From NCBI GenBank assembly GCA_958296105.1, contig OY282441.1:841800-905799 (forward strand): a stretch of 64,000 nt of DNA. The letters are read 5' to 3'. The notes under the pieces were generated by a model. It made no database searches and was not told where the DNA came from. It saw nothing but the letters and a program-made list of their open reading frames with translations. Positions 1 to 64,000 of this stretch are shown one piece after another; positions within the stretch are counted from its first letter, which is position 1, and each line of letters begins with the position of its first letter. The position numbers and the translations under genes were made by a program. The DNA comes from an uncultured Dehalococcoidia bacterium (GTDB taxonomy: Bacteria > Chloroflexota > Dehalococcoidia > Lucifugimonadales > UBA1123).

Positions 1-1455
1 TTGACTGCGACGCTAGAGCTGTACGACGGAACGACGACGATAGATCTGCTGGCTTCGCCCTACTTCGCAAGCGGACAGGCGCGGATGTCTCCTCCTCGCG
101 CTGAGTTTGCGCTCGCTGGCCAGACTCTGCGCAGGGTGCGCTATTCGCCCCGCGAGTTCGAGGTGAACCTGAACGTCAGGGCGTCTGGGGTGGCAAGTCT
201 GAGGGACAGGCTGCGCGCGCTGGAGTCTATGCTGGCGGCGGCGGAGAGCCGAGCGGCGGCGGGCGCGGAGCAGGTGAAGCTGAGATGCCAGCTGGGGAAC
301 GCGAACGCGCGGGACGTGGGGTACGGGGTGCTGAGGGGGGAGGTGGAGCTTCCGGCTACGCTGCTTCAGGAGCCGGAGCTTTCGACTGTCCACGCGGCGT
401 CCGGGGTGAGGCTGCGGATGCTGGTGGAGCCTTTCGGCAGGCTGGCGGAGGTGACGCCGACTGCCAGCGCGCTGAGGAACGAGCAGGACGGGAGCAGCCG
501 AAACTACATCGACTTTACCATGATGCGCGGCACTCACGGCGCGAAGCTCCAGCTGAAGATCGAGGACAGCGGGGGTACGTGGACAGGCTCCAAGAGGATG
601 TGGATAGCGAAGCGCTCCGGCGCGCGCAGGACGGACGCTCTGTTCTTCCAAGCGGAGGATGGGACGACCGAGCGGGGAACGAGCCCCACCGGAAGCGGCA
701 GTTACGGCTGGGACGGCTCGGACGTGTCCAGCGCGCTGGCGAGCGGGGGGAAGCTGGCGCGCATGGAGTGGGCGACCGGCGAGAGGTACAGGCTGGGTAC
801 GGAGTTCACGCTGGCGGGGCGCGTGCGTGTATCCATCTCCGGCGCGCGCATACCTCGGGGGCTGTTCCGCGTCTTGGCGCGCTGCCGCCCGGGGGCGGCG
901 CGCATCAGACTGGACGAGGGGGAGACGATGGGGTTCGCGCTCGGGTGGGAGTTCGGCTCCCACTCCAAGACGCCGACGGCGCGGGACGCGGTCTATCCTC
1001 CGAGCAGGGCGGACGACCCATCATGGGAGATGTACGACCTGGGGGAGCTGCTGCTGGAGCCTATGGCTGTGCCGAATGGCTACACCGCGCCGACTTTCAT
1101 GCTGGACGTACACGGCTTCTACCACAACCGGAGCGCGATCAACGGCTGGCTGAATCGCCGTCTGCGCTGGGACGTGGACTACGTTACGCTTCTGCCGATA
1201 GACGAGGGGGCGGTTATCCTGAACGGGGTTGGGCCGAGTGACCGCGTGCTGATGGACACGCTCAGCGATACGCCGGGGGTGTACCTGCTGAACTCGTCCG
1301 ACGTGGTGCAGAGGTTCGCCGACTTCGCGGGCGGACCTTTCGGGATAGGGGCCGAGGATACGCGAATCTACTTCGTCCGAGACGACTCGGGCGACCCTTC
1401 GAGTGTGGGCTTCAGGGTGACGCCGAAGTACTCGCCGCTGGTGGCGGGGGTGTAG
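1..1455 (+). CDS. putative phage distal-tail-like protein (possibly 5'-truncated)
   Basis: This is a 484-residue soluble, beta-rich protein read from the very first base (TTG). No upstream sequence is visible, so the true start may lie outside the window. I see no signal peptide or membrane segment. The N-terminal part (short beta strands around LYDG, then a Ser/Ala-rich helix near residues 60-90) and the position directly before a second tail-like gene suggest a siphovirus-type distal tail or baseplate component. That assignment rests on overall character and context, not on a diagnostic motif. The stop is 12 bases before the next gene, so the two are co-transcribed. It is probably the downstream edge of a prophage, or of a tail-derived particle, whose remaining genes lie left of the window. 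Confidence 0.5.
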   Translation: MTATLELYDGTTTIDLLASPYFASGQARMSPPRAEFALAGQTLRRVRYSPREFEVNLNVRASGVASLRDRLRALESMLAAAESRAAAGAEQVKLRCQLGNANARDVGYGVLRGEVELPATLLQEPELSTVHAASGVRLRMLVEPFGRLAEVTPTASALRNEQDGSSRNYIDFTMMRGTHGAKLQLKIEDSGGTWTGSKRMWIAKRSGARRTDALFFQAEDGTTERGTSPTGSGSYGWDGSDVSSALASGGKLARMEWATGERYRLGTEFTLAGRVRVSISGARIPRGLFRVLARCRPGAARIRLDEGETMGFALGWEFGSHSKTPTARDAVYPPSRADDPSWEMYDLGELLLEPMAVPNGYTAPTFMLDVHGFYHNRSAINGWLNRRLRWDVDYVTLLPIDEGAVILNGVGPSDRVLMDTLSDTPGVYLLNSSDVVQRFADFAGGPFGIGAEDTRIYFVRDDSGDPSSVGFRVTPKYSPLVAGV

Positions 1456-1467
1456 GAGACGGACGCC

Positions 1468-2571
1468 ATGCCGAGGAAGATCGCTCAGAATCTGAGAATC
1501 TACGAAAAGGAGGTGTCGGGCGGCAAGCTGCGCGCGATCATGGAGCCGGACGAGGCGGCGAGCTTCGATCACGCTACGAGGCTGCCGGGCGGGTTCTTCG
1601 AGGCGCATATCAGGCTGCCCACCACGGAGGGGGAGTTCTGGGACTGGAGGCAGAACCGAATGCTGAGCCGAATCACGGTGGAGGAGGCGAGCGGACGGAT
1701 GATCTGGGAGGGGCGCATAGAGGAGGTGGAGCTTGCGGATTTCTGGAGTGTGGATCTGAGGGCGCGCGGCTACTGGTCGAATCTGACGGACACTACGCTG
1801 AATCGCAGCTACGCCGGCGGCTCGAACACGGGCGGCTCGATCATCGCCGATCTGCTCGGAAGAGTTCACGCCGACACGCTTCAGCTATCTACGTCCACGG
1901 CGCATCTGGCCACAGGTCCGAACATCGCGCAGGAGTATCAGGACGACTGGACGATCTGGCGGATACTGACGGACGCGCGCCGTGGGGTGGCGTCGTTCGG
2001 CTCCGGCGGCGGGGGCGAGATGGACGTGGGCGTGTGGGAAGGGCGCAGGCTGCACTACGCGGAGCGCAGCCCGTCTGGGGTCGACTGGCTGAGCTACGTT
2101 CGGGCGGAGAACGGGGGCGGGGTGGTGGAGATGCCTTCGCGGGTGGCGTGGGGCGATGTGGCGAACGCGGTGGTCGCAACCTATGAGGCCGCCGGGGTCG
2201 TCACGCGCACGGCGGCGGCGGTGGACGGCGACAGCGTGGCGCGGCACATAAGGCGGGAGCGCCACGTGGCGAACATCGGCGAGTCATCGGCGGGGACGGC
2301 GAATCTGCGCAGGGACGCGGAGCTTAGGCTGCGCTCAGGGCTGCGCCAGCGCAGCGGCGATCTGAGGATAGACAGGGTATGGGACGCGGACGGTATCGAG
2401 TGGCCGACGTGCAGGGTGCGCGCCGGGGACGTGATCCGCATTCCGGACTTCATCCCCAGCGCGGACGACCTCGCGGGCGTGAATCTGGACGATCTGCACA
2501 CATTCTTCATAGAGGAGACGCTCTGCGACCACAGATCGGGGACGCTGACGATTCGGCCAGACCAAGCATGA
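1468..2571 (+). CDS. putative phage tail/baseplate protein
   Basis: This 367-residue protein starts at ATG 1468 with GGAG about nine bases upstream. It looks like a tail-associated hub or tip protein: an N-terminal beta domain with Trp-rich strands (WDWRQNRM, MIWEGRIEE), a central Gly-rich part (SFGSGGGGEMDVG near residue 175) and a C-terminal beta domain with an acidic loop (PSADDLAGVNLDDL). Family membership is inferred from size, order and its tail-like neighbour; I recognise no catalytic motif. Its last 22 codons and stop lie inside a 95-bp tandem duplication, so a second copy of the 3' end follows the gene. It is the last phage-like gene before ordinary chromosomal genes resume. Confidence 0.5.
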   Translation: MPRKIAQNLRIYEKEVSGGKLRAIMEPDEAASFDHATRLPGGFFEAHIRLPTTEGEFWDWRQNRMLSRITVEEASGRMIWEGRIEEVELADFWSVDLRARGYWSNLTDTTLNRSYAGGSNTGGSIIADLLGRVHADTLQLSTSTAHLATGPNIAQEYQDDWTIWRILTDARRGVASFGSGGGGEMDVGVWEGRRLHYAERSPSGVDWLSYVRAENGGGVVEMPSRVAWGDVANAVVATYEAAGVVTRTAAAVDGDSVARHIRRERHVANIGESSAGTANLRRDAELRLRSGLRQRSGDLRIDRVWDADGIEWPTCRVRAGDVIRIPDFIPSADDLAGVNLDDLHTFFIEETLCDHRSGTLTIRPDQA

Positions 2572-2746
2572 ATCGCTGCCAGTGTATGCGCGCCACGCGC
2601 TTCATAGAGGAGACGCTCTGCGACCACAGATCGGGGACGCTGACGATTCGACCAGACCAAGCATGAATCGCTGCCAGTGTATGCGCGCCACGCGAATAGG
2701 AAACAGCGGACAACTCGAACGGCCAGACCAAGCATGAATCGCTGCC
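2505..2746 (+). repeat. 95-bp tandem duplication of the tail-gene 3' end, plus partial third copy
   Basis: Unit 1 is 2505-2599 and unit 2 is 2600-2694. They are directly adjacent and differ at one base. A 26-base fragment of the same sequence recurs at 2721-2746, after a 26-base unrelated insert. Each full unit carries the terminal coding sequence, the stop codon and about 28 bases of downstream sequence. The 95-base period is not a multiple of three, so copy 2 is not an in-frame extension of the gene. Confidence 0.9.
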
Positions 2747-2756
2747 GGCATATGCG

Positions 2757-2777
2757 CTCCCCTACTGGGAGAGGGGG
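2757..2777. repeat. REP-like palindrome fragment
   Basis: CTCCC (2757-2761) and GGGAG (2767-2771) pair around a five-base loop and are followed by AGGGGGC. The sequence resembles the right half of the longer palindromic elements at 12091-12126 and 56331-56367, so it is probably a truncated member of the same dispersed family. It lies between the phage-like genes and the convergent amidase gene. Confidence 0.55.
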
Positions 2778-2809
2778 CGGACGGCAGGGGCGCGGCTCGT
2801 GAACGGCGG

Positions 2810-4165
2810 TTACAGTGGCGGGGTCGCGCGAAAGTCTATGACCCGCTCGAACAGGGCGGCAACGGAGAGCAGCTTCGCCTCGTTCCAGTGGGGCGCGACG
2901 AGCTGGACGCCGAGGGGCATTCCAGATACGGACACGCCGGCGGGCAGCGAGATGGATGGGAAGCCGCCGAAGGTGAAGGGGGTCTGGAACATCGGGTCTC
3001 CGGTGGTGGTGAGATCGCGCGGCGCGGCTGCCAGCGTGGAGGGGGTCGCCAGCACGTCGCAGGCTTCGAACGCCGCGCTGACTGTGTGGGTGAACTCGCG
3101 CTGAACGCGCTTTGCGTGGAGATAGTCCAAGGCGGTGGCGGCGATGCCGTCTTCTATGACCTGGCGCACGTTGGGGGAGTAGTCGGCGGCGCGCGCGGCG
3201 AACCAGTCGCGGTGAACGTCCGCGCCTTCGGTGGTCATCAGGACGCGGTGGGCGCGCAGCATCTCTTCGAAGTCCGCTCCCAGTGTCACCCACTCTACGG
3301 AGGAGACGGCGGCGATATGCTCGGCCAAGAGGGTGAGCGCGCGCCACGCGCTTTCTGAAGCTCTCTCCGAGAAGAAGTCGGTGACGATTCCGATTCTGGG
3401 CGCGGGCTGGGATGCGTCCGGCGCTGCGGACGCGGCGCAGTCTTCGAGCGGACGGTCGGACGAGGCTGGGTCTTGGGGGTCGTGTCCTGCCATGACATCG
3501 AGGAGCAGCGCGGCGTCCTGTACGGTGCGCGCGAAGTGTCCCATAGTGTCGAGCGACTGGGCAACGGGTACGACTCCGTATCTGCTTATCCTGCCGAGCG
3601 TGGGCTTGAGTCCGACGACGCCGTTGAAGGCGGCGGGTCTGAGAACGGAGCCGGCGGTCTGGGAGCCGAGCGCGGCGGGGAAGAGGCCGGCTGCGACGCC
3701 GACGGCGGATCCCGAGCTGGAGCCGCCCGGCGTGCGCGCGGCGTCCCAAGGGTTGCGGGTGGGCGGAGGGTCGCCGCACGCGAACTCGGTGGTTACGGTC
3801 TTGCCCATGACAATGGCGCCCGCGCTCCGCAGCTTGGCGACGGCGGTGGAGTCGAAATCAGGGACGAAGTCGGCGAGGATGGGGGAGCAGGCTGTGGTGC
3901 GAACGCCGCGGGTGTAGTAGATGTCTTTGACGCCAATGGGGACGCCGTGAAGGGGGCCTCGCGGTCCTTCGTTCGCAAGCTCGCGGTCGCGCAGGTGTGC
4001 CGTTTCGAGCGCGGCATCCTCGTCCAGAGTCACCCACACATCGAGGTCAGGCTCGAGCGCTTCGCCGCGTCGAAGCAGGGCTTCCATCAGCTCAGCGGAC
4101 GAGAGCTTCCCCTGTCGGATCGACGAGGCGGCTCGTGTGACGGTGAGGGTGTGCAGATCGGGCAT
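2810..4165 (-). CDS. amidase signature family hydrolase
   Basis: A 451-residue amidase signature enzyme that hydrolyses a C-N amide bond; substrate unknown. The Ser-cisSer-Lys triad is visible: Lys80 in GVPIGVKD, Ser149 in the GGSSSGS glycine/serine-rich motif, and nucleophile Ser173 in SQTAGSVLRPA. Length is normal for a single-domain member. ATG 4165 is preceded by GGAG nine bases upstream. The family includes GatA of the Glu-tRNA(Gln) amidotransferase, but no gatB or gatC is nearby, so a stand-alone catabolic or detoxifying amidase is more likely. It is convergent with the phage-like genes and has no close operon partner. Confidence 0.9.
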   Translation of the reverse strand: MPDLHTLTVTRAASSIRQGKLSSAELMEALLRRGEALEPDLDVWVTLDEDAALETAHLRDRELANEGPRGPLHGVPIGVKDIYYTRGVRTTACSPILADFVPDFDSTAVAKLRSAGAIVMGKTVTTEFACGDPPPTRNPWDAARTPGGSSSGSAVGVAAGLFPAALGSQTAGSVLRPAAFNGVVGLKPTLGRISRYGVVPVAQSLDTMGHFARTVQDAALLLDVMAGHDPQDPASSDRPLEDCAASAAPDASQPAPRIGIVTDFFSERASESAWRALTLLAEHIAAVSSVEWVTLGADFEEMLRAHRVLMTTEGADVHRDWFAARAADYSPNVRQVIEDGIAATALDYLHAKRVQREFTHTVSAAFEACDVLATPSTLAAAPRDLTTTGDPMFQTPFTFGGFPSISLPAGVSVSGMPLGVQLVAPHWNEAKLLSVAALFERVIDFRATPPL

Positions 4166-4752
4166 GGCTGGCGTCTCCGGCGGCTGGGAACGTATGGTTT
4201 GCTATGGTGGCTTGCGCGGATATATCGGGGGAGAAGCTGCTCAGCCCGACTGCGAATACTCATCTGGTCACGGGTGGTCACAGGCTAACTCGGCTGCGCA
4301 GACGCTCTCAACTGCGCAAGCGTATCGAGCAGCGAGAATCGTCGTTCTGACATACTTCGGATGGGCGAGAGCCGATACGGCGGATCGGGCGGAGCGCATA
4401 TTCCAAAGCGATGAGCGAATCGCAAATCCAAGCTGCTTATCCCTAAGTTATGGGTTCGACGAATTGTATACGATAGAAGCGGATGGGTGAAGCGGCTGGC
4501 GGCAGCTTCTGAGCAGGATGCGGCGAGTCGTTCGCGGCGGCAATCGCGGAGGGCGGGCGCGCTGGTCAAGCGCTCCGCTGACAGTCTCGGCATATGGGCT
4601 GTCCCCGACGCTGAGGCGAGCGTAAGCGATGGGACTGGCCGACGACGAAACCAAAGGCTAGGCGCGAAACGGGCTGGATATACGATAGCGACACGTATTC
4701 TTCTAAGGTAGAATTTACACAATCGAGGACGGGGACGGGACGGGACTGAGAT
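4166..4752. other. 587-base intergenic region between divergent genes
   Basis: This region lies between the amidase start (minus) and the RCC1-like protein start (plus) and must hold both promoters. I found no convincing gene. Short open frames on both strands lack Shine-Dalgarno sites and family resemblance. There is no tRNA cloverleaf. An AT-richer stretch at about 4675-4720 contains TAGAAT (4709-4714), a possible -10 for the plus-strand gene, but no good -35 partner is seen. Confidence 0.5.
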
Positions 4753-7692
4753 ATGCAGAGACTTTTGAGTCGAGCTGGAATCGTCAAGCTGGGAATGTGG
4801 CCGGCGCTGGCGCTGGCTGTGGCGCTCGTGGCGGCGGCGAGCGGTCTGCTGGCGGCCGCGGGCGGCGCGGGCGACGCGGGTCAGTCCGCTACCGGTCTCC
4901 ACATGAGCGCGGACGCGGAGACCGGGGGCTACTGGTCGGACGGGAGCGTGAACCTTCTGCTGACCGCGCAGCTGCGGAACGATGGTCCAGACATGCTCAG
5001 AGACGCTCATCGGGTGGCGATAGACTGCGCGCAGGGCGGCGTTCCGATTCGCAACTGCGCTAGGCATCTGTCGTTCATCCTGTCGGACGGGTTCAGCCCA
5101 GCCTCGCAGGTGGTGAGCGTGCGCGCGCCCGCCGGCAGTGTGGATTTCAGCATAGACTACGGAGCGGACGAGCCGCTCGGTCTGAGCGTGGTCGTGCCAA
5201 AGCGGATCGTGGGCGTGGAGCGCAGCGTGTGGGAGTGTTTCAGAGACACGTCCAACGTGGGGACGCGCCTAGAGGCGACGCAGGGGATCGGGTGCGCGGC
5301 CTGGGAGAGCGAGAAGCTCGCCAAGTGGGATCAGTCAGCGCCGGTGAAGGTGTGGGCGACGGGGCAGCCCTCGTGGACAAGGGAGTTCCGCAAGGTCATG
5401 GACGAGATCGGCTCGGTGGCGAGTGTGGACATCGAATGGGTCTCGCGCGAGTCGGAGGCGGACATCGTGGCGCGGGTGGGAACGGCGCGCGCGGCCGGGG
5501 GCGAGAGCTGCGCGGACGGGGAGATCGGCTGCTCTAAGCGGAGTGTCAGCGAGAGCGGCGAGATCCAGCGCGCCAGCATTCGGATTCACAGCGGCGCGGT
5601 GGACTTCGGCAACCTGTCTATACATGAGAGGAACAGGACACTCCAAGCGATGAACCGCGAGGCTGTGCGCGCGCTCAGCCCGATGCGCGAGCGCGCCAAG
5701 CCGGGCAGCGCGATGGAAGGCGGCGAGGTCGGGAGGGTCGGGCTCAGCCCGATGGACGAGGAGCTTCTGAGGCTGTTCGGAAACCCGCTGATAGAGCCGG
5801 GAAGCGCCATTGCGGACATAGAGGCGCTGATCGTGTTCGGCGAGGACGTGATCAATCCGCAAGCCAGAGACGCCGCGCTCTTCAGATGGAGTCTGGCATA
5901 CGGGGCTTATTCGTCCATGCTGGAGGGGGAGACGGCGAGATTCAGAATAAAGTCGGACTCGCCAGACTGCAATACGTCGTTCGACTGGGCGGACTACCAC
6001 GCCGCCAACATCACGCGGGAGCTGGACCGCTTCAGCTGGGTGAAGCTGACGCGCGCCGACGTGGTGGACCTGTCCATCGAATCGAGGCCGCAGGTGTTCG
6101 AGTACTGGCACCGTCCGTTCGGCAAGTGGTGGCCCATAGAGTGGGAGGAGTACATCATCGACAAGGAGGGCTGGCGCGGCGATCTTGCCGATCCGTACCG
6201 CCTGCTGGAGACGCTGCTGAGAAGCGCGGACTGGGACGATACGACCCTGCAATCGAGCGGGGAAGGCGGATTGCGGCTGAAGTTCGACATGGACATGAAG
6301 GGGACTGTGGCAGACTCGTTCCTTCAGAGACTGAAGGGCCACGTGGACATAGACCCGAATGCCGGTGTGATGCGTGGATTCGACGTCAGGTGGACGTTTA
6401 CGGGCCAAGCGTGCAACACTCATCACTTCGAAGCCGAGTCGGGCAGCGTGGGGGACGAGTTCGAGATTCCGTCCGCCGTGCTGAAGGGGTCGACGGCTCT
6501 GGAGAAGTGCGACACCGATCTGGGCGTCATAGACGGGTCTCTGCGCCACGCCGATTCGTGGCTCAGGCACTGCGCGCCGACTGCTTCCTCCGGCGCGCCT
6601 GACGAGTACTCCCGAACTTTCGACTTCACGCTGGGCGACTGGCTGATAGCGCGTCTGGAGACGGACGTGAAGTCGGGCGCGGCTACGCGCCTGCGCCTCT
6701 CGGCGGTGAGCGAAGGGGAGACCGTTCCAGCGGCGCAGGGCGCGGGGGCGAGGCTGTCCAACGCCTGGACGCAGAGCCTCTTGGCGCCGGGCGCGTACCG
6801 CCTCGAAGTCGTGACCGCCAGAAGCCCTATTCCCGAGCCTTTCGAGCTGTCGATCATATCGTCCGAAACGGGCCTGCCGCCGCTCGTGTTCCGCTCGGTC
6901 AGCGTGGGCGGTCGCCACACGTGCGCGCTGCTCAAAAGCGGCGCGCCGGCGTGCTGGGGAAGCAGCGGGCAGGGGCAGGCGCTGCCGCCGCTGGGCCACA
7001 GGTTCAGCGCGATCAGCAGCGGAGACAGCCACACGTGCGGGCTGAAGACCAACGGCGTGGCGGCGTGCTGGGGGAGTAACTCGGCCGGACAGTCGAGACC
7101 GCCGGCGGGGGCGAGGTTCGCAGCCATCAGCGCAGGGCCAGACTACACCTGCGGGCTGAAGGCGAACGGTGTCGCCGAGTGCTGGGGGAGTCTGACGGAG
7201 GGCGGCGGGTCTACGAGGAGCGTAGAGCGGCTCGTGTCTATCGACAGCGGCGGCGGCCACGTGTGCGGACTGCGGCGGAACAGGTCGGCGGCGTGCTGGG
7301 GTTCCAATGAGGCGGGTCAGGCGACGCCGCCAACGGACGGCAGGTTCGTATCCATCGCCAGCGGAGACGCGCACACGTGCGGCCTTGCGCGGAGGAGTGG
7401 CGCGCTGACGTGCTGGGGGGCGAATCAGCATGGGCAGGCGTCTCCGCCTGCTGGGGCGTTCAAGTCGGTCAGCGCGGGCGGCAACCTGACTTGCGGGCTG
7501 CTCAAGAGCGGCTCGGCGGTGTGCTGGGGCCGGGACGCGCCGACGACGGGAGGAACGGTGTTCCGTTCCATCGACACGTCCGGATATCACACCTGCGCGA
7601 TCCGAGCCGATGGCTCGCCAGTCTGCTGGGGACGGGACGAGTTTGGCCAAGCGTCTCCTCCGCTGAGGCCTGCCGTCAGCCAGACGCCCTAG
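4753..7692 (+). CDS. secreted protein with degenerate metalloprotease-like domain and RCC1-type propeller
   Basis: 979 residues with an N-terminal signal or anchor (hydrophobic residues about 14-37), so exported. The C-terminal third (about residues 712-965) has seven repeats of the form aromatic-x-S-I/V-x-x-G-x-x-H/Y-T-C-G-L followed about 15 residues later by CWG. This is the bacterial Cys/Trp-rich variant of the RCC1 fold and should close as one seven-bladed propeller. The middle (about 200-350) has the layout of secreted matrixin-like peptidase domains, including the trailing LSPMDEELLRLF segment. Where a zinc HExxH helix is expected, the sequence is REAVRAL (302-308), so both histidines would be Arg. 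I therefore expect a binding, non-catalytic protein. No operon partner lies upstream; the next gene starts 22 bases downstream. Confidence 0.75.
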   Translation: MQRLLSRAGIVKLGMWPALALAVALVAAASGLLAAAGGAGDAGQSATGLHMSADAETGGYWSDGSVNLLLTAQLRNDGPDMLRDAHRVAIDCAQGGVPIRNCARHLSFILSDGFSPASQVVSVRAPAGSVDFSIDYGADEPLGLSVVVPKRIVGVERSVWECFRDTSNVGTRLEATQGIGCAAWESEKLAKWDQSAPVKVWATGQPSWTREFRKVMDEIGSVASVDIEWVSRESEADIVARVGTARAAGGESCADGEIGCSKRSVSESGEIQRASIRIHSGAVDFGNLSIHERNRTLQAMNREAVRALSPMRERAKPGSAMEGGEVGRVGLSPMDEELLRLFGNPLIEPGSAIADIEALIVFGEDVINPQARDAALFRWSLAYGAYSSMLEGETARFRIKSDSPDCNTSFDWADYHAANITRELDRFSWVKLTRADVVDLSIESRPQVFEYWHRPFGKWWPIEWEEYIIDKEGWRGDLADPYRLLETLLRSADWDDTTLQSSGEGGLRLKFDMDMKGTVADSFLQRLKGHVDIDPNAGVMRGFDVRWTFTGQACNTHHFEAESGSVGDEFEIPSAVLKGSTALEKCDTDLGVIDGSLRHADSWLRHCAPTASSGAPDEYSRTFDFTLGDWLIARLETDVKSGAATRLRLSAVSEGETVPAAQGAGARLSNAWTQSLLAPGAYRLEVVTARSPIPEPFELSIISSETGLPPLVFRSVSVGGRHTCALLKSGAPACWGSSGQGQALPPLGHRFSAISSGDSHTCGLKTNGVAACWGSNSAGQSRPPAGARFAAISAGPDYTCGLKANGVAECWGSLTEGGGSTRSVERLVSIDSGGGHVCGLRRNRSAACWGSNEAGQATPPTDGRFVSIASGDAHTCGLARRSGALTCWGANQHGQASPPAGAFKSVSAGGNLTCGLLKSGSAVCWGRDAPTTGGTVFRSIDTSGYHTCAIRADGSPVCWGRDEFGQASPPLRPAVSQTP

Positions 7693-7713
7693 CCACGGAG
7701 GTTCTAAGGGACG

Positions 7714-8574
7714 ATGACACGCATCCACGTTCTGGGCGCCGGCACGCCCACGCCGACGCCGACTCGATTCGGAAGCTCGTTCGTACTGGAAACGGGCGAT
7801 GACAAGGTGATGATAGACTGCGGGCCGGCGGCTACCCACAAGCTGGTGAAGGCGGGGCTGTGGCCGACCGAGATCGGCTATCTGTTCTTTACGCACCACC
7901 ACTTCGACCACGACATAGATTACCCCTGCTTCCTGCTGTGTCGCTGGGATCAGAGCATCGGGAAGGAGCGGCGGCTGGAGGTGTACGGACCGACGCTGAC
8001 GGAGCGCATCACGGAGGGCATTCTGGGGGAGGACGGTGTTTTCGCCCATGACTGGAAGGCGCGGGTGAACCATCCGCTGAGCCAGCGCATCCACGTCAAC
8101 CGCGGCGGCTCTCTGCCCCGCCCTGCGCCGGACGTGCTGGCGAAGGACGTTGGGCCGGGTCTAGTCTGCTCGGGAGCGGACTGGCAGGCGACGGCGGCCC
8201 CGGCGGAGCATGTCCAGCCATATCTGGACTCCTTGGCGTACAGGTTCGACACGCCTGACGGGGGCGTTGTGTTCACGGGGGATACTCAGCCGTGTGACAG
8301 CGTGCGCGAGCTGGCGACGGGCGCGGATCTGATGCTGTGCATGTGCTGGGACGATCAGGACGTGATGGACGAGATCGGAGAGGCGGGCGGGCAGTGCGGA
8401 ACGAAGGGCGCGGCGCGCATGGCGCAGGAAGCGGGGGTGAAGCGGCTGGCGCTGGTGCATATAGGGCCGCATCTGTCGGGACACGGCGCGATGGAGAAGG
8501 GCATAGGGGACGCGCGGGAGATATACGACGGGGAGCTGGTGTTCAGCGAGGAGCTGATGACGATAGAAATGTGA
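7714..8574 (+). CDS. MBL-fold metallo-hydrolase (RNase Z-like subgroup)
   Basis: 286 residues. The N-terminal strand IHVLGAGTPTPTPTRFGSS and the H61-x-H63-x-D65-H66 motif (in FTHHHFDHD) are diagnostic of a two-metal MBL hydrolase. The later GD-T turn near residue 190 (VVFTGDTQPCDSV) and a C-terminal histidine (LVHIGPHLSGH) supply the remaining metal ligands. The overall pattern resembles RNase Z and arylsulfatase-like MBL proteins, but the RNase Z exosite arm is not obvious, so the substrate is open. No signal peptide; cytoplasmic. It follows the RCC1 protein by 22 bases on the same strand and may be co-transcribed. Confidence 0.85.
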   Translation: MTRIHVLGAGTPTPTPTRFGSSFVLETGDDKVMIDCGPAATHKLVKAGLWPTEIGYLFFTHHHFDHDIDYPCFLLCRWDQSIGKERRLEVYGPTLTERITEGILGEDGVFAHDWKARVNHPLSQRIHVNRGGSLPRPAPDVLAKDVGPGLVCSGADWQATAAPAEHVQPYLDSLAYRFDTPDGGVVFTGDTQPCDSVRELATGADLMLCMCWDDQDVMDEIGEAGGQCGTKGAARMAQEAGVKRLALVHIGPHLSGHGAMEKGIGDAREIYDGELVFSEELMTIEM

Positions 8575-8655
8575 CAACGGCGGAAAGCAGATCAGACTGG
8601 CGCAGAGTCGTCTTCTGAAGAGGGTGTGGCGAGTCTGGCGTGTTCGTCAGCCGCC

Positions 8656-9282
8656 CTAGCAGATGGCATTCGACGATTTCGCTCTCATGGCGTCCCACTC
8701 GTGCCGCCAAATCTCCATCAGGATAAAATCGTGGCCGCCGCGTCGGACGGGCTTGACATCCTTGAAACCGGACTTGTGGAAGCTCTTCTGGGCGCGGAGG
8801 TTCCAATCCAAGGTGTGCAGGTAGACGCGGTCGAAGGGGTACTCTCCAAACATGTGGTCGAGCAGCAGGTCTACGGTTTCGGTGCCGTATCCCCTGCTCC
8901 AGTACTCTTTGTTGCCGATCATTATGCCCAGCTCTGCCTCGCGGGTACGCAGGTCTATGTCGTAGAACATGACGTTTCCGATGTGCAGGCCGTCTGCGGT
9001 GTCCACTGCCAAGCGCTTCGATCTGTGCGCTGGGGCTTCCAGCTCCTCTACGGAGTAGCGCTCGAAATCTCGAAAGTCCATCTGCAACGGGCGAGTGGCG
9101 TCGAGCTTCGCAAGCTCGTCGTCCGTGCGCCATTCGTAGTCGTCAGGGATGTCCGTCGCCGCCTTCTCGCGCAGCTGCACACGGCAGCCGCTGACGTGGA
9201 CGTCTTGCTGGATGTCAGCCGGCTTGGGATGCCGGCTCGACCATTGAAACACCTTTCTGAACAATGTCAACCTCGTTGTCAT
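8656..9282 (-). CDS. GNAT N-acetyltransferase, RimJ/RimL-like
   Basis: 208 residues. The acetyl-CoA binding motif A is clear in GIMIGNKEYWSRGYGTETV, followed by the hydrophobic helix LLLDHMF and the typical C-terminal HTLDWNLRAQKSFHKSGF (a neighbouring-residue acetylation fold, as in RimJ/RimL and spermidine acetyltransferases). The acceptor is unknown. The only good ATG (9282) makes the gene overlap the upstream Nudix gene by 68 bases. Homology to GNATs becomes obvious only from about residue 28, where no alternative start codon exists, so the long overlap appears real. The pair is probably one transcript. Confidence 0.82.
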   Translation of the reverse strand: MTTRLTLFRKVFQWSSRHPKPADIQQDVHVSGCRVQLREKAATDIPDDYEWRTDDELAKLDATRPLQMDFRDFERYSVEELEAPAHRSKRLAVDTADGLHIGNVMFYDIDLRTREAELGIMIGNKEYWSRGYGTETVDLLLDHMFGEYPFDRVYLHTLDWNLRAQKSFHKSGFKDVKPVRRGGHDFILMEIWRHEWDAMRAKSSNAIC

Positions 9283-9667
9283 AGGTGAGGGACTGGCAGG
9301 CGTCCGAGACGGGGGCCCACTTGACGAAATCGAATTCGTGGTCGTGGTTGGACAGGCTGCCGCCGACCGGCTTCATTAGATAGAAGTGTACGATCTTGCG
9401 ACATCTGGATCCGTCCTGAGCGCGCACGAACCAGTATTCGATGCTGTCTATGTATCTCTCGGATACGACCTCCAAGCCGGTCTCCTCGCGGACCTCTCGG
9501 AGCGCGGTCTGCTCCTCAGTCTCTCCGGGGTCCGGCGTTCCCTTGGGGAGTCCCCAGATTTGGGGGTAGCTGCGACCGCATATCACCACTTCCACCTGTC
9601 CGTGTCCGTTGGCGCGATAGACGACGCCCCCGGCGGACATCAGCTCGATAGTATGTCTTTTTCTCAT
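9215..9667 (-). CDS. Nudix hydrolase
   Basis: 150 residues with a perfect Nudix box: G43-x5-E49-x7-R57-E58-V59-x-E61-E62-x-G64-L65. It hydrolyses a nucleoside diphosphate linked to another moiety. The preceding GLPKGTPDPGE segment and short length resemble the Ap4A hydrolase/NUDT2-like and MutT-like groups, so dinucleoside polyphosphate or oxidised nucleotide cleanup is plausible. The start ATG 9667 has GAGAG a few bases upstream. It overlaps the GNAT gene downstream, which suggests co-expression. Confidence 0.88.
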   Translation of the reverse strand: MRKRHTIELMSAGGVVYRANGHGQVEVVICGRSYPQIWGLPKGTPDPGETEEQTALREVREETGLEVVSERYIDSIEYWFVRAQDGSRCRKIVHFYLMKPVGGSLSNHDHEFDFVKWAPVSDACQSLTYDNEVDIVQKGVSMVEPASQAG

Positions 9668-9730
9668 GGACTCTCTGCCTGCCTGATGTGGGCAATTCTA
9701 GGTTCTGAGCCTATGGCGGTCAAGATGGTC

Positions 9731-9841
9731 ACGCGCTGGACATAGTGTTACGGGTGGCGCAAAGAGTGGAGGTAATGGAGGTACTTTGACTAACAGATTG
9801 TTACGCGCTGGACATAGTGTTACGGGGTGGCGCAAAGAGTG
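9731..9841. repeat. 38/39-bp direct repeat upstream of the coiled-coil gene
   Basis: The sequence beginning ACGCGCTGGACATAGTG occurs at 9731-9768 and again at 9803-9841. The copies are identical except for one extra G in the second. Copy 2 ends directly at GTACAAT, a possible -10 element (9842-9847) of the downstream gene. The 34 bases between the copies contain TTGACT (9786-9791). Confidence 0.85.
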
Positions 9842-9866
9842 TACAATGAACGCAAGGAGAACAAGT

Positions 9867-10832
9867 ATGACTACGGCAGTGGAAGACATCATCAGGGCCA
9901 TGCGTGAGCAGCCCGAAGTGAGGGATCAGGTTCGCCGGGCTGTCTTGACTGACGAACTCTTGGAGCTGCCCGAGCGGTTTGCAACCCTCACGGCGCGGGT
10001 GGAAGACCTCTCGGAGCGGGTGGAAGCTCTCACCGCTCGATTCGAGGACATGGCTCTCATAGTGGAGAGCAACACGAGGCAGATAGCAGTCCTCACTGAG
10101 CGACTGGACACGCTCACTCAGCGCGTGGACGACCTCACAAAGCGCGTGGACACGCTCACTCAGCGCGTGGACGACCTCACAAAGCGCGTGGACGACCTCA
10201 CAAAGCGCGTGGACACGCTCACTCAGCGTGTGGACGACCTCACAAAGCGCATGGACGTTCTGACGGCGCGCGTGGACACTCTCACTCAGCGACTGGACAC
10301 GCTCACTCAGCGCGTGGACGACCTCACTATCATAGTGGAGAACAACACCAAAGCGATTTTGGAGCTTAGGGACGATGTTGGGCTGCTTCTGGGCGACAGG
10401 CTCGAACGGATATCCATACGCAACCTTCCGCCACAGCTCAGCCAGTCGCTCGGACTCAGACGCGCTCGCGTCATGCACTCGATGGAGGTGACGACGCGTC
10501 ACAGCGACGACTTCATCGCCAGAATCGAAGACGCCGCGGATGAGGGAACGATCTCCGAAGATCAGGAGTATCGGCTCAAGCGAACGGACATCATCATTCA
10601 TTCGCGCCGAAAGGGCGCGGGGAGTTCGCTGTGGATCGCCGCAGAAGTATCGGGGACGATTGGAGAAATAGACATCTACCGCGCTGCCGACTCCGCGGCG
10701 GCGCTGAAAGCCGCGCTGGGGGAAGATACCGTAGGGGTCGTGGTCGGCCATCGCATTCGGGACGAAGACCGAGCCAGGGCTGATGCGAACGGGCTGATCG
10801 TGCTGTTGGAGGGGCGCGATGCCCACGCATGA
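9867..10832 (+). CDS. long coiled-coil protein with putative PD-(D/E)xK-like C-terminal domain
   Basis: 321 residues from ATG 9867, chosen because AGGAG lies seven bases upstream; in-frame ATG 9846 and TTG 9786 lack such a site. Residues about 30-155 are an uninterrupted coiled coil of near-perfect heptads (VDDLTKR / VDTLTQR), encoded by 21-base repeats. The C-terminal domain (about 170-321) has TDIIIHSRR, then LWIAAEVSG, then VGVVVGHRI. That D...E-x-S order resembles a PD-(D/E)xK nuclease core, although the usual Lys is replaced. No membrane segment. Similar coiled-coil plus nuclease-like proteins are common, uncharacterised genes in bacteria. The function is unknown; DNA-end or membrane-associated scaffolding and defence are both possible. 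Confidence 0.7.
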   Translation: MTTAVEDIIRAMREQPEVRDQVRRAVLTDELLELPERFATLTARVEDLSERVEALTARFEDMALIVESNTRQIAVLTERLDTLTQRVDDLTKRVDTLTQRVDDLTKRVDDLTKRVDTLTQRVDDLTKRMDVLTARVDTLTQRLDTLTQRVDDLTIIVENNTKAILELRDDVGLLLGDRLERISIRNLPPQLSQSLGLRRARVMHSMEVTTRHSDDFIARIEDAADEGTISEDQEYRLKRTDIIIHSRRKGAGSSLWIAAEVSGTIGEIDIYRAADSAAALKAALGEDTVGVVVGHRIRDEDRARADANGLIVLLEGRDAHA

Positions 10833-10932
10833 TCCTCCGAAACCGAATTCGTCCTTGCTCTACTATGGGCATGTACGATAACATTATTCCCGTTTTGATG
10901 GACGTAACAGAAGCAGGGAGGTCCGCGCCAGT

Positions 10933-12078
10933 ATGGCTGATATGTCAAGGTCCGTAGCCATCGTCGGGGTAGCAGAGTCCGACGAGATAGGCAGGGTGGA
11001 AAACAAGTCGTCTCTGCAGCATCATGCGGAGGCCGCATACAATGCGCTCGAGGACGCTGGTCTGAAGATGAGCGACGTGGACGGCCTGCTTTCGGCTGGA
11101 TTTGGCACGCTGACGCTTGCCGAGTATATGGGAATCGAGCCGAAGTACACAGACTCGACTTCGGTCGGCGGCTCGTCTTTCATCATTCACATCGCGCACG
11201 CGATGGCGGCGATCAACGCGGGCTACTGCGAGGTGGCGCTGGTGACGCACGGCGAGGCGGGGCGCAGCGCGCGAAGCCGCGCGGGCGGAAACGCCGCAGA
11301 GCCGGGGCCGCAGTACGAGGTTCCATATGGGTTCATCGGCGCGCCCATTCTCTACTCCATGGCCGCGCGCAGGTACATGCACCAGTACGGGGAAGACCAC
11401 GCGCGGCAGGGCATGGCGGAGGTGGCGGTGGCAACGCGCAAGTGGGCGAACCTGAACCCGAAGGCGTACTTCAAAGATCTCCCCATGTCGTTCGACGACT
11501 ATCACAACTCGCGCTGGATCTCGTGGCCGTTCCACCTGCCAGACTGCTGCCTAGTGACGGACGCGGGGGGCGCATACGTCATTACGAGCGCAGAGCGCGC
11601 GCGTTCGCTGCCCAAGAAGCCGGTCTACGTTCTCGGAGCGGCGGAGGGACACGACCACGGGCTGATAAGCACGATGCCAGACCTGACGCGCACTTGGGGC
11701 AGATACACCGGACCCAAGGCGCTCGAAATGGCGGGCCTCACCCATGACGACGTCGATCTTGCGATGATCTACGACTCCTTCACCTACACCGTGCTGGTGA
11801 CGCTGGAGAGCCTCGGGTTCTGCGGGCCGGGAGAGGCGCCGGACTTCGTGGCGAATCAGCGCACCGCGCCCGGCGGCGAGTTCGCCATGAACACCAGCGG
11901 CGGCGGGCTGTCCTACACCCACTCGGGCATGTATGGCATGTTCCTGGTTCTGGAAGCTGTCAGGCAGCTGCGCGGCGAGACGGGCGAGCGCCAACTGGAT
12001 GACCCCAAGATCTCGCTCGTACACGGCACCGGCGGCCAGCTTTCGTCCACAGGCACGGTCATTCTGGCGGTGGACTAG
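10933..12078 (+). CDS. thiolase-superfamily protein (SCP-x/HMG-CoA-linked type), catalytic Cys absent
   Basis: 381 residues with the thiolase fold (N-terminal VAIVGVAESDEIG; central DDVDLAMIYDSFTYT; C-terminal SLVHGTGGQLSSTG). Where a condensing thiolase has its nucleophilic Cys, this protein reads SVGGSSF (residues 77-83). The second catalytic Cys position has become HGTGG, while the NTSGGGLSYTHSG His region is kept. Such proteins form complexes with DUF35 zinc-ribbon proteins, encoded here 69 bases downstream. The role is probably acyl-CoA retro-aldol/lyase-type or thioester chemistry in side-chain or isoprenoid-like substrate degradation rather than Claisen condensation; this is inference from the family. 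GGGAGG lies 11 bases before ATG 10933. Confidence 0.82.
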   Translation: MADMSRSVAIVGVAESDEIGRVENKSSLQHHAEAAYNALEDAGLKMSDVDGLLSAGFGTLTLAEYMGIEPKYTDSTSVGGSSFIIHIAHAMAAINAGYCEVALVTHGEAGRSARSRAGGNAAEPGPQYEVPYGFIGAPILYSMAARRYMHQYGEDHARQGMAEVAVATRKWANLNPKAYFKDLPMSFDDYHNSRWISWPFHLPDCCLVTDAGGAYVITSAERARSLPKKPVYVLGAAEGHDHGLISTMPDLTRTWGRYTGPKALEMAGLTHDDVDLAMIYDSFTYTVLVTLESLGFCGPGEAPDFVANQRTAPGGEFAMNTSGGGLSYTHSGMYGMFLVLEAVRQLRGETGERQLDDPKISLVHGTGGQLSSTGTVILAVD

Positions 12079-12090
12079 AAGTTATTCACC

Positions 12091-12126
12091 CTCACCCCTA
12101 CCCTCTCCCACCTAGGGAGAGGGGGC
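12091..12126. repeat. REP-like perfect palindrome inside the thiolase-DUF35 operon
   Basis: CCCTCTCCC (12101-12109) and GGGAGAGGG (12115-12123) form a nine-base-pair perfect stem with loop ACCTA, preceded by CTCACCCCTA. A close relative lies in opposite orientation at 56331-56367 and a fragment at 2757-2777. In the mRNA it would form a hairpin between two co-transcribed genes, where it may set relative expression or stability. Confidence 0.8.
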
Positions 12127-12147
12127 AGATTCAGAGGAGTAACGACA

Positions 12148-12564
12148 TTGACTCAAGCCTACAACAAGCCCGTACCTGTTCCTCAGCAGGAGTCGGACTT
12201 CTACTGGGAGAAGGCCAAGCAACACGAGCTGTGGCTGCGCAGCTGCAAGGACTGTGGCAGCGCCTACTTCTACCCGCGAGACATCTCGCCGTGCTGCTTC
12301 TCCAAGAATACCGAATGGGTTCAGGCTAGCGGCAATGCGGCGCTGTTCACCTACGGCATAGTCCACCGCGCGCCGCACCCGGGGTTCGTGGGCGACGTGC
12401 CGTTCGTCACCGCGATAGTCGAGCTGGAAGAGGGGCCGAAGATGGCGGCGAACGTGGTCATGGATGACCCGACGCCGGAGAAGCTCCAGATCGGCATGGC
12501 GCTGGAGGTGGTGTTCGAAGACATCACAGACACGATCGCGCTGCCGAAGTTCAGGCCGGCTTAG
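12148..12564 (+). CDS. DUF35 Zn-ribbon/OB-fold protein, thiolase partner
   Basis: 138 residues. The N-terminal helix (YWEKAKQHELWLRSC) leads into a rubredoxin-like zinc ribbon: CKDC, then a second pair CC about 13 residues later in ISPCCF, where the usual C-x2-C is contracted to adjacent cysteines. An OB-fold follows (FTYGIVHRAP, PFVTAIVELEEGP, VVFEDI). Family members bind acyl-CoA or bridge a thiolase to a second enzyme. The start is TTG 12148, fixed by AGAGGAG at 12133-12139. It is in one operon with the thiolase-like gene. Confidence 0.9.
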   Translation: MTQAYNKPVPVPQQESDFYWEKAKQHELWLRSCKDCGSAYFYPRDISPCCFSKNTEWVQASGNAALFTYGIVHRAPHPGFVGDVPFVTAIVELEEGPKMAANVVMDDPTPEKLQIGMALEVVFEDITDTIALPKFRPA

Positions 12565-12567
12565 GGG

Positions 12568-12658
12568 GTCTGAATCAGGGTTTTAGGATTATCACACGCC
12601 GATGCGCCAGACGCGCGATGGAGCGTATGACTGCGATCCTGTGAATCCTGATTCAGAC
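12568..12658. repeat. 91-bp element bounded by a 12-bp perfect inverted repeat
   Basis: GTCTGAATCAGG (12568-12579) and CCTGATTCAGAC (12647-12658) are perfect inverted repeats. Just inside them are further complementary pieces (AGGATT at 12585-12590 and AATCCT at 12644-12649). The element fills the gap between the DUF35 gene and the convergent phosphodiesterase gene, so it could serve as a bidirectional terminator or be a small mobile palindromic repeat. Confidence 0.75.
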
Positions 12659-12712
12659 AAAGAAAGAGCAGTGAGGGAAAGCTAGGGGCGTAGGAGTCAG
12701 CGGTCAGCGTCC

Positions 12713-14137
12713 CTATTCTCGCCATCCATTGCCCTCGTCCACGTAGGTTGTCCTGCCCACCCTCGACAGGCGGATGTGCTGGCAGTACATCCCACTCTCG
12801 AAGCGGCGCTCGGCGGTGTGGGTCTCGGACGACCACTCGACCGACGGCGGGCCGCCTATCAGGGCTTCACGGATCACGCGCCCGTCCATTTCGTCCGGGA
12901 CGGGCAAGCCGAGCAGGTGGAGCGCGGTCGGAGTGAGATCTATGTTGCCCGTCGGCGATGCTATGCGGGTCTGACGCTCGAAGCTCGGTCCGCGCGCCAG
13001 CAGAACGTTGTTCATCTCGTGTCTGCTCATCGAGCCGTGCTGTCCGAGTCCGGGCGCGCCCCCCGAGGAGTGAGCGTATCCGGCGTATCCGGCCGGGTTG
13101 GGGCGCGAATCCCATCCGAAAGACATGGCAATCTCCGGAGCGCGCGGGCCGTCTCCCCCGGCGATCGACATGGGCAGAGCGCCCTCGATCTCCCCTGCCG
13201 ACTCGGACGCCAGCAGCGCGCCGCACCACGCGCGCGACATGAGCCACGCTGCCAGCCGCTGCGCCGTGTCCGAATCGCGCGTGTAGAACAGGACGCTGCC
13301 GCCGTTGGGCGCGACGAGTACGTCTTCTCTGCCGAACCCTGCCTCGCGGACGTACCACTCCACATCGACCACCTCTTGGATCGTGGAGTAGCCGTGATCC
13401 GATACGACCAAGACGTCGGTTTCGGCACCGCGTCCGCTGGTCTCCAGCCATTCGAGTATCCGACCGAAGCCAGCGTCCGCCTCGCGGACGGCGCGGTTGG
13501 ACATCTCCGACCCCACGCCGCCGGCGTGCTGTGACTTGTCTGGCTCGGAAGACCAGACGAGGGCGACTGTGGGCTGGCGCTCGGGCAGGATATGTTCGGT
13601 GAGGATGCGGATGGCGTGGTCGAGTCTGGGGGTGTTGGGCAGGGACTCGGCCGGCCACGCGCCGAATCTTGCCGCGAGCCGCTCGTTCAGAGTTCTGGGC
13701 AGGGTGAAATCCGGGTGGATGGTCGCGCCGCCGGAGGTGTCCGCGCTGGGGTTGTGGACGTAGGCGTTGCCGGAGGTGCCGACTCCGATTGCGGCGTATT
13801 CGAGGCCGTGATCGGAGAGTACGTCTGCCAGCGTGGGCGCGAGCAAAGCTCTGCCCGTCCTGCGCCGAACGTCCTCCAGCGTGGGTTCGAGCGCGGAGAA
13901 TACGAGGGTTGGATCGTAGTCGCGCGCCACCATGGTGTTCGCGGCGAGGCCGTGTCCGCCGGGATACCTGCCTGTGACCATGCTGGCGGCGTTTATGCGG
14001 GTGACGGACGGAAACACCGGGTGGTGGCTCTCGAAGAAGACGCCCTCGGAGGCGAATCGCGCCAGATTGGGGGCCAGATCCGGGCGCACCTGAGCGGGCT
14101 GAAGTCCGTCGAAGACGGCGATGAGGACGTGGGGCAT
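12713..14137 (-). CDS. alkaline-phosphatase-superfamily phosphodiesterase/nucleotide pyrophosphatase-like
   Basis: 474 residues from ATG 14137, chosen over an upstream ATG because GGAGG lies seven bases before it. N-terminal VLIAVFDGLQP gives the first metal Asp (D10). The nucleophile is Thr46 in PSVTRINAASMVTGRYPG, the typical position in NPP phosphodiesterases. VWSSEPDKSQHAGG supplies Asp/His metal ligands, VVSDHGYS the Asp-His pair and GSMSRHEMNN the last His. There is no clear signal peptide, unlike secreted NPPs, so it is cytoplasmic. The substrate is unknown; a phosphodiester, phosphonate or sulfate ester is possible. It stands alone between convergent and same-strand neighbours. Confidence 0.85.
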   Translation of the reverse strand: MPHVLIAVFDGLQPAQVRPDLAPNLARFASEGVFFESHHPVFPSVTRINAASMVTGRYPGGHGLAANTMVARDYDPTLVFSALEPTLEDVRRRTGRALLAPTLADVLSDHGLEYAAIGVGTSGNAYVHNPSADTSGGATIHPDFTLPRTLNERLAARFGAWPAESLPNTPRLDHAIRILTEHILPERQPTVALVWSSEPDKSQHAGGVGSEMSNRAVREADAGFGRILEWLETSGRGAETDVLVVSDHGYSTIQEVVDVEWYVREAGFGREDVLVAPNGGSVLFYTRDSDTAQRLAAWLMSRAWCGALLASESAGEIEGALPMSIAGGDGPRAPEIAMSFGWDSRPNPAGYAGYAHSSGGAPGLGQHGSMSRHEMNNVLLARGPSFERQTRIASPTGNIDLTPTALHLLGLPVPDEMDGRVIREALIGGPPSVEWSSETHTAERRFESGMYCQHIRLSRVGRTTYVDEGNGWRE

Positions 14138-14221
14138 GGCTGGCCTCCGGTCGTGGTCAATCTGATCTGGCATATCCCATCACTCCATGCACATACCCAT
14201 CACAGGTACAGGCCGAACACG

Positions 14222-14965
14222 TCATCGAGGCTTCATCCGCACGTAATGAATGGGCGGATGACCGCCATCGGGATTCGTTTCTCGCAGCTCGAAAACGTCT
14301 GGGCATGACCTGATCAGCTGCGACAACTGCCTGTGTCCATAGCTTCGGGAATCGAAAGCAGGGTCGAGCTGACGCAGAAAGCTGCCGACCGATGCGAGGG
14401 TCGCCCACCCATCATCCTGAGCCGCCGTCTCGATCGCGCGCTTGACCATATCAGTCCAGTCTTGCGCTGCTGTCTGGGGCGAGTCCGAAGAGGCAGCCTG
14501 CACAGGCTGAGGCTGCGTTTTCTTTTGTGGAGTCAGGTTTTCCGTGTAAACAAATATCTCACATGCGTTGACAAACGACTTCGGAGTCATGGACCGACCG
14601 ACGCCCATCACGAACAGTCCCTGCTCTCGAATTCTCATCGCCAGCCGGGTGTAATCGCTGTCGCTGGAGACAATGCAAAAGCCGCTGACGGCGCCGCCGT
14701 GCAACAGATCCATGGCATCCACTATCAGCGCGCTGTCCGTGGCGTTCTTCCCGACTGTATAGCGGAACTGCTGTATGGGCTGGACTGCAAACGTATGAAG
14801 AGAGTCTTTCCATCCCGACATCTGCGGAGTTGTCCAATCGCCGTAGATGCGACGTGTCGTCACCTTTCCGTACTTTGCTGTCTCAGCCAACACATGCTCT
14901 ATCAGCGAGGGCTGAGCATTGTCGCCATCGATCAGCATAGCTATATCGCGAGAATTCAAGACCAT
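14222..14965 (-). CDS. NYN-domain RNase-like protein with C-terminal OST-HTH/LOTUS domain
   Basis: 247 residues. The N-terminal NYN (LabA/DUF88) PIN-like nuclease domain shows IAMLIDGDNAQPS (Asp13, Asp15), NATDSALIVDAMDLL (Asp77, Asp83) and FCIVSSDSDYTRLA (Asp102, Asp104), the conserved acidic residues that bind catalytic metal. After a Gln/Pro/Ser-rich linker (about 145-165) comes a winged-helix OST-HTH/LOTUS domain (about 166-245: WATLASVGSFLRQLDP, SYGHRQLSQLIRS, FELRE), a fold that binds RNA, including G-rich RNA. A cytoplasmic RNA-processing or defence nuclease is inferred. AGGAG lies four bases before ATG 14965. The MNT/HEPN pair is immediately upstream on the same strand. Confidence 0.9.
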   Translation of the reverse strand: MVLNSRDIAMLIDGDNAQPSLIEHVLAETAKYGKVTTRRIYGDWTTPQMSGWKDSLHTFAVQPIQQFRYTVGKNATDSALIVDAMDLLHGGAVSGFCIVSSDSDYTRLAMRIREQGLFVMGVGRSMTPKSFVNACEIFVYTENLTPQKKTQPQPVQAASSDSPQTAAQDWTDMVKRAIETAAQDDGWATLASVGSFLRQLDPAFDSRSYGHRQLSQLIRSCPDVFELRETNPDGGHPPIHYVRMKPR

Positions 14966-14990
14966 GTCGCTCCTATGCTGTCTATCCCCT

Positions 14991-15302
14991 TCAGCGGGGC
15001 TGCGTCCTGTAAATGGTTATTCCGAATGTGTCTATATGCGCCCTGAGAGGAGCGTATCGAATGTCCTCGTATGCTTCGAGGTCGCACTTCTGAGGTATGT
15101 CTATGTCGTCGAGATCGAGCGCGAGCCGTCCGAGGCGATGGCGGTCCGCGATGCCGCGTGTCGCCAAGTCGATGTCCGAACGATCAGATGCCTTTCCGAT
15201 GGCGCGCGAGCCGAACAGTATGACCTCGGTCAGATCCTGGTATGCGGCGAATACCCGTGTCAGCTTCGCCATGGTTGCGGGCGTCAGGTCTGGAGAGTTC
15301 AC
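14991..15302 (-). CDS. MNT-type nucleotidyltransferase (antitoxin of HEPN/MNT pair)
   Basis: 103 residues of a minimal nucleotidyltransferase. VILFGSRAIGKASDRSDIDLA carries the GS...DxD catalytic signature; the third Asp is likely in the KCDLEAYEDI region. MNT proteins of HEPN/MNT systems AMPylate a Tyr in the partner HEPN RNase and neutralise it. The gene starts within the last four bases of the HEPN gene (ATGA overlap, 15299-15302), so the two are translationally coupled, with the toxin-type gene first. The NYN-LOTUS gene follows 25 bases downstream. Confidence 0.9.
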   Translation of the reverse strand: MNSPDLTPATMAKLTRVFAAYQDLTEVILFGSRAIGKASDRSDIDLATRGIADRHRLGRLALDLDDIDIPQKCDLEAYEDIRYAPLRAHIDTFGITIYRTQPR

Positions 15303-15715
15303 GATTCGAGCGTCTCCTCCATCGAGCGAGCATACAACGCTTCCAGTATCCGCAGGTATCGGCAGACTATGTTCTCAATGACCTGCTCGAACCTGGCGGA
15401 GTCATAGGTATGCGACATCAGGATGCGGTCGTTCAGCATGTCGATCCACGTCTCGCCGTCTTCGATCAGCTTTGCCTGAAACGCCTCTCGGATGACGCTG
15501 CGTGGCGTGACTGTCGCCAAGACGATTCCATCGTGTTCCATACGATCCTTCAGGGTGTTCCATGCCAGCTCGAAGGTGTATTCGAAACGCTGTATGACGC
15601 CCTCGCGCTCCAGCTCGTTCAGCGCATCCACACCGTCTTTCAGCGCATCTCGCAAGAGGAAGAAGGCGCGGGAGAAGTTGGTGAACCTGTATTGCCATCG
15701 TATTTCCTGGCTCAT
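15299..15715 (-). CDS. HEPN-domain protein, HI0074 family (toxin of HEPN/MNT pair)
   Basis: 138 residues, all-helical, with the HI0074-type substrate-binding/HEPN layout: FTNFSRAFFLLRDAL, then IQRFEYTFELAWNTLKD, then the R-x4-H motif in NDRILMSHTYD, then a final helix IVCRYLRILEALY. R-x4-H is the HEPN ribonuclease signature. In characterised HEPN/MNT pairs the HEPN protein cleaves RNA and the Tyr in the helix after this motif is AMPylated by the MNT partner; HTYD provides such a Tyr. It overlaps the MNT gene by four bases. The likely role is toxin-antitoxin or phage defence. Confidence 0.9.
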   Translation of the reverse strand: MSQEIRWQYRFTNFSRAFFLLRDALKDGVDALNELEREGVIQRFEYTFELAWNTLKDRMEHDGIVLATVTPRSVIREAFQAKLIEDGETWIDMLNDRILMSHTYDSARFEQVIENIVCRYLRILEALYARSMEETLES

Positions 15716-15800
15716 CCCGTCATGCTGCCTGCCATATCACGGACTATTTGACGACATCATGCTATCATCTTACCCGATAGCTTATAAATGAGGAGCCGCC

Positions 15801-17087
15801 ATGATCCACCACGAGCTGGAAACTGCTTTCACGATGGATACGTCTTCGATCAAGTTCGGGCCCGGCTCGACGCGGGAGGTGGGGTACGAGGTGGCGCGGC
15901 TGGGGGCCAAGCGCGTCTGCGTGGTCACCGACCGGCGAATGGCGGGGCTGGCGCCTGTGGACGTGGTCATCGAATCGCTGAGGGCGGAAGGGGTCGATTT
16001 CGAGCTGTTCAGCGAGGTGGAGGTGGAGCCTACGGACGAATCTTTCAAGACTGCCATCGAGTTCGCGCAGGATGGAAAGTTCGACGCCTTCGTATCCGTG
16101 GGCGGCGGTTCGAGCATGGACACGGCGAAGGCGGCGAATCTGTACTCCACATACCCCGCGGACTTTCTGACCTACGTCAACGCGCCCATCGGTCAGGGCG
16201 CGCCCGTGCCAGGGGCGCTGAAGCCGCACGTGGCGGTTCCAACGACCTCGGGGACCGGCTCCGAGACTACGGGCGTGGCGATCTTCGACCTGCTGGAGAT
16301 GAAAGCCAAGACAGGGCTGGCGCACAGGGCGCTGAGGCCAACGGTGGGCGTGGTCGATCCGGAGAACAGCCGCACTCTGCCGGGAATGGTGGCGGCGTGC
16401 AGCGGGTTCGACGTGCTGTGCCACGGGCTGGAGTCGTACACCGCCATGCCGTTCAGCCAGCGGGAGGCGGCAGAGAATCCGGGGCTGCGTCCGTCGTACC
16501 AAGGGGCGAATCCGATATCGGACGTGTGGGCGACGCGCGCCATAGAGATGGTGGCGCGCAACATCGTCAGCGCGGTGCAGGAGGCGGACGATATCGAGTC
16601 GAGATCGAACATGATGCTGGCGGCGACGTTCGCGGGCGTCGGGTTCGGCAACGCGGGCTGCCACCTGCCGCATGGGATGTCGTATCCGGTGTCGGGGATG
16701 GTGCGCGAGTTCGCGCCGGAGGGATATCCCGGCGACCATCCAATCGTCCCTCACGGCATGAGTGTCATTCTGAACGCGCCGGCGGTGTTCAGGTACACCG
16801 CGCCGACGAATCCGGAGCGCCACCTGCACGCGGCGCAGCTGATGGGCGCGGACGTGTCCGGCGCGGGGCGGGAGGACGCAGGCGACATTCTTGCGGACGC
16901 GATCGTGGCTCTGCTGCGCAAGATCGGCGTACCCAACGGCCTGAGCGCGATAGGCTACACGCCGGAGGACGCGCCCGCGCTGGCAGCAGGCGCGATGCCG
17001 CAGCAGCGGGTAATCGGCCTGTCCCCTCGACCGGTGACGGAGGAGGATCTGCGAAACCTGTTCCTAGACTCGATGCGGCTGTGGTGA
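15801..17087 (+). CDS. iron-containing alcohol dehydrogenase, hydroxyacid-oxoacid transhydrogenase type
   Basis: 428 residues, a group III Fe-ADH. FVSVGGGSSMDTAKAAN is the nucleotide-binding GGGS-D motif. Metal ligands are in SGFDVLCHGLESYTA (Asp and His), HLPHGMSYPVSG and VPHGMSV. The order and length (EFAPEGYPGDHP insert before VPHGMS) match the mammalian ADHFE1/HOT enzyme, which oxidises 4-hydroxybutyrate while reducing 2-oxoglutarate to 2-hydroxyglutarate. The exact substrate here is inferred. ATG 15801 follows GAGGAG by five bases. It is divergent from the HEPN/MNT operon; an AT-rich stretch with TTGACG (15754-15759) and TATAAA lies between. Confidence 0.87.
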   Translation: MIHHELETAFTMDTSSIKFGPGSTREVGYEVARLGAKRVCVVTDRRMAGLAPVDVVIESLRAEGVDFELFSEVEVEPTDESFKTAIEFAQDGKFDAFVSVGGGSSMDTAKAANLYSTYPADFLTYVNAPIGQGAPVPGALKPHVAVPTTSGTGSETTGVAIFDLLEMKAKTGLAHRALRPTVGVVDPENSRTLPGMVAACSGFDVLCHGLESYTAMPFSQREAAENPGLRPSYQGANPISDVWATRAIEMVARNIVSAVQEADDIESRSNMMLAATFAGVGFGNAGCHLPHGMSYPVSGMVREFAPEGYPGDHPIVPHGMSVILNAPAVFRYTAPTNPERHLHAAQLMGADVSGAGREDAGDILADAIVALLRKIGVPNGLSAIGYTPEDAPALAAGAMPQQRVIGLSPRPVTEEDLRNLFLDSMRLW

Positions 17088-17120
17088 GGTAGCGCCGGGC
17101 TTCGGGAATCGGATCAAGGG

Positions 17121-17642
17121 TTAGGCATACGGCTGACCGAAGCGCTCGGAGTGGGCGATCTCTGACAGCGGCTTGCGGTTCTTGATTCCATGTGAGCCGT
17201 CGTTGCCGTCCAGTCGGTAGCCGAATGGCAGGACTGTAACCAGCTCCAAGCTATCGGGGATGCCGAGCAGCTTCTTGATCCGCCGGTTCTGCTCGGCGAC
17301 GCGCAGGCCGACGAAGCAGGTTCCAAGTCCTTCCTCCCAAGCGACAAGCTCGATCTGCTGCATCGCGCGGCCGGTGTCGAGATCGGGGCGGTCTGCGTTG
17401 TCCATCGCGATAGCTATTGCCATCGGAGCGTCCGCGATGAAGCGGCCGCTGGACGCGATTGCGCCGATCTCCGTGAGGGTGTCGCGCTCCCTGATGACGA
17501 TGAAGCGCCAAGGCTGAAGGTTGCGCGAGCTTGCGGCCCACTGCCCGGCTCTGATCATCTTGTCTACGACCTCGTCCGGGACTGGATCGGGCTTGAATTC
17601 GCGCACCGTGAGTCTGGTTCTTATGGCTTCGAAGACGTTCAT
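17121..17642 (-). CDS. nitroreductase-family FMN oxidoreductase
   Basis: 173 residues. The N-terminal R-T-R-L-T-V-R-E-F segment is the family's phosphate-binding arginine motif, followed by AASSRNLQPWRFIVI, the conserved flavin-contact helix. The middle AMDNADRPDLDTGRAMQQIELVAWEEGLGTCFVG is the dimer/active-site region, and VTVLPFGY the C-terminal strand. It should reduce nitro, quinone or enone substrates with NAD(P)H, or act in dehalogenation-like or fatty-acid/aromatic metabolism; the sequence does not decide. It is convergent with the transhydrogenase (33 bases apart). Confidence 0.9.
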   Translation of the reverse strand: MNVFEAIRTRLTVREFKPDPVPDEVVDKMIRAGQWAASSRNLQPWRFIVIRERDTLTEIGAIASSGRFIADAPMAIAIAMDNADRPDLDTGRAMQQIELVAWEEGLGTCFVGLRVAEQNRRIKKLLGIPDSLELVTVLPFGYRLDGNDGSHGIKNRKPLSEIAHSERFGQPYA

Positions 17643-17702
17643 GTTTTAGATGTCTCCTTTCAGGCTATTGCTTCAGGCCATTGCTGCGCCATTCCGCAAC
17701 AG

Positions 17703-18140
17703 TTATAGCTGGCTAACGTAGTGCCGAACGATTGTGTTCGGATGCAGCCAATCGAAGTCCTTATCGGTGGTTATCAGCTGAGCATCGGCTGAAACACAGG
17801 TGGCTGCGATCCATATGTCGTTTTGGGACATTGGATGTCCGCTCTTGAGGCTGTACGCCTTGATTTCGGAATATGAGTTGACAACCTCTGGGAGTCCAGC
17901 GCTCACCATCGTCATCTCGTTCAGGATTTGCTGGAGGCGGTCAAATTTCCTAGTACCCCAACCCCACCAACGGGCAAGCGCGCCTATCTCACCTTGTGTA
18001 ACTGACGATATGAGCGGCTTTTCGTCGCGAAGGCGCAACCGGAATTGCTGCCGAATATGGCGACCCGTCGGATTGTCTCTAGCGACATGCACAATCACAG
18101 AAGTGTCCAGCACTATAAGACCGCGTGGATCAAGAGTCAC
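17703..18140 (-). CDS. PIN-domain (VapC-like) ribonuclease toxin
   Basis: 145 residues. I place the start at GTG 18140 because its GTGA overlaps the stop of the upstream gene; an earlier in-frame ATG (18194) would add a low-complexity basic tail inside that gene. The PIN active-site acids are visible: LDTSVIVHV (first Asp), TQGEIGALARW (Glu), SQNDIWIAATC and LITTDKDFDWL (Asps). VapC proteins are Mg-dependent RNases that usually cut tRNA or rRNA. The partner upstream is much larger than a typical VapB. Confidence 0.88.
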   Translation of the reverse strand: MTLDPRGLIVLDTSVIVHVARDNPTGRHIRQQFRLRLRDEKPLISSVTQGEIGALARWWGWGTRKFDRLQQILNEMTMVSAGLPEVVNSYSEIKAYSLKSGHPMSQNDIWIAATCVSADAQLITTDKDFDWLHPNTIVRHYVSQL

Positions 18141-19126
18141 GAAAGCATCTCCAGCGCCTCGGCGATCTCTTCGTCTGTCTCGTCGCCCGGCCACTGACCA
18201 ATTATCGCCCCTATCCCCGTCGAAGGCGTCTGACGCACACGGAGCGCGTTACGCTGTGCGGCTGAGAATCTGCTCCTTCGAGTCAGTGGCTCAGGCAGGT
18301 ACGACCATGAGGAGCTTTCGCTGATTGCGGGGCCAATGTCGTCTGCGTCGATTCTCAGCGGATTTCCGGATGGTTTGTACACTACACGTCCCCGCACTAA
18401 CACCCGCGTCGACAGCATGGATGCTGTCTCCTCGAGGTTTCCACTGTCGAGAACACCATCAATCAGTCTGCCATCGTCCAATACGAGCCTGAAGTTATGG
18501 TCGCTCAGGCTCACCATGTCCAACTGCCCGACGATACGGGCGCGGCGCGGCGCGGGGATAGGGGCAGACGCCATGCTCCGCGCCATTTTTGCGGTGCCGG
18601 CGTTCAGAATCACGGGCAGGTCAGAATGTCGGTATGAGTCGAAGCAAGCGGATGAAATCCGTCCATTGAGACATTGGTTAAATCGTCCAATGTTTTTGAG
18701 CAGAGGTTCGTCCAGCCGCCTACTGTCACGGTCTTGACTGTTGACGTCCCATACTGCGCTGGCTACTAGATCGAGGGCGGTGTCGCCTTCCTGCACATAC
18801 GGCCATGTTCGATCTTGGCAACTCCACTCACCGCTGCGCTTGACGGACTGGCTGAACTCCTCGACCGTATAGTCCAGTGTCGGCACAGCCAGTATCAACG
18901 CCGTTCCCGATGCTGCCTCTTCGTGGCCGACATACTGAATATCGGCGGCGCGTGTCAGCCATGGAGGAGGTCGCCCAGGTCCCGAACTGCGGAGCTGGAA
19001 TGCCATCCGCACCGATCCCCGGGCAACTATGGACAGTGTGGATAGGAAACGCCCGAACTGCAAAATCGGCAAGTGACCTTCGAGAGGGGCAGCGCCAGTG
19101 AGGGTGATTGTCGTCTCTGCCGGCAT
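18137..19126 (-). CDS. 329-residue protein with antitoxin-like C-terminal tail, partner of PIN toxin
   Basis: I do not recognise the body of this protein. It starts at ATG 19126 (GTG 19129 is also possible; GGAGG lies six to nine bases upstream). Residues 1-180 are mixed alpha/beta; 190-280 look like a beta-rich small-barrel domain (QLDMVSLSDHNFRLVLDDG, VLVRGRVVYKP, LRIDADDIGP). The last 20 residues, IIGQWPGDETDEEIAEALEM and onward, are of a type (W-P-G-D-E-x-x-E-E-hydrophobic) that often ends the antitoxin-like gene before a PIN toxin. The stop overlaps the PIN start by four bases, so the two are translationally coupled. The N-terminal region may sense a signal or bind nucleic acid. Confidence 0.7.
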   Translation of the reverse strand: MPAETTITLTGAAPLEGHLPILQFGRFLSTLSIVARGSVRMAFQLRSSGPGRPPPWLTRAADIQYVGHEEAASGTALILAVPTLDYTVEEFSQSVKRSGEWSCQDRTWPYVQEGDTALDLVASAVWDVNSQDRDSRRLDEPLLKNIGRFNQCLNGRISSACFDSYRHSDLPVILNAGTAKMARSMASAPIPAPRRARIVGQLDMVSLSDHNFRLVLDDGRLIDGVLDSGNLEETASMLSTRVLVRGRVVYKPSGNPLRIDADDIGPAISESSSWSYLPEPLTRRSRFSAAQRNALRVRQTPSTGIGAIIGQWPGDETDEEIAEALEMLS

Positions 19127-19269
19127 CACCTCATACCTCCGTGTATTCCAAGCGTGCCATTATCATGGCAGATTTACGTCGTGCTGACAAATCGTTCGAT
19201 GCGGCGCTGGACTATGGCTTGGTCTGCCCGTACAATCGCGGCGGTGTGGAAGCCGGAGGGAGGAGCGCG

Positions 19270-20496
19270 TTGGAATCAGCAGTCAGTCGGCGGGGTCGGG
19301 TGAGGAAGAGGGGGACGATCCTGGGGGTGATGTCGGCCGGGCACGGGGTGGCGCACCTGTACGATCAGGGCGTGCCGGTGATGATGCCGACTATCGCATC
19401 GCACTTCGGGCTGACCACGTTTCAGGTGACGGTGCTTCAGGCGCTGCGCTTCACGGGCTTCGGGGTGGTGAACATCGGCGGCGGTCTGGTGGTGGATATG
19501 CTGAAGCGGCACTGGGGCATGATGCTGACGTGCTGCATGTTGTCCGCCGCGCTGTTCTTCGCGCTGCTGGGGATGGCGCCGGGATATGTGGCTCTCGTCC
19601 TGATCGTGCCGCTGGTGTCTATTCCGGGGGCGCTGTGGCACCTGCCCTCGGCTGCGTCTCTCTCGCAGATATTCTCGGACAGGCGAGGGTGGGCGATATC
19701 CATCCACGGATTCGGCGCGAATCTGGGCAATCTCGCAGGCCCGGTGATCGCAACCCGGCTGCTTGCCCTGCTCGGCTCGTGGCGAGGGGTGATGTTCGTC
19801 TACGTGGCGCCGGCGCTGGTCATGACGGTGTTCGTGTGGGTGTTTCTAAGGCACGTGGGCAGGATAGGTTCGGTCGAACGGCGCGATCTTTCGACGCAGA
19901 TACGCGCGTCTCTGGGGCTGGCGCGCAACCCGGCAGTCGTGCTGATGGTGTCGGCGGCGACGCTTCGCGGCATCGGTCTGGACGCGCTGTTCGCGTGGTC
20001 GCCGTTCTATCTGGAGGAGACTCTGGGCAAGGGTACGACGGACGCGGGGTTCAATTTCGCGCTTCTGACGGGCATGGGCATCGTCTCGACGCCGATTCTG
20101 GGCTACCTGTCGGACCGCTTTGGGCGAAAGGCCGTGATAGTGCCGGGCTTCGCAGTGGCGGCGGCGCTGTCGCTGGCGACGGTGGCGGCGGGCGGCGGCT
20201 GGATGCTGTCGCTGGTCATGGCGGGGACGGGGCTGTTCAGCTTCGCGCTGCACCAGATCGTTCAGGCGGCGGTGCTGGACGAGGTGGGGGAAGGGAGAGA
20301 GGCGACGGCGGTGGGGCTGATATTCGGACTGAACGGCATACTGGGGGCGGTGTCGCCGTTCCTCGCCTTCCTGGTCATAGACAACTTCGGCGGGTACGGG
20401 GCGGTGTACTACTACGCGGGAATCCTGACTGCCGCGGGCGGGGTCTTGGCAGTCCTCGCGCCTACTGGGAGGAAGCCTCCGGCATCTGTCCGATGA
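19270..20496 (+). CDS. MFS transporter
   Basis: 408 residues starting at TTG 19270, preferred because GGAGGGAGGAG ends four bases before it; in-frame ATG 19165 would add 35 residues and has no such site. About 12 membrane segments are visible, with MFS signatures: the loop after TM2 (VVDMLKRHWG), GYLSDRFGRKAVI between TM8 and TM9 and PSAASLSQIFSDRRGWAISIHGFG near TM4-5. It resembles general sugar-phosphate/FSR-type permeases; substrate unknown. It is divergent from the PIN module. Its 3' end overlaps the convergent Uma2 gene by 35 bases. Confidence 0.85.
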   Translation: MESAVSRRGRVRKRGTILGVMSAGHGVAHLYDQGVPVMMPTIASHFGLTTFQVTVLQALRFTGFGVVNIGGGLVVDMLKRHWGMMLTCCMLSAALFFALLGMAPGYVALVLIVPLVSIPGALWHLPSAASLSQIFSDRRGWAISIHGFGANLGNLAGPVIATRLLALLGSWRGVMFVYVAPALVMTVFVWVFLRHVGRIGSVERRDLSTQIRASLGLARNPAVVLMVSAATLRGIGLDALFAWSPFYLEETLGKGTTDAGFNFALLTGMGIVSTPILGYLSDRFGRKAVIVPGFAVAAALSLATVAAGGGWMLSLVMAGTGLFSFALHQIVQAAVLDEVGEGREATAVGLIFGLNGILGAVSPFLAFLVIDNFGGYGAVYYYAGILTAAGGVLAVLAPTGRKPPASVR

Positions 20497-21055
20497 CGTC
20501 GGCTACGGGCAGGGCGGCGTCAGGGAAGGCGATGGGGCTTACGGTCTGACCGGGGCGGAAGGTGCGGCGGGTGGTGTACTCGCCGCCGAGCGGGTCGGTG
20601 TACACCTCTATGACGCGCGACGGTATGTTGGCTATCCAGACTTCGGGGATGTCGAACCGGGCGTAGAGTGGGAGCTTCACGCTGCGGTCGAACGACAGGC
20701 TGGAGTGGGATACTTCGATGATAAGAAAAACGTCTGCGGGTCCGGCGGGGCCAGAGCGGTAGAAGTCGCGGCGGCGTCTCAGAATGACGAAGTCCGGCTG
20801 TGGCTGGTTGTACTCGTCCAGACGGATGGCTCCCTGCACTCTCACGATGGCGCGTCTCCGCACTGCTTCGACCAGAAGCTCGGTGCCGGTGTCGACGCTG
20901 GCATGGTGTTCATCGCCAATCGGAGTCATTATTACGATCTCCCCGTCAATCAGCTCGACGCGATCCTTCTCTTCCAGAATTCCGGCAATAGCCATTGCGT
21001 GGTACTCGTCCACTGTGAACCTGCGTCGCGCGGGGGTCTTTACGAGAGTTGTCAT
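20462..21055 (-). CDS. Uma2-family putative PD-(D/E)xK endonuclease, copy 1
   Basis: 197 residues of the Uma2 (DUF820) family. The conserved frame is present: FTVDEYHAMAIAGILEEKDRVELIDGEIVIM at the N-terminus (Glu of the nuclease fold), then PDFVILRR, then the catalytic-strand segment FLIIEVSHSSLSFDRSVK with Asp/Glu and Lys, and YARFDIPEVWIANI. The family is predicted to have a restriction-endonuclease-like fold; biological targets are unknown and the genes are usually multi-copy. The gene is 98% identical in DNA to the copy 679 bases away. Its 3' end reads 35 bases into the MFS gene on the other strand. GGAGG lies 11 bases before ATG 21055. Confidence 0.88.
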   Translation of the reverse strand: MTTLVKTPARRRFTVDEYHAMAIAGILEEKDRVELIDGEIVIMTPIGDEHHASVDTGTELLVEAVRRRAIVRVQGAIRLDEYNQPQPDFVILRRRRDFYRSGPAGPADVFLIIEVSHSSLSFDRSVKLPLYARFDIPEVWIANIPSRVIEVYTDPLGGEYTTRRTFRPGQTVSPIAFPDAALPVADVIGQMPEASSQ

Positions 21056-21752
21056 ATTCCGCGTTCCTCCGTGAGCTATCTTGCGAGGGCTGGGGTCTCA
21101 TGCAGTCGGGACACTCTCACACTCCAAACGAGACGTCGAGGTTTCAGCCGCTCGCTTCCGCGCTCCTGCCGATGACGTCGGCTACGGGCAGGGCGGCGTC
21201 AGGGAAGGCGATGGGGCTTACGGTCTGACCGGGGCGGAAGGTGCGGCGGGTGGTGTACTCGCCGCCGAGCGGGTCGGTGTACACCTCGATGACGCGCGAC
21301 GGTATGTTGGCTATCCAGACTTCGGGGATGTCGAACCGGGCGTAGAGTGGGAGCTTCACGCCACGGTCGAACGACAGGCTGGAGTGGGATACTTCGATGA
21401 TAAGAAAAACGTCTGCGGGTCCGGCGGGGCCAGAGCGGTAGAAGTCGCGGCGGCGTCTCAGAATGACGAAGTCCGGCTGTGGCTGGTTGTACTCGTCCAG
21501 ACGGATGGCTCCCTGCACTCTCACGATGGCGCGCCTGCGCACTGCTTCGACCAGAAGCTCGTTGCCGGTGTCGACGCTGGCATGGTGTTCATCGCCAATC
21601 GGAGTCATTATTACGATCTCCCCGTCAATCAGCTCGACGCGATCCTTCTCTTCCAGAATTCCGGCAGCTGCCATTGCGTGGTACTCGTCCACGGTGAACC
21701 TGCGTCGCGCGGGGGTCTTTACGAGTGTTGTCATATTCCGCGTTCCTCCGTG
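20492..21752. repeat. 582-bp tandem duplication of the Uma2 gene
   Basis: Positions 20492-21073 and 21171-21752 are the same sequence with about a dozen substitutions and no indels. The units are separated by 97 bases. The duplication starts inside the 3' end of the coding region (GATGACGTCGG) and ends just upstream of the Shine-Dalgarno site. Copy 1 therefore has a different C-terminus (MPEASSQ) from copy 2 (SAEASG). Confidence 0.95.
21144..21734 (-). CDS. Uma2-family putative PD-(D/E)xK endonuclease, copy 2
   Basis: 196 residues, nearly identical to copy 1; visible differences include AAAGI for AIAGI, TGNELL for TGTELL, and a new C-terminus. All predicted catalytic residues (Asp/Glu in IIEVSHSSLSFDR and the following Lys) are intact in both copies, so neither looks like a pseudogene. 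It lies upstream of copy 1 in transcription order and downstream of hisS on the same strand (68 bases), so it could be read from the hisS promoter. Confidence 0.88.
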   Translation of the reverse strand: MTTLVKTPARRRFTVDEYHAMAAAGILEEKDRVELIDGEIVIMTPIGDEHHASVDTGNELLVEAVRRRAIVRVQGAIRLDEYNQPQPDFVILRRRRDFYRSGPAGPADVFLIIEVSHSSLSFDRGVKLPLYARFDIPEVWIANIPSRVIEVYTDPLGGEYTTRRTFRPGQTVSPIAFPDAALPVADVIGRSAEASG

Positions 21753-21802
21753 GGTGTCTCACAGCATAGTATAGCTTCGAGGCGCGCCGACGCGAGGGGC
21801 GG

Positions 21803-23053
21803 TCAGGTGAGCAGCGCGCTCGCCAACTCTGCCAGAGGGACTTCGGACTGCGCGCTTGCGCCAAGGTCTCTGAGTGTGGCGACGTCCTTGGCTAGCTCGT
21901 CGTCTCCGATGATGACGGCGTGGGTGGCGCCGCTGCTGGCGGCGTAGCGCATCTGGGCGCGCATTCCTCGGGGCGGGGCGAGGGTGGCGGCGATCCCGTC
22001 TCTTCTGAGCTGCGAGGCGATGCGAACGCCGGCTGTCTTGGCGGCGTCTCCGCGATGAACGACCATGACGCGCGCGCGGTCGTCCGCCGGCGTGGGGACT
22101 TCCTGGCGCTGGATGTTCTGGATGACGCGCTCCAAACCCATGCCGTAGCCTATGCCGGGCGTGGGTCTGCCGCCAAGCTGCTCTATCAGCCCGTCGTAGC
22201 GTCCGCCGCCGACTATGGTCACCATTCTGCCCTCTTCGGGCGGCGAGATTTCGAATACGGTGCGGGTGTAGTAGTCCAGCCCGCGCACTAGACGATGGTC
22301 TATCTGGTACTCGATGCCTGTCTCTTCGAGATAGCGGCGCAGGTCTTCCCAGTGCGATTCGCAGTCGGCGCACAGGTTATCGGCGCTGGCGGGGGCGTCT
22401 TCGATGAAGCTCTGGCACTGGGCGTTCTTGCAGTCCAGAAGGCGAAGGGCATTGCGGTCGATGCGCCGCGCGCAGTCCTCGCATATCTCCTCTCTGTGGG
22501 GCGAGTAGTGCGCCTTCAGCAGCTCCACGTAGGCGGGTCTGCACTCGGCATCTCCGATGGAGTTTATGACGAGGGTCAAGCCGGAGAGGCCGACGGCCTC
22601 GAGGTAGCGCCAGCCGACCTCGATAACCTCGCAGTCGATGCTGGCGTCTGCCTCGCCTATGACCTCGATTCCGAACTGCGTGTGCTGGCGGTATCTGCCC
22701 GACTGTGGGCGCTCGTACCTGAAGACGGGGCAGACGTAGAACATTCTCACGGGCTGAGCGAGGCTGTGCATTCCGTGTTGCAGGTAGGCGCGGCAGACGG
22801 GGGCGGTGGCCTCGGCGCGGAGGGTCAGCATGTCGCCGCCTCGATCCTCGAAGGTGTAGGTCTCCTTCTCCACGATGTCGGTGGTGGAGCCGACGCCGCG
22901 CTCGAAGAGGTCTGCGCTCTCGAACATCGGGGTCTCGATACGGCGGTATCCGAACGTGGACGCGACCTGTGCGGCCTTGCCACGAACGAGGTCCCAGTAC
23001 GTTTGATCATCGGGCAGCTGATCGGAAGTGCCGCGCGGGGCTTGGAGTCGCAT
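21803..23053 (-). CDS. hisS: histidyl-tRNA synthetase
   Basis: 415 residues from ATG 23053, fixed by AGGAGG six bases upstream; an upstream ATG would add a non-homologous tail. A class II synthetase charging tRNA-His: N-terminal LQAPRGTSD, motif 2 FRYERPQSGRYRQHTQFG, the histidine-specific RGLDYYTRTVFE loop, motif 3 GIGYGMGLERV, and the anticodon-binding domain from about residue 325. The insertion domain carries four Cys pairs (CEDC, CKNAQC, CADC), as in HisS enzymes with a zinc-type insert. It probably has its own promoter at 23135-23163. HisS in this group is not usually T-box regulated and I see no T-box. Confidence 0.97.
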   Translation of the reverse strand: MRLQAPRGTSDQLPDDQTYWDLVRGKAAQVASTFGYRRIETPMFESADLFERGVGSTTDIVEKETYTFEDRGGDMLTLRAEATAPVCRAYLQHGMHSLAQPVRMFYVCPVFRYERPQSGRYRQHTQFGIEVIGEADASIDCEVIEVGWRYLEAVGLSGLTLVINSIGDAECRPAYVELLKAHYSPHREEICEDCARRIDRNALRLLDCKNAQCQSFIEDAPASADNLCADCESHWEDLRRYLEETGIEYQIDHRLVRGLDYYTRTVFEISPPEEGRMVTIVGGGRYDGLIEQLGGRPTPGIGYGMGLERVIQNIQRQEVPTPADDRARVMVVHRGDAAKTAGVRIASQLRRDGIAATLAPPRGMRAQMRYAASSGATHAVIIGDDELAKDVATLRDLGASAQSEVPLAELASALLT

Positions 23054-23134
23054 TTCCACCCTCCTAGTGCGAGTCTGACTGGGCGCGTTCCGGCTGGGAC
23101 GCGGTTTTGTTGTTTCTGAACTCGCTTCGAGTAT

Positions 23135-23163
23135 ATTTGATAGGAGTTGCGCAGTTGAGTCAA
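23135..23163 (-). promoter_or_regulatory. putative sigma-70 promoter of hisS
   Basis: On the minus strand TTGACT (23163-23158) and TCAAAT (23140-23135) are separated by exactly 17 bases, about 75 bases before the hisS start codon. An alternative -10, TATACT, lies five bases further on. Confidence 0.55.
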
Positions 23164-23537
23164 GCATGTGAATCGGTCGCTGCGGTGGCGAGTCACCGGC
23201 TCGATCCGCTTGGCACAGGGCTTGCCCAAGGGTGTGGAGTCGTCCAGAAGCAAGACTCCATCACTGAGATCGACCAGTACGCGCGCCTGTCGTCACGACG
23301 CCTCAGTGTTCGGCGGAGGCTGTCTCGTGATCAGGCGGGTGAAGGGGTCAGCTGAATGCTCTATGAACTGCGGCCATGAAGTATACGCAGTCGTTGGTCA
23401 TCGCGTTTGGGTGGGTCGATCTGACCTGCTCGCTGCGGACTGGGACTATCCTATCTATATCCCAATCCGCAGCTATTCAACTGCGTAAGCCCTGCCTCTG
23501 TCGCAACGAGGAGGGGTCAATCGCTCACTGCCGACCG
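23164..23537. other. intergenic region between hisS promoter and giant lipoprotein gene, with repeat copy A
   Basis: No gene is supported here. It contains copy A (23421-23484) of a 60-bp sequence that recurs at 28555-28613 on the other side of the giant gene. Copy A includes a hairpin, CTGCGGA (23432-23438) pairing with TCCGCAG (23465-23471), with GGG/CCC inside. It might also act as the 3' hairpin of the giant gene, but no U-tract follows. Confidence 0.6.
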
Positions 23538-26500
23538 TCAAGGAGACCAGACCGGGGCCCAATCACCGCTGGAATGATCAGTGAGACGGGTTACTCCCGA
23601 ACCGTCCGCGTTCACCACGTATATCTCGGCGTTCCCGTCCCGTTCAGAGGCAAACGCTATGCGCCGTCCGTCAGGAGACCAATCCGGGCGCCAATCACTC
23701 TTGGAATGATCCGTGAGACGGGTGACTCCCGAGCCGTCAGCGTTCATCACGTAGATGTTGTGGTTCCCATCCCGATTAGAGCTAAACGCTATGCGCCGTC
23801 CGTCAGGAGACCAATCCGGGTACTCATCCTTCTCAGTATGATTCGTGAGACGGGTGACTCCCGAGCCGTCAGCGTTCACCACGTAGATATTCCTGTTCCC
23901 GTCCCGTTCAGAAATAAACGCTATGCGTCGTCCGTCCGGAGACCAGGTCGGTGCCCAATCATCCTCAGCATGATTCGTGACGCGGGTGACTCCCGAGCCG
24001 TCCACGTTCATCACGTAGATGTTGTGGTTCCCGTCCCGATCAGAATTAAACGCTACGCGCCGTCCGTCCGGAGACAAGACCGGGTACGCATCAAGCCCAA
24101 GCCGATTATTAGTGAGACGGGTGACTCCCGAGCCGTCAGCGTTCATCACGTAGAGATCCCAGTTCCCGTCCCGATTGGACTCAAACGCTATGCGCCGTCC
24201 ATTCGGAAACCAAGACGGGTCATAATCCAACCCACGATTATTCGTGAGACGGGTGACTCCCGAACCGTCAGCGTTCATCACGTAGAGCTCGGCGTTCCCG
24301 TCCCGACGAGACTCGAACGCTATCTTCCCGGATGGTGTGGGTGTGGGGTAGGAGGAAACCCGGACTGTGCCGGTCCAGGCCGGGTTGCGATTGAACCCAG
24401 AATGATCCGTGAGACGGGTGACGACTCCTGAGCCGTCCGCGTTCATCACGTAGATCTCATCGTTCCCGTCCCGACGAGACTGAAACGCTATGCGCCGACT
24501 GTCCGGAGACCAAGCCGGGGTGCTACCATCCCACGCAGTAGGATCAGTGAGACGGGTGACTCCCGATCCGTCAGCGTTCATCACGTAGATGCTCCTGTTC
24601 ACGTCTCGATCAGAGACAAACGCTATCTTCCGTCCGTCCGGAGACCAAGACGGGTAGCCATTACCCTCGGGGGTATCAGTGAGACGGGTGACTCCCGATC
24701 CGTCAGCGTTCATCACGTGTATCTCACCATTCCCGCCCAGATCCCGAGTAAACGCTATGCGTCGTCCGTCCGGAGACCAGGACGGGAAACTATCCTCCTC
24801 AGTATGATTCGTGAGACGGGTGGCTCCCGAGCCATCCGCGTTCATCACGTAGATCTCCCTGTTCCCGTCCCGAGTGGACTGAAACGCTATGCGCCGTCCG
24901 TCCGGAGACCAGGCAGGGTAATGATTCTCCCCAGGAGTAACAGTGAGACGGGTGACTCCCGATCCGTCAGCGTTCATCACGTAGATCTCAACGTTCCCGT
25001 CCCGAGTGGACTCGAACGCTATACGCCGACCGTCCGGAGACCAAGTCAGGACCCCATCCCACGCAGTATGATTCGTGAGCCGCGTCACTCCCGAACCGTC
25101 CGCATTCATCACGTAGATCTCAGCGTTCCCGTCCCGATAAGAATGAAACGCTATCCTCCCGGATGATGTGGGTGTAGGCGTATGCGTGGGAGTAGGCGTT
25201 GGCGTAATAGTCGGCGTGGGCGTTGGTGTATGTGACGGCGTTGGCGTATGCGTGGGCGTAGCCGAGATAGTGGGAGTAGGCGTTGGCGTAATAGACGGCG
25301 TTGGCGTTGGCGTATGCGTGGGAGTAGGCGTTGGCGTAATAGACGGCGTTGGGGTGGGGGTATGTGACGGGGTTGGCGTTGGTGTAATAGACGGCGTTGG
25401 GGTGGGGGTATGTGACGGGGTTGGGGTCGGGGTCGGAGGTGACACAGGCGTATCCGCGGCGGCGGTACCAGTGACCTTGAAAAGGCTCCCTGAGCTTACT
25501 GCCCAAGACAGTATCGCGTTGTTTCCGGCGAGATCGGTGATGGACGACCCCGACGGTACGCGAAGGCTGCCAGCAGGAACCCAAATTGTTCCGTCATCAT
25601 CCCTGTCCCCTTCCTGTACCGTGTATATGAAGATTAGGCGCGTGTCGGCGCTCTCCTCTGCGACATACTGCGCTCTGCGGGTCTCGCTGCCCATCTCCAA
25701 TCCCAGATATGGCAGTCCGCCTCCAGTATCGACAAGTACGTCCTCGTTGAACTCGACCCGTATCCGTATCTTCTCTCCCCTGCCATAGGTATCTCCAGAC
25801 AGTGGGCTATTTATGATGCCCGGCGCTCCGCCATAGATGTATGGCCGGAAAGTATCCGTGTGACTGCCTCTGACTTTCTGGTTGGGTTGGGTTGGGAGCG
25901 CTTCGTGTGCAGAGTCCAGAACTACTCCGTCGTAGGTAACGAACGATATGGAGTTGGCGGAGATGCTGATTCCGTCGTTGTCTATGTCATCTTGGGCAAC
26001 CAGATAGCTGAATGAGATATTGTTGGGACCGCAGCCGGAGTAACTCGCATCCTTCACTGCCGCTGGGCCGCTGCCTGTCTGGAACGTTAGGGAAATCCAT
26101 CCCCTGCCGCAGACCTGTTCGCTAAATCCGACTTCGACCCGGATGGCCTCGCTTGGTCCATAGGTGTCTCTTACGCCGTCACCGTCCGAGTCTATGCTCG
26201 GCTGAGAAGTGATGGTTGGGCCGCTAGTAATGTTCGGACCGGAAGAACGAGGCGCGGGCGTGGGTGTCGGCGTAATAGACGGCGTGGGCGTAGGCGTATG
26301 CGAGGGTGTCGGCGTTGGTGTAATAGACGGCGTGGGCGTAGGCGTATGTGACGGGGTATACGTAGGTGTCGGCGTAATAGACGGCGTATGCGTATGCGCC
26401 ATCGCAACCTGGACTGCGCCGGTGCCGGTCCAGGCCGGGTTGCGATCGAACCCAGAATGATCCGTGAGACGGGTCACTCCCGAACCGTCCGCGTTCATCA

Positions 26501-28343
26501 CGTAGATATCATCGTTCCCGTCCCGACGAGACTGAAACGCTATGTGCCGTCCGTCCGAAGACCAAGTCGGGGTACTTCCATCCCACGCAGTATGATCCGT
26601 GAGACGGGTGACTCCCGATCCGTCCGCGTTCATCACGTAGATGTTCCTGTTCCCGTCTCGATCAGAGACAAACGCTATCTGCCGTCCGTCCGGAGACCAG
26701 GACGGGTAGCCATCACCCTCGGGATGATCCGTGAGACGGGTGACTCCCGATCCGTCCGCGTTCATCACGTGTATCTCACCGTTCCCGCCCAGATTCCGAG
26801 TAAACGCTATGCGTCGAGCGTCCGGAGACCAAGACGGGAACCCCTCCTCCTCAGTATGCTTAGTAAGCCGGGTGACTCCCGAACCGTCCGCGTTCATCAC
26901 GTAGATGTTCCTGTTTCCGTCCCGATTAGACTGAAACGCTATGCGCTGTCCGTCCGGAGACCAAGCTGGGAAACCATCCTCCCCAGGATTATCCGTGAGA
27001 CGGGTGACTCGTGAGTCGTCCACGTTCATCACGTAGATGTCCCAGTTCCCGTTCCGACCAGACTCGAACGCTATGCGCCGACGGTCCGGAGACCAAGTCG
27101 GGACCCCATCGTCCTCAGGATTATCCGTGAGGCGGGTGACTCCCGAACCGTCCGCGTTCATCACGTAGATCTCGGGGTTCCCATCCCGACGAGACTGAAA
27201 CGCTATCTTCCCGGATGGCGGGGGCGTAGTCGCAGTCGTGGGTGTTGGAGTCGGCGTATGCGTATGCGTCATCGCAACCTGAACTGCGCCGGTCCAAGCC
27301 GGGTTGCGATCGAACCCAGAGTGATCAGTGAGACGGGTGAGCTCCGAACCGTCTGCGTTCATCACGTAGATCTCATCGTTCCCGTCGCGACGAGACTGAA
27401 ACGATATGCGCCGTCCGTCCGGAGACCAAGTCGGGGTGCTTCCGTCCCAATTGGGGTGATCCGTGAGCCGGGTTACTCCCGATCCGTCTGCGTTCATCGC
27501 GTAGATGTTCCTGTTTCCGTCTCGATCAGAAACAAACGCTATCTGCTGTCCGTCCGGAGACCAAGACGGGTAGCCATTACCCTCGGGAGTATCAGTGAGA
27601 CGGGTTACTCCCGATCCGTCCGCGTTCATCACGTGTATCTCACCGTACCCGTCCAGATCCCGAGTAAACGCTATGCGTCGTCCGTCCGGAGACCAGGACG
27701 GGAACCCATCCTCCTCAGTATGATTCGTGAGGCGGGTTACTCCCGAACCGTCCGCGTTCATCACGTAGATGTTCCTGATCCCGTCCCGATTGGACTGAAA
27801 CGCTATGCGCTGTCCGTACGGAGACCAAGACGGGAAGCCATCCTCCCCAGGATGATCAGTGAGACGGGTGACTTCCGAACCGTCCGCATTCATCGCGTAG
27901 ATGTCCCAGTTCCCGTTCCGACCAGACTCGAACGCTATGCGCTGTCCGTCAGGAGACCAAGTCGGGACTCCATCGTCCTCAGGATCATCAGTGAGACGGG
28001 TGACTTCAGAACCGTCCGCGTTCATCACGTAGATATCGGGGTTCCCGTCCCGACGAGACTGAAACGCTATCTTCCCGGATGGCGGGGGCGGGAGTGTAGA
28101 GGCGGGTGCTAGCGGGGGTGTTGGAGTGGGAGCTGCGGGATTTTCTACCTCGGCGACGACGGTTCTAACTACAGGAGCGGAGCTCGCGGGGGGGGGGGGG
28201 GTAGTTAGGGGATCCTGCGCGCACGCGACGGCGAAGACAACGGTCAGCATGAGGGAGAGGGCTTTCGGAATTCGACCTTTCCCAGCAAGCTGATTCATTC
28301 TGATCTTACGCAGTCCTAGGCAGATGGAGTTCGTCGAAGGCAT
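23538..28343 (-). CDS. giant exported lipoprotein with four six-bladed TolB/PD40 propellers and two Ig-like domains
   Basis: About 1,601 residues from ATG 28343 (GAGGA eight bases upstream); ATG 28298 is an alternative that gives a more usual signal length. The signal ends in VVFAVAC, a lipobox-like site, so the protein is probably lipid-anchored outside. Order: Pro/Thr linker; 6 PD40 repeats (28085-27290); linker; 6 repeats (27213-26410); Thr/Pro linker; two Ig-like/SwmB-type domains (about 26230-25450; [14 protein letters not shown] and [14 protein letters not shown]); Thr/Pro linker; 6 repeats (25165-24365); 6 repeats (24343-23538). The repeat core is R-D-G-N[16 protein letters not shown] followed by [10 protein letters not shown]. 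24 repeats in four sixes fit four TolB-like propellers. The probable role is extracellular binding. A 14-base C run in the coding strand follows the signal. Confidence 0.88.
28188..28201. repeat. homopolymer of 14 G (C14 in the coding strand)
   Basis: Fourteen consecutive G on the plus strand lie inside the giant lipoprotein gene and encode a run of four Pro about 9 residues after the lipobox Cys. It is by far the longest mononucleotide run I see in the window. Gain or loss of one or two bases would frameshift the remaining ~1,550 codons. Confidence 0.95.
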
Positions 28344-28554
28344 GGCGGCGGTCCTCGATACATATGCGGGTTCTGAGCGCGAAATGACGCATCCCAATGT
28401 CTCACACTGAGCCATTCCGAGCGGCAGACCGAAGCGAGCTTAGCAAATAGTCTCTGTACAGTACAGTTCCAGCAACTCTTCGTTCACGGCTCAGGGGCGG
28501 CATCTGCTTCGGTTTGTGCGTAAAGTCTATCGGGTACATCTCCCCCGATTCCCG

Positions 28555-28613
28555 TGACCTGCTCGCTGCGGATATTATCCTATCTAATCCTAATCCGCAA
28601 CTGTTCGACTGCG
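28555..28613. repeat. copy B of a 60-bp repeat flanking the giant gene
   Basis: It begins TGACCTGCTCGCTGCGGA and ends in ACTGCG, matching 23421-23484 in the same orientation. The hairpin is kept but shifted by one base: TGCGGAT (28567-28573) with ATCCGCA (28593-28599). The 374-base gap (28344-28717) holding it separates the divergent giant gene and rel; no other gene is supported there. Confidence 0.8.
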
Positions 28614-28616
28614 AAG

Positions 28617-28645
28617 TTGTTCTCGGCACGCTGCAAGTATATTAT
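28617..28645 (+). promoter_or_regulatory. putative sigma-70 promoter of rel
   Basis: TTGTTC (28617-28622) and TATTAT (28640-28645) with a 17-base spacer lie about 75 bases before the rel start codon. They abut the right end of repeat copy B. Confidence 0.5.
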
Positions 28646-28717
28646 ATCTAGTGAGCGTTTGCGGTGGACGGTGACGATGTCAAGGGATGAGGCGCGTTCT
28701 GAAGAGGGGGTTATGTC

Positions 28718-30880
28718 ATGCTCGAAACTCTGATGAGCAAGGTCAGGGGGTACATCCCGAACGACAGGCTAAGGGTGGTGGTGGACGCCTACGAGTACGC
28801 CGAAGATGCGCACAGGGGGCAGACGCGCAAGTCGGGGGAACCCTTCATCGAACATCCGCTTCAGACTGCCGTGGCCCTGGCGGATCTCAGGCTGGATGCC
28901 GACGCGCTCGCCGCAGCGCTGCTGCATGACGTGGTGGAAGATCGACACGACATCAGCATCGAGGACATTCGGGAGAGGTTCGGCGGCCAAGTGGCGAACC
29001 TAGTGGATGGGGTCACCAAGTTCACCGAGGCGGAGATGGCGGCATCGGCGGGCGGGGGCGGCGCTCGAACGGTATCCGCTCAGGCTCAGGCAGAGACGAT
29101 CCGCAAGATGCTGATAGCGATGTCGGAGGACATCCGCGTGGTGCTGATCAAGCTGGCGGATCGGCTTCACAACATGCGAACCATCCGCTATCTTCCGCCT
29201 GCGAAGCGGATCGAGAAGTCCAAGGAGACGCTGGACATTTACGCGCCGCTGGCGCACCGACTGGGTATCTGGGATCTGAAGTGGAAGCTGGAGGACATGG
29301 CGTTCCAACAGCTGAACCCCGAAGAGTACAGGTCGATATCGCTGCGCCTGAACTCCACACGCAGGGAACGGGAGCGCTATATAGAGAACGCGAAGGTCAT
29401 ACTGCGCAAGGAGCTGGAGAAGGCGGGGATAGGCTGCGAGGTGCTCGGCAGGCCGAAGAGCATCTACTCGATACACTGCAAGACTGCCAAGTACGCGCTT
29501 CAGAACAAGACGGTGGACGACATCCACGATCTGTTCGCGCTGCGCGTTCTGGTGGACAGTGTGCAGGACTGCTACGCCGCGCTGGGGGTGATTCACACGC
29601 GGTGGCACCCCGTCCCCGGCGAATTCGATGACTACGTCGCCAATCCGAAGGACAATCTCTACCAGTCGATCCACACAACGGTCGTGGCCGAGGACGTCCA
29701 TTCGGTGGAGATCCAGATACGGACTCACGAGATGCACCAGCTGGCTGAGTATGGGGTTGCCGCGCACTGGCTGTACAAAGAGGGTGACGCGGGGGACGAA
29801 TCTTTCGACAAGAAGGTGGTCTGGCTGCGCCAGATCATCGAGGGTCTGAAGGACGTGACGGAGGCTGAGGAGTTCTTGGAATCCGCCAAGAAGGACTTCT
29901 TCGCGGATCACATCTTCGTCTACACGCCTCTGGGAGAGCTGAAAGAGCTGCCGGCTGGGGCGACGCCTCTGGACTTCGCGTTCCGCATCCATACAGACCT
30001 CATCTTCCGCTGCATAGGGGCGAAGGTGAACGGCAAGCTGGTACCTCTGACCTACCAGCTACGGAACGGCGACACGTGTCAGATACTCACGTCCAAGACG
30101 GTGCGCAGGCCTAGCCTGGACTGGCTGAACAAAGACCTGGGCTATGTCAAGACCGGCTCCGCCAGAGCCAAAGTGCAGCAGTGGTTCAAGAGACAGGAGC
30201 GCTCGGTGAACATCCAGAGGGGGCGCGACCTGTACCGGCGGCATATCCACCGGCTGACGTCTCTGCGGGACGAGCGGGTGGCGGCGCTGATGGGCATTGG
30301 CAAGCTCGATGAGTTCCTCGCCCAGCTGGGCGATGGCTCTTTATCGGTGGCGCACGTGGTGAACAAGCTCAGCTCGCGCGAGAAGGAGGCGAAGGACGAG
30401 GTCAGGCACCAGCAGGAGCTGGGTATGCCCATCAGCTCCAGCGCGGGGATCGAGGTTCTGGGGGTGGGCGATCTGCTCACGTCGGTGGCTCGCTGCTGCA
30501 ACCCCATCAGCGGGGACAAGATCATTGGATTCGTGACAAGGGCGAAGGGGGTGACGATTCATCGGCTCAGCTGTCCCAACATCCTGCACGAGGACGAACC
30601 CGAGCGGCTGGTTCCGGTAAGCTGGGGCAGCAGGACGGAGGTTAGGTATCCCGTCAGGATCCAGGTGAAATCAATGGACCGCGTGGGTCTTCTGGGAGAT
30701 ATCACCTCTCTGGTGTCTGCGGAGAAGGTCAACATCACATCGTGCGTGTCCGAGGAGTATGACGACGTATCCATCATCACGCTGACGATGCACGTGAGCG
30801 GAACGGACCAGCTGAGCAGACTGTTCTTCGATCTCGATTCGGTCAAGGGGGTGATGAGCGTTAGGCGCACGAATTTATAA
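28718..30880 (+). CDS. rel: bifunctional (p)ppGpp synthetase/hydrolase, RelA/SpoT family
   Basis: 720 residues, full length for a long RSH. HD hydrolase domain: RKSGEPFIEHP, LLHDVVED (His70-Asp71, Glu74-Asp75) and DRLHNMRTI, all intact, so hydrolysis is expected. Synthetase domain: GRPKSIYSIHCKTA, YVANPKDNLYQSIHTT, VEIQIRTHEMH. Then TGS (VYTPLGELKELPAGATPLDF), a zinc-finger/RIS region with the conserved CCNP (SVARCCNPISGDKI) and a C-terminal ACT domain (VKSMDRVGLLGDITSLVS). A single enzyme making and degrading the stringent-response alarmone on ribosomes. GAGGGGG lies eight bases before ATG 28718. rpsT follows about 60 bases downstream. Confidence 0.96.
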   Translation: MLETLMSKVRGYIPNDRLRVVVDAYEYAEDAHRGQTRKSGEPFIEHPLQTAVALADLRLDADALAAALLHDVVEDRHDISIEDIRERFGGQVANLVDGVTKFTEAEMAASAGGGGARTVSAQAQAETIRKMLIAMSEDIRVVLIKLADRLHNMRTIRYLPPAKRIEKSKETLDIYAPLAHRLGIWDLKWKLEDMAFQQLNPEEYRSISLRLNSTRRERERYIENAKVILRKELEKAGIGCEVLGRPKSIYSIHCKTAKYALQNKTVDDIHDLFALRVLVDSVQDCYAALGVIHTRWHPVPGEFDDYVANPKDNLYQSIHTTVVAEDVHSVEIQIRTHEMHQLAEYGVAAHWLYKEGDAGDESFDKKVVWLRQIIEGLKDVTEAEEFLESAKKDFFADHIFVYTPLGELKELPAGATPLDFAFRIHTDLIFRCIGAKVNGKLVPLTYQLRNGDTCQILTSKTVRRPSLDWLNKDLGYVKTGSARAKVQQWFKRQERSVNIQRGRDLYRRHIHRLTSLRDERVAALMGIGKLDEFLAQLGDGSLSVAHVVNKLSSREKEAKDEVRHQQELGMPISSSAGIEVLGVGDLLTSVARCCNPISGDKIIGFVTRAKGVTIHRLSCPNILHEDEPERLVPVSWGSRTEVRYPVRIQVKSMDRVGLLGDITSLVSAEKVNITSCVSEEYDDVSIITLTMHVSGTDQLSRLFFDLDSVKGVMSVRRTNL

Positions 30881-30941
30881 GAGCGCGCCAAACGTGCTAG
30901 TATAGTATACTGTTCGCCAAATGACAGTTGGAGTGACGCCA

Positions 30942-31208
30942 TTGCCCTCAGCCAAATCAGAACGTGCAGCCCTGCGCAAGCGCCAGAGCAACCAGCCGCT
31001 GCGAACGCGCGCGAGAACCTACGTCAGAAACGCTCGGAGGCACATCGCCGACGGCGACATGGACAGGGCGGAGCGGTCTGTCCGAAGCGCGGTGGTGGCG
31101 CTGGACAAGGCGACCTCGAAGGGCGCTCTGCATCCGAACAACGCGGCGCGGCGCAAATCTCGGCTGACTAGCCAGCTGAGCAAAGCCAAGAGATCACAGG
31201 GGATCTAG
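30942..31208 (+). CDS. rpsT: 30S ribosomal protein S20
   Basis: 88 residues, basic and helical. The N-terminus LPSAKSERAALRKRQSNQPL and the later KATSKGALHPNNAARRKSRL match S20, which binds 16S rRNA in the body of the small subunit. I choose TTG 30942 over ATG 30921 because GGAG lies eight bases before the TTG and S20 homology begins there. The AT-rich TATAGTATACTG sequence (30901-30912) just upstream may hold its -10 element, though no -35 is clear. Confidence 0.95.
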   Translation: MPSAKSERAALRKRQSNQPLRTRARTYVRNARRHIADGDMDRAERSVRSAVVALDKATSKGALHPNNAARRKSRLTSQLSKAKRSQGI

Positions 31209-31245
31209 GCGGCACAGCCCGATCTCGGAGGTCTCCCCTCCCCTG

Positions 31246-31341
31246 CCGAGCCAGAGGGCGGATAAGGCGACGGGCTCGGGAAAATCCGGCGGGGCGGTGA
31301 TCTGCCATTCGGGGGGACGAGGATGTTCCTCGCTCCGCCGG
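31246..31341 (+). promoter_or_regulatory. candidate structured 5' leader of the rpsP operon
   Basis: Four stems occur in sequence. P0: CCGAGCC 31246-31252 with GGCTCGG 31273-31279. P1: CCGGCGG 31286-31292 with CCGCCGG 31335-31341. Inside P1 are P2, GGCGG-TGAT-CTGCC (31293-31306, one G-T pair), and P3, CGAGGA-TGT-TCCTCG (31318-31332). P1, P2 and P3 make a compact three-way junction about 50 bases before the rpsP start. P0 could instead be part of the rpsT 3' end. The fold was derived by eye. Confidence 0.5.
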
Positions 31342-31389
31342 GCTGGTACAGTGCAGCGCAATACATGAAAGAAGTTTCGAGAACAGCAC

Positions 31390-31647
31390 ATGCTCAAAAT
31401 ACGACTCAGAAGAACCGGAGCGCGCAATCAGCCCAGTTTCAGGGTGGTGGTGGCGGACGCGAGGGCGGCGCGCGACGGCGCGTTCGTGGACTATCTGGGG
31501 CATTACAACCCCAGAACGGAGCCGGCGACGGTGGTCATAGACGAAGAGAAGGCGCTCAAGTGGCTCCGGCAGGGCGCTCAGCCCTCGGACGCCGTCAGAC
31601 AGCTGCTCACCACGCTGGGTACGCTGGAGAGAGTCAAGGGTGAATGA
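31390..31647 (+). CDS. rpsP: 30S ribosomal protein S16
   Basis: 85 residues, standard length. [20 protein letters not shown], then YLGHYNP and [19 protein letters not shown] are the conserved S16 segments. S16 binds 16S rRNA and is needed early in 30S assembly. It is the first gene of rpsP-khpA-rimM, overlapping khpA by four bases (ATGA), and follows the structured leader at 31246-31341. The Shine-Dalgarno site is weak (GAGA), so the leader may matter for initiation. Confidence 0.97.
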
Positions 31648-31874
31648 AAGAGCTGGTCGAGTACATAGCCAGGTCGATAGCCTCTCAGCCTGACGAGGTC
31701 AAGGTGAGCGAGGAGGAGGGCGAGGACGGACGTATCATCCTCCGCTTGGAGGTGGCTCCGGAAGACAAGGGCAAGGTCATAGGCCGGCAGGGTCGTGTCG
31801 CTCAGTCCATTCGGGTGCTGCTGAGGGTGGCGGCTGTCAAGCGGGGGACACGCGCCACGCTGGAGATAGTCTGA
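31644..31874 (+). CDS. khpA: KH-domain RNA-binding protein KhpA (YlqC family)
   Basis: 76 residues, a single minimal KH domain. The GxxG nucleic-acid-binding loop is GRQGR in [17 protein letters not shown]. The N-terminal [16 protein letters not shown] is the family start. KhpA pairs with KhpB/Jag in other bacteria and binds RNA, affecting cell size and ribosome assembly. It sits in the classical position between rpsP and rimM, coupled to rpsP by a four-base overlap. Confidence 0.95.
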
Positions 31875-31885
31875 GCGTCGCGCGC

Positions 31886-32482
31886 GTGTCGAACAGCGCC
31901 AACACTCCTCCGCAAGACGCTTCGGCTCGGAGCCGGGGGCGTAAAGGCTCGCGCAAGTCTTCGCGTCCGAAACGGGTCGAAGAGCCTCCGGATGGCCACG
32001 TGGCAGTGGGCAGAATCACGGGGGCATGGGGGATACGGGGGCAGCTCAAGGTGCGGTCCGAGACCGATTTTCCGGAGCGGTTCGCGCCCGGGTCCGAGCT
32101 GCACCTGAACGGAGCGCCTGCGGTGGTGACGTCTGCCCGGCCACATCGCGGCGGTCTGGTGGTGGGGCTAAGCTCGGTGGAAGACCGCAGCGCAGCCGAG
32201 TCGCTCAGAGGCTCGCTGCTGACCATCCGAGAGGATCAGCTCGCGGCTCTCCCAGAAGGTACCTATTACCACTTCCAGCTTATCGGCATGGACGTGTTCA
32301 CGGACGAGGGCGAGGGTCTGGGGAGGATCGCGGAGATACTGGAGACTCCGGGGAACGACGTCTACATCGTGCGGAAAGAGGGGGGGCGCGACTTGCTGCT
32401 GCCGGCGCTCAAGAGTGTGGTTCTCAGTGTGGACGTGGCATCGGCGCGGATGAGGGTGCGCATGACGCCGGGTTTGCGCTGA
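31886..32482 (+). CDS. rimM: ribosome maturation factor RimM
   Basis: 198 residues from GTG 31886, 11 bases after khpA; the first ~35 residues are a Ser/Arg/Lys-rich tail not typical of RimM. Core: HVAVGRITGAWGIRGQLKV (N-terminal beta barrel, signature G-x-x-G-x-x-G), then YYHFQLIGMDVFT and GNDVYIVRKEG...LLPAL of the PRC-barrel domain. RimM binds S19 and assists 30S head maturation. The usual next genes, trmD and rplS, are absent; an intrinsic terminator and the convergent selenoprotein gene follow instead. Confidence 0.95.
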   Translation: MSNSANTPPQDASARSRGRKGSRKSSRPKRVEEPPDGHVAVGRITGAWGIRGQLKVRSETDFPERFAPGSELHLNGAPAVVTSARPHRGGLVVGLSSVEDRSAAESLRGSLLTIREDQLAALPEGTYYHFQLIGMDVFTDEGEGLGRIAEILETPGNDVYIVRKEGGRDLLLPALKSVVLSVDVASARMRVRMTPGLR

Positions 32483-32488
32483 AAGGAA

Positions 32489-32515
32489 AAGGCCCCGGCG
32501 CGAGCCAAGGGCCTT
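32489..32515 (-). terminator. intrinsic terminator of the SelW-like gene (possibly bidirectional)
   Basis: AAGGCCC (32489-32495) pairs perfectly with GGGCCTT (32509-32515) around a 13-base loop. Read on the minus strand, the stem is followed directly by TTTTCCTTTC, a good U-tract, 24 bases after the selenoprotein stop codon. On the plus strand the following bases (CGATTCGG) are poor, so it mainly serves the minus-strand gene but may also stop rimM transcripts. Confidence 0.75.
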
Positions 32516-32538
32516 CGATTCGGATTTCGGACGCTGCG

Positions 32539-32826
32539 CTAGTCGTCGGCGGCGACTGCCAGAGAATCCAGCCTGCTTCTGACGATCGCGCGCAACTCCT
32601 TGACGCGGTTGAGGTGAGGCGTCTGACCGCCCTCCTCAGCCTTGTCGTAGATCTTGTCGCCGTCTACGAAGACCTGAAGCACTCCGCCCACGCCGGGCTT
32701 GATCTCGATTGATACGTCCTTGCCACCTTCCGCCACGAACTCGTTGACCATCCAGGCCGCAACTCCGTGGTACTGTCAAGGAACGCAGTAGATGATCTCG
32801 ATGTCCATTCTGCCTTCACCAGCCAT
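32539..32826 (-). CDS. SelW/Rdx-family selenoprotein with in-frame TGA (Sec17)
   Basis: 95 residues if TGA at 32778-32776 is read as selenocysteine. ATG 32826 follows AGGAGG with an eight-base spacer. The N-terminus is MAGEGRMDIEIIYCVPU, then QYHGVAAWMVNEF. IxIxYC-V-P-U is the C-x-x-U redox motif at the end of the first strand of Rdx proteins (SelW, SelT, SelH), with Cys14 and Sec17. After the TGA the same frame gives the rest of the fold: VSIEIKPGVGGVLQVFVDGD, KIYDKAEEGGQTPHL, and the final helix. Members are thioredoxin-like thiol oxidoreductases; many have Cys here instead of Sec. Conventional calling would give a 70-residue fragment from Met26 lacking the active site. It has its own leader and terminator. 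Confidence 0.85.
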
Positions 32827-32844
32827 ACGGCAAACCTCCTGTGA

Positions 32845-32894
32845 GTTTTCTGGGGATGCTCTGCATCTAGTTTTCTGGCGATGCTCCGCATCTA
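32845..32894 (-). promoter_or_regulatory. two tandem 25-bp hairpin repeats in the selenoprotein leader
   Basis: Units 32845-32869 and 32870-32894 are adjacent direct repeats differing at two positions. Each contains an inverted repeat GATGC-NNN-GCATC (loops TCT and TCC). On the selenoprotein mRNA they would be two small hairpins ending about four bases before the AGGAGG site. They could be an RNA control element or, at DNA level, a tandem operator. Confidence 0.75.
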
Positions 32895-33204
32895 CGGGGT
32901 GTCATAATTCCCACCTATGCCAGATCTCTTATGACAATATTACATTATCACCAGAAGGCGGGGGTGTCAACGGCCTGCGCTCGGCGGGGCTGGAGCGTCG
33001 AAGCTCGACCCAACCTCAGCCAGCTCTCTGAATGAGTCCGAACGAGAGGGGGAAGCCGTATTGATTTGTGAGCGGTTGGGGGCAGGTGCTACAATTCGAG
33101 AGTGTGCGTCTCGAACGAAAGGCTCACGGAAAAGGCGGCGGCGCTCCGCGCAAACATACGCCCAGCTTGGGCGCTCAGATTGGATTACAGGGGGTCGGAA
33201 TAAG
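32895..33204. other. divergent intergenic region with ino1 promoter
   Basis: The stretch 32900-32960 is the most AT-rich in the area (ATGACAATATTACATTATC) and is likely to hold the selenoprotein promoter. For ino1, TTGTGA (33066-33071) and TACAAT (33090-33095) with an 18-base spacer lie about 110 bases before its start. I see no gene here; an open frame reading into ino1 from 33061 lacks homology upstream of the GTG at 33205. Confidence 0.5.
33066..33095 (+). promoter_or_regulatory. putative sigma-70 promoter of ino1
   Basis: TTGTGA at 33066-33071 and TACAAT at 33090-33095, spacer 18 bases. Transcription would start near 33102, giving a leader of about 100 bases before GTG 33205. Confidence 0.5.
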
Positions 33205-34293
33205 GTGGCTGATATCAACGTAGCTATAATCGGCGTCGGCAACTGCGCTTCGTCTCTGGTTCAGGGCATACACAAGTACGCCGACGCCGGCCCGAACGAT
33301 GACATTCCGGGGCTGATGCACCCGGTGCTCGGGGAGTACGGGGTGGGCGACGTCAAGGTGGTGGCAGCCTTCGACGTGGACGCGAACAAGGTGGGGCTGG
33401 ACGTGTCGGAGGCGATCTACGCCGCGCCAAACAACACGGTGAAGTTCTTCGACGTTCCGAACACGGGGATAACGGTTCAGAGGGGAATGACGCTGGACGG
33501 CGTGGGACAGTACATGTCCGAGATGATAGAGAAAGCGGCAGGACCCACGGACGACATAGCAGGGATACTCAAAGAGCGCGATGTGGACGTGGTCATCAAC
33601 TACCTGCCCGTCGGCTCGGAGGACGCCACGAGATGGTACACGGAGCAGATACTCGCCGCCGGCTGCGGGATGATCAACTGCATTCCGGTGTTCATCGCCA
33701 GCGGAGAGGGCGACTACTGGCAGCGCAGGTTTCGCGACGCGGGCGCGCCGATAATCGGCGACGACATCAAGTCGCAGGTGGGCGCGACCATCATCCACCG
33801 CGTTCTGACGCGCCTGTTCATGGATCGCGGGGTGGATCTGGAGCGCACCTACCAGCTCAACTTCGGGGGCAACTCGGACTTTCTGAACATGCTGGAGCGC
33901 TCGCGCCTCACGTCCAAGAAGATATCCAAGACCAACTCGGTGCAGTCGCAGGTGGACGTGGAGGGGGGACTCGACCCTGACGACATCCACATCGGCCCGT
34001 CCGATCATGTTCCCTGGCTGTCGGATCGCAAGTGGGCGTACATCCGTCTGGAAGGCAACAGCTTTGGGGACGTTCCGCTGAACGTGGAGCTGAAGCTGGA
34101 GGTGTGGGACAGTCCCAACTCCGCCGGGGTCGTCATAGACGCGATACGCTGCGCCAAGATCGCCAAAGACCGAGGACTGGGGGGGCCGATTCTGGGGCCC
34201 TCCGCCTACTTCATGAAGTCTCCGCCGGTGCAGTATACCGATTCGGCGGCGCGCCAGATGGTGGAGGATTTCATCTCCGGCAAAGACAACTGA
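33205..34293 (+). CDS. ino1: myo-inositol-1-phosphate synthase
   Basis: 362 residues from GTG 33205, where homology begins ([20 protein letters not shown], the NAD-binding Gly motif); the open frame extends upstream without family resemblance. Further conserved segments: [39 protein letters not shown] (active-site Lys region), [31 protein letters not shown] and [13 protein letters not shown]. It converts glucose-6-phosphate to inositol-3-phosphate with NAD cycling. The short actinobacterial/archaeal-type length fits. The next gene is a PimA-like glycosyltransferase, so the inositol probably goes into phospholipid headgroups, mannosides or compatible solutes. Confidence 0.95.
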
Positions 34294-34490
34294 GGGGAGG
34301 ATGTGGAGTCAGGAGGGCGGAGCGCGGGGGCTGCATCGAACCTTCGGCAATATCGAACCTCAAGCAACTGGCTAATTCTCCTGCGTAGGGATACAATACG
34401 CTTGTCGCCGACCGTTGCGCCTTCGCTGTGAGTGCCTGAAAGGGCGGCCTGCGATGGGGCAGCGGTCACACCCACATTCGGGGCAAGTGT

Positions 34491-35657
34491 ATGGACCGAG
34501 CGCTTAAAATTGGACTGTTCTCGCCATACGATCACGCCGTACACGGTGGCGTTCAGAGTCACATCAACGAGATTGCCGGGCAGTTCAGGAGCTGGGGGCA
34601 TCGGGTTCGCATCGTAGCGCCCGCCTCGTCTCCGGCATCCATCGCCGATCCGGACTTCATCCCGATGGGTCGCCCGTTTCCGCTGCCCACCGCCGGCTCG
34701 GTTGCCAGAGTGTCGGTGTCGGTATGGCTGCATCCGAAGATCAAGGATCTTCTGCGCCGCGAGAATTTCGACATCCTGCACTCTCACGAGCCGCTGGTGG
34801 GCTACGTGCCGCTGTGCGCGCTCACGGTGGTGGACAGAAGCTCGACGGTCAACGTGGCGACCTTCCACAGCTACCGGGGGCGCCGGGCGTGGTGGGCCAT
34901 CGGATCGGACAGGCTGGCGAACCCGCTGCTCAATCCGCTGCACGGACGGGTGGCGGTGTCGGAGCCTGCGGCGGAGTTCATCAACAGGCACTTTCCCGGC
35001 GACTATCGCGTCATTCCGAACGGGATTCGAGTGGATGACTTCGCGGGGGCGCGCCCACTGCCGGAGCTGATGGACGGCAAGATCAACATTCTCTTTCTCG
35101 GCAGGCTGGAGAAGCGCAAGGGGCTTAGGTATCTGCTGTCGGCGTACAGCAAGCTCAAATGGGACTGGCCAGAGCTTCGGCTGATAGTGGTTGGCGCGGG
35201 CAGCCCGGATCCGGAATGCTACAGGATAATGAGCGAGCGCAACCTTCAGGACGTGGTCTTCACAGGGCGGGTGTCTAACGAGGAGCGCGCGCGCTATTTC
35301 AAGTCCGCTCACGTGTACTGCTCGCCCGCCACGGGAAACGAGAGCTTCGGGATCGTGCTGCTGGAGGCGATGTCGGCAGGCGCTCCGGTGGTTGCCACGG
35401 ACATCAAGGGGTACGCGAGCGTAGTCCATCACGGCTACGACGGTCTGCTGGCGGCGCCCAAAGACGAAGACGCGCTCGCGCAGGCGATTCAGGCGCTGGT
35501 GAAGCATCCGGAGCTGAGGGCGCGCCTTTCGGAGAACGGGGTTCGGACTGCGGAGGCGTTCCGCTGGGAGCGGGTGGCGGGCAAGGTGATGGACTACTAC
35601 GACGAGTTCGCAACCCGACCTGCGGCGGCGGTCAGCGGGCGGCGGCGCGCTGTCTAA
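34491..35657 (+). CDS. GT4-family glycosyltransferase, PimA-like
   Basis: 388 residues with a GT-B fold. The N-terminal domain has SPYDHAVHGGVQSHINEIAG (GGVQ acceptor/nucleotide loop, residues 19-25) and LHSHEPLVGYVPL. The C-terminal domain has FLGRLEKRKGLRYLL and the GT4 E-x7-E motif in NESFGIVLLEAMSAGAPVV. The pattern is close to phosphatidyl-myo-inositol mannosyltransferase PimA, which transfers Man from GDP-Man to phosphatidylinositol at the membrane's inner face. The position after ino1 supports this, but other GT4 acceptors are possible. Its stop (TAA 35655-35657) interleaves with that of the convergent ABC gene. Confidence 0.85.
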   Translation: MDRALKIGLFSPYDHAVHGGVQSHINEIAGQFRSWGHRVRIVAPASSPASIADPDFIPMGRPFPLPTAGSVARVSVSVWLHPKIKDLLRRENFDILHSHEPLVGYVPLCALTVVDRSSTVNVATFHSYRGRRAWWAIGSDRLANPLLNPLHGRVAVSEPAAEFINRHFPGDYRVIPNGIRVDDFAGARPLPELMDGKINILFLGRLEKRKGLRYLLSAYSKLKWDWPELRLIVVGAGSPDPECYRIMSERNLQDVVFTGRVSNEERARYFKSAHVYCSPATGNESFGIVLLEAMSAGAPVVATDIKGYASVVHHGYDGLLAAPKDEDALAQAIQALVKHPELRARLSENGVRTAEAFRWERVAGKVMDYYDEFATRPAAAVSGRRRAV

Positions 35658-36664
35658 GCCTTGTAGCAGGCGACCATCCGGCCGCCGCCTTTGTCTTCCA
35701 ATGGGGGATGCTCGCTGTCTCGACAGAAGGCGTCCGCCACTGGGCAGCGGTCGTAGAAGCGGCAGCGGGGCGGCGGGTCTATTGGCGTGGAGACTCCGCC
35801 CTCGATCTTTACGGGCGGGCGCGCGGCGGAAGGGTCGGGGATCGGCACTGCCGACAGGAGAGCCTGCGTGTATGGGTGCTTCGGGTTGTGGAGTATCTCT
35901 TCGGTCTCGCCCTGCTCGACTATCTTGCCCAGATACATTACCGCGATGCGGCTGCACATGTACCTAGCCACTGCGAGATCGTGGGTGATGTACAGGTAGC
36001 TGATGCCCAGACGCGCCGCCAAGTCTTCCATAAGGCGCATGATGCCGGTTCTGATGGACACGTCCAGCATGGAAGTAGGCTCGTCTGCGACGATGAAGAT
36101 TGGCTCGATCACCAGCGCTCTTGCGACAGCCACTCGCTGCCTCTGGCCGCCGGAAAGCTCGTGGGGATACCTGAACAGGAAGGTCGCGGGCGGCGTGAGG
36201 CCCACCATGCCGAGCATCTCGGAGACGCGCTCCACTCGCTCGATGGCTCCTCCGATCTTCTGCACCTTCAGCGGCTCGGCAACGGTATCGAATATGGTTC
36301 GGCGCGGGTTCATGGACTCGTAAGGATCCTGAAAGATCATCTGCGCCTTGCGTCTGAACGACTTGAGGGATCTTCCCGACAGGCTGGCGATGTCGGTCGG
36401 CTCGTCTTCGCCGTCATCGAAGACGATCTTGCCTTCGGTGGGGTCCACAAGGCGGACGAGGAGCTTGCCGGTGGTGGTCTTGCCGCAGCCGGACTCGCCA
36501 ACCAGTCCGAAGCTCTCTCCGCGCTGTATCTGGAACGAGACGCCGTCGACGGCGTGGGCGAAGCTCCTGTCGCGCCGAAACCAGCCGGACGATACGGGGA
36601 AGCGCTTGGTCAGGCTGATGGCGTGGATCAGGGGGCGGGACGGGGCGTCGGGGGCTTGGGTCAT
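35654..36664 (-). CDS. peptide/nickel ABC transporter ATP-binding protein (OppF/DppF type)
   Basis: 336 residues from ATG 36664, which overlaps the upstream stop as ATGA; the open frame is longer but has no homology before this. Walker A GESGCGKTTTG, Q-loop FQDPYESMNPRRTI, signature LSGGQRQRVAVARAL, Walker B FIVADEPTSMLD and switch His in YITHDLA are all intact. The C-terminal oligopeptide domain has the Cys cluster CRFYDRCPVADAFC. With its paralogue upstream it forms the heterodimeric ATPase driving import. Last gene of the five-gene operon; its TAG stop shares two bases with the convergent glycosyltransferase stop. Confidence 0.95.
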   Translation of the reverse strand: MTQAPDAPSRPLIHAISLTKRFPVSSGWFRRDRSFAHAVDGVSFQIQRGESFGLVGESGCGKTTTGKLLVRLVDPTEGKIVFDDGEDEPTDIASLSGRSLKSFRRKAQMIFQDPYESMNPRRTIFDTVAEPLKVQKIGGAIERVERVSEMLGMVGLTPPATFLFRYPHELSGGQRQRVAVARALVIEPIFIVADEPTSMLDVSIRTGIMRLMEDLAARLGISYLYITHDLAVARYMCSRIAVMYLGKIVEQGETEEILHNPKHPYTQALLSAVPIPDPSAARPPVKIEGGVSTPIDPPPRCRFYDRCPVADAFCRDSEHPPLEDKGGGRMVACYKA

Positions 36665-37635
36665 GGCGACTGATCTTCGGGCGGGTTCCAGCAGTCTGCC
36701 CAGTGGACGCCGCGCCGAACGGTGGGCGGGGGCTGAGAGCGGCACTCTTCGGTGGCATACGGACAGCGCGGGTGGAAGCGGCAGCCGCTCGGCGGCGCCA
36801 GCAGGTTCGGCGGCTCGCCGGGCAAGGTGGCAAGCTCGCGCTTCTCGCCGGTGACGCTCGGAAATGCGGACATGAGGGCGCGGGTGTATGGATGAATCGG
36901 GTTCTCGAACACGTCTTTCGTCTCGCCGAACTCCACTATCCTGCCTGCGTACATAACGCCAACTACGTCGCTGACTTCGGCGATGACTGCCATATCGTGC
37001 GAAATGTAGATCATGCTCATGTCGAGCGCGTCTCTCACCTTTCGCATCTCGCGCAGGATGCGGTCCTGCACGATGACGTCCAGCGCGGTGGTCGGCTCGT
37101 CGGCGACGATGATGGCGGGTTCGCACGCCAGCGCCATGGCTATTATGGCGCGCTGCTTCATTCCGCCGCTGTACTCGTGGGGGTAGCGCGGGATGAAGCT
37201 GTGATTCAAGCCAACGAGGTCGTAAAGCTCGCGCACGCGCTCGACTGCCTCGCTCGGCGCGGATCCTACGTGAAGCTCCAGCGCCTCGATTATCTGGTCG
37301 CCAACGCGATAGACGGGGTCGAGCGAGTTCATCGCCGCCTGAAAGACCATGGAGATGCGCTTCCAGCGGTACTCTCTCATCTCGTCCTCGGACAGGGGGA
37401 GGATGTCCACGCCTTCGAGAAGGATGCTGCCGGACAGTATGCGCGCGCTGTCTGGGAGTATCTTGAGCAGGGATATCGCTATGGACGACTTGCCGCAGCC
37501 GGACTCTCCCACGAGTCCGAGCGACTGTCCGCGCTCGACGGAGAAGGTGACGCCGTCGACGGCGCGCACGGCTCCCGCCCTGGTCATGTAGTGCATGGAG
37601 AGGTCCTGGACGGCGAGGACGGGCTGGGCGGTCAA
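36661..37635 (-). CDS. peptide/nickel ABC transporter ATP-binding protein (OppD/DppD type)
   Basis: 324 residues. Walker A GESGCGKSS (43-51), Q-loop FQAAMNSLDPVYRV, signature YSGGMKQRAIIAMAL, Walker B IIVADEPTTALD, switch YISHDMAV, and the oligopeptide-transporter C-terminus with CRFHPRCPYATEEC. The Gln-to-Ala-rich Q-loop (MVFQAAMNSL) and SGGMKQR signature are typical of OppD-type subunits. It overlaps both the permease gene upstream and the second ATPase gene downstream by four bases, so all three are translationally coupled. Confidence 0.95.
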   Translation of the reverse strand: MTAQPVLAVQDLSMHYMTRAGAVRAVDGVTFSVERGQSLGLVGESGCGKSSIAISLLKILPDSARILSGSILLEGVDILPLSEDEMREYRWKRISMVFQAAMNSLDPVYRVGDQIIEALELHVGSAPSEAVERVRELYDLVGLNHSFIPRYPHEYSGGMKQRAIIAMALACEPAIIVADEPTTALDVIVQDRILREMRKVRDALDMSMIYISHDMAVIAEVSDVVGVMYAGRIVEFGETKDVFENPIHPYTRALMSAFPSVTGEKRELATLPGEPPNLLAPPSGCRFHPRCPYATEECRSQPPPTVRRGVHWADCWNPPEDQSP

Positions 37636-38582
37636 AGCTGTCTCAATCTCGGGTTGACGACCTCATCGAGAGACCGACCCACCAGATAGAACGATGAGCA
37701 GAGCAGGGTTATGGACAAGCTGGCAGGGAAGATCAGCCACCAGTATTCGGTCACCTGAAGCAGATAGCCTGCGGATTCGGTGACGTGGATCATCAGTCCC
37801 CAGCTCATGCGAACGTCCAGCAGGCCGAGGAAGCTCAGCACGGCTTCGGAGAAGATGGCGCCGGTGACGGTGAACATCATGTACAGGAACGAGAGTGGAA
37901 GCAGGTTGGGGACTACGTGGACGAATATGACGTGGACGTGGCCGCCGCCGGCGGTCTTGGCTGCCTCTACGTAGGGCTTGACGACCACGGAGAGCGCCTG
38001 CGACTTGAGGACGACGCCGGTTGCGCCGAAGCCGGACACGATGCCGATGATGATGGCAAGCTCGAAATGCTCCACTCCGATGAGCGCGCTGAGGACTACG
38101 AGAACGCTGATTACGGGCAGCATGATCATTATGTCCGCCAGCCGCATGAGAACGGCGTCCACCACTCCGCCGAAGTACGCGGACACCGCGCCCACGATGG
38201 TTCCGATGGAGACGGTCACGAGCGCGGCGAGCAAGCCCAGCATGAACTCGGAGCGCGCGCTGAACATCAGCTGGCTAAGGACGTCTCGCCCAAGAGGGTC
38301 GGTTCCGAGGGGGTGCTTCAGGCTGGGCGGCGCGGGCTGGCGCGTCTCCTCGAAGGCGTAGCCGACCACCGGGTCGTAGACGCGCTCCTCCCATACGAAC
38401 ATCATCAGTATGGGGTGGGCGGCGGCGAGCAGGGCGTAGAAGGCGATGATCGCAAGGCCTATGACTCCGATTCGGGTTGCTAGAAACAGCGTCCAGCTCT
38501 GGCGCAGGCTGCGAGTGGCGAGGGTGAGGCGGGCTTTCCATAGGGAAGGCTGCGTCTGCGAGTATGTTCGCTGGGGCGACAC
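37632..38582 (-). CDS. peptide ABC transporter permease (DppC type)
   Basis: 316 residues from GTG 38582. One N-terminal membrane helix (about 37-60) is followed by a periplasmic stretch ending in HPLGTDPLGRDVLSQLMFSAR, the DppC hallmark, and five more helices. The cytoplasmic coupling loop with the EAA-like motif is EAAKTAGGGHVHVIFVHVVP. It starts seven bases after the DppB stop and overlaps the DppD gene by four bases. It forms the channel with DppB. Confidence 0.93.
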   Translation of the reverse strand: MSPQRTYSQTQPSLWKARLTLATRSLRQSWTLFLATRIGVIGLAIIAFYALLAAAHPILMMFVWEERVYDPVVGYAFEETRQPAPPSLKHPLGTDPLGRDVLSQLMFSARSEFMLGLLAALVTVSIGTIVGAVSAYFGGVVDAVLMRLADIMIMLPVISVLVVLSALIGVEHFELAIIIGIVSGFGATGVVLKSQALSVVVKPYVEAAKTAGGGHVHVIFVHVVPNLLPLSFLYMMFTVTGAIFSEAVLSFLGLLDVRMSWGLMIHVTESAGYLLQVTEYWWLIFPASLSITLLCSSFYLVGRSLDEVVNPRLRQL

Positions 38583-38589
38583 GTGTATC

Positions 38590-39738
38590 TCAGTACCTGA
38601 TTCTGGGGTCTAGGTAGACGTACAGGATATCCGCCGCGAGATGGGCTATCAGCACGAATACGCCGACGAACACGAACGCGCCGACGGCGAGGGGCAGATC
38701 TTCGGTGAGGGCGGCGGAGACGAGGGTCTGCCCCATGCCGGGCCAAGAGAATATCTGCTCGATTATTACGCCGCCATCGACCGCGAACGCAAGGCTGAAG
38801 ACGAAGCTGGTTACGATGGGCAGCAGGGCGTTGCGCGCCACGTGCCTATCGCGCACGTCCTTTTCGGGCAGCCCCTTGGCGCGCGCCGCCATGACGTAGT
38901 CTTCGCGCATGGTTTCGAGCATACTGTTGCGGGTCAGCAGCATGGTTCCGGCGAAGCTGATGAGGGTGAGGGTTGCGACGGGCAGGATCATGTGCTTCAG
39001 GATGTCCCAAGCGAGATAGCCGGTGCCGGTGGCGAACCACGCCGCCGCCACCGCGAGGGCGGAGAGCGCCAAGCCGCCGATTCGTATTAGTCTGGAGTGC
39101 GCCATTCGCCTCTTGGCGGTGACGGCGAACAGGGCGAACACGGCGATGGAGACGACTATCGCGCTGAGTATCATGCGGTTGAATATGGCGTTGGCGTCTG
39201 TGGGCGCGTCTCTCCACAGCACGGGGTCGAGGAACTTTCCTATGGGAAACCAGCCGGCTCTGAAAGCGAACAGCCAAATCATCATCAAGCCGAACCACGG
39301 GGTGAACACGGTATACAGGGTGACTCCGCCGATGGTGGAGGTGTATTCTGTCCAGCCTCCGCGCCGCCACGCGATGATCTTTCCGAGCGCGAATCCGAGA
39401 TAGAACGATATGACGGATGCGGTCAGGAACAGCGCGAGTGTTCTGGGCAGCCGCTCTCTGATTATGTCCGCTACGGTTCTGGGGTAGTGGCTGAACGAGA
39501 CTCCGAAGTTGCCGGTGAAGGTGTTCCTGACGTGGACGAGGTACTGCTTCCAGAGCGGATCGTTCACTCCGAAGAGGTCTTGCATCCGCTCGCGCGTCTC
39601 GGGCGGAATGTCTGGGTTCAGGGCGTAGAAGCTGCTCACGTCTCCGGGCTGGGCGTTGACTATGAAGAACACCAGCGAAAGGAAGACGAACAGGGTTAGG
39701 AGTATCTGCGCCGAGCGCTTTACTAGGTAGTGTGCCAT
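38590..39738 (-). CDS. peptide ABC transporter permease (DppB type)
   Basis: 382 residues. N-terminal helix YLVKRSAQILLTLFVFLSLVF, the periplasmic GVNDPLWKQYLVHVRNTFTGNFGVSF segment typical of DppB, and the EAA-like coupling loop AARAKGLPEKDVRDRHVARNALLPI. It is somewhat longer than most DppB because of an extra cytoplasmic segment with two helices (about 195-240, LSAIVVSIAVFALFAV and GLALSALAVAAAWF). Second gene of the operon, 63 bases after the binding protein. Confidence 0.92.
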   Translation of the reverse strand: MAHYLVKRSAQILLTLFVFLSLVFFIVNAQPGDVSSFYALNPDIPPETRERMQDLFGVNDPLWKQYLVHVRNTFTGNFGVSFSHYPRTVADIIRERLPRTLALFLTASVISFYLGFALGKIIAWRRGGWTEYTSTIGGVTLYTVFTPWFGLMMIWLFAFRAGWFPIGKFLDPVLWRDAPTDANAIFNRMILSAIVVSIAVFALFAVTAKRRMAHSRLIRIGGLALSALAVAAAWFATGTGYLAWDILKHMILPVATLTLISFAGTMLLTRNSMLETMREDYVMAARAKGLPEKDVRDRHVARNALLPIVTSFVFSLAFAVDGGVIIEQIFSWPGMGQTLVSAALTEDLPLAVGAFVFVGVFVLIAHLAADILYVYLDPRIRY

Positions 39739-39801
39739 TGGGCTTGTGGCGGGTATCCTCCTTCAAGGGCAGGGCTTCAGGGACGCTCGCGGGGGGCGAG
39801 G

Positions 39802-41892
39802 CTACTTTATCACTGCCTCCTGCTGCATTCCGCCCTGAGCTTCTATGCCGCCGAGCGAGGCGGTGTACGGGAATTCGACGCGCGAGGGGCGGAATGCGTC
39901 CAGCTTGGGCGTGGTGAACAGGGTCACGTATGGGAGGTCTTCCGCCAAGAATCGCTGGAGGCTGAACGCCTTGTCGCGCGCGCCCTCGATGGTCGTCTCG
40001 GACAGCAGGCCGATGGCGAGGTCGTCGAACTCGGGGCTGGCGTAGCCGCCCCAGTTGTAGCCGGCGCCGTTCTCGGGCGCGTGTCTGCTGTGGAAGAAGT
40101 TCTCCAAGTAGTCGGGGAAGATCGACAGGCTCCAGCCGAGTATCCACATGTCGAGGTCTTCGGCTACGGTGTCGCTGAACAGCTCGCCTACGATTACGTT
40201 GAAGCCGGTGAGGTTGGCGCGCGCGGGGATTCCGATGTCGTTGAGCCAGCGCTCTATCCATATGGCGAAGGTCGAGCGCATCGGGTCGTAGCCTGCGCTC
40301 GGCGCGAGAAGCGTCAGATCGGGAACGGGCGATCCGTCCGGCATCTTGAGTCCCCTGCCCGCCCTGGATACGAAGTTGCCGTCCTCGCTGATCTCTGGCT
40401 CTTCCTCGTAGGTGAAGCCGGCGCTCTTGAGCAGCTCCACCGCCTTGGACAGGCGCTCTGCGCGCGTCATGCCCTGTCCGAACTTGGGGACGTCCGCGTT
40501 GTGCCAGAATAGGTTGCCCTCGGGAACCATGGAGTAGACGGGCAGCGCGGCGTCTTGGAGTATGGTCTGCGCCACGAACTCTTTGTCTATGACGGTTGCC
40601 ACTGCCTGCCTGAACTCCCTTATGTTCATGGGCGGCTTGCGAGTGTTGAAGCCGAGATAGCGGACGCCGTTGTTGGCGTTGGCCGCCACCTGAAGGTCGG
40701 GGGCGCTCCTGACGCGGTCCAGGAAGCCCTTCTCCAAGCCGAGCGGGTTGAACACGAAGTCTATGTCTCCGTTGGCGAGGGCGAGTATGGCGGCGTCCTG
40801 GTTGCCGTAGATGCTGAAGATCGAGGAGTCGGAGTGAGGGCCGACGGTGTATTCGAGCAGCTTCTCGCCAGTGGGTTCGCCGTAGTGCGCGACCGTCTGG
40901 CCGGTGTTGGGGTTCGTCTCGGCGTATGCGCCGTTGGCGTACTGGGTGATGACGGTTCCAGAGAAGTAGTAGCTCGGGTCGGTATCCTTCTCGTAGAAGG
41001 CGCCCGGCTCCCACCTGTCGAAGACGAACCCGCCGGCTGTCGGCTCGCCGTCGGGGACGTGCGCGAAGAGCGCCTCATGGCGCTTCTCCATATCGGCAGA
41101 CGCCGCCATGATCTCTTCGACCACCGGCGCCCAGTAATGCTCGGCGAGTATGGGCATGAAGCCCAGTCCGAACTGCCAGACGCTCAAGCCCGGCGTCTGG
41201 GGGCTGCCGTCTGCGTCCTCAGTCTTGAAGAAGATCTTCAGCCTGTGGGAGTCGAGGGCTTCGACGTGGTCGACGAACGCGGGATCGACGGCGGACGCCC
41301 AGCTCGATCCTAGCTGAAGGTCCATGACGGTGCGAACGGTGAACGCGAAATCGTCTGCGTTCAGCTCTTCGCCGTCGCTCCACTGGACGCCTTCGAGCAT
41401 GGACACCTCGGTGGTCCAGAACTCTTCGCCGCCGACCGTCTCCTCGATCAGCGGCGTTGGGAAGTCCGCCGCCAGCGAGGGGATCCAGTCGAAGCGCTGG
41501 TCGGAGTATGCGAACAGCGAATCGGCGTGTCCGTCCATAACGTACTTTGTCCAGACGGATCCGCCCGGCCCGCCGTAGTAGTTCCAGAAGTTTCTGGTGA
41601 TGGGTTCCTCGAAGATGCCCATTTGGTAGATGGGGGGGCCTGCCATAACCGCCGGAGCGGGTGTAGGCTCCATGGGAACTTCTTTGACTACTTCGACGGT
41701 CTTGACGACCTCGACGATCCTGTCGACTGGTACCTCTTTGACTACCTCGACGGTCTTGACGACCTCCTTTTCGACGGGTACTTCCTTTATGACCTCTACG
41801 ACATCGGGGTCCTGCGAACACGCCACTGACAGCGCGGCGAAAGACGAGACGAGCGCCAGTGTGATCCACGCCAGTTTCCTGATTGCGAACAT
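39802..41892 (-). CDS. peptide/solute-binding lipoprotein of the ABC transporter (SBP family 5)
   Basis: 696 residues from ATG 41892, chosen because GGAGG lies eight bases upstream. Signal MFAIRKLAWITLALVSSFAAL ends at SVAC, a lipobox-like Cys, so lipid-anchored. A spacer of Val-Glu-Lys repeats (VVKTVEVVKEVPV, about 30-70) follows, as often seen in Chloroflexota binding proteins, then the SBP_bac_5 fold: WSDGEELNADDFAFTVRTV, YLGFNTRKPPMNIREFRQAV, YNWGGYASPEFDDL. It captures an oligopeptide or similar ligand outside and hands it to the permease pair. It is first in the operon, so the promoter should be in the 100 bases before it. The ligand cannot be read from sequence. Confidence 0.93.
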   Translation of the reverse strand: MFAIRKLAWITLALVSSFAALSVACSQDPDVVEVIKEVPVEKEVVKTVEVVKEVPVDRIVEVVKTVEVVKEVPMEPTPAPAVMAGPPIYQMGIFEEPITRNFWNYYGGPGGSVWTKYVMDGHADSLFAYSDQRFDWIPSLAADFPTPLIEETVGGEEFWTTEVSMLEGVQWSDGEELNADDFAFTVRTVMDLQLGSSWASAVDPAFVDHVEALDSHRLKIFFKTEDADGSPQTPGLSVWQFGLGFMPILAEHYWAPVVEEIMAASADMEKRHEALFAHVPDGEPTAGGFVFDRWEPGAFYEKDTDPSYYFSGTVITQYANGAYAETNPNTGQTVAHYGEPTGEKLLEYTVGPHSDSSIFSIYGNQDAAILALANGDIDFVFNPLGLEKGFLDRVRSAPDLQVAANANNGVRYLGFNTRKPPMNIREFRQAVATVIDKEFVAQTILQDAALPVYSMVPEGNLFWHNADVPKFGQGMTRAERLSKAVELLKSAGFTYEEEPEISEDGNFVSRAGRGLKMPDGSPVPDLTLLAPSAGYDPMRSTFAIWIERWLNDIGIPARANLTGFNVIVGELFSDTVAEDLDMWILGWSLSIFPDYLENFFHSRHAPENGAGYNWGGYASPEFDDLAIGLLSETTIEGARDKAFSLQRFLAEDLPYVTLFTTPKLDAFRPSRVEFPYTASLGGIEAQGGMQQEAVIK

Positions 41893-41992
41893 AGCGTCAT
41901 CCTCCATCTGGCGACACGTTCTCGGCTGCTGGGTTTGGGGCAAGGTTGGCACAACGCGGGCGCGCTGTCAATGCGATGTCAGCGCGGGGGCG

Positions 41993-42748
41993 CTAGGCTA
42001 TGTTGATCTCGGCGCTGGTGTCGCGCATCCACGTTGGGCGGATTATCAGCTCGGGTATGGCGGCGCGCTGGGGCAGGCGGGCTATAAGGGCGATCGCCTC
42101 GGCTGTGTCTTCGGCGGTGACCATCGTCTGGCGCGCCTCGGGCGAGGGTACGACGGGCCTGCCGTCCAGAATGGGGGTGTCGACCTCGCCGGGTATGACC
42201 ACGCTGGCGCGGATGCCGGTGTTTCGCAGCTCGGCGTTGAGGAAGGCGGTGAAGTTGATGACCGCCGCCTTCGCCGCGCTGTAGCTCATGCCGGCGAGCG
42301 GGCTGGCGCTGACGCCTGCCATGGACGACACGTTGATTATCGTCCCCTCGCCCGCCTCCTTCATGGAAGGGGTCACGGCTTGGGCGCAGAAGACGGAGCC
42401 GACCAAGTTGCTCTCGTAGACGCTGCGGAGATCGTCGGCGGTGGTGGTGAGGAGCATCCTTCGGGGGGAGCTGTGGCCGGCGTTGTTGACCAACACATCT
42501 ACTCTGCCGTACTTCGCCAGAACCTCGTTCACCATGCCGCAGACTCGCTCTTCGTCTCCGACGTCTATGCCGTATGCCTCAGCTGTTCCGCCGCTGGCGG
42601 CGATCTCGTCTCTGACCGCCTCGACTTTGGAGGCGGTGCGTCCGACGGCGATGACCGCCGCGCCCTCCTCCGCCATGAGAATGGCGGAAGCGCGGCCTAT
42701 TCCGCTGCCGCCGCCGGTGATTATGCAGACTTTGCCATCGAGCGTCAT
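41993..42748 (-). CDS. short-chain dehydrogenase/reductase
   Basis: 251 residues, classical SDR. Cofactor motif TGGGSGIG (12-19), NNAG (VDVLVNNAGHSSP), catalytic Ser in INVSSMAG and Y-x3-K in MSYSAAKAA. GRTASKVEAV after strand two suggests NADP use (Arg following the strand). The substrate is unknown; the C-terminal PELIIRPTWMRDT is common in uncharacterised clade members. It stands 106 bases after the EamA gene and 100 bases before the transporter operon on the same strand. Confidence 0.9.
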   Translation of the reverse strand: MTLDGKVCIITGGGSGIGRASAILMAEEGAAVIAVGRTASKVEAVRDEIAASGGTAEAYGIDVGDEERVCGMVNEVLAKYGRVDVLVNNAGHSSPRRMLLTTTADDLRSVYESNLVGSVFCAQAVTPSMKEAGEGTIINVSSMAGVSASPLAGMSYSAAKAAVINFTAFLNAELRNTGIRASVVIPGEVDTPILDGRPVVPSPEARQTMVTAEDTAEAIALIARLPQRAAIPELIIRPTWMRDTSAEINIA

Positions 42749-42854
42749 GTTCGTATCCTCCTAGGGGAATTTGTGTCATGGAGAGAATCGCAGAAGTTCC
42801 GATGCGCCGTCAAACGTCGGGCAGGGGCATGTTTCAGTTTTGTGGGTGACGCGG

Positions 42855-43733
42855 CTAGGGCAGCAGGGTCAAGGCGAAAAGTCCGGCGAACACCACGATG
42901 AGACCGACGAGCTGGATGGTCGAAAGGCGCTCGCCGAACAGCATTATGCCGCCGATTATCGGCACGACGGGGTACGCGGTGGAGGCGGCGGCTACTATGG
43001 ACACTATGCCAATCTCGGAGCCGCGGGTGAAGGCGAACAGTCCCAGGCTCTCCAGAACGGCGGCTGCCAAGACTGTCAACGCGAGCTTGCGATTCATCGG
43101 ACGCCAAGGCCACTCGCGGCGGATTGCGACTATCGGCACCAACAAGGCGACCATGAACAGGCGGGTGAGGTATACGGGAACGAACCAGCCCAGATCGCGC
43201 GAGAGGAGCGCTATGGCGAACTGCCAGAAGCCGGCGGCTATGCACACGGCGACAGCGAGCGCGACTCCCAACCCCATGATCTTGCGACGGTCTGCCCTCC
43301 CCGCGCCAAGCGCGCGCCAGTCTACGGACGCCAACGCGACTCCGCAGATGGTCGCGGCTATCGCCGCCATCTTCCAGGCTCCGACAGGCTCGCCCAAGAC
43401 GAACATCGCCAACAGTATGATTATCGCGCTGTGCGCCGCCACTATGGGGCCGACCAACGCTATAGGTCCCAACTGAAGCGCCTTGAAGAAGCCCAGATAG
43501 AACAGCGCGACCAAGGCGGTAAGCGCGCTCATCAGAATCCAGTCGGACGCCTCCAGTCCACCTAGCGGGCGAGTCCACAGGGCAAAGAGGGACATTCCCA
43601 GAACGCTGATCAGCTGGAGAAGAAAGACGGTTCGCAACACGCCCATGCGTCGCGTGAGGCCGGCGGACAACACATCCGCGACGCCGATGCCCACCGCGAA
43701 CGCCAATCCGAACAGGACGCTGACTATGATCAT
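42855..43733 (-). CDS. EamA/DMT-family transporter
   Basis: 292 residues with ten predicted membrane helices in two five-helix EamA halves (about 1-130 and 150-290). The second half ends TAYPVVPIIGGIMLFGERLSTIQLVGLIVVFAGL, the typical EamA repeat ending, matched in the first half by AAHSAIIILLAMFVLGEPVGAWKMAAIAATICG. It probably exports or exchanges a small metabolite. It starts 19 bases after the VIT gene stop and is likely in the nfo-VIT-EamA transcript. Confidence 0.88.
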   Translation of the reverse strand: MIIVSVLFGLAFAVGIGVADVLSAGLTRRMGVLRTVFLLQLISVLGMSLFALWTRPLGGLEASDWILMSALTALVALFYLGFFKALQLGPIALVGPIVAAHSAIIILLAMFVLGEPVGAWKMAAIAATICGVALASVDWRALGAGRADRRKIMGLGVALAVAVCIAAGFWQFAIALLSRDLGWFVPVYLTRLFMVALLVPIVAIRREWPWRPMNRKLALTVLAAAVLESLGLFAFTRGSEIGIVSIVAAASTAYPVVPIIGGIMLFGERLSTIQLVGLIVVFAGLFALTLLP

Positions 43734-43752
43734 GCGGCGCGCGCCCCTCTCG

Positions 43753-44505
43753 TCAGCCGAAGACGGCGACTCCGATCAGGCGACCCACGGCGAACGTGAC
43801 GGAGGCGGCGAGGCTTCCCACCATGAGCATCTTGAGCGCGCCCCACGCCGGACTTCTGCCCGAACCGAGGGCGACCATGCCGCCAACGGCGGCGAGGGCA
43901 AAGGCGCTGAGGAGCGCGCTCATGGCTGCCGCGCTCACGGCGACGCCAAGCCCGAAAGCATCAGCGTTCGCCAGATACGGGATGATCGGGACTATCGCGC
44001 CAAGCACGAACGCCACGAAAGAGCTGGACGCCGCGCCCAAAGGGGAGCCCAAGAATCGGAGGTCCAAGCCAAGCTCCTCTCTGACCTTAGTATCGAGGGC
44101 GACGCGCGGGTCGGACATGATGCGGCGCGCCACCACGCGCGACTCCTCTGGGGTAAGCCCCTTGTCCTCGTAGATCTCGGTCAAGGCGCGCTCGGAGTCG
44201 TCTGGGGACTGTTCGAGCCGAACGGCCTCCTCGCGTATCTGGTGGCGATAGACGTCTCTCTGGCCGCTGACGGAGATGTACTCGCCGGCGGCCATGGAGA
44301 AGCCGCCTGCGAGCAGCCCGGCGATTCCTGTTAGCATGACGTGGGTTGGGTTGTCCGAGCCGCCGGCAACTCCCATGACGAGGCCGAAGTTGGACAGCAA
44401 GCCGTCGTTCACGCCGAGAACCGCGGCGCGCAGGTTTCCGCCGGAAAGCGGCCCATCGCGGAGGAAGCTCTGCCACCGCTCGCTGTTATGCTCGCTCGCC
44501 GCCAT
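43753..44505 (-). CDS. VIT1/CCC1-family membrane transporter
   Basis: 250 residues. N-terminal GNLRAAVLGVNDGLLSNFGLVMGVAG and GFSMAAGEYISVSGQRDVYRHQI are the VIT family's first two membrane segments and the start of the cytoplasmic metal-binding helical insert (E-rich, about 85-145). Three further helices follow (FVAFVLGAIVPIIPYL, MSALLSAFALAAVGGMV, MLMVGSLAASVTFAVGRL). Characterised members move Fe(II) or Mn(II) out of the cytosol. Second gene after nfo, gap 27 bases. Confidence 0.9.
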   Translation of the reverse strand: MAASEHNSERWQSFLRDGPLSGGNLRAAVLGVNDGLLSNFGLVMGVAGGSDNPTHVMLTGIAGLLAGGFSMAAGEYISVSGQRDVYRHQIREEAVRLEQSPDDSERALTEIYEDKGLTPEESRVVARRIMSDPRVALDTKVREELGLDLRFLGSPLGAASSSFVAFVLGAIVPIIPYLANADAFGLGVAVSAAAMSALLSAFALAAVGGMVALGSGRSPAWGALKMLMVGSLAASVTFAVGRLIGVAVFG

Positions 44506-44532
44506 TCAGCAAGTCGTCTCCTGTTCGAGCCA

Positions 44533-45387
44533 TCACACCGGCACGGAGAGGCGTTCTCTGATCGCCTTCAGTCTGTCCACGTTGTCCTTGTCCGGTCCCT
44601 TCTTGTTGGTGCCTGGCACCTCCAGAACGAACGGCGCGTCTCGAAAGGCGGGGTGTCCCATGATGGACTCGAAGCCCTCGATGCCGATGTGTCCCTCTCC
44701 GATGTTTTCGTGTCTGTCAACTCCGGATCCCAGCTCGACCTTGGCATCGTTGGCGTGGACGACGGCGAGCCTGTCCAAGCCGATATGCTCTTCGAACGCG
44801 CTCATCGCGCCGTCTATCTGCTCGGGGCTGGCGATGTCGTATCCGGCGGCGAAGCAGTGTTCGGTATCGAGGCAGACGCGCATTCTGTCGCTGCCGACGG
44901 CGGAGATCATCCGTCCAAGCTCCTCGAACGATGCGCCGAGGTGCGAGCCCATGCCGGCGCTGTTCTCCACAATGAGCCACGGACCCTCGGGGCTGGACTC
45001 CAGCACTCGCTTCAAGGCGTGGGCGGCGGAGGCGAGAACGGCATCGAAGCCGCGCCCCTTGTGGCTGCCGGCGTGGAACACGACCCCAGCGGCGCCGATC
45101 TCGGCGGCGACTTCCATGTTCCTGATGAGGCACGCAATGGACTTCTCCACGAGGTCGGGGCTGCCGCCCACGTTGACGAGATAGCTGCCGTGTATGAACA
45201 CGGGGGCTATGCCGGTGCGCTCAGCCGACTCGTGGAACTTGGCGACGACGTCATCTTTGAGGTCTCGGAACTTCCACGCTCTGGGCGAGGATGCGAATAT
45301 CTGAATCGTCTCCGCGTCCATGTCGTCCGCTCTCTTGAAAGCGGTGTGCAGTCCGCCGGCTGTGGAAACGTGCGCGCCTATCTTCAA
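44533..45387 (-). CDS. nfo: deoxyribonuclease IV (AP endonuclease)
   Basis: 284 residues, normal length. MKIGAHVSTAGGLHTAF, then GSYLVNVGGSPDL, VVFHAGSHKGRG, LIVENSAGMGSHLG, CLDTEHCFAAGYDI and VVHANDAKVELGSGVDRHENIGEGHIG carry the His, Glu and Asp ligands of the trinuclear zinc centre. It cuts DNA 5' to abasic sites in base-excision repair. It heads a minus-strand group with the VIT and EamA genes; the promoter should be in 45388-45575, shared with a divergent dehydrogenase. Confidence 0.96.
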   Translation of the reverse strand: MKIGAHVSTAGGLHTAFKRADDMDAETIQIFASSPRAWKFRDLKDDVVAKFHESAERTGIAPVFIHGSYLVNVGGSPDLVEKSIACLIRNMEVAAEIGAAGVVFHAGSHKGRGFDAVLASAAHALKRVLESSPEGPWLIVENSAGMGSHLGASFEELGRMISAVGSDRMRVCLDTEHCFAAGYDIASPEQIDGAMSAFEEHIGLDRLAVVHANDAKVELGSGVDRHENIGEGHIGIEGFESIMGHPAFRDAPFVLEVPGTNKKGPDKDNVDRLKAIRERLSVPV

Positions 45388-45575
45388 TAGCCTGTCTCCT
45401 GTGGTGTGATGTAATCATTCTATTGGACAGCGCCGCCCAACTCCATAGGGGAAAACAGATCGAGGACGCATCAATTTCTCTCAATTTCTCGTAGGGTTCT
45501 CTCAGCATCCGCGCGCAGTGACGTTTTCGCGCGTGGGGGCTATAATGGCGGCAATCACCCTTTGGGAGGGTCCAA

Positions 45576-46475
45576 GTGAGTCTGAAGACGATAGCGATTC
45601 TGAGTCCCGGCGACATGGGTCACGGGGTCGGCAAGGCGCTGCGCGAACATGGATACGACGTGATCACGTGTCTGGCAGGGCGAAGCCAGCGCACCAGAAC
45701 TCTGGCGGCGGCCGGCGGCTTCCGCGATGTTCCGACGCTGGAGGAGATGATCACGCAGGCGGATCTGATCATGTCGATCCTGGTGCCGGCGGCGGCTGTT
45801 GGAGTCGCCGAATCGGTGGCGGAGGCGATGGCGAGGGCGGGCGTATCGAGGCCGTTCGCGGACTGCAACGCCGTCTCTCCGGCGACGGCGCAGGCGATGG
45901 AAGCGATAATCAGGGACGGCGGGGGCGAGTACATAGACGGTGGCATAATCGGCGGCTCGCCTGCCAGAGGAGCGACGCCGCGTATCTACGTCTCCGGACC
46001 CGGCGCCTCGATCATGGACGAGCTGGACGGCAAGGGAATCGGCGTTCCCAACCTTGGGGCAGAGATCGGCAGGGCGTCCGGAATCAAGATGTGCTACGCA
46101 TCCATGACGAAGGGGACGTCTGCGCTTCGCGTGGCGATGCTCACGGCGGCGCGGTCGCTGGGGCTGTACGGCGAGCTGGTGGCGGAGCTGGCGCACAGCC
46201 AGCAAGGGGCGCTGTCGGCCATGGAGTCCGGCGTTCCGGGTCTTCCGTCCAACGCGGGGCGCTGGATTGGGGAGATGGAAGAGATAGCGGCGACTTTCGA
46301 GGGCGCGGGGGTGACTCCGAGCTTCCATCTAGGGGCGGCGGAGATATTCAGGCTGCTGGCGTCAACGCCGTTCGCGGACGAAAGCCCGGAGACGGTAGAC
46401 CGCGACAGGACGCTGGCGGATACCATTCAGGTTACGGCGGAGCATCTCCCCGCCGCCGAAAGGATCTCGGAGTGA
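45576..46475 (+). CDS. NAD(P)-binding 6-phosphogluconate/3-hydroxyisobutyrate dehydrogenase-like protein (DUF1932 type)
   Basis: 299 residues from GTG 45576, with GGAGGG seven bases upstream. The N-terminal Rossmann fold has IAILSPGDMGHGVGKALREHG, and the beta-hydroxyacid dehydrogenase motif region is YIDGGIIGGSPARG. The conserved Lys in the helical domain is probably in MCYASMTKGTSALRVA. DUF1932 marks a clade whose substrates are mostly unknown. It ends in the first unit of a 71-bp tandem repeat whose units each recreate the GTGA junction with the following alcohol dehydrogenase. Confidence 0.88.
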   Translation: MSLKTIAILSPGDMGHGVGKALREHGYDVITCLAGRSQRTRTLAAAGGFRDVPTLEEMITQADLIMSILVPAAAVGVAESVAEAMARAGVSRPFADCNAVSPATAQAMEAIIRDGGGEYIDGGIIGGSPARGATPRIYVSGPGASIMDELDGKGIGVPNLGAEIGRASGIKMCYASMTKGTSALRVAMLTAARSLGLYGELVAELAHSQQGALSAMESGVPGLPSNAGRWIGEMEEIAATFEGAGVTPSFHLGAAEIFRLLASTPFADESPETVDRDRTLADTIQVTAEHLPAAERISE

Positions 46476-46627
46476 AAGCGCTGTTCTCAGTCGCTGAAGT
46501 CGCCAAGATGGAACGAAGCTCGCCAGCCGAAAGGACCTCGGAGTGAAAGCGCTGTTCTCAGTCGCTGAAGTCGCCAAGCTGGAACGCAACTCGCCAGCCG
46601 AAAGGATCTCGGAGTGAAAGCGCTGTT
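46455..46627 (+). repeat. 71-bp tandem repeat (2.4 copies) with chained GTGA stop/start overlaps
   Basis: Units start at 46455, 46526 and 46597 (the third is partial, to 46627). Each contains GGAGTGAAAGCGCTGTTC, where the stop TGA of one frame overlaps a GTG start. This gives two 24-residue frames, 46472-46546 and 46543-46617, lying between the two dehydrogenase genes. Each begins VKALFSVAEVAK, ends AERxSE, and overlaps the next start by four bases. The final GTG at 46614 is the alcohol dehydrogenase start. The short frames may be translated but are probably duplication by-products. Confidence 0.92.
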
Positions 46628-47642
46628 CATAGAGATGCCAGGTCCAAGCCCGCAAATCGGGATCAGAGAGGTCGAGACGCCGGAGGCGCGTTCTGGCGAG
46701 GTGGTGATGGAGGTGAGCGCCGCCGGGCTGTGTGGACACGACATAGCGGTTATGACGGGTCTTCTGAGAAGGGGCGTGGATTACGGGGTGATCCCCGGTC
46801 ACGAGGTGGCGGGGCGCGTGGCGCAGGTGGGGGCTGACGTGTCGGGGCTGTCCAGCGGGGACGCGGTGGTCGCCTCTCTGACTGTGTTCTGCGGTGAATG
46901 CGACCGCTGCGCTGCGGGCATGGACTACCGCTGTCGAGTCGGGCGCGGCGTGGGGCATGGGGTGAACGGCGGCTTCGCGGAGTACATGCGGATTCCGGCG
47001 AGGTGCGTAACGCGCGCGCCGGACGGGATGGATCTGACGCAGGCGGCTCTGCTGGCGTGTCCCATCGGGGTGTGCGCGCGCGCGGTGAGGTCCGCCGCCG
47101 GCGTGGCTGGCGGGGAGACCGTTCTGGTCACGGGCGCAGGGGGCGGGCTGGGCATTCACGCCGTACAGGTGGCGAGGGCGCTGGGCGCGCAGGTGTTCGC
47201 TGCCACGTCCAGCGCGGACAAGCTCGATGAGCTGGAACGGTTCGCGCCCGGGGGGGTGATTCTCGGCGGCGAACTCGATTTCTCCGAGCTTGCGCTGGCA
47301 TTCACGGAGGATCAAGGGGTGGACGTGGTGATAGACACGGTGGGATCCGCGGTCTTCAGAAGCTCGGTTCGCAGTCTGGCGCAGTACGGGCGAATCGTGG
47401 TACTGGGGGAGGTCGCCGGAGGGCGGGCGTCGCTCAGCCTGACGGACCTGATGTTCAGAGACGCATCGGTTCACGGCTCGACGGGCGCCAGTCTGTCGGA
47501 CATAGCCGCCGCCGCGGAGATGGCGGCGAGCGGAGAGGCGCGCCCTGTGGTACACGCGGCTATGGCGCTGGAAGACGCGGGCGAGGCGGTTCGGATGGTG
47601 ACGAACAGAGAGGTCACCGGCAGGATTGCGCTCGTGCCATAG
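46614..47642 (+). CDS. zinc-dependent medium-chain alcohol dehydrogenase
   Basis: 342 residues from GTG 46614. GroES-like domain with AAGLCGHDIAVMTG (catalytic Zn Cys and nearby His), IPGHEVAGRV (GHE motif) and the structural-zinc lobe C-x2-C-x2-C-x7-C in FCGECDRCAAGMDYRC. Rossmann domain: VLVTGAGGGLGIHAVQVARALGA. It oxidises an alcohol or reduces a carbonyl/enone with NAD(P). Translation is probably coupled through the preceding repeat to the dehydrogenase upstream, which suggests consecutive steps in one pathway. It is convergent with secF, seven bases away. Confidence 0.92.
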   Translation: MKALFIEMPGPSPQIGIREVETPEARSGEVVMEVSAAGLCGHDIAVMTGLLRRGVDYGVIPGHEVAGRVAQVGADVSGLSSGDAVVASLTVFCGECDRCAAGMDYRCRVGRGVGHGVNGGFAEYMRIPARCVTRAPDGMDLTQAALLACPIGVCARAVRSAAGVAGGETVLVTGAGGGLGIHAVQVARALGAQVFAATSSADKLDELERFAPGGVILGGELDFSELALAFTEDQGVDVVIDTVGSAVFRSSVRSLAQYGRIVVLGEVAGGRASLSLTDLMFRDASVHGSTGASLSDIAAAAEMAASGEARPVVHAAMALEDAGEAVRMVTNREVTGRIALVP

Positions 47643-47649
47643 ATGAGGG

Positions 47650-48570
47650 CTAAGCCGCCGCCGGCTTTCTCTCGCGGCGGAACAGCCAGCGGACGTCTCC
47701 ATCTTCCCACGAGATCAGCACCTGACTAGCCACGGCTATGGAGCTGTACGTGCCTGCCACCACGCCGATCAGCAGGACTAGCAGGAACTCGCGTATGGTG
47801 GAGCCGCCGAACAGGAACAGCGCGGACAGGGTGATCAGCAGGGTCAGGCTGGTGTTCAAGGACCTGCCTATGGTCTCGGATATGCTCAGGTTCACGACCT
47901 CGCGCAGCTCCCTGTTCGGGTGGGTGGTTACGTTCTCGCGTATGCGGTCGAACACTACTATGGTGTCGTTGACGCTGTATCCGATGACCGTTAGGATGGC
48001 GATTAGGAACATGGTTCCCACCTCCATGTCGATCAGGTATCCCAGTATGGAGAATATCCCGATGACGATGATGGTGTCGTGGATCAGGGCGATGATGGCG
48101 GCGGCGCCGTACCTGAACGGGCTTGGGACGTTCCTGAACGCCCACCAGACATAGACGAAGATGCCCACGGAGGCGGCTAGTACGGCGTATATGGCGTTGG
48201 TGACCGTTTCCGATGCGACGATGGGGGATACCAAGTCGAAGGACAGCTCGGTGACGCCATCGGGCGATAGGCTGGATTCGAGGGAGCTCACAAGCTCGGC
48301 CTTGGAGTTGTCGGTGAGCGCCTTAGTGCGAATGAAGAAGGTGCGATCTCCGAGCCTCTGAAGGGTGGCGTCCGAGTAGCCGTCGAGGGCGAGACGCTCG
48401 CGCAGGTCTGTCTGCTGCACGTCCGCCTCGAACTCCAGCGTGAGGGTGGAGCCGCCGGTGAAGTCTATGCCGGGCTTGAGGCCCGGCGAGATTATCAGGA
48501 ACACCACGCCGGGCAGTATGACCGCCAGCGAGAACAGGTAGAACCAGCCTCTTGCGCCTACGAAGTTCAA
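47650..48570 (-). CDS. secF: protein translocase subunit SecF
   Basis: 306 residues from TTG 48570. AGGAG lies six bases before it, and the following NFVGARGWFYLFSLAVILPG is the usual SecF start; earlier codons overlap secD. TM1 is followed by GIDFTGGSTLTLEF (conserved D-F-T-G-G), the periplasmic domain and TM2-6 with NDTIVVFDRIREN and SISETIGRSLNTSLT. With SecD it uses the proton gradient to help release exported proteins from SecYEG. It is the last gene of def-cca-secD-secF, 41 bases after secD. Confidence 0.96.
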   Translation of the reverse strand: MNFVGARGWFYLFSLAVILPGVVFLIISPGLKPGIDFTGGSTLTLEFEADVQQTDLRERLALDGYSDATLQRLGDRTFFIRTKALTDNSKAELVSSLESSLSPDGVTELSFDLVSPIVASETVTNAIYAVLAASVGIFVYVWWAFRNVPSPFRYGAAAIIALIHDTIIVIGIFSILGYLIDMEVGTMFLIAILTVIGYSVNDTIVVFDRIRENVTTHPNRELREVVNLSISETIGRSLNTSLTLLITLSALFLFGGSTIREFLLVLLIGVVAGTYSSIAVASQVLISWEDGDVRWLFRRERKPAAA

Positions 48571-48611
48571 GTCGCTCTCCTGTTTGTCAGCCTCAGCCTC
48601 AGTCTCAGCCG

Positions 48612-50438
48612 TCAGTCTGCTGCTGGCTGCGGAATCTCGCTGCCGCCTGACGGCAGCCACAGCCGGACGGTTCTCATAAATCTGGCAGTCGCCACGAACC
48701 TGAGCAGGGTTCGGCTGATGGTGATGGCGGTGAACATGCTGACGACTACGCCTATTGCCAGTGTGACGGCGAAGCCCTGAACGATGCTCGCGCCAAGCTG
48801 GTCTGCGAACCAGAACAGGATGGCGCAGGTTATGAGGGTGGATACGTTGCCGTCTCGTATGGCGGGCCATGCTCTGTCGAAGCCGACGTTGATGGACGTC
48901 AGCAGCGTGCGCCCGGAGCGCAGCTCGTCTTTCATGCGCTCGAATATGAGGATGTTCGCGTCCACCGCCATGCCTATGGACAGGATGACGGCGGCTACTC
49001 CGCTCAGGGTGAGGGTAACCGGCAGTATCTTGAAGATCGCCAGCACGAGCGCGGCGTAGATGAGCAGCGCTACGGAGGCGATCAGGCCGGGCAGGCGATA
49101 GTAGAGTGTCATAAACGCCAGCACCAGACCCAGCCCCACGAACCCGGCGACCGCGCTCTTGGCGAGTGAATCCGCGCCGAGTATGGCGTCTACGTCGCGC
49201 TCTTGGATGAGGGTTATGGGGATCGGAAGTCTGCCGGATTCGAGCAGCAGGGCGAGATCGCGCACGCGCTCGATGGTGAAGTCCGCGCCGCCCTCGATGA
49301 TGGCGGTGCCTGCGGTTATGGGGGTGTTGACCTGCGGGGAGATCAGCTCGCGTCCGTCCAAGAAAATGGCGATCTGGTCGCGGTAGCCGGTGGCCTCGCT
49401 TCTTAGAACGATGTCCGTGGTCAGCTCGCCGAATATCCTCGTGCCTTCGTCGTTGAACTCCAGGTTCACTATGGGCTTCTGCGAGGTGGTGTGCTGGCCG
49501 GGGAATGCCCTTGCGAGGTCGTCGCCCGTCAGCCCGGTGTCCTCGTCCGCGAAGCCCTGAAGCTCGGTGAAGAGTATGGCGGGGCTGTCGCCGAGCCGCG
49601 CGCGCGCGTCCTCTACGGAGGGCTGCTGGCTGGTTCCCGGCTCGAATGGCAGGGAGAAGGCGAAGGTGTTGGTGTCTTGGACGCGCTCTATGGACTGCGC
49701 GGACAGGGCGAAGCGCTGCTGCTCGCTGCCTTCGACGGTTATGTCGATGGAGCTTGCGGGTGTGAGGCTGCCCTGACCGGACTGGAAGGCTATGAAAGAC
49801 GCCGCAAGGCTCTCGAACAGGCGGTTGTGGATGGTCTGAAAGCTCTCCGCGCCGGTGTCCGTGAACTCCACCATGAGCTTGAGGGGGGCGGGATCGGGGG
49901 GCGGCGCGGGCTGGGCTGGGTCCGGCGCGGGGGTGGGGCTTGCTTCGGGGTCGGGCTCGGGCTCGGGCATGAAGTCGGCAGTTATGCTGACGATCTCGGC
50001 GTCCGTGATCTCGGTGACGTCTCTGGGGACGTTCAGCTCGCGGCGCTTGAACTCCAAGCGCGCTGTCTCTCCGATGAGGCTGACGGCGCGCTCTCGGTCG
50101 CGCACGCCCGGCAACTGGATGAGCAGCCTATCCGCGCCAAGTATCTGGATGATAGGCTCGCCAAGCCCGGAGCTGTTGACGCGGCGCTCTATGGTTCGCT
50201 TGAGCGCCTCCATCTGATCGGCGGACACCTCGACGCGCTCGCCGGTGTCCGGGTCGATCAGGTCTGCCTGATATACGATGTGGATTCCGCCCTGAAGGTC
50301 GAGTCCGAGACTCAAGCCGAGCGGGGTATCTCCGCCGCGCTCGAAGTTGGCGACGGATATCCGCTGAAAGCCGAGTATCAGCCCTGCCGCGATGACGATG
50401 ACGGCGATGGCGATGACCGTCCGCCCGTATCTACCCAC
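48612..50438 (-). CDS. secD: protein translocase subunit SecD
   Basis: 608 residues. TM1 (about 7-25), then LSLGLDLQGGIHIVYQ (conserved D-L-x-G-G), the large P1 periplasmic domain, and a Pro/Glu/Asp-rich insert (about 178-205) not usual in SecD. Then the P4 region (PIVNLEFNDEGTRIF, YRDQIAIFLDGR), and TM2-6 with GMAVDANILIFERMKDELR. The start overlaps the end of cca by eight bases, so translation is coupled. Long SecD with a low-complexity insert is otherwise standard. Confidence 0.96.
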   Translation of the reverse strand: MGRYGRTVIAIAVIVIAAGLILGFQRISVANFERGGDTPLGLSLGLDLQGGIHIVYQADLIDPDTGERVEVSADQMEALKRTIERRVNSSGLGEPIIQILGADRLLIQLPGVRDRERAVSLIGETARLEFKRRELNVPRDVTEITDAEIVSITADFMPEPEPDPEASPTPAPDPAQPAPPPDPAPLKLMVEFTDTGAESFQTIHNRLFESLAASFIAFQSGQGSLTPASSIDITVEGSEQQRFALSAQSIERVQDTNTFAFSLPFEPGTSQQPSVEDARARLGDSPAILFTELQGFADEDTGLTGDDLARAFPGQHTTSQKPIVNLEFNDEGTRIFGELTTDIVLRSEATGYRDQIAIFLDGRELISPQVNTPITAGTAIIEGGADFTIERVRDLALLLESGRLPIPITLIQERDVDAILGADSLAKSAVAGFVGLGLVLAFMTLYYRLPGLIASVALLIYAALVLAIFKILPVTLTLSGVAAVILSIGMAVDANILIFERMKDELRSGRTLLTSINVGFDRAWPAIRDGNVSTLITCAILFWFADQLGASIVQGFAVTLAIGVVVSMFTAITISRTLLRFVATARFMRTVRLWLPSGGSEIPQPAAD

Positions 50439-52011
50439 CTCCGCCTCCTGCTGCCAGGTGTGTGCGCGCCAATGTCAAAGCCTCTTCTCTGTTCTTGACC
50501 TGTCCGCCCGCCTCCGCCTCCGCCACGACTCTGAGAAGCCGTCCGACCGCTGGGCCGGAGTCCAAGCGCAGCTCGCGCATGATGTCGTGGCCTGTGAGAA
50601 GGGCGACCCTCCTCGAAGGCGGCGTCCGTCGCTGGGGGCCGACCGCTAGGATGTGTCCGATGACCGTCGCCTGCCGCTCCATCTCGGCGGGAGTCAGCAG
50701 CGGGCCCCTTGCCGCAAGAAAGTCTGCCATGTTCAGGTACAGCGTGTCCAGAGCGGCATCAGCCAAGTCACGGTAGTATCGGTGTATGGCGCGGTCGGTG
50801 GGCAGCTCTCCCCTGCCCGCCATCTGGCGCGGTCTGAGATGGTGGCGGATCATGGTCTGCGCCAGTCGCGTTCCGCGCCGTCCAACTCTGAGCCGCGTGA
50901 GTATGACGCCCGCCGTCTCCTCGCCCTTCTCGGAGTGTCCGAAGAAGCGTACTCTGCCGGACGGCTCCACGGTCTTGGTCTGCGGCTTGGCTATGTCGTG
51001 AAGCAGGGCGACCAGCTTGAGAATGGTACCTCTGGAGTGGCCGTCCGTGACCTCTTGGCGGAAGTGGGCGGACATGCCCTCGAAGCGCGGCATCATCTTG
51101 CCGATGAGTGGGGGGGAGTAGTTTTCGCTGGCTATCTGATCGGCGAAGTCGACGGCGGCCAGGAGATGGCCGAACACGTCGTAGTAATGCTCTTTGGGCT
51201 GGGTCACGCCGCGCGCGGCGTCCAGCTCGGGCAGGATCGCGGAGAGGATGCCAAGACTGTCCATCATGCGAAGCCAGCGTCCGGCGGCGGGCAGCGCGAG
51301 GGTTCTGAGCAGCTCCTCTCTCACCCTCTCGGCGGAGGAGCGGCGCAGGTGGAGCGCGTGACGGCGGATCATGGCTTGGGTGGCGCTCTCGATGGCGAAG
51401 CCGGTTTCGGCTGCCAGACGGACGGCGCGCATCAGGCGGATGGGGTCGTCCGTGAAGGCGGTTTCGGACGCGGCGCGGATGAGTCGGGCGCGGATGTCGC
51501 GGCTTCCGCCGAGCGGATCCATCGGCTTCCAGTCGCCGGACAGGGCGGAGGACAGATCGAGACCAAGCGCGTCGATCGTGAAGTCTCTGCGGCGCAGGTC
51601 GGCGTCTATGCTGCCGCCCTGCATCGCGGAAAGGTCGATGAACGCACTTCGCGCGCCTTCTCGGACGATCACGCGGACGATCACGCGCGCCACGTCTCTG
51701 GAAGAGTCCAAGGATACGAAGCGGCCGCCGAGCAGCGAGGCGAGACGTGGGCCGAGCCGGTGGGGGGAGCCGTCCAACGCGATGTCCACGTCCGCGCTCG
51801 GCAAGCCGAGCAGGGCATCTCGGAGCGCGCCGCCTACGATGTAGGCGGGAACGCGGCTCTCAGCGAGGAATGCCGCTGTTCGGGCGATGATCTCCCTCGT
51901 ATGGCAGTCGAACAGACTCATATCGGCGCTGTTCCGGGCGACGTCGACATGCGGCGCGCCACTCTCTGGGGCGGCGGCGCAAGCCGAGCGGCTGTAGGGC
52001 TGGGCGCTCAC
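50431..52011 (-). CDS. cca: CCA tRNA nucleotidyltransferase / poly(A) polymerase family with HD domain
   Basis: 526 residues from GTG 52011, overlapping the def stop as GTGA; Met31 is a possible alternative. Class II nucleotidyltransferase head: YIVGGALRDALLG and SADVDIALDG (Asp74, Asp76), then the RRRDFTIDALGLDL motif, DPIRLMRAVRLAAETGF and the helical neck/body. A C-terminal HD domain is present (LVALLHDIAKPQTKT; FFGHSEKGEETAG; IRHHLRPRQM). It should add or repair the tRNA 3' CCA; in some bacteria the activity is split into A-adding and CC-adding enzymes, which cannot be told here. Operon with def upstream and secD downstream. Confidence 0.9.
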   Translation of the reverse strand: MSAQPYSRSACAAAPESGAPHVDVARNSADMSLFDCHTREIIARTAAFLAESRVPAYIVGGALRDALLGLPSADVDIALDGSPHRLGPRLASLLGGRFVSLDSSRDVARVIVRVIVREGARSAFIDLSAMQGGSIDADLRRRDFTIDALGLDLSSALSGDWKPMDPLGGSRDIRARLIRAASETAFTDDPIRLMRAVRLAAETGFAIESATQAMIRRHALHLRRSSAERVREELLRTLALPAAGRWLRMMDSLGILSAILPELDAARGVTQPKEHYYDVFGHLLAAVDFADQIASENYSPPLIGKMMPRFEGMSAHFRQEVTDGHSRGTILKLVALLHDIAKPQTKTVEPSGRVRFFGHSEKGEETAGVILTRLRVGRRGTRLAQTMIRHHLRPRQMAGRGELPTDRAIHRYYRDLADAALDTLYLNMADFLAARGPLLTPAEMERQATVIGHILAVGPQRRTPPSRRVALLTGHDIMRELRLDSGPAVGRLLRVVAEAEAGGQVKNREEALTLARTHLAAGGGGG

Positions 52012-52586
52012 CTTATCTTCATGGAGGCGGGGGCGTCTTCTTCGGAGCGTGGAGGCGCGGCGTCAGGTTCGTCATCCTCGATTCGTCTGCCTTCGGCGTC
52101 CAGCCGATGCCCGTCCTGATCGACTCGGTACAGGTTGGCGTGGTCTGCCAGATGGTCGAGGTACAGGATGCCGTTGAGGTGGTCCACTTCGTGTTCTATG
52201 GCCTGTGCGAGCAGGTCTTCGGCGTCTATCCTGACGGCCTTTTCGGTGTGGTCGAGCGCGCCGAACCTGACCCATACGGACCTGTTTATGAGGGCGCGGT
52301 ATCCCACGTGGCTGAGACAGCCCTCCTCGACCTCGCGCTCGCCCTCGCGCCGCAGTATCTCGGGGTTGATGTAGATGCGCGCCTCTTCTTCTTCGGGGAT
52401 ATCTATGACGACCAGCCGCCGCAGCTCGCCGACCTGATTCGCCGCCAGCCCGACTCCGCCAGCGGCGCGCATGGTGTCGACCATGTCGTAGGCGAGGCGA
52501 AGCAGCTTCTTGTCTACTCGGCGCACCCTCTTGGCGCGCTGCCGCAGAATGGGATGGGGAATCTCGAGAATATCCCTAATCGCCAA
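52008..52586 (-). CDS. def: peptide deformylase
   Basis: 192 residues from TTG 52586 with a GGGGGTG Shine-Dalgarno-like site upstream. The three deformylase motifs are present: GVGLAANQVG, EEGCLSHVG (E-G-C-L-S) and AIEHEVDHLNG (H-E-x-D-H), giving the Cys/His/His metal site. It removes N-formyl from nascent proteins. The C-terminal ~35 residues are an acidic, charged tail beyond the core. First gene of the def-cca-secD-secF operon; the 277-base gap upstream, shared with the divergent nucleoside transporter gene, should contain its promoter. Confidence 0.96.
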   Translation of the reverse strand: MAIRDILEIPHPILRQRAKRVRRVDKKLLRLAYDMVDTMRAAGGVGLAANQVGELRRLVVIDIPEEEEARIYINPEILRREGEREVEEGCLSHVGYRALINRSVWVRFGALDHTEKAVRIDAEDLLAQAIEHEVDHLNGILYLDHLADHANLYRVDQDGHRLDAEGRRIEDDEPDAAPPRSEEDAPASMKIR

Positions 52587-52863
52587 TGAAGCACCCCCGA
52601 CCGATCTCTCGCAGCGTATTAGCGAAGCGTACTGACGGTTGAGATTATATCCATCGACCGTCCGATGTGTAAAACGGCATTCGGGAAGAGCGGCGGCGCG
52701 CGAGCTGCTGGGCTGAACCGACTCGGTTTTCCCAAATGGGGAAAGATAGAAGGCGCGCGCCTATCCACGATGCCCCGAACCTGATATCTTGTTCTGCGAA
52801 ACTGACGCTGGGATGCCAGCCCTGTCCGTCGAGAGGGCGGATCGGGGGCGCGGGAGATGGCCA

Positions 52864-54123
52864 ATGGATATTAGCTTTCTGCAACCCATTCTAGGCGTGG
52901 CTGCGCTCATCGCCTTCTCGTGGGCGATAAGCGACAACCGCCGCTCGTTTCCCTGGCGGGTGGTCGTGGCGGGGGTGGCGCTTCAGCTCGCGCTGGCGGC
53001 TCTGCTCATCAAGCTGCCGGGGTCGCAGCTGGCGTTCGCATGGATCGGCTACGGGGTGGACGGGCTGCTCCGGGCGACGGAGGCGGGAACGTCGTTCGTG
53101 TTCGGCTTCTTGGGCGGGGGAGATCTGCCATACGAGGAGACGATACCGGGGGGGTCGTTCACCTTCGCCTTCCGAGTTCTGCCGCTCGTCATACTGATAA
53201 GCTCGCTCTCGGCTGTGCTGTACCACTACCGTATCCTGCCGTGGGCTGTGCGCGGCTTCGCGTGGGTCTTGAGCAAGGCGCTTCGCATCAGCGGCGCCGC
53301 CAGCTTCGCCACCGCCGCCAACGTGTTCATCGGCATGGTGGAAGCGCCGCTCATGGTGCGCCCGTATCTGGCGCGGATGAGCCGTCCAGACCTGTTCATC
53401 GTCATGGTGGGCGGGATGGCGACGGTGTCGGGAACGGTGTTCGGCGTCTATGCCTTCCTGCTCAGCGACATCATCCCAGACCCGGCGGGACATCTGCTGA
53501 CCGCCTCGATCATAAGCGCGCCCGCCGCAATCTTGATAGCTCAGGTGATGTCTCCGTCCCCGTCCGTGTCGGCGTCTCCCGAAATAGGGGTGAAGCTGGA
53601 GCGGCTGTACGAGAACGGGATAGACGCGCTCACTCGCGGCGCGATAGACGGGCTGCGCCTTCTGGCGTACATCATCGGGATGCTGATAGTGTTCATCGCG
53701 CTGGTGGCGCTGGTCAACATGCTGTTGGGGCTGGTTCCGGACGTGGCGGGCGATGCGCTGAGCTTCCAGCGAATGCTGGGCTGGGCGCTCGCGCCGGTGG
53801 CGTGGGCGCTGGGGGTGCCGTGGTCGGAGGCGACGACGGCGGGGCAGCTGCTCGGCTCGAAGGTGGTTCTAAACGAGTTCGTAGCCTACGTGCAGATGGC
53901 GGAGCTGCCGGAGGGCAGCCTGAGCGAGCGCAGCGGGATCATCATGGCATACGCGCTGTGCGGATTCGGCAACTTCGGAAGCATCGGCATAATGATCGGC
54001 GGAATCGGCGCGGTCGTCCCCGAGCGCCGCTTGGAGATCGCGCAGCTGGGGCTGAAGTCCATCCTCGCAGGCTCGATAGCTACGGGCATGACAGGGGCGA
54101 TAGCGGGGCTGCTGACGTGGTAG
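52864..54123 (+). CDS. CNT-family nucleoside transporter (NupC-like)
   Basis: 419 residues from ATG 52864, with GGGAG about seven bases before; a longer reading has no homology. N-terminal two helices (Nucleos_tra2 N), a gate domain, and C-terminal SVVLNEFVAY-type motif (SKVVLNEFVAYVQM), GFGNFGSIGIMIGGIGAVVPERR, both hallmarks of concentrative nucleoside transporters. Also FIGMVEAPLMVRPYL, the conserved substrate-contacting E-A-P motif. It imports nucleosides with H+ or Na+. A separate epimerase gene follows 61 bases later. Confidence 0.93.
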   Translation: MDISFLQPILGVAALIAFSWAISDNRRSFPWRVVVAGVALQLALAALLIKLPGSQLAFAWIGYGVDGLLRATEAGTSFVFGFLGGGDLPYEETIPGGSFTFAFRVLPLVILISSLSAVLYHYRILPWAVRGFAWVLSKALRISGAASFATAANVFIGMVEAPLMVRPYLARMSRPDLFIVMVGGMATVSGTVFGVYAFLLSDIIPDPAGHLLTASIISAPAAILIAQVMSPSPSVSASPEIGVKLERLYENGIDALTRGAIDGLRLLAYIIGMLIVFIALVALVNMLLGLVPDVAGDALSFQRMLGWALAPVAWALGVPWSEATTAGQLLGSKVVLNEFVAYVQMAELPEGSLSERSGIIMAYALCGFGNFGSIGIMIGGIGAVVPERRLEIAQLGLKSILAGSIATGMTGAIAGLLTW

Positions 54124-54184
54124 GGCAGTCTCGGAGGCTTGCGGTTTTCGCGGAGAGTCCTGAGCGGGCGGGGAGCCAACCGAT

Positions 54185-55084
54185 ATGAAAGTCCTGATTT
54201 CAGGTTCTACGGGTCTCATTGGAAGCGCGCTGGGGGCGGCGCTGGATGGGCAGGGTCACGAGGTGGCTGCGCTGGTTCGTCCCGCCACCAGAAGCGGGCG
54301 TCCGGGCGTGGCGTGGGACCCGGAGGCGGAGGTGATAGATCGCGGCGGGCTGGAGGGGTTCGACGCCGTCATCCATCTGGCGGGGGAGAATATCGCGTCG
54401 CGCCGATGGTCTTCGGCTCAGAAGCGCAGGATCAGGGGCAGCAGGGTCAGGGGGACGGCGCTTCTCGCCAATGCGCTGGCGGGGCTGGAGCGCAAGCCGT
54501 CCGTCATGGTCTGCGCCTCGGCGGCCGGGTACTTCGGGGATCGGGGGGACGAGGTTCTGTCTGACGACGCTCCCGCAGGCGCGGGCTTCATGGCAGATGC
54601 CACCAAGCAGTGGGAGGAGGCTTCGGCGCCGGCGTCGGAAGCTGGCATCAGGGTCGTCAACATGCGAATCGGCATCGTACTCGACAGATACGGCGGTATG
54701 CTGAAGCGCGTCCTCCCCATCTTCAGGCTCGGACTTGGCGGAAGGCTGGGGGCGGGGACGCAGTACATGAGCTGGATCACTCTGGAAGACACGACGCGCG
54801 CGGCGCTGTGGGTTCTGGGGCGAGGGGACATGTCGGGCGGGCTGAACGTGGCGTCTCCCAATCCGGTCACGAACGCGGAGTTCACGCGCGCGCTTGGCGA
54901 AGCTCTGGGGCGTCCCGCTCTGCTCGCCGTGCCGAAGCTGGCGCTTCGCATCGCGCAGGGAGGGTTGACGGAGGCGATCTTGTCGAGCGTCAGGATGGAG
55001 CCGGGAAGGCTGGTGGAGTCGGGGTTCGAGTTCAGGCATCCGCGCATAGGGGACGCGCTGGCGTGGGCGGCGGCGCGCTCGTGA
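54185..55084 (+). CDS. TIGR01777-family NAD(P)-dependent epimerase (SDR39U1-like)
   Basis: 299 residues, an extended SDR. VLISGSTGLIGSALGAALDGQGHEV is the G-x-x-G-x-x-G cofactor loop. VIHLAGENIASRRWSSAQKRRI and VCASAAGYFGDRGDEVLSDD are distinctive of the TIGR01777/YfcH family; the Y in AAGYFGDRG takes the catalytic Tyr place. MSWITLEDTTRAALW and the C-terminal F-R-H-P segment complete the match. The biochemical role of this family is not settled. It is in the same orientation as the transporter and may be co-transcribed. Confidence 0.93.
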   Translation: MKVLISGSTGLIGSALGAALDGQGHEVAALVRPATRSGRPGVAWDPEAEVIDRGGLEGFDAVIHLAGENIASRRWSSAQKRRIRGSRVRGTALLANALAGLERKPSVMVCASAAGYFGDRGDEVLSDDAPAGAGFMADATKQWEEASAPASEAGIRVVNMRIGIVLDRYGGMLKRVLPIFRLGLGGRLGAGTQYMSWITLEDTTRAALWVLGRGDMSGGLNVASPNPVTNAEFTRALGEALGRPALLAVPKLALRIAQGGLTEAILSSVRMEPGRLVESGFEFRHPRIGDALAWAAARS

Positions 55085-55266
55085 CTGGGGGCGTTCGGAT
55101 GACGGGCGGGGAAGATCGGTCAGCCAAGAGCCAAGTCTCAGGCGCATATCTTCAACATGATTGGTCGCCGCCTGCGCAAGTATACAAGGCTGGGAGACAG
55201 AGCCGCTTCTTGCAGCTGCGCTGACGGCAGAAATCGAAAACAGGCTCTTGCCGCGATCAGCCACTG

Positions 55267-55294
55267 TTGACGAATGGGCGATTTGCTGTACACT
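55267..55294 (+). promoter_or_regulatory. putative sigma-70 promoter of the twin SDR operon
   Basis: TTGACG (55267-55272) and TACACT (55289-55294) with a 16-base spacer, about 85 bases before the first SDR. The rest of the 295-base gap 55085-55379 shows no supported gene. Confidence 0.6.
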
Positions 55295-55379
55295 GTGGAC
55301 GCATCGAATCGGAACACGGTTCGCGTTTGGCTGTGTGCAGGCCACAGCGTGGACGCTTTGCAAACGGGAGTGAGAATCA

Positions 55380-56309
55380 ATGGCTGATACGCTAACAGGT
55401 AAGGTAGCCATAGTCACCGGCGCGGGTCGGGGGATCGGACGCGGCATCGCGCTCCAGATGGCCGCCGAGGGCGCGAAGGTGGTGGTCAACGATCTCGGCG
55501 GAGCGGTCGACGGCACCGGGGCGTCGAGCAGTCCCGCGGACGAAGTGGTTGCCGAGATCAAGGCGAACGGCGGCGAAGCCGTTGCAAACTACCAGTCCGT
55601 ATCCAGCATGGAGGGCGGAGAGAACATCGTTCAGGCCGCGCTCGACAACTTCGGGCAGCTGGACATCGTGGTCACGGTGGCGGGCATACTGCGCGACCGA
55701 ATGCTCTTCAACATGACGGAACAGGAGTGGGACGACGTCATAGACGTCCACCTCAAGGGTACGTTCACGGTGGTCAAGCACGCCGCTATTCTGTTCAGGC
55801 AGCAGCGCTCGGGGCGCATCATCACGTTCGCATCGGAATCGGGCCTGTTCGGCAACACGGGGCAGGGCAACTACGCCGCCGCCAAGTCCGGCATCGCCGG
55901 CTTCACCAAAGTGGTGGCGCGCGACATGGGGCGCTACGGGGTGACCGCCAACTCGATATGCCCAAGGGCCTCCTCGCGCATGACTGCCACCGTTCCCGAC
56001 GTAGCAAGGCAGATGAGGGCAGGGCGAACGGAGGGGGACAGGGCGGCGGCTCCGGCTCCGCAGGGGCCGATGGATCCCGAAGACATCGCGCCGTTCATCT
56101 GCTACTTGGCGAGCGACCTAGCCGCCAGTGTCAACGGGCAGACGTTCCTCGTCTACGGCGGCAACATCACGCTGCTTTCGCTTCCGAGGCGCGTGCGCAC
56201 GATCTTCAAGAACGACCAGTGGACGCTGGACGAGCTGAAGGAGCTGGTGCCGCAGCACATAACGCGCGGGCTGCCAAACCCGTCGCCTCCGCAGCCGCCG
56301 AGGCAGTGA
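55380..56309 (+). CDS. short-chain dehydrogenase, multifunctional-enzyme-2-like, copy 1
   Basis: 309 residues. Cofactor motif TGAGRGIGRG, then VVVNDLGGAVDGTGASSSPADEVVAEI, a segment characteristic of the hydroxyacyl-CoA dehydrogenase domain of peroxisomal MFE-2/HSD17B4-type SDRs. Catalytic Ser in FASESGLFG and Y-x3-K in GNYAAAKSG. The C-terminal ~50 residues (after LVYGGNITLLSLP) are an extension with a Pro-rich end. Probably a 3-hydroxyacyl-CoA or related dehydrogenase in fatty-acid or sterol side-chain breakdown (inference). A clear paralogue follows. Confidence 0.9.
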   Translation: MADTLTGKVAIVTGAGRGIGRGIALQMAAEGAKVVVNDLGGAVDGTGASSSPADEVVAEIKANGGEAVANYQSVSSMEGGENIVQAALDNFGQLDIVVTVAGILRDRMLFNMTEQEWDDVIDVHLKGTFTVVKHAAILFRQQRSGRIITFASESGLFGNTGQGNYAAAKSGIAGFTKVVARDMGRYGVTANSICPRASSRMTATVPDVARQMRAGRTEGDRAAAPAPQGPMDPEDIAPFICYLASDLAASVNGQTFLVYGGNITLLSLPRRVRTIFKNDQWTLDELKELVPQHITRGLPNPSPPQPPRQ

Positions 56310-56330
56310 CCGAAGCGCGAATCGCAGCCG

Positions 56331-56367
56331 CCCTCTCTCCCTCAGCAGGGAGGGCAGGGGTGAGGAG
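56331..56367. repeat. REP-like palindrome between the twin SDR genes
   Basis: CTCCCT (56337-56342) pairs with AGGGAG (56347-56352) around CAGC, followed by GGCAGGGGTGAGG. The reverse complement matches the element at 12091-12126 (CCTCACCCCT...CCCTC...GGGAGAG), so this is an inverted copy of the same dispersed family. Like that copy, it sits between two co-directional, functionally related genes. Confidence 0.75.
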
Positions 56368-56421
56368 GGCGACGAGCCTCCCCTCATTCCAACATTCAGA
56401 CTCAACTAGGGAGACCATACA

Positions 56422-57351
56422 ATGGGAGACACGCTGAAAGACAAGGTTGCCATCGTCACCGGATCGGGGCGAGGAATCGGCGCAGGCATCGCCAAGATGT
56501 TCGCGGCTGAGGGCGCCAAAGTAGTGGTCAACGACCTCGGGGGCGCTGTGGACGGTACGGGCGAATCGTCCGCGCCCGCCGACGAGGTGGTCGCGGAGAT
56601 CCGAGACGCGGGAGGCGAAGCCGTCACCAACTACGACTCCGTCGCCACGATGGAGGGCGGAGAGAACATAGTCAAGACCGCGCTGGACAACTTCGGCAAG
56701 CTCGACATCGTGGTCACGCCTGCGGGCATCCTGCGCGACAGGATGGTCTTCAACATGACGGAACAGGAGTGGGACGACGTCATCGCGGTGCATCTGAAGG
56801 GCACCTTCACAGTCTCCAAGTTCGCGTGCATACTGTTCCGCCAGCAGCGAAGCGGCTGCATCATCACCTTCTCGTCCACCTCCGGCCTGTATGGAAACTC
56901 GGGGCAAGCCAACTACGGCGCGGCGAAGGACGGCATAGCCGGGTTCACGCGCGCAGTGGCGCGCGACATGGGACGCTACGGCGCGCGTGTCAACGGCATA
57001 TCGCCGGGCGCCAACTCGCGCATGACCGCCACTGTTCCAGACTCCGCTCGGCAGATACGCGCCTCATCCGGGATACAGGGCGCGGCGGCGGCGCGGACTC
57101 TCGAGCTGCGCCGCGAGCCTGAAGACATCGCCCCGTTCGTCACGTGGCTGGCGTCGGACGAGGCGAAGGACGTCAACGGCTACATCTTCCACGTGACCGG
57201 CGGCGAAATCTCGCTGATGAACAACCCGGAGCCCGCGCGGACGCTCCAGAAGAGTGGGCGCTGGTCTGTGGAGGAGATAGCTGCCATGTTCCCCGCCACT
57301 CTGGGCATGGACATGGTGAACCCCGCGCCGCCACAGGCTCCGAGACAGTGA
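56422..57351 (+). CDS. short-chain dehydrogenase, multifunctional-enzyme-2-like, copy 2
   Basis: 309 residues, the same length as copy 1 and similar along its whole length. Cofactor motif TGSGRGIGAG, VVVNDLGGAVDGTGESSAPADEVV, catalytic Ser in FSSTSGLYG and Y-x3-K in ANYGAAKDG. The C-terminus again ends in a Pro-rich PPQAPRQ. The divergence from copy 1 is substantial, so the duplication is old and the two may have different substrates or form a heterodimer. A hairpin terminator follows 31 bases after the stop. Confidence 0.9.
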   Translation: MGDTLKDKVAIVTGSGRGIGAGIAKMFAAEGAKVVVNDLGGAVDGTGESSAPADEVVAEIRDAGGEAVTNYDSVATMEGGENIVKTALDNFGKLDIVVTPAGILRDRMVFNMTEQEWDDVIAVHLKGTFTVSKFACILFRQQRSGCIITFSSTSGLYGNSGQANYGAAKDGIAGFTRAVARDMGRYGARVNGISPGANSRMTATVPDSARQIRASSGIQGAAAARTLELRREPEDIAPFVTWLASDEAKDVNGYIFHVTGGEISLMNNPEPARTLQKSGRWSVEEIAAMFPATLGMDMVNPAPPQAPRQ

Positions 57352-57382
57352 TCTAACGGCAGGCAGACAAGCGCTTGGCAAG

Positions 57383-57416
57383 GGCCGCGAGAGAAGATCC
57401 CGCGGCCATTTCTCTT
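57383..57416 (+). terminator. probable intrinsic terminator after the twin SDR genes
   Basis: GGCCGCG (57383-57389) pairs with CGCGGCC (57401-57407), loop of 11 bases, followed by ATTTCTCTT. The T-tract is interrupted, so efficiency is uncertain, but the position before a new strong promoter fits. Confidence 0.65.
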
Positions 57417-57432
57417 GGATTCGCAAGGCGAA

Positions 57433-57461
57433 TTGACTGCCTGACGGTCTGTTCATATAAT
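57433..57461 (+). promoter_or_regulatory. near-consensus sigma-70 promoter of the aldo/keto reductase gene
   Basis: TTGACT (57433-57438) and TATAAT (57456-57461) with a 17-base spacer: only one mismatch to the canonical promoter. The predicted transcription start near 57468 is upstream of both candidate ATGs but leaves only eight bases before 57476, favouring ATG 57491. Confidence 0.8.
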
Positions 57462-57490
57462 TCGGGCATCTTGACATGGGGCGGGAGACG

Positions 57491-58474
57491 ATGGATCCAC
57501 TCGAACCAAGACGCATCGGCGCGACCGACTTGCACGTGACCAGTCTCGGACTCGGCGGCGCTCCGCTCGGCGGGCTGTCCGACTCCGAGGGGGCGCGCGG
57601 CGCGGTGGACACCGTGAAGCATGGATACGATCTCGGCATCCGATTCTTCGACACCGCGCCGCTCTACGGGCGCGGCAAGAGCGAACGGTTCTATGGGGAC
57701 GCTCTGCGCGACTACGACCGCGACAGCTTCGTCTTGTCCTCGAAGGTCGGGCGCGTGCTGAATCCGAACGGCGAAGGCGGCGGCGACCGCGCCGAGCCGC
57801 CGCCGTATGACGTGGCGTTCGACTTCAGCAGGGACGGCGTTCTGCGCTCCATAGAGGAGAGCCTGGAGCGGCTGGGACTCGACCGCTTGGACGTGGCGCT
57901 GATCCACGACCCGGACGACCACTGGCGGCAGGCGATAGGAGAAGCCTACCCCACGCTGGCGGAGCTGAAGTCTCAGGGCGTGGTGGGCGCAATCGGAGCG
58001 GGCATGAACCAGTGGGAGATGCTCGCGCGGTTCGCGGTCGAGGGCGATTTCGACTGCTTCCTGCTGGCAGGACGCTACACGCTGCTGGACCACTCGGGGC
58101 TGATGGCGCTGCTGCCGCTCTGCGAAGCCAAGCGGATCAGCGTAGTACTGGGCGGGCCGTACAACAGCGGCGTTCTGGCGTCCGACCTGGGGCCTGATAC
58201 TACCTACTTCTACCAACAGACACCGCCCGACGTGCTGGAGAGGGCGCAGCGTATAAAGGCGGTGTGCGACAGGCACGATACCCCGCTGAAGGCGGCCGCG
58301 CTCCAGTTCGGCATGGCGCATCCAGCCGTGGCCGCTACCATACCCGGCCCGCGAACGCCGGCAGAGGTGGAGGAGAACGTGGGGATGGCGGGATTCGACA
58401 TTCCGCAAGACCTGTGGGCGGAGCTGAAGGCGGAGGGGCTGATTCCGGAGCGCGCTCCGATTCCATCGGGTTGA
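57491..58474 (+). CDS. aldo/keto reductase, D-threo-aldose dehydrogenase-like
   Basis: 327 residues from ATG 57491 (GGGAG five bases upstream); ATG 57476 would add five residues. AKR catalytic tetrad: Asp in RFFDTAPLYG, Tyr in the same segment, Lys in VLSSKVGRVL, His in ALIHDPDDH. LGLGGAPLGGL at the start and ATIPGPRTPAEVEENVGM at the cofactor end match the clade containing D-threo-aldose/L-fucose and pyridoxal dehydrogenases. It probably oxidises a sugar or similar carbonyl with NAD(P). Driven by the strong promoter just upstream; a small membrane-protein gene follows after three bases. Confidence 0.93.
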   Translation: MDPLEPRRIGATDLHVTSLGLGGAPLGGLSDSEGARGAVDTVKHGYDLGIRFFDTAPLYGRGKSERFYGDALRDYDRDSFVLSSKVGRVLNPNGEGGGDRAEPPPYDVAFDFSRDGVLRSIEESLERLGLDRLDVALIHDPDDHWRQAIGEAYPTLAELKSQGVVGAIGAGMNQWEMLARFAVEGDFDCFLLAGRYTLLDHSGLMALLPLCEAKRISVVLGGPYNSGVLASDLGPDTTYFYQQTPPDVLERAQRIKAVCDRHDTPLKAAALQFGMAHPAVAATIPGPRTPAEVEENVGMAGFDIPQDLWAELKAEGLIPERAPIPSG

Positions 58475-58477
58475 CGG

Positions 58478-59032
58478 ATGAAGGGAGACAAGCAGCCCAA
58501 GCGGGTGTCGCTGTGGAGCGTGCTGAACAAGTACTGGGCCTATTTGGTCTGGCTTCTCATAGTGTTCTTGGCGGTGTGGACATCGCTCTTCGTGGCGGCG
58601 TATGACTTTGCAATGTACACTGAAGGGGACGCTCGAACAGATAACGCGCCCTTCGAATCTGGCTCGCGGATTGCCGTGGGGCTGGTATTCCTGAAGGACT
58701 ACGCATCCTATACCATACCGGTGCTGATGGTGGTGGCGGTGGGGTTCGCGCTGCTGATGGATGGAAAGGAGAACCTCGTAATGACTATCACGCGATGGCT
58801 CAGACAGAAAGTGGACGACGAGATTAGGGCTGAAGGCAGATCCGAGGGGATAGCCGAGGGGATAGCCAAGGGCATGGCTGAGGGCAGATCCGAGGGGATA
58901 GCTGAGGGCAGATCCGAGGGCAGATCCGAGGGACAGATGGAGATGCACAGAGCGTGGGCGGAGTGGTACAGACGGCTCAAGGAGGCGGAGAGAGACGGCA
59001 AGCCTTTCGACGAGCCGCCTCCATCGATCTGA
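58478..59032 (+). CDS. small membrane protein with two helices and a Glu/Gly/Arg repeat tail
   Basis: 184 residues. Two membrane helices (about 22-42 and 79-93) are joined by a short exterior loop, followed by a cytoplasmic tail: WLRQKVDDEIRAEG, then a low-complexity run of R-S-E-G-I-A-E-G units (about 122-150), then a short amphipathic helix HRAWAEWYRRLKEAERDG and FDEPPPS. The repeat tail with the final W-x-x-R-x-x-x-A helix is seen in many uncharacterised bacterial proteins. Function unknown. The tail region is duplicated immediately downstream in the same frame after a TGA. Confidence 0.7.
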   Translation: MKGDKQPKRVSLWSVLNKYWAYLVWLLIVFLAVWTSLFVAAYDFAMYTEGDARTDNAPFESGSRIAVGLVFLKDYASYTIPVLMVVAVGFALLMDGKENLVMTITRWLRQKVDDEIRAEGRSEGIAEGIAKGMAEGRSEGIAEGRSEGRSEGQMEMHRAWAEWYRRLKEAERDGKPFDEPPPSI

Positions 59033-59035
59033 TCA

Positions 59036-59239
59036 ATGACTATCACGCGGTGGCTCAGACAGAAAGTGGACGACGAGATTAGGGCTGAGGGCAGATCCGA
59101 GGGGATAGCCGAGGGGATAGCTGAGGGCAGATCCGAGGGCAAGATCGAGATGCACAAAGCGTGGTCGGAGTGGTACAGACGGCTCAAGGAGGCGGAGAGA
59201 GACGGCAAGCCTTTCGACGAGCCGCCTCCATCGCTCTGA
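59036..59239 (+). pseudogene. duplicated tail fragment of the preceding membrane protein
   Basis: 67 residues starting MTITRWLRQKVDDEIRAEG, equal to residues 102-184 of the gene before it but with fewer RSEG units. It is in the same frame, separated by one TGA and one codon. It has an ATG but no own Shine-Dalgarno site. Copy 1 ends PPPSI and copy 2 ends PPPSL, both before TGA, so this is a tandem duplication that carried the stop codon, not a read-through product. It may be translated by reinitiation. Confidence 0.65.
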
Positions 59240-59276
59240 TTCATGGCTTTCGATCTCGAAGACAAGGCGGTGCGCT

Positions 59277-60332
59277 ATGCCTACGATACAAGCTGACCGG
59301 TTGAAGAATATCGCGGCGAGGCTGCTGGTGGGCAGCGGGGCCAGCGCGGAGGAGGCGGAGACAGTATCTCGCCACTCGGTCGGCGCGAACCTCGCGGGAC
59401 ACGACTCCCACGGCATCATCCAGATTCCCACCTACATAGACAGGGTGAAGCGCGGCCACATCGTGCCGGGAGCGGAATTCGAGGTTCTCAGGGACACGCC
59501 CACCACGACAGTGGTGGACGGCCACTGGGGCTTCGGATACGTGGTCTCCGAACGCCTGATGAAGATGACCATAGACAAGGCGAAGCGGAGCGGCGTAGCA
59601 GCGGCCACGGTGTTCAGGCAGAGCCACGTCGGGCGCGTGGCCGACTACCCTATCATGGCCGCCCAAGCTGGCATGATAGGCATGATGACCGCCGACTCGG
59701 GCAGGTCGTCGAAGTCGGTCGTGCCGTTCGGCGGGCGCGAACCCAGACTCGGCACGAACCCCATCTGCATCGCCATGCCCTCGAACCTCGAAGGTACGAT
59801 GTTCATAGACATGGCGACCAGCGCAGTCGCCGCCGGCAAGCTCGGCGTGGCGGTGGCGCGAGGAGCATCCGTGCCCGAGGGCTGGATACTCGACAGCGAA
59901 GGCAACCCTTCCACCGATCCGAACGACCTGCGAAACGGCGGCGCAGTGCTGCCGCTCGGCGGAGCGGAGGGACACAAGGGCTACGGGCTGTCCGTCATGG
60001 TCGAGATACTGTCGGGCATCCTCACCGGGCTGGGCTTTGGACACGACCCGTCCGGACGGCACAATGACGGCTGCTTCATGGCGGTGTTCGACGTGGGCGC
60101 GTTCCGAGACGCCGAGGAGTTCAAGAGCGAGGTCACGGAGTTCGCGCAGTATCTCAAAAGCTCGCCCCCAGCCGCCGGATTCTCCGAGGTCTTCTATCCG
60201 GGAGAGCTGGAGCATAGGCGTGAACGGCAGCTGCTCGCCGAGGGCATATTCGTAGAGGATTCGACCTGGGGCGCTCTGGAGGCGCTCGCGGACGAGTTTG
60301 GGGTGTCGAAAGACTTGTTCAGCGACGGCTGA
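59277..60332 (+). CDS. Ldh_2-family malate/L-lactate-type dehydrogenase
   Basis: 351 residues of the NAD(P)-dependent YlbC/YiaK/ComC-type family, which is unrelated in fold to classical LDH. Hallmarks: GANLAGHDSHGIIQIPTYI (H-D-S-H-G with the catalytic His), VDGHWGFGYVVSERLM, SHVGRVADYPIMAA, LGTNPICIAMPS, FIDMATSAVAAGKL and EGHKGYGLSVMVEILSG. Substrates in the family include malate, L-lactate, sulfolactate, ureidoglycolate and 2,3-diketogulonate. It is not in an obvious pathway operon. A weak hairpin (GACCGT/ACGGTC, 60357-60375) follows. Confidence 0.93.
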   Translation: MPTIQADRLKNIAARLLVGSGASAEEAETVSRHSVGANLAGHDSHGIIQIPTYIDRVKRGHIVPGAEFEVLRDTPTTTVVDGHWGFGYVVSERLMKMTIDKAKRSGVAAATVFRQSHVGRVADYPIMAAQAGMIGMMTADSGRSSKSVVPFGGREPRLGTNPICIAMPSNLEGTMFIDMATSAVAAGKLGVAVARGASVPEGWILDSEGNPSTDPNDLRNGGAVLPLGGAEGHKGYGLSVMVEILSGILTGLGFGHDPSGRHNDGCFMAVFDVGAFRDAEEFKSEVTEFAQYLKSSPPAAGFSEVFYPGELEHRRERQLLAEGIFVEDSTWGALEALADEFGVSKDLFSDG

Positions 60333-60356
60333 TCACCCGCGATCCCCGCATTCCGC

Positions 60357-60495
60357 GACCGTTTCGCAGACGGTCTAAATCCCACAAAGCGCATCAGCTT
60401 CTACACCGCGCGCGGGACGGCTGTCTTGATCCCCGATTCAGTCGTCTCGCTCCCCAATGTCCCAAATAGCTTCTACACCGTGCGCGGGGCGGCTG
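60357..60495. repeat. hairpin and 28-bp direct repeat in the Ldh-recO gap
   Basis: GACCGT (60357-60362) and ACGGTC (60370-60375) form a six-bp stem. A 28-base sequence beginning AGCTTCTACACCG occurs at 60396-60423 and again at 60468-60495 with two differences. No gene is supported in this 185-base convergent gap. Confidence 0.7.
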
Positions 60496-60517
60496 ACTCG
60501 ATGGCGCAGATGGGCTG

Positions 60518-61309
60518 TCAGCGCCTGAATTGGGGGTTGGCGTCGCCTTCGAGTCTTACGGCGCGACGGGTGAAGTCTGCGCTCTTGATGTCGCGCTCCA
60601 CGACGAACCTGATGTATCTGGACAGGATTCCCTCTACCTCGTCACGCAGGGAGTCACGCAGCGTTGGCGTTCCGAGCTCGTCCGACCGGCTGGTGCGCTG
60701 CAAGTGCCTCAGTACCCTCATGGCCGACTCGGAGACGAATATCTTGCCTCCCACTCCAAGAGAGCGGCAGTTTGGGCAGAGCGCGCCCCCCGCGCCCAAG
60801 TCGAGCAGATGGTCGCCGGGCTTCAGCGCCTCCGCGCACTCCACGCAGTCCTCGATCTGCGGTCTGAACCCAGACACGTCCAGAATCCGCGTCTCGAACC
60901 ATCGGGTCAGCAGCCACGGGTCGGGCGCGGGGCCGAGCGTGTCCAGCACGGACAGGGTGAGGCGGAACAGCTCGCGGCTGCGCGATCCCTCCGGGGCGAA
61001 CGAGTCTGCCAGCTCGCAGACGTAGAGAGCGAGCGACAGGCGGGGGAGGTCTGAGCGCACCTCAATATTTTGTCCGAGAGTGCGCGCCTCGGTGATCACG
61101 TCCAGATTGCGCCCGAACGATGCCGCGAAGTCGATGACGCTGGTGAGATCGAGATTGCCGCCGAGCCTGGTTCTCGGCCGACGCACCCCTTTTGCCACCG
61201 CTCTGACCTTGCCCATCTCCGGCGTCAGAATGGAGACGATGCGGTCGGCTTCTCCGAGCGGATACTGCCTCAGAACGATGCCGCGGCTCCTGTACGTTCG
61301 TGATCGCAT
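60518..61309 (-). CDS. recO: DNA repair protein RecO
   Basis: 263 residues. The N-terminal OB-fold begins RSRGIVLRQYPLGEADRIVSILTPEMGKVRAVAKGVRRPR, the family signature. A helical domain follows, with a four-Cys zinc site (CVECAEAL and CPNC, about 155-180). RecO anneals SSB-coated DNA and, with RecR, loads RecA at gaps. The gene starts nine bases after the recR stop and is last in the ybeY-dnaX-ybaB-recR-recO group. In many genomes recO sits elsewhere; here it directly follows its partner recR. Confidence 0.95.
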   Translation of the reverse strand: MRSRTYRSRGIVLRQYPLGEADRIVSILTPEMGKVRAVAKGVRRPRTRLGGNLDLTSVIDFAASFGRNLDVITEARTLGQNIEVRSDLPRLSLALYVCELADSFAPEGSRSRELFRLTLSVLDTLGPAPDPWLLTRWFETRILDVSGFRPQIEDCVECAEALKPGDHLLDLGAGGALCPNCRSLGVGGKIFVSESAMRVLRHLQRTSRSDELGTPTLRDSLRDEVEGILSRYIRFVVERDIKSADFTRRAVRLEGDANPQFRR

Positions 61310-61318
61310 GTGACTGCG

Positions 61319-61930
61319 CTAGAAGTCTTGCCTGCCCTCTATCGCTCGTCCCAAGGTGGACTCGTCCGCATACTCAAGGTCTCCTCCCACTGGCAGCCCG
61401 CGCGCCGGCCTCGTCACCGAAATGCCGAGCGGCGCAATCAGGCCGTGGATGTACATGGCTGTGGCGTCTCCCTCCACGTTCGGGTTGGTTGCCAAGATGA
61501 TCTCTTCGACGGGATTCTCTCTCAGCCGCGACAGCAGCGGTCGAATGCGGAGATCGTCCGGGCCGACGCCGTTCATGGGCGAGATCGCGCCGTGCAGAAC
61601 GTGATACAGGCCGCGGTAGCTGTGTGTCCGTTCGAGAGCGAGGACGTCCAGCGCCTCTTCGACCACGCACACCCGCGACTGATCGCGCCTAGGGTCGGAG
61701 CAGATGTCGCAAGGGTCCGCTTCCGTGATGTTGAAGCAGCGCGAGCATATGGACACGCGCTCCTTGACGCCCACTATGGCTTCCGCCAGATCGCGCGCCC
61801 TCTCTTCGGGCATACGCACGAGATAGAACGTGAGCCGCTGAGCCGTCTTTGGGCCTATGCCGGGCAGCTTGCTGAACTCTTCCACCAGCTTCACTATGGG
61901 GGCGGGCGAGTACGAAACGGGGGTGGTCAT
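61319..61930 (-). CDS. recR: recombination protein RecR
   Basis: 203 residues, full length. N-terminal helix-hairpin-helix (LVEEFSKLPGIGPKTAQRLTFYL), zinc finger C-x2-C-x8-C-x2-C in ICSRCFNITEADPCDIC, then a Toprim domain (VCVVEEALDVLALERT; ATNPNVEGDATAMYI) and the C-terminal Walker B-like segment ISVTRPARGLPVGGDLEYAD. It forms a DNA-clamping ring and acts with RecO in gap repair. It starts one base after the ybaB stop. Confidence 0.97.
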   Translation of the reverse strand: MTTPVSYSPAPIVKLVEEFSKLPGIGPKTAQRLTFYLVRMPEERARDLAEAIVGVKERVSICSRCFNITEADPCDICSDPRRDQSRVCVVEEALDVLALERTHSYRGLYHVLHGAISPMNGVGPDDLRIRPLLSRLRENPVEEIILATNPNVEGDATAMYIHGLIAPLGISVTRPARGLPVGGDLEYADESTLGRAIEGRQDF

Positions 61931-61931
61931 T

Positions 61932-62237
61932 TCAGAACAGGCCGGGGATGTTGAGGCCGCCCGTGATCTCGCCCATCTTGGAATTCGCCATGTCCTGTGC
62001 CTTCGAGAGTCCTTCGTTGACGGCGGCTACCACCAAGTCTTGGAGGATGTCCACGTCGTCAGCCGAGACCACCTCCGGGGCTATCTCGATGGACTCGACG
62101 GTCATCTTGCCGCTGACGACCACCTTCACCACGCCTCCGCCGGCCGTAGCCTCGACTGTTGCGCTCTCCAACTCTTCCTGAAGCTGCGCCATTCTCTTCT
62201 GAAGCTGCTGAGCCTGACGCATCATTCGGCGGTTCAT
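61932..62237 (-). CDS. ybaB: YbaB/EbfC nucleoid-associated protein
   Basis: 101 residues. MRQAQQLQKRMAQLQEELESATVEATAGGGVVKVVVSGKMTVESIEI shows the coiled N-terminal helix and central beta strand of YbaB, and VDILQDLVVAAVNEGLSKAQDMA is the C-terminal helix. Dimeric, DNA-binding. It overlaps dnaX by four bases (ATGA), the classical dnaX-ybaB-recR arrangement. Confidence 0.96.
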   Translation of the reverse strand: MNRRMMRQAQQLQKRMAQLQEELESATVEATAGGGVVKVVVSGKMTVESIEIAPEVVSADDVDILQDLVVAAVNEGLSKAQDMANSKMGEITGGLNIPGLF

Positions 62238-63856
62238 CGTTCCGTATCCTCCTCGAATTTCTCGACCAGCCTGGCGCCCATCAACTGCGCCGCCCTTACG
62301 AGGTGGCTGTTGTTGGCTTGTCCCGTGCTGCTGCTCGCCATCATCTCCACCACGAGCTCGTACTCGCCGCCCATGGTCTGCGATATGGCGTCTGCGATCT
62401 CCTTGCTCACAGCCGGGTTTCCCATCTCTTCTCGAATGCGCTCTGCGTGGGAGTTGTGAGCGAACTTCACCACCATGCGCCCATCTTCGAGGCTATACCC
62501 TCGCGCGCTTCTGAGCAGCGCGTCGATCTTGAACCTCGATCCGGTGTTTCTCAAGGCGCGCAGAAGGGTTGACCAGTTCGGATCAGCGCGCGCGTCCGAC
62601 TGGGGCGGGGGAGGCTGCGCGCTGCCGGCGCCGGACGGACGCGGCGCGGGAGCGCGCGCGGCGGGGCGTGTCGGAGGAGGCGGCTGAGCTCGCGCCTGCG
62701 ATTCCGCGCGCGCCGGTTCGCGCCGCGCTTCCGCGCTTCTGACTGCGCGGGGCGCGGCGGCTTGGGCAGTATACACAACGGCGGGCGGCTCGGCTGCCGC
62801 ATCTATCAAAGCCAGCTCCAGCGACAGGGGCGACGAGGTATCTCTCCTGAGATCGACCTCCGAGAAAGCCTTGAGCGCCCTAAGAGCGTGTGAATGATCG
62901 CAGGCGGACGCGATATCTCTTATACGCTCGCCAAGCTCGTCGGGAAAGCTGGACGTGTCATCCACCCCGACTGTGGAGAGCATAACCGCCCGCAGGAAAT
63001 CGGTAACCGCGCGCTGAAGCTGTCTCAGGTCGGATCCCTGCGCCGCCACGCGATTTATGAGGGTGAGACCCTCAGCCGTCTTCCTCTGAACTGCGAGGGC
63101 GCACAGTTCTAGCGCGTCCTCGTCGCCGGTCAGCTCCAGCATGTCGCGCACGTGGTCGCCGAGCAGCGGAGAGCCGTAAGAGACTACAGCCTGCTCCAGC
63201 AGGTTCTCGGCATCGCGCAGGCTTCCGGTCGAGTGTCTGGCTATCAGCTCCAGCGCGTCGCGCTCCGCCTCCACGTCCTCGGCGCGGCACAGCTGCGCCA
63301 GCTTGTCCTCTATGGCGTCGAGTGGTATTCGGCGGAAGTCGTAGCGCTGGCACCTCGACACGATCGTCAGCGGCACCTTGTGGGCTTCCGTGGTCGCCAG
63401 TATGAAGATCGCGTGGCTCGGCGGCTCCTCCAGCGTCTTGAGGAGGGCGTTGAACGCCGGGTCGGTGAGCATGTGGACCTCGTCCACGATGTAGACCTTG
63501 TAGGGGAACTCGGTTGGCGCGAAGCCGATCTTGTCGCTGAGGTCGCGGATGTCGTCGATGCCGCGATTGCTGGCGGCGTCTATCTCGATCAGGTCGAGCG
63601 CGCGAGCTTCGTTGATCGAGCGGCAGCGGTCACAGGAGTTGTCAGGCTCGCCCTGCGCTGGATTCATGCAGTTGACCGCCTTCGCCAGAACGCGGGCGGT
63701 GCTGGTCTTGCCCGTCCCCCGGGGGCCGCAAAAGAGGAAGGCATGGGCGAGCCGTCCGCTGGAGACGGCGTTCTTGAGGGTGTTGGTGACGGTCTCCTGT
63801 CCCACCACGTCCGCCAGCGCGCGCGGGCGCCACTTTCTGTAGAAGACTTCCGCCAT
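62234..63856 (-). CDS. dnaX: DNA polymerase III subunit gamma/tau
   Basis: 540 residues. AAA+ clamp-loader domain: GPRGTGKTST (Walker A, 44-53), zinc-binding CMNPAQGEPDNSCDRC, Walker B IVDEVHML, sensor 1 ILATTEAHKV and the S-R-C arginine-finger motif in VSRCQRYDF. A collar domain follows, then a Pro/Ala/Arg-rich linker (about 375-440) and a short C-terminal tau-like domain. I see no obvious frameshift slippery site in the Ala/Pro linker. It starts immediately after the ybeY stop (TGA-ATG with no gap) and is coupled to ybaB downstream. Confidence 0.96.
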   Translation of the reverse strand: MAEVFYRKWRPRALADVVGQETVTNTLKNAVSSGRLAHAFLFCGPRGTGKTSTARVLAKAVNCMNPAQGEPDNSCDRCRSINEARALDLIEIDAASNRGIDDIRDLSDKIGFAPTEFPYKVYIVDEVHMLTDPAFNALLKTLEEPPSHAIFILATTEAHKVPLTIVSRCQRYDFRRIPLDAIEDKLAQLCRAEDVEAERDALELIARHSTGSLRDAENLLEQAVVSYGSPLLGDHVRDMLELTGDEDALELCALAVQRKTAEGLTLINRVAAQGSDLRQLQRAVTDFLRAVMLSTVGVDDTSSFPDELGERIRDIASACDHSHALRALKAFSEVDLRRDTSSPLSLELALIDAAAEPPAVVYTAQAAAPRAVRSAEARREPARAESQARAQPPPPTRPAARAPAPRPSGAGSAQPPPPQSDARADPNWSTLLRALRNTGSRFKIDALLRSARGYSLEDGRMVVKFAHNSHAERIREEMGNPAVSKEIADAISQTMGGEYELVVEMMASSSTGQANNSHLVRAAQLMGARLVEKFEEDTER

Positions 63857-64000
63857 TCAGCTTCCTTCCGAAACGAGTCCCGCGAGCCGCATCGAGTCCG
63901 TCGCCGCTCGCTCCTTGCCGCGCATCTCCGCCGCCTCGCGCTCGTCCTCATGGTCGTAACCTAGCAGATGAAATACGCCGTGAGCAAGGAGGATGGCAAG
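63857..64000 (-). CDS. ybeY: endoribonuclease YbeY, C-terminal 47 codons (cut by window edge)
   Basis: Reading the minus strand from the window edge gives 47 residues: LAILLAHGVFHLLGYDHEDE, then REAAEMRGKERAATDSMRL and AGLVSEGS. H-G-x-x-H-L-x-G-Y-D-H is the three-His zinc motif diagnostic of YbeY, which matures 16S rRNA and takes part in ribosome quality control. The stop TGA (63859-63857) is directly followed by the dnaX ATG, so the two genes are coupled. The N-terminal part lies outside the window. Confidence 0.95.
   Translation of the reverse strand, partial: LAILLAHGVFHLLGYDHEDEREAAEMRGKERAATDSMRLAGLVSEGS

Follow-up and report, generated by a model that had tools for sequence, protein, structure and literature searches.

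SelW-like proteins are a long-known family of bacterial selenoproteins, and in ocean metagenomes no other selenoprotein family is as abundant (PMC1088965, PMC1794560, PMC2398784): 48 sequences were found in the Sargasso Sea set (PMC1088965), and in the GOS set this was the most abundant selenoprotein family, with 427 sequences (PMC2398784). In eukaryotic SelW, the SECIS element is located in the 3′-UTR (PMC1088965). The SelW genes of Campylobacterota were missed by annotation (PMC4607533). Our literature search found no paper on SelW-like selenoproteins in SAR202/Dehalococcoidia.

The window (the whole 64,000-nucleotide stretch of DNA that was analyzed) belongs to a Dehalococcoidia genome that consists of a single contig of 3.18 Mb, and it contains a gene that shares with the bacterial SelW-like family (PF10262; TIGR02174) a CxxU motif, the Rdx fold, a SECIS just past the UGA, and the existence of Cys homologues. 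It does not differ from this family in kind. Its clade has a conserved MAGEG extension at the N-terminus, along with an AAWM motif. It is almost certain, in our view, that this is a bacterial SelW-like (Rdx) selenoprotein gene in which SelA, SelB, and SelD, together with a SECIS hairpin, insert selenocysteine (Sec) at the UGA of codon 17. Comparison establishes the codon, the SECIS, the Sec machinery genes, and the predicted fold; Sec insertion itself and an enzymatic role are inferred. The gene is thus a new and well-supported member of a selenoprotein family that was already known, and it brings no new principle.

The Gene, Its Product, and Its Surroundings

The features of the locus are collected in Table 1. 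Reading the minus strand, we found a frame that starts at ATG 32826, ends at the TAG at 32541-32539, and is interrupted only once, by a TGA as its 17th codon. The earlier note had read the same start, the AGGAGG with a spacer of eight, the TGA, the open frame beyond it, and the TAG, and all of these were confirmed in the sequence. It had also anticipated that routine calling would report residues 26-95 only, and conventional ORF calling (table 11) indeed yielded just a 70-aa piece starting at Met26.

Table 1. Positions of the features of the rdx/selW-like locus in the window.
Feature	Position	Strand	Remarks
rdx/selW-like selenoprotein gene	32539..32826	minus	95 aa; CVPU motif = residues 14-17
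In-frame TGA, codon 17, at the U of CVPU	32776..32778	minus	TGA/Cys pattern in homologues
Shine-Dalgarno AGGAGG	32835..32840	minus	8-nt spacer to ATG; present in relatives too
SECIS apical hairpin: GGCC (32758-32755), loop UGGAU (32754-32750), GGUC (32749-32746)	32746..32758	minus	Covariation, RNAalifold
Whole SECIS hairpin, lower stem 32770-32764 / 32739-32733	32733..32770	minus	MFE -18.7 kcal/mol
Leader tandem repeat, two 25-nt copies	32844..32893	minus	Each copy contains a GATGC-n-GAGCATC-like palindrome
Leader inverted repeat TGTCATAA / TTATGACA	32900..32936	minus	Near the expected transcript start
Probable promoter TTGACA - N14 - TGA - TAATGT, extended -10 type	32942..32970	minus	By eye
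Intrinsic terminator-like hairpin and T tract	32491..32510	minus	Hairpin 32510-32493

The read-through product scored 48.3 bits against Pfam Rdx (PF10262; cut-off 22.6, E-value 1.2e-12) and was narrowly above the cut-off for NCBIfam TIGR02174 CXXU_selWTH (34.9 vs. 34.2 bits). The Campylobacterota SelW model NF041051 (SelTWH_Campy) likewise describes an Rdx selenoprotein, but the score of 37.8 bits against a cut-off of 88 bits places the window gene outside that equivalog. A structure prediction that used one sequence alone was of poor quality (pLDDT 59.6), and AlphaFold2 with 26 homologues and with U modelled as C gave a pLDDT of 92.6. In the predicted fold, a strand (residues 7-14) is followed by a helix (residues 20-37), and C14-V-P-U17 lies between strand 1 and helix 1 in a thioredoxin-like arrangement. 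A search of the PDB with this fold returned 22 matches with E < 0.001, all of them SelW-like, with TM-scores (normalized by query length) of about 0.64-0.77. They included mouse SelW (PDB 2npb), which has the same fold at 16% identity; the bacterial SelW-like structures 2oka, 2fa8, 2obk, 2p0g, 3dex, and 2ojl also have the same fold, at about 30% identity. The Pfam Rdx match, together with the TGA/Cys pattern at codon 17 of homologues, puts the observation far beyond chance. The product is most likely a thiol/selenol oxidoreductase, a redox role that is suggested by its family.

The true product could instead be the 70-aa protein from Met26, as gene callers would give it, or a 16-residue peptide that ends at the UGA, the read-through of which is never complete. 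Such products would have neither strand 1 nor the active-site CxxU, whereas residues 10-17 rank among the most conserved in the homologues. Furthermore, in almost every relative that was checked, an AGGAGG-like Shine-Dalgarno sequence precedes the upstream ATG, whereas ATG 32751 has no comparable one and overlaps the SECIS loop. We therefore assign next to no probability to a short product and favor the 95-residue selenoprotein.

The gene is free-standing, with its own promoter-like element, leader, and terminator. The promoter layout TTGACA/C-N17-TAnnnT, with a TG preceding the -10 element, was found in most relatives; the element in the window was not among the matches of a consensus promoter scan. 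At the position of the terminator, the relatives have GC-rich hairpins with T tracts. The neighboring genes are not conserved, and they give no hint about function because rimM/rpsP are found nearby only in one close relative (L108). Elsewhere in the window, also on the minus strand, there is a 1625-aa ORF (23538-28415) with many TolB-like repeats and proline/threonine-rich linkers.

Codon 17 and the Selenocysteine Machinery

The nearest genomes of the first search (Dehalococcoidia/SAR202 and other Chloroflexota MAGs, 63-88% identity) kept the TGA and had no indels. Within the family to which the window belongs, all eight genomes have an in-frame TGA in this gene, including one of the same genus at 91%. 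A homologue was found in 112 of the 294 genomes of a class-wide sample. Codon 17 was compared in 74 distinct readable genes. It was found that 53 had TGA, 17 had TGC, 4 had TGT, and none had another codon, in a count for which the extraction pattern required U or C and which a rare third residue would escape. Cysteine thus stands at the position of U17 in 21 of the 74, which is what the earlier note had proposed to look for in homologues, and the signs of decay that it had named for close relatives (a non-TGA stop or an indel) were absent, the TGA being retained.

A sequencing error for TGC/TGT, or a true nonsense mutation in a decaying gene, would also look like a lone TGA in an otherwise open frame. 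However, the TGA was found in all eight family genomes and in 53 distinct homologues, the frame past the TGA is strongly conserved, and the RNA hairpin described below covaries only where the TGA is present. Because independent assemblies of relatives carry the TGA, error or decay is refuted as an explanation, and we regard it as extremely improbable. The preferred reading of the TGA as a Sec codon was evaluated further by a search of the same genome for the Sec machinery, as the earlier note had proposed, and all four components were found: selA (521435, 434 bits), selB (1296241, 330 bits), selD (539652, 379 bits), and a tRNA-Sec that was above the Rfam cut-off and was called tRNA-SeC(tca) by ARAGORN, with the anticodon TCA.

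With these components, Sec-tRNA(UCA) would be made by SelA and SelD, and SelB would carry it and bind the downstream hairpin, whose apical loop UGGAU lies 21 nt after the UGA. The ribosome would then insert selenocysteine at codon 17 in place of termination, and the product would have the Rdx fold with C14-V-P-U17 and act as a thiol/selenol oxidoreductase.

Two further selenoprotein genes were observed in this genome. The selD gene (L027, G000:C1:539652) itself has an in-frame TGA, in the motif CAGU, and a second, diverged Rdx selenoprotein gene with a CQHU motif (L032, G000:C1:2652686-2652856) contains GCCGCC-UGGAU-GGCGG, the same hairpin as in the rdx/selW-like gene of the window.

The cysteine at codon 17 of homologues would also fit a UGA that is read otherwise than as Sec, either because the codon generally stands for Cys or Trp or through leaky near-cognate read-through. 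However, among the 37 longest ORFs of the window that do not overlap, which make up a rough gene set, 22 end in TGA; it is therefore an ordinary stop elsewhere, and the RF2 gene (prfB) is present in the genome. In addition, the Sec machinery is complete, and the downstream SECIS fits the bacterial model. A survey of the machinery in 44 genomes also argues against a non-Sec reading: the four that have neither a strong selA nor a selB above the cut-off (G014, G050, G031, and G033) carry Cys forms only. We consider a non-Sec reading of the UGA very improbable. Taken together, the machinery, the Cys homologues, and the relatives that keep the TGA support the proposal of the earlier note that the in-frame TGA is the Sec codon of a SelW-type C-x-x-U protein. 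Those of its proposed checks that were run favored it, and no result that it had named as refuting was observed.

The SECIS Hairpin and the 5′ Leader

The 48 bases from the UGA onward could be aligned without gaps. RNAalifold and direct counting each independently identified one conserved helix, between columns 21-24 and 30-33, with a loop of five; in the clade of the window gene, the TGG codon of the AAWM motif forms the SECIS loop. In this apical helix, 97.1% of cells were paired, compared to 76.3% in shuffles, and compensatory changes were found at all four of its pairs, the outermost being, for example, G-C, C-G, U-A, or A-U. All 53 Sec genes have the loop over the same base, vs. 13 of 21 Cys genes, and the apical pairing is broken in the Cys homologues. 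Relative to synonymous recodings, the mean z of the folding energy was -1.35 for Sec genes vs. -0.48 for Cys genes (Mann-Whitney p 0.004). For the window's apical segment alone, folding was no better than that of synonymous recodings (rank 0.29), and the support is at the level of the family.

The lower stem, of 7 bp, is unchanged in L108, a relative from the same genus, and is partly retained in the nearest clade, with one pair changed from G-C to A-U; further out, it is not conserved. An 11-gene Sec clade has a shifted stem of six pairs around CGUGGA, in which G is again second in the loop.

The published bSECIS model has a loop of 3-9 nt with a G in its first two positions, located 16-37 nt from the UGA, and an MFE of -7.5 or lower (PMC13188914). 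The window hairpin, with its 5-nt loop UGGAU, 21 nt after the UGA, and -18.7 kcal/mol, agrees with this model. An Rfam scan of 32400-33100 found no SECIS family at or near the cut-off. The earlier note had drawn the SECIS as a stem CCAcGG/CCUGG with the loop AGUUGCGG; this stem was rejected (62% of cells paired vs. 59% in shuffles, with no covariation support). The claim of a SECIS after the TGA stands, in the form of the next hairpin along, the conserved GGCC-UGGAU-GGUC, but the stem as it had been drawn is not conserved.

The leader repeats and the terminator that the earlier note had ascribed to the gene are both there, as a 25-nt tandem repeat and a terminator-like hairpin. The 25-nt repeat has no further copy in the genome and is absent from the relatives; a genome-wide regulatory motif is ruled out, the two copies being the sole ones in the genome. 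The leaders between promoter and Shine-Dalgarno sequence are hairpin-rich and unrelated in sequence in the window (32842-32942), L108, L110, L011, L013, and L114. The folding z was -2.3 for the window and -5.2, -3.8, -2.9, -3.6, and -3.4, respectively, for the others, with a mean of -1.9 over 14 leaders, several of which were near zero. It is conceivable but unlikely that these leaders, with their recurring structure and species-specific sequence, act as a cis-regulatory RNA, separate from the SECIS, that ties selenoprotein synthesis to the supply of selenium or Sec-tRNA.

Sec and Cys Forms across the Class

Every Sec-form genome among the 44 surveyed has at least one of selA and selB. Five draft genomes with the Sec form (G212, G137, G015, G169, and G111) lack selA or selB, gaps that are most simply explained by the incompleteness of the drafts. 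In the tree, a Cys clade of eight members (support 96/86) is nested inside a Sec-dominated clade (97/90), and this nesting suggests one switch from Sec to Cys in that clade, with a direction that is likely in a tree that is short and midpoint-rooted. Adjacent Sec and Cys copies of rdx were observed in L064 (G230) and L065 (G190) and, in another clade, in L066 (G271) and L067 (G107). It is possible that such adjacent copies are a route for the replacement of Sec by Cys.

For a lineage with poor annotation, these results supply a well-supported selenoprotein and another from the same genome. As redrawn, the SECIS is conserved across the class and is usable as a search model. The nested Cys clade, the adjoining Sec and Cys forms in some genomes, and the absence of the machinery from others make up a case in which the abandonment of selenocysteine can be studied.

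Follow-up and report, generated by a model that had tools for sequence, protein, structure and literature searches.

Tandem array at the junction of two dehydrogenase genes

The window (the whole 64,000-nt stretch of DNA that was analysed) contains two co-directed genes whose junction is occupied by a short tandem array. Based on Pfam domains and identity to congeners, gene one (45576-46475, + strand) encodes a 299-aa NAD-binding dehydrogenase-like protein with NAD_binding_2 and a C-terminal DUF1932 domain and ends in GTGA, and gene two (46614-47642, + strand) encodes a 342-aa zinc-dependent alcohol dehydrogenase-like protein (ADH_N and ADH_zinc_N). Between them, 71-bp tandem units extend over 46455-46628 in the block order A-B-A-B-A; Tandem Repeats Finder applied to the window reports 46451-46628, period 71, 2.5 copies and 94% matches. 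According to the repeat alignment, block A has 32 nt (copies at 46455-46486, 46526-46557 and 46597-46628, all + strand) and block B has 39 nt (46487-46525 and 46558-46596, also + strand). Block A combines the GTGA overlap with gene one's final codons, an AAAGGA Shine-Dalgarno-like motif located 7 nt before the GTG start and gene two's first five codons (VKALF in copy 1, which also encodes the end of gene one); copy 3 is gene two's own start region. Copies 1 and 3 of block A are identical over all 32 nt and copy 2 carries one change. The two B copies agree at 36 of 39 positions, and a CRISPR array, in which they would be the spacers, was ruled out by this similarity. Since units 1 and 2 differ at four of 71 sites (46465, 46508, 46516 and 46518), the array is unlikely to be an assembly duplicate, an artefact that the initial annotation had feared.

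We were able to reproduce the 71-bp repeat, its two 24-codon frames and its three 4-nt GTGA stop/start overlaps (46472, 46543 and 46614) as initially annotated, coordinates and translations included, along with the observation that a 71-base period recreates the overlapping stop and start in each unit. The relay frames, both on the + strand and each consisting of 24 residues plus a stop, encode the peptides VKALFSVAEVAKMERSSPAERTSE (46472-46546) and VKALFSVAEVAKLERNSPAERISE (46543-46617); the first doubles as the end of a 342-codon open frame (45518-46546). Three of the four differences between units change an amino acid, so the relay peptides show no sign of selection, as far as so small a number can tell. 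In this GC-rich DNA, chains of stop/start overlaps are frequent by chance (962 maximal chains of at least two links in 464 kb, redundant starts counted), and 39 of these were flagged as repeat-based; what is noteworthy here is a repeat-built chain that spans exactly from gene one's stop to gene two's start.

The junction in related genomes

The source genome is a single contig of 3.18 Mb, and the best named relatives of gene one come from Dehalococcoidia / SAR202 cluster assemblies. Gene one is present in 48 of 98 genomes (own genome included); of the 98, a 301-nt DNA query spanning the junction hit the source genome and no other. The two genes are adjacent in 16 of 29 other-genome loci examined (L004-L032), where -4 to +123 nt separate them, and in 21 of 80 named loci, where the gap is -1 to +123 nt (the two sets of loci overlap). 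A 4-nt overlap was found in one of the 16 relatives' loci with the adjacent pair (L023). At the congener loci (82% identity for gene one, 69-70% for gene two), the gaps are 123 nt (L004) and 8 nt (L005) and gene one ends in TAG, so the simple GTGA junction that the initial annotation envisaged in related genomes does not describe the congeners, which have no GTGA overlap at all. No array with a period of at least 20 was found at the junction in the 44 loci scanned (37 for this gene pair and seven for the L150 pair described below); four arrays were detected in these loci, all of them away from the junction. Because the relatives with the same gene pair have such variable gaps and no repeat, the array and the overlap both appear to have arisen in this lineage, within the limits of the relatives sampled. 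Translational coupling of the dehydrogenase pair is, judging from these loci, not conserved among relatives. By eye, the 123-nt dehydrogenase spacer of one congener (L004/L041) contains a palindromic, REP-like stretch.

Origin of block B

The initial annotation described the repeat as a gene junction that had been duplicated twice. This description fits block A and fails for block B, which matches neither gene, and a clean junction duplication was therefore ruled out as the source of the B part of the 71-bp unit. Ungapped comparison of B with the two flanking genes gave 11 and 13 identities out of 39, and its local alignment scores against them were equalled or exceeded by 347 and 375 of 500 shuffles, respectively. 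In the sampled half of the genome, the best match of B scored 24 (15-18 for 12 shuffled versions) and covers 29 of 34 nt, in antisense orientation, inside a gene with FtsX and MacB domains (FtsX-like permease). Chance is an unlikely source of this match. A whole-genome search with a pattern built from B and the permease site returned only three places, with B and the permease site both matching by construction; the reversed pattern had no match in the whole genome, and an exact 23-nt pattern, mostly B, had none in the genome contigs searched. Block B may be a scrap captured from the permease gene, and the divergence of 15% leaves direct descent from that gene uncertain; it is probably filler that was caught at a duplication breakpoint. 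A dispersed element was considered for the array as a whole and rejected, as the whole-genome search found no second place for the 173-nt array in its own genome and B alone has one partial relative.

Tandem arrays at other gene junctions

The source genome (G000) is unusually rich in tandem repeats. We counted 133 strong arrays (period of at least 30, matches of at least 85%, same settings for all genomes) in 1.584 Mb, i.e. 84 per Mb, as compared to eight in 800 kb, or 10 per Mb, for a congener (G003) and to 10 in a 400-kb sample from a genome of the same order (G010), a comparison that is rough, with one genome each sampled. Since G003 is assembled in six contigs and G010 in one, loss of repeats in broken assemblies is no obvious cause of the low counts. 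The G003 and G010 samples contain zero relay arrays.

About half of the source genome contains two further arrays of the same architecture, with periods of 56 and 143. The first, which surfaced in the chain search of the first 464 kb (L138:16612-16879; G000:C1 about 2856612-2856879), has 4.8 copies of a 56-bp unit. Its four 19-codon frames bridge the stop of an acyl-CoA dehydrogenase-like gene at 16655 and the start of a DUF6338 gene at 16876, with ATGA links at 16652, 16708, 16764, 16820 and 16876. The second, found in the enlarged sample (L150:17238-17525, - strand), has a 143-bp unit and one 48-codon ATGA-linked frame between a FAD oxidoreductase gene and a GNAT acetyltransferase gene. In both, the unit is clean, consisting of gene two's head followed by gene one's tail, and we accept clean junction duplication as their apparent source. 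In seven relatives, the genes of the L150 pair do not overlap and lie 2 to 165 nt apart. For the downstream gene of L138, a search of 39 other genomes gave just one match, a weak one.

Altogether 25 candidate rows were obtained from the source genome and three were counted as relays, with gene calls from a simple codon-score caller, whose starts can be wrong. One row (L176:6649-6755) was flagged by the arithmetic and left uncounted as an N-terminal extension: its 24-bp repeats (0 mod 3) begin at a GTGA overlap and lengthen the downstream protein's N-terminus by a proline/lysine-rich, eight-residue repeat unit ahead of an apparent signal peptide. The other 21 rows were left out as tandem copies near the scale of whole small genes (L137, L149, L161 and L165; 13 rows), as long repeats presumed to be coding (L179, L184 and L187; six rows), or because they touch gene one's stop and not gene two's called start (L133 and L162). 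In the window itself, a 95-bp duplication at a gene end (2505-2694) carries ATGA links at 2568 and 2663 and is followed by a third partial copy at 2734; the next called gene is on the opposite strand.

Reading-frame rule for repeat periods

All three counted junction arrays have periods of 2 mod 3 (71, 56 and 143). When duplications of 66 real -4 junctions were simulated, periods of 2 mod 3 gave a relay in 98.9% of the cases, periods of 0 mod 3 gave an N-terminal extension of gene two in 84.5%, and periods of 1 mod 3 lost the coupling in 84.8%. A period of 2 mod 3 yields a relay because gene two's head and then gene one's tail are each read in their own stop-free frame until the following NTGA is reached. 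The chance of finding three of three periods in this class is 1/27, or 0.011 if the share of 2 mod 3 among other arrays outside genes (17 of 77) is used, for a rule that was formulated once two of the three arrays were already known. No junction array with a period of 1 mod 3 was seen in the sampled half of the genome, where few arrays were available. We regard these frame statistics, from three arrays, as suggestive and not as proof.

These observations bear on whether the arrays are pure neutral accidents, with no filter on the frame, coincidental periods of 2 mod 3 and spacers that simply drift. Coverage alone would place 1.15 arrays on -4 junctions (three were seen, P = 0.11, which leaves special targeting of junctions by arrays unsupported), three periods in one class would arise at the 1/27 given above, stop/start chains are common by chance, and the 95-bp duplication in the window shows that an ATGA-linked chain can arise where nothing is gained. 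This reading is at odds with all three gene-to-gene arrays being exact relays, and with 18 of the 77 other arrays outside genes, and none of the junction arrays, having periods of 1 mod 3. We consider it rather unlikely, while giving it real weight.

Could ribosomes pass through the array

The Shine-Dalgarno-like matches at the links have strengths of -5.6 to -5.7 kcal/mol, as compared to a median of -5.5 for 1267 called starts, calculated with a generic anti-SD tail that may differ from the organism's own 16S tail. With the same generic tail, the ten starts in the three arrays all have motif strengths near or somewhat above the genome median. Every link thus has a 4-nt overlap and a Shine-Dalgarno-like match close to the genome median, which makes each link plausible and a termination-reinitiation relay mechanically possible. 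According to the accessible text of PMC10666635, genes are coupled only when they overlap or lie very close together, with little coupling left at a spacing of about 20 nt. Of the upstream gene, no more than the last 15 nt are needed, so the 24-codon frames would be long enough for coupling.

The closest known system is NTGA termination-reinitiation coupling (PMC6728339, PMC10666635). As far as the accessible text of these papers goes, the likeness lies in the shared NTGA of stop and start, present here at every link, in a Shine-Dalgarno-like motif within the upstream frame, and in an overlap geometry of a type for which gene coupling has been demonstrated in E. coli and Haloferax volcanii. 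Here, however, a chain of short repeated frames joins one gene pair instead of a single overlap. Such a chain is not described in the accessible text of the two papers (the words 'duplication' and 'tandem' are absent from the main text of PMC10666635), and the open-licence literature gave nothing on point for repeated junctions, minicistrons or tandem start regions. The array also resembles minisatellites (VNTRs), with head-to-tail, near-identical units of a type abundant in the source genome, but a start region and a stop/start overlap are built into every unit, so that the array is potentially translated throughout. Like upstream ORFs and leader peptides, the short frames lie directly before a gene, whereas here they follow a same-strand gene and no structured leader is predicted. 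In folding predictions, 191 of 200 shuffles folded at least as well as the array (z = +1.8); an attenuator or leader-peptide regulator was rejected, the stable alternative RNA structure of such a device not being found.

The initial annotation went further and proposed that the relay tunes the ratio of the two proteins. The relay part is mechanically possible, as described above, and the tuning part is unsupported: it is possible and not favoured, given the variable gaps in relatives and the tandem arrays found all over the genome. In its full form, this idea makes the array a translational rheostat, in which the number of relay links sets the dehydrogenase ratio and changes in copy number adjust it. 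The sound links would suit such a device, as would the recurrence of the design at three gene pairs, where the relay frames number 2, 4 and 1. The coupling of the pair is unconserved, though, the three gene pairs (dehydrogenases; acyl-CoA dehydrogenase-like and DUF6338; FAD oxidoreductase and GNAT acetyltransferase) have no common function, and the number of arrays fits background coverage, so that we find a rheostat quite doubtful. Extra ribosome entry, in which three Shine-Dalgarno-like sites and starts raise local ribosome loading and the 24-residue peptides are incidental, appears highly improbable. In its favour, what copies 1 and 3 share without any change is block A, with its AAAGGA motif and GTG; this identity may also reflect recent duplication, and ribosomes starting in copies 1 or 2 would stop before gene two and have to reinitiate.

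Proposed origin and retention of the array

With moderate confidence, we explain the array as a minisatellite-scale accident of tandem duplication at an overlapping junction in a repeat-prone genome, kept where it left coupling unbroken. In a first step, gene two's GTG would have come to overlap gene one's TGA in this lineage, and a 71-nt unit (junction block plus the 39-nt filler) would then have been inserted and duplicated. As 71 is 2 mod 3, each copy would recreate the 4-nt stop/start overlap, and a ribosome leaving gene one could be handed through the two 24-codon frames to gene two by termination-reinitiation. With other copy lengths, gene two would often lose its supply of upstream ribosomes, leaving the 2 mod 3 class to survive, and such a frame filter is the likely reason that this kind of array remains. 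Against this account, the present array is not a clean duplication like the other two, as B does not come from the junction.

Under the accident with a frame filter, the array would be tolerated rather than selected as a control device, and its effect on gene two would probably be a modest loss, partly offset by the three Shine-Dalgarno-like sites. We hold it to be tolerated because the gap and overlap are unconserved, the three gene pairs are unrelated and arrays occur genome-wide, and because the 95-bp duplication in the window repeats ATGA without a same-strand gene directly behind it. A broader proposal, that in repeat-prone bacteria frame-filtered relay arrays (2 mod 3) of mini-frames accumulate between operon genes as a distinct type of element whose links each hand the ribosome on, and where changes in link number shift the expression ratio reversibly and frame-neutrally, is one that we put forward as unlikely, if worth stating.

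If the frame filter holds, junction arrays are a natural experiment on how far operons need termination-reinitiation, and the strength of coupling could be read from the repeat periods that evolution has kept. With their 1, 2 and 4 relay frames, the three arrays could serve directly as constructs from which per-step reinitiation efficiency is measured. If only accident is at work, neighbouring genes evidently still tolerate up to 220 nt of repeat with the frame relay intact.

Other repeats in the source genome

Other repeats seen in the source genome include long arrays of a 132-bp unit in the window (23542-28072; the period is a multiple of 3 and these are probably coding repeats), and a very large CRISPR-like array (L132, about 49-12955) with 178 copies of a repeat of about 36 nt at 71-77 nt spacing, in which 175 of 177 spacers are distinct. 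PaREP1-family small genes are found as five (L137:14574-16524) and three (L165:8814-10065) tandem head-to-tail copies with periods of 398 and 421, respectively, and one of them has a sub-threshold HEPN match.
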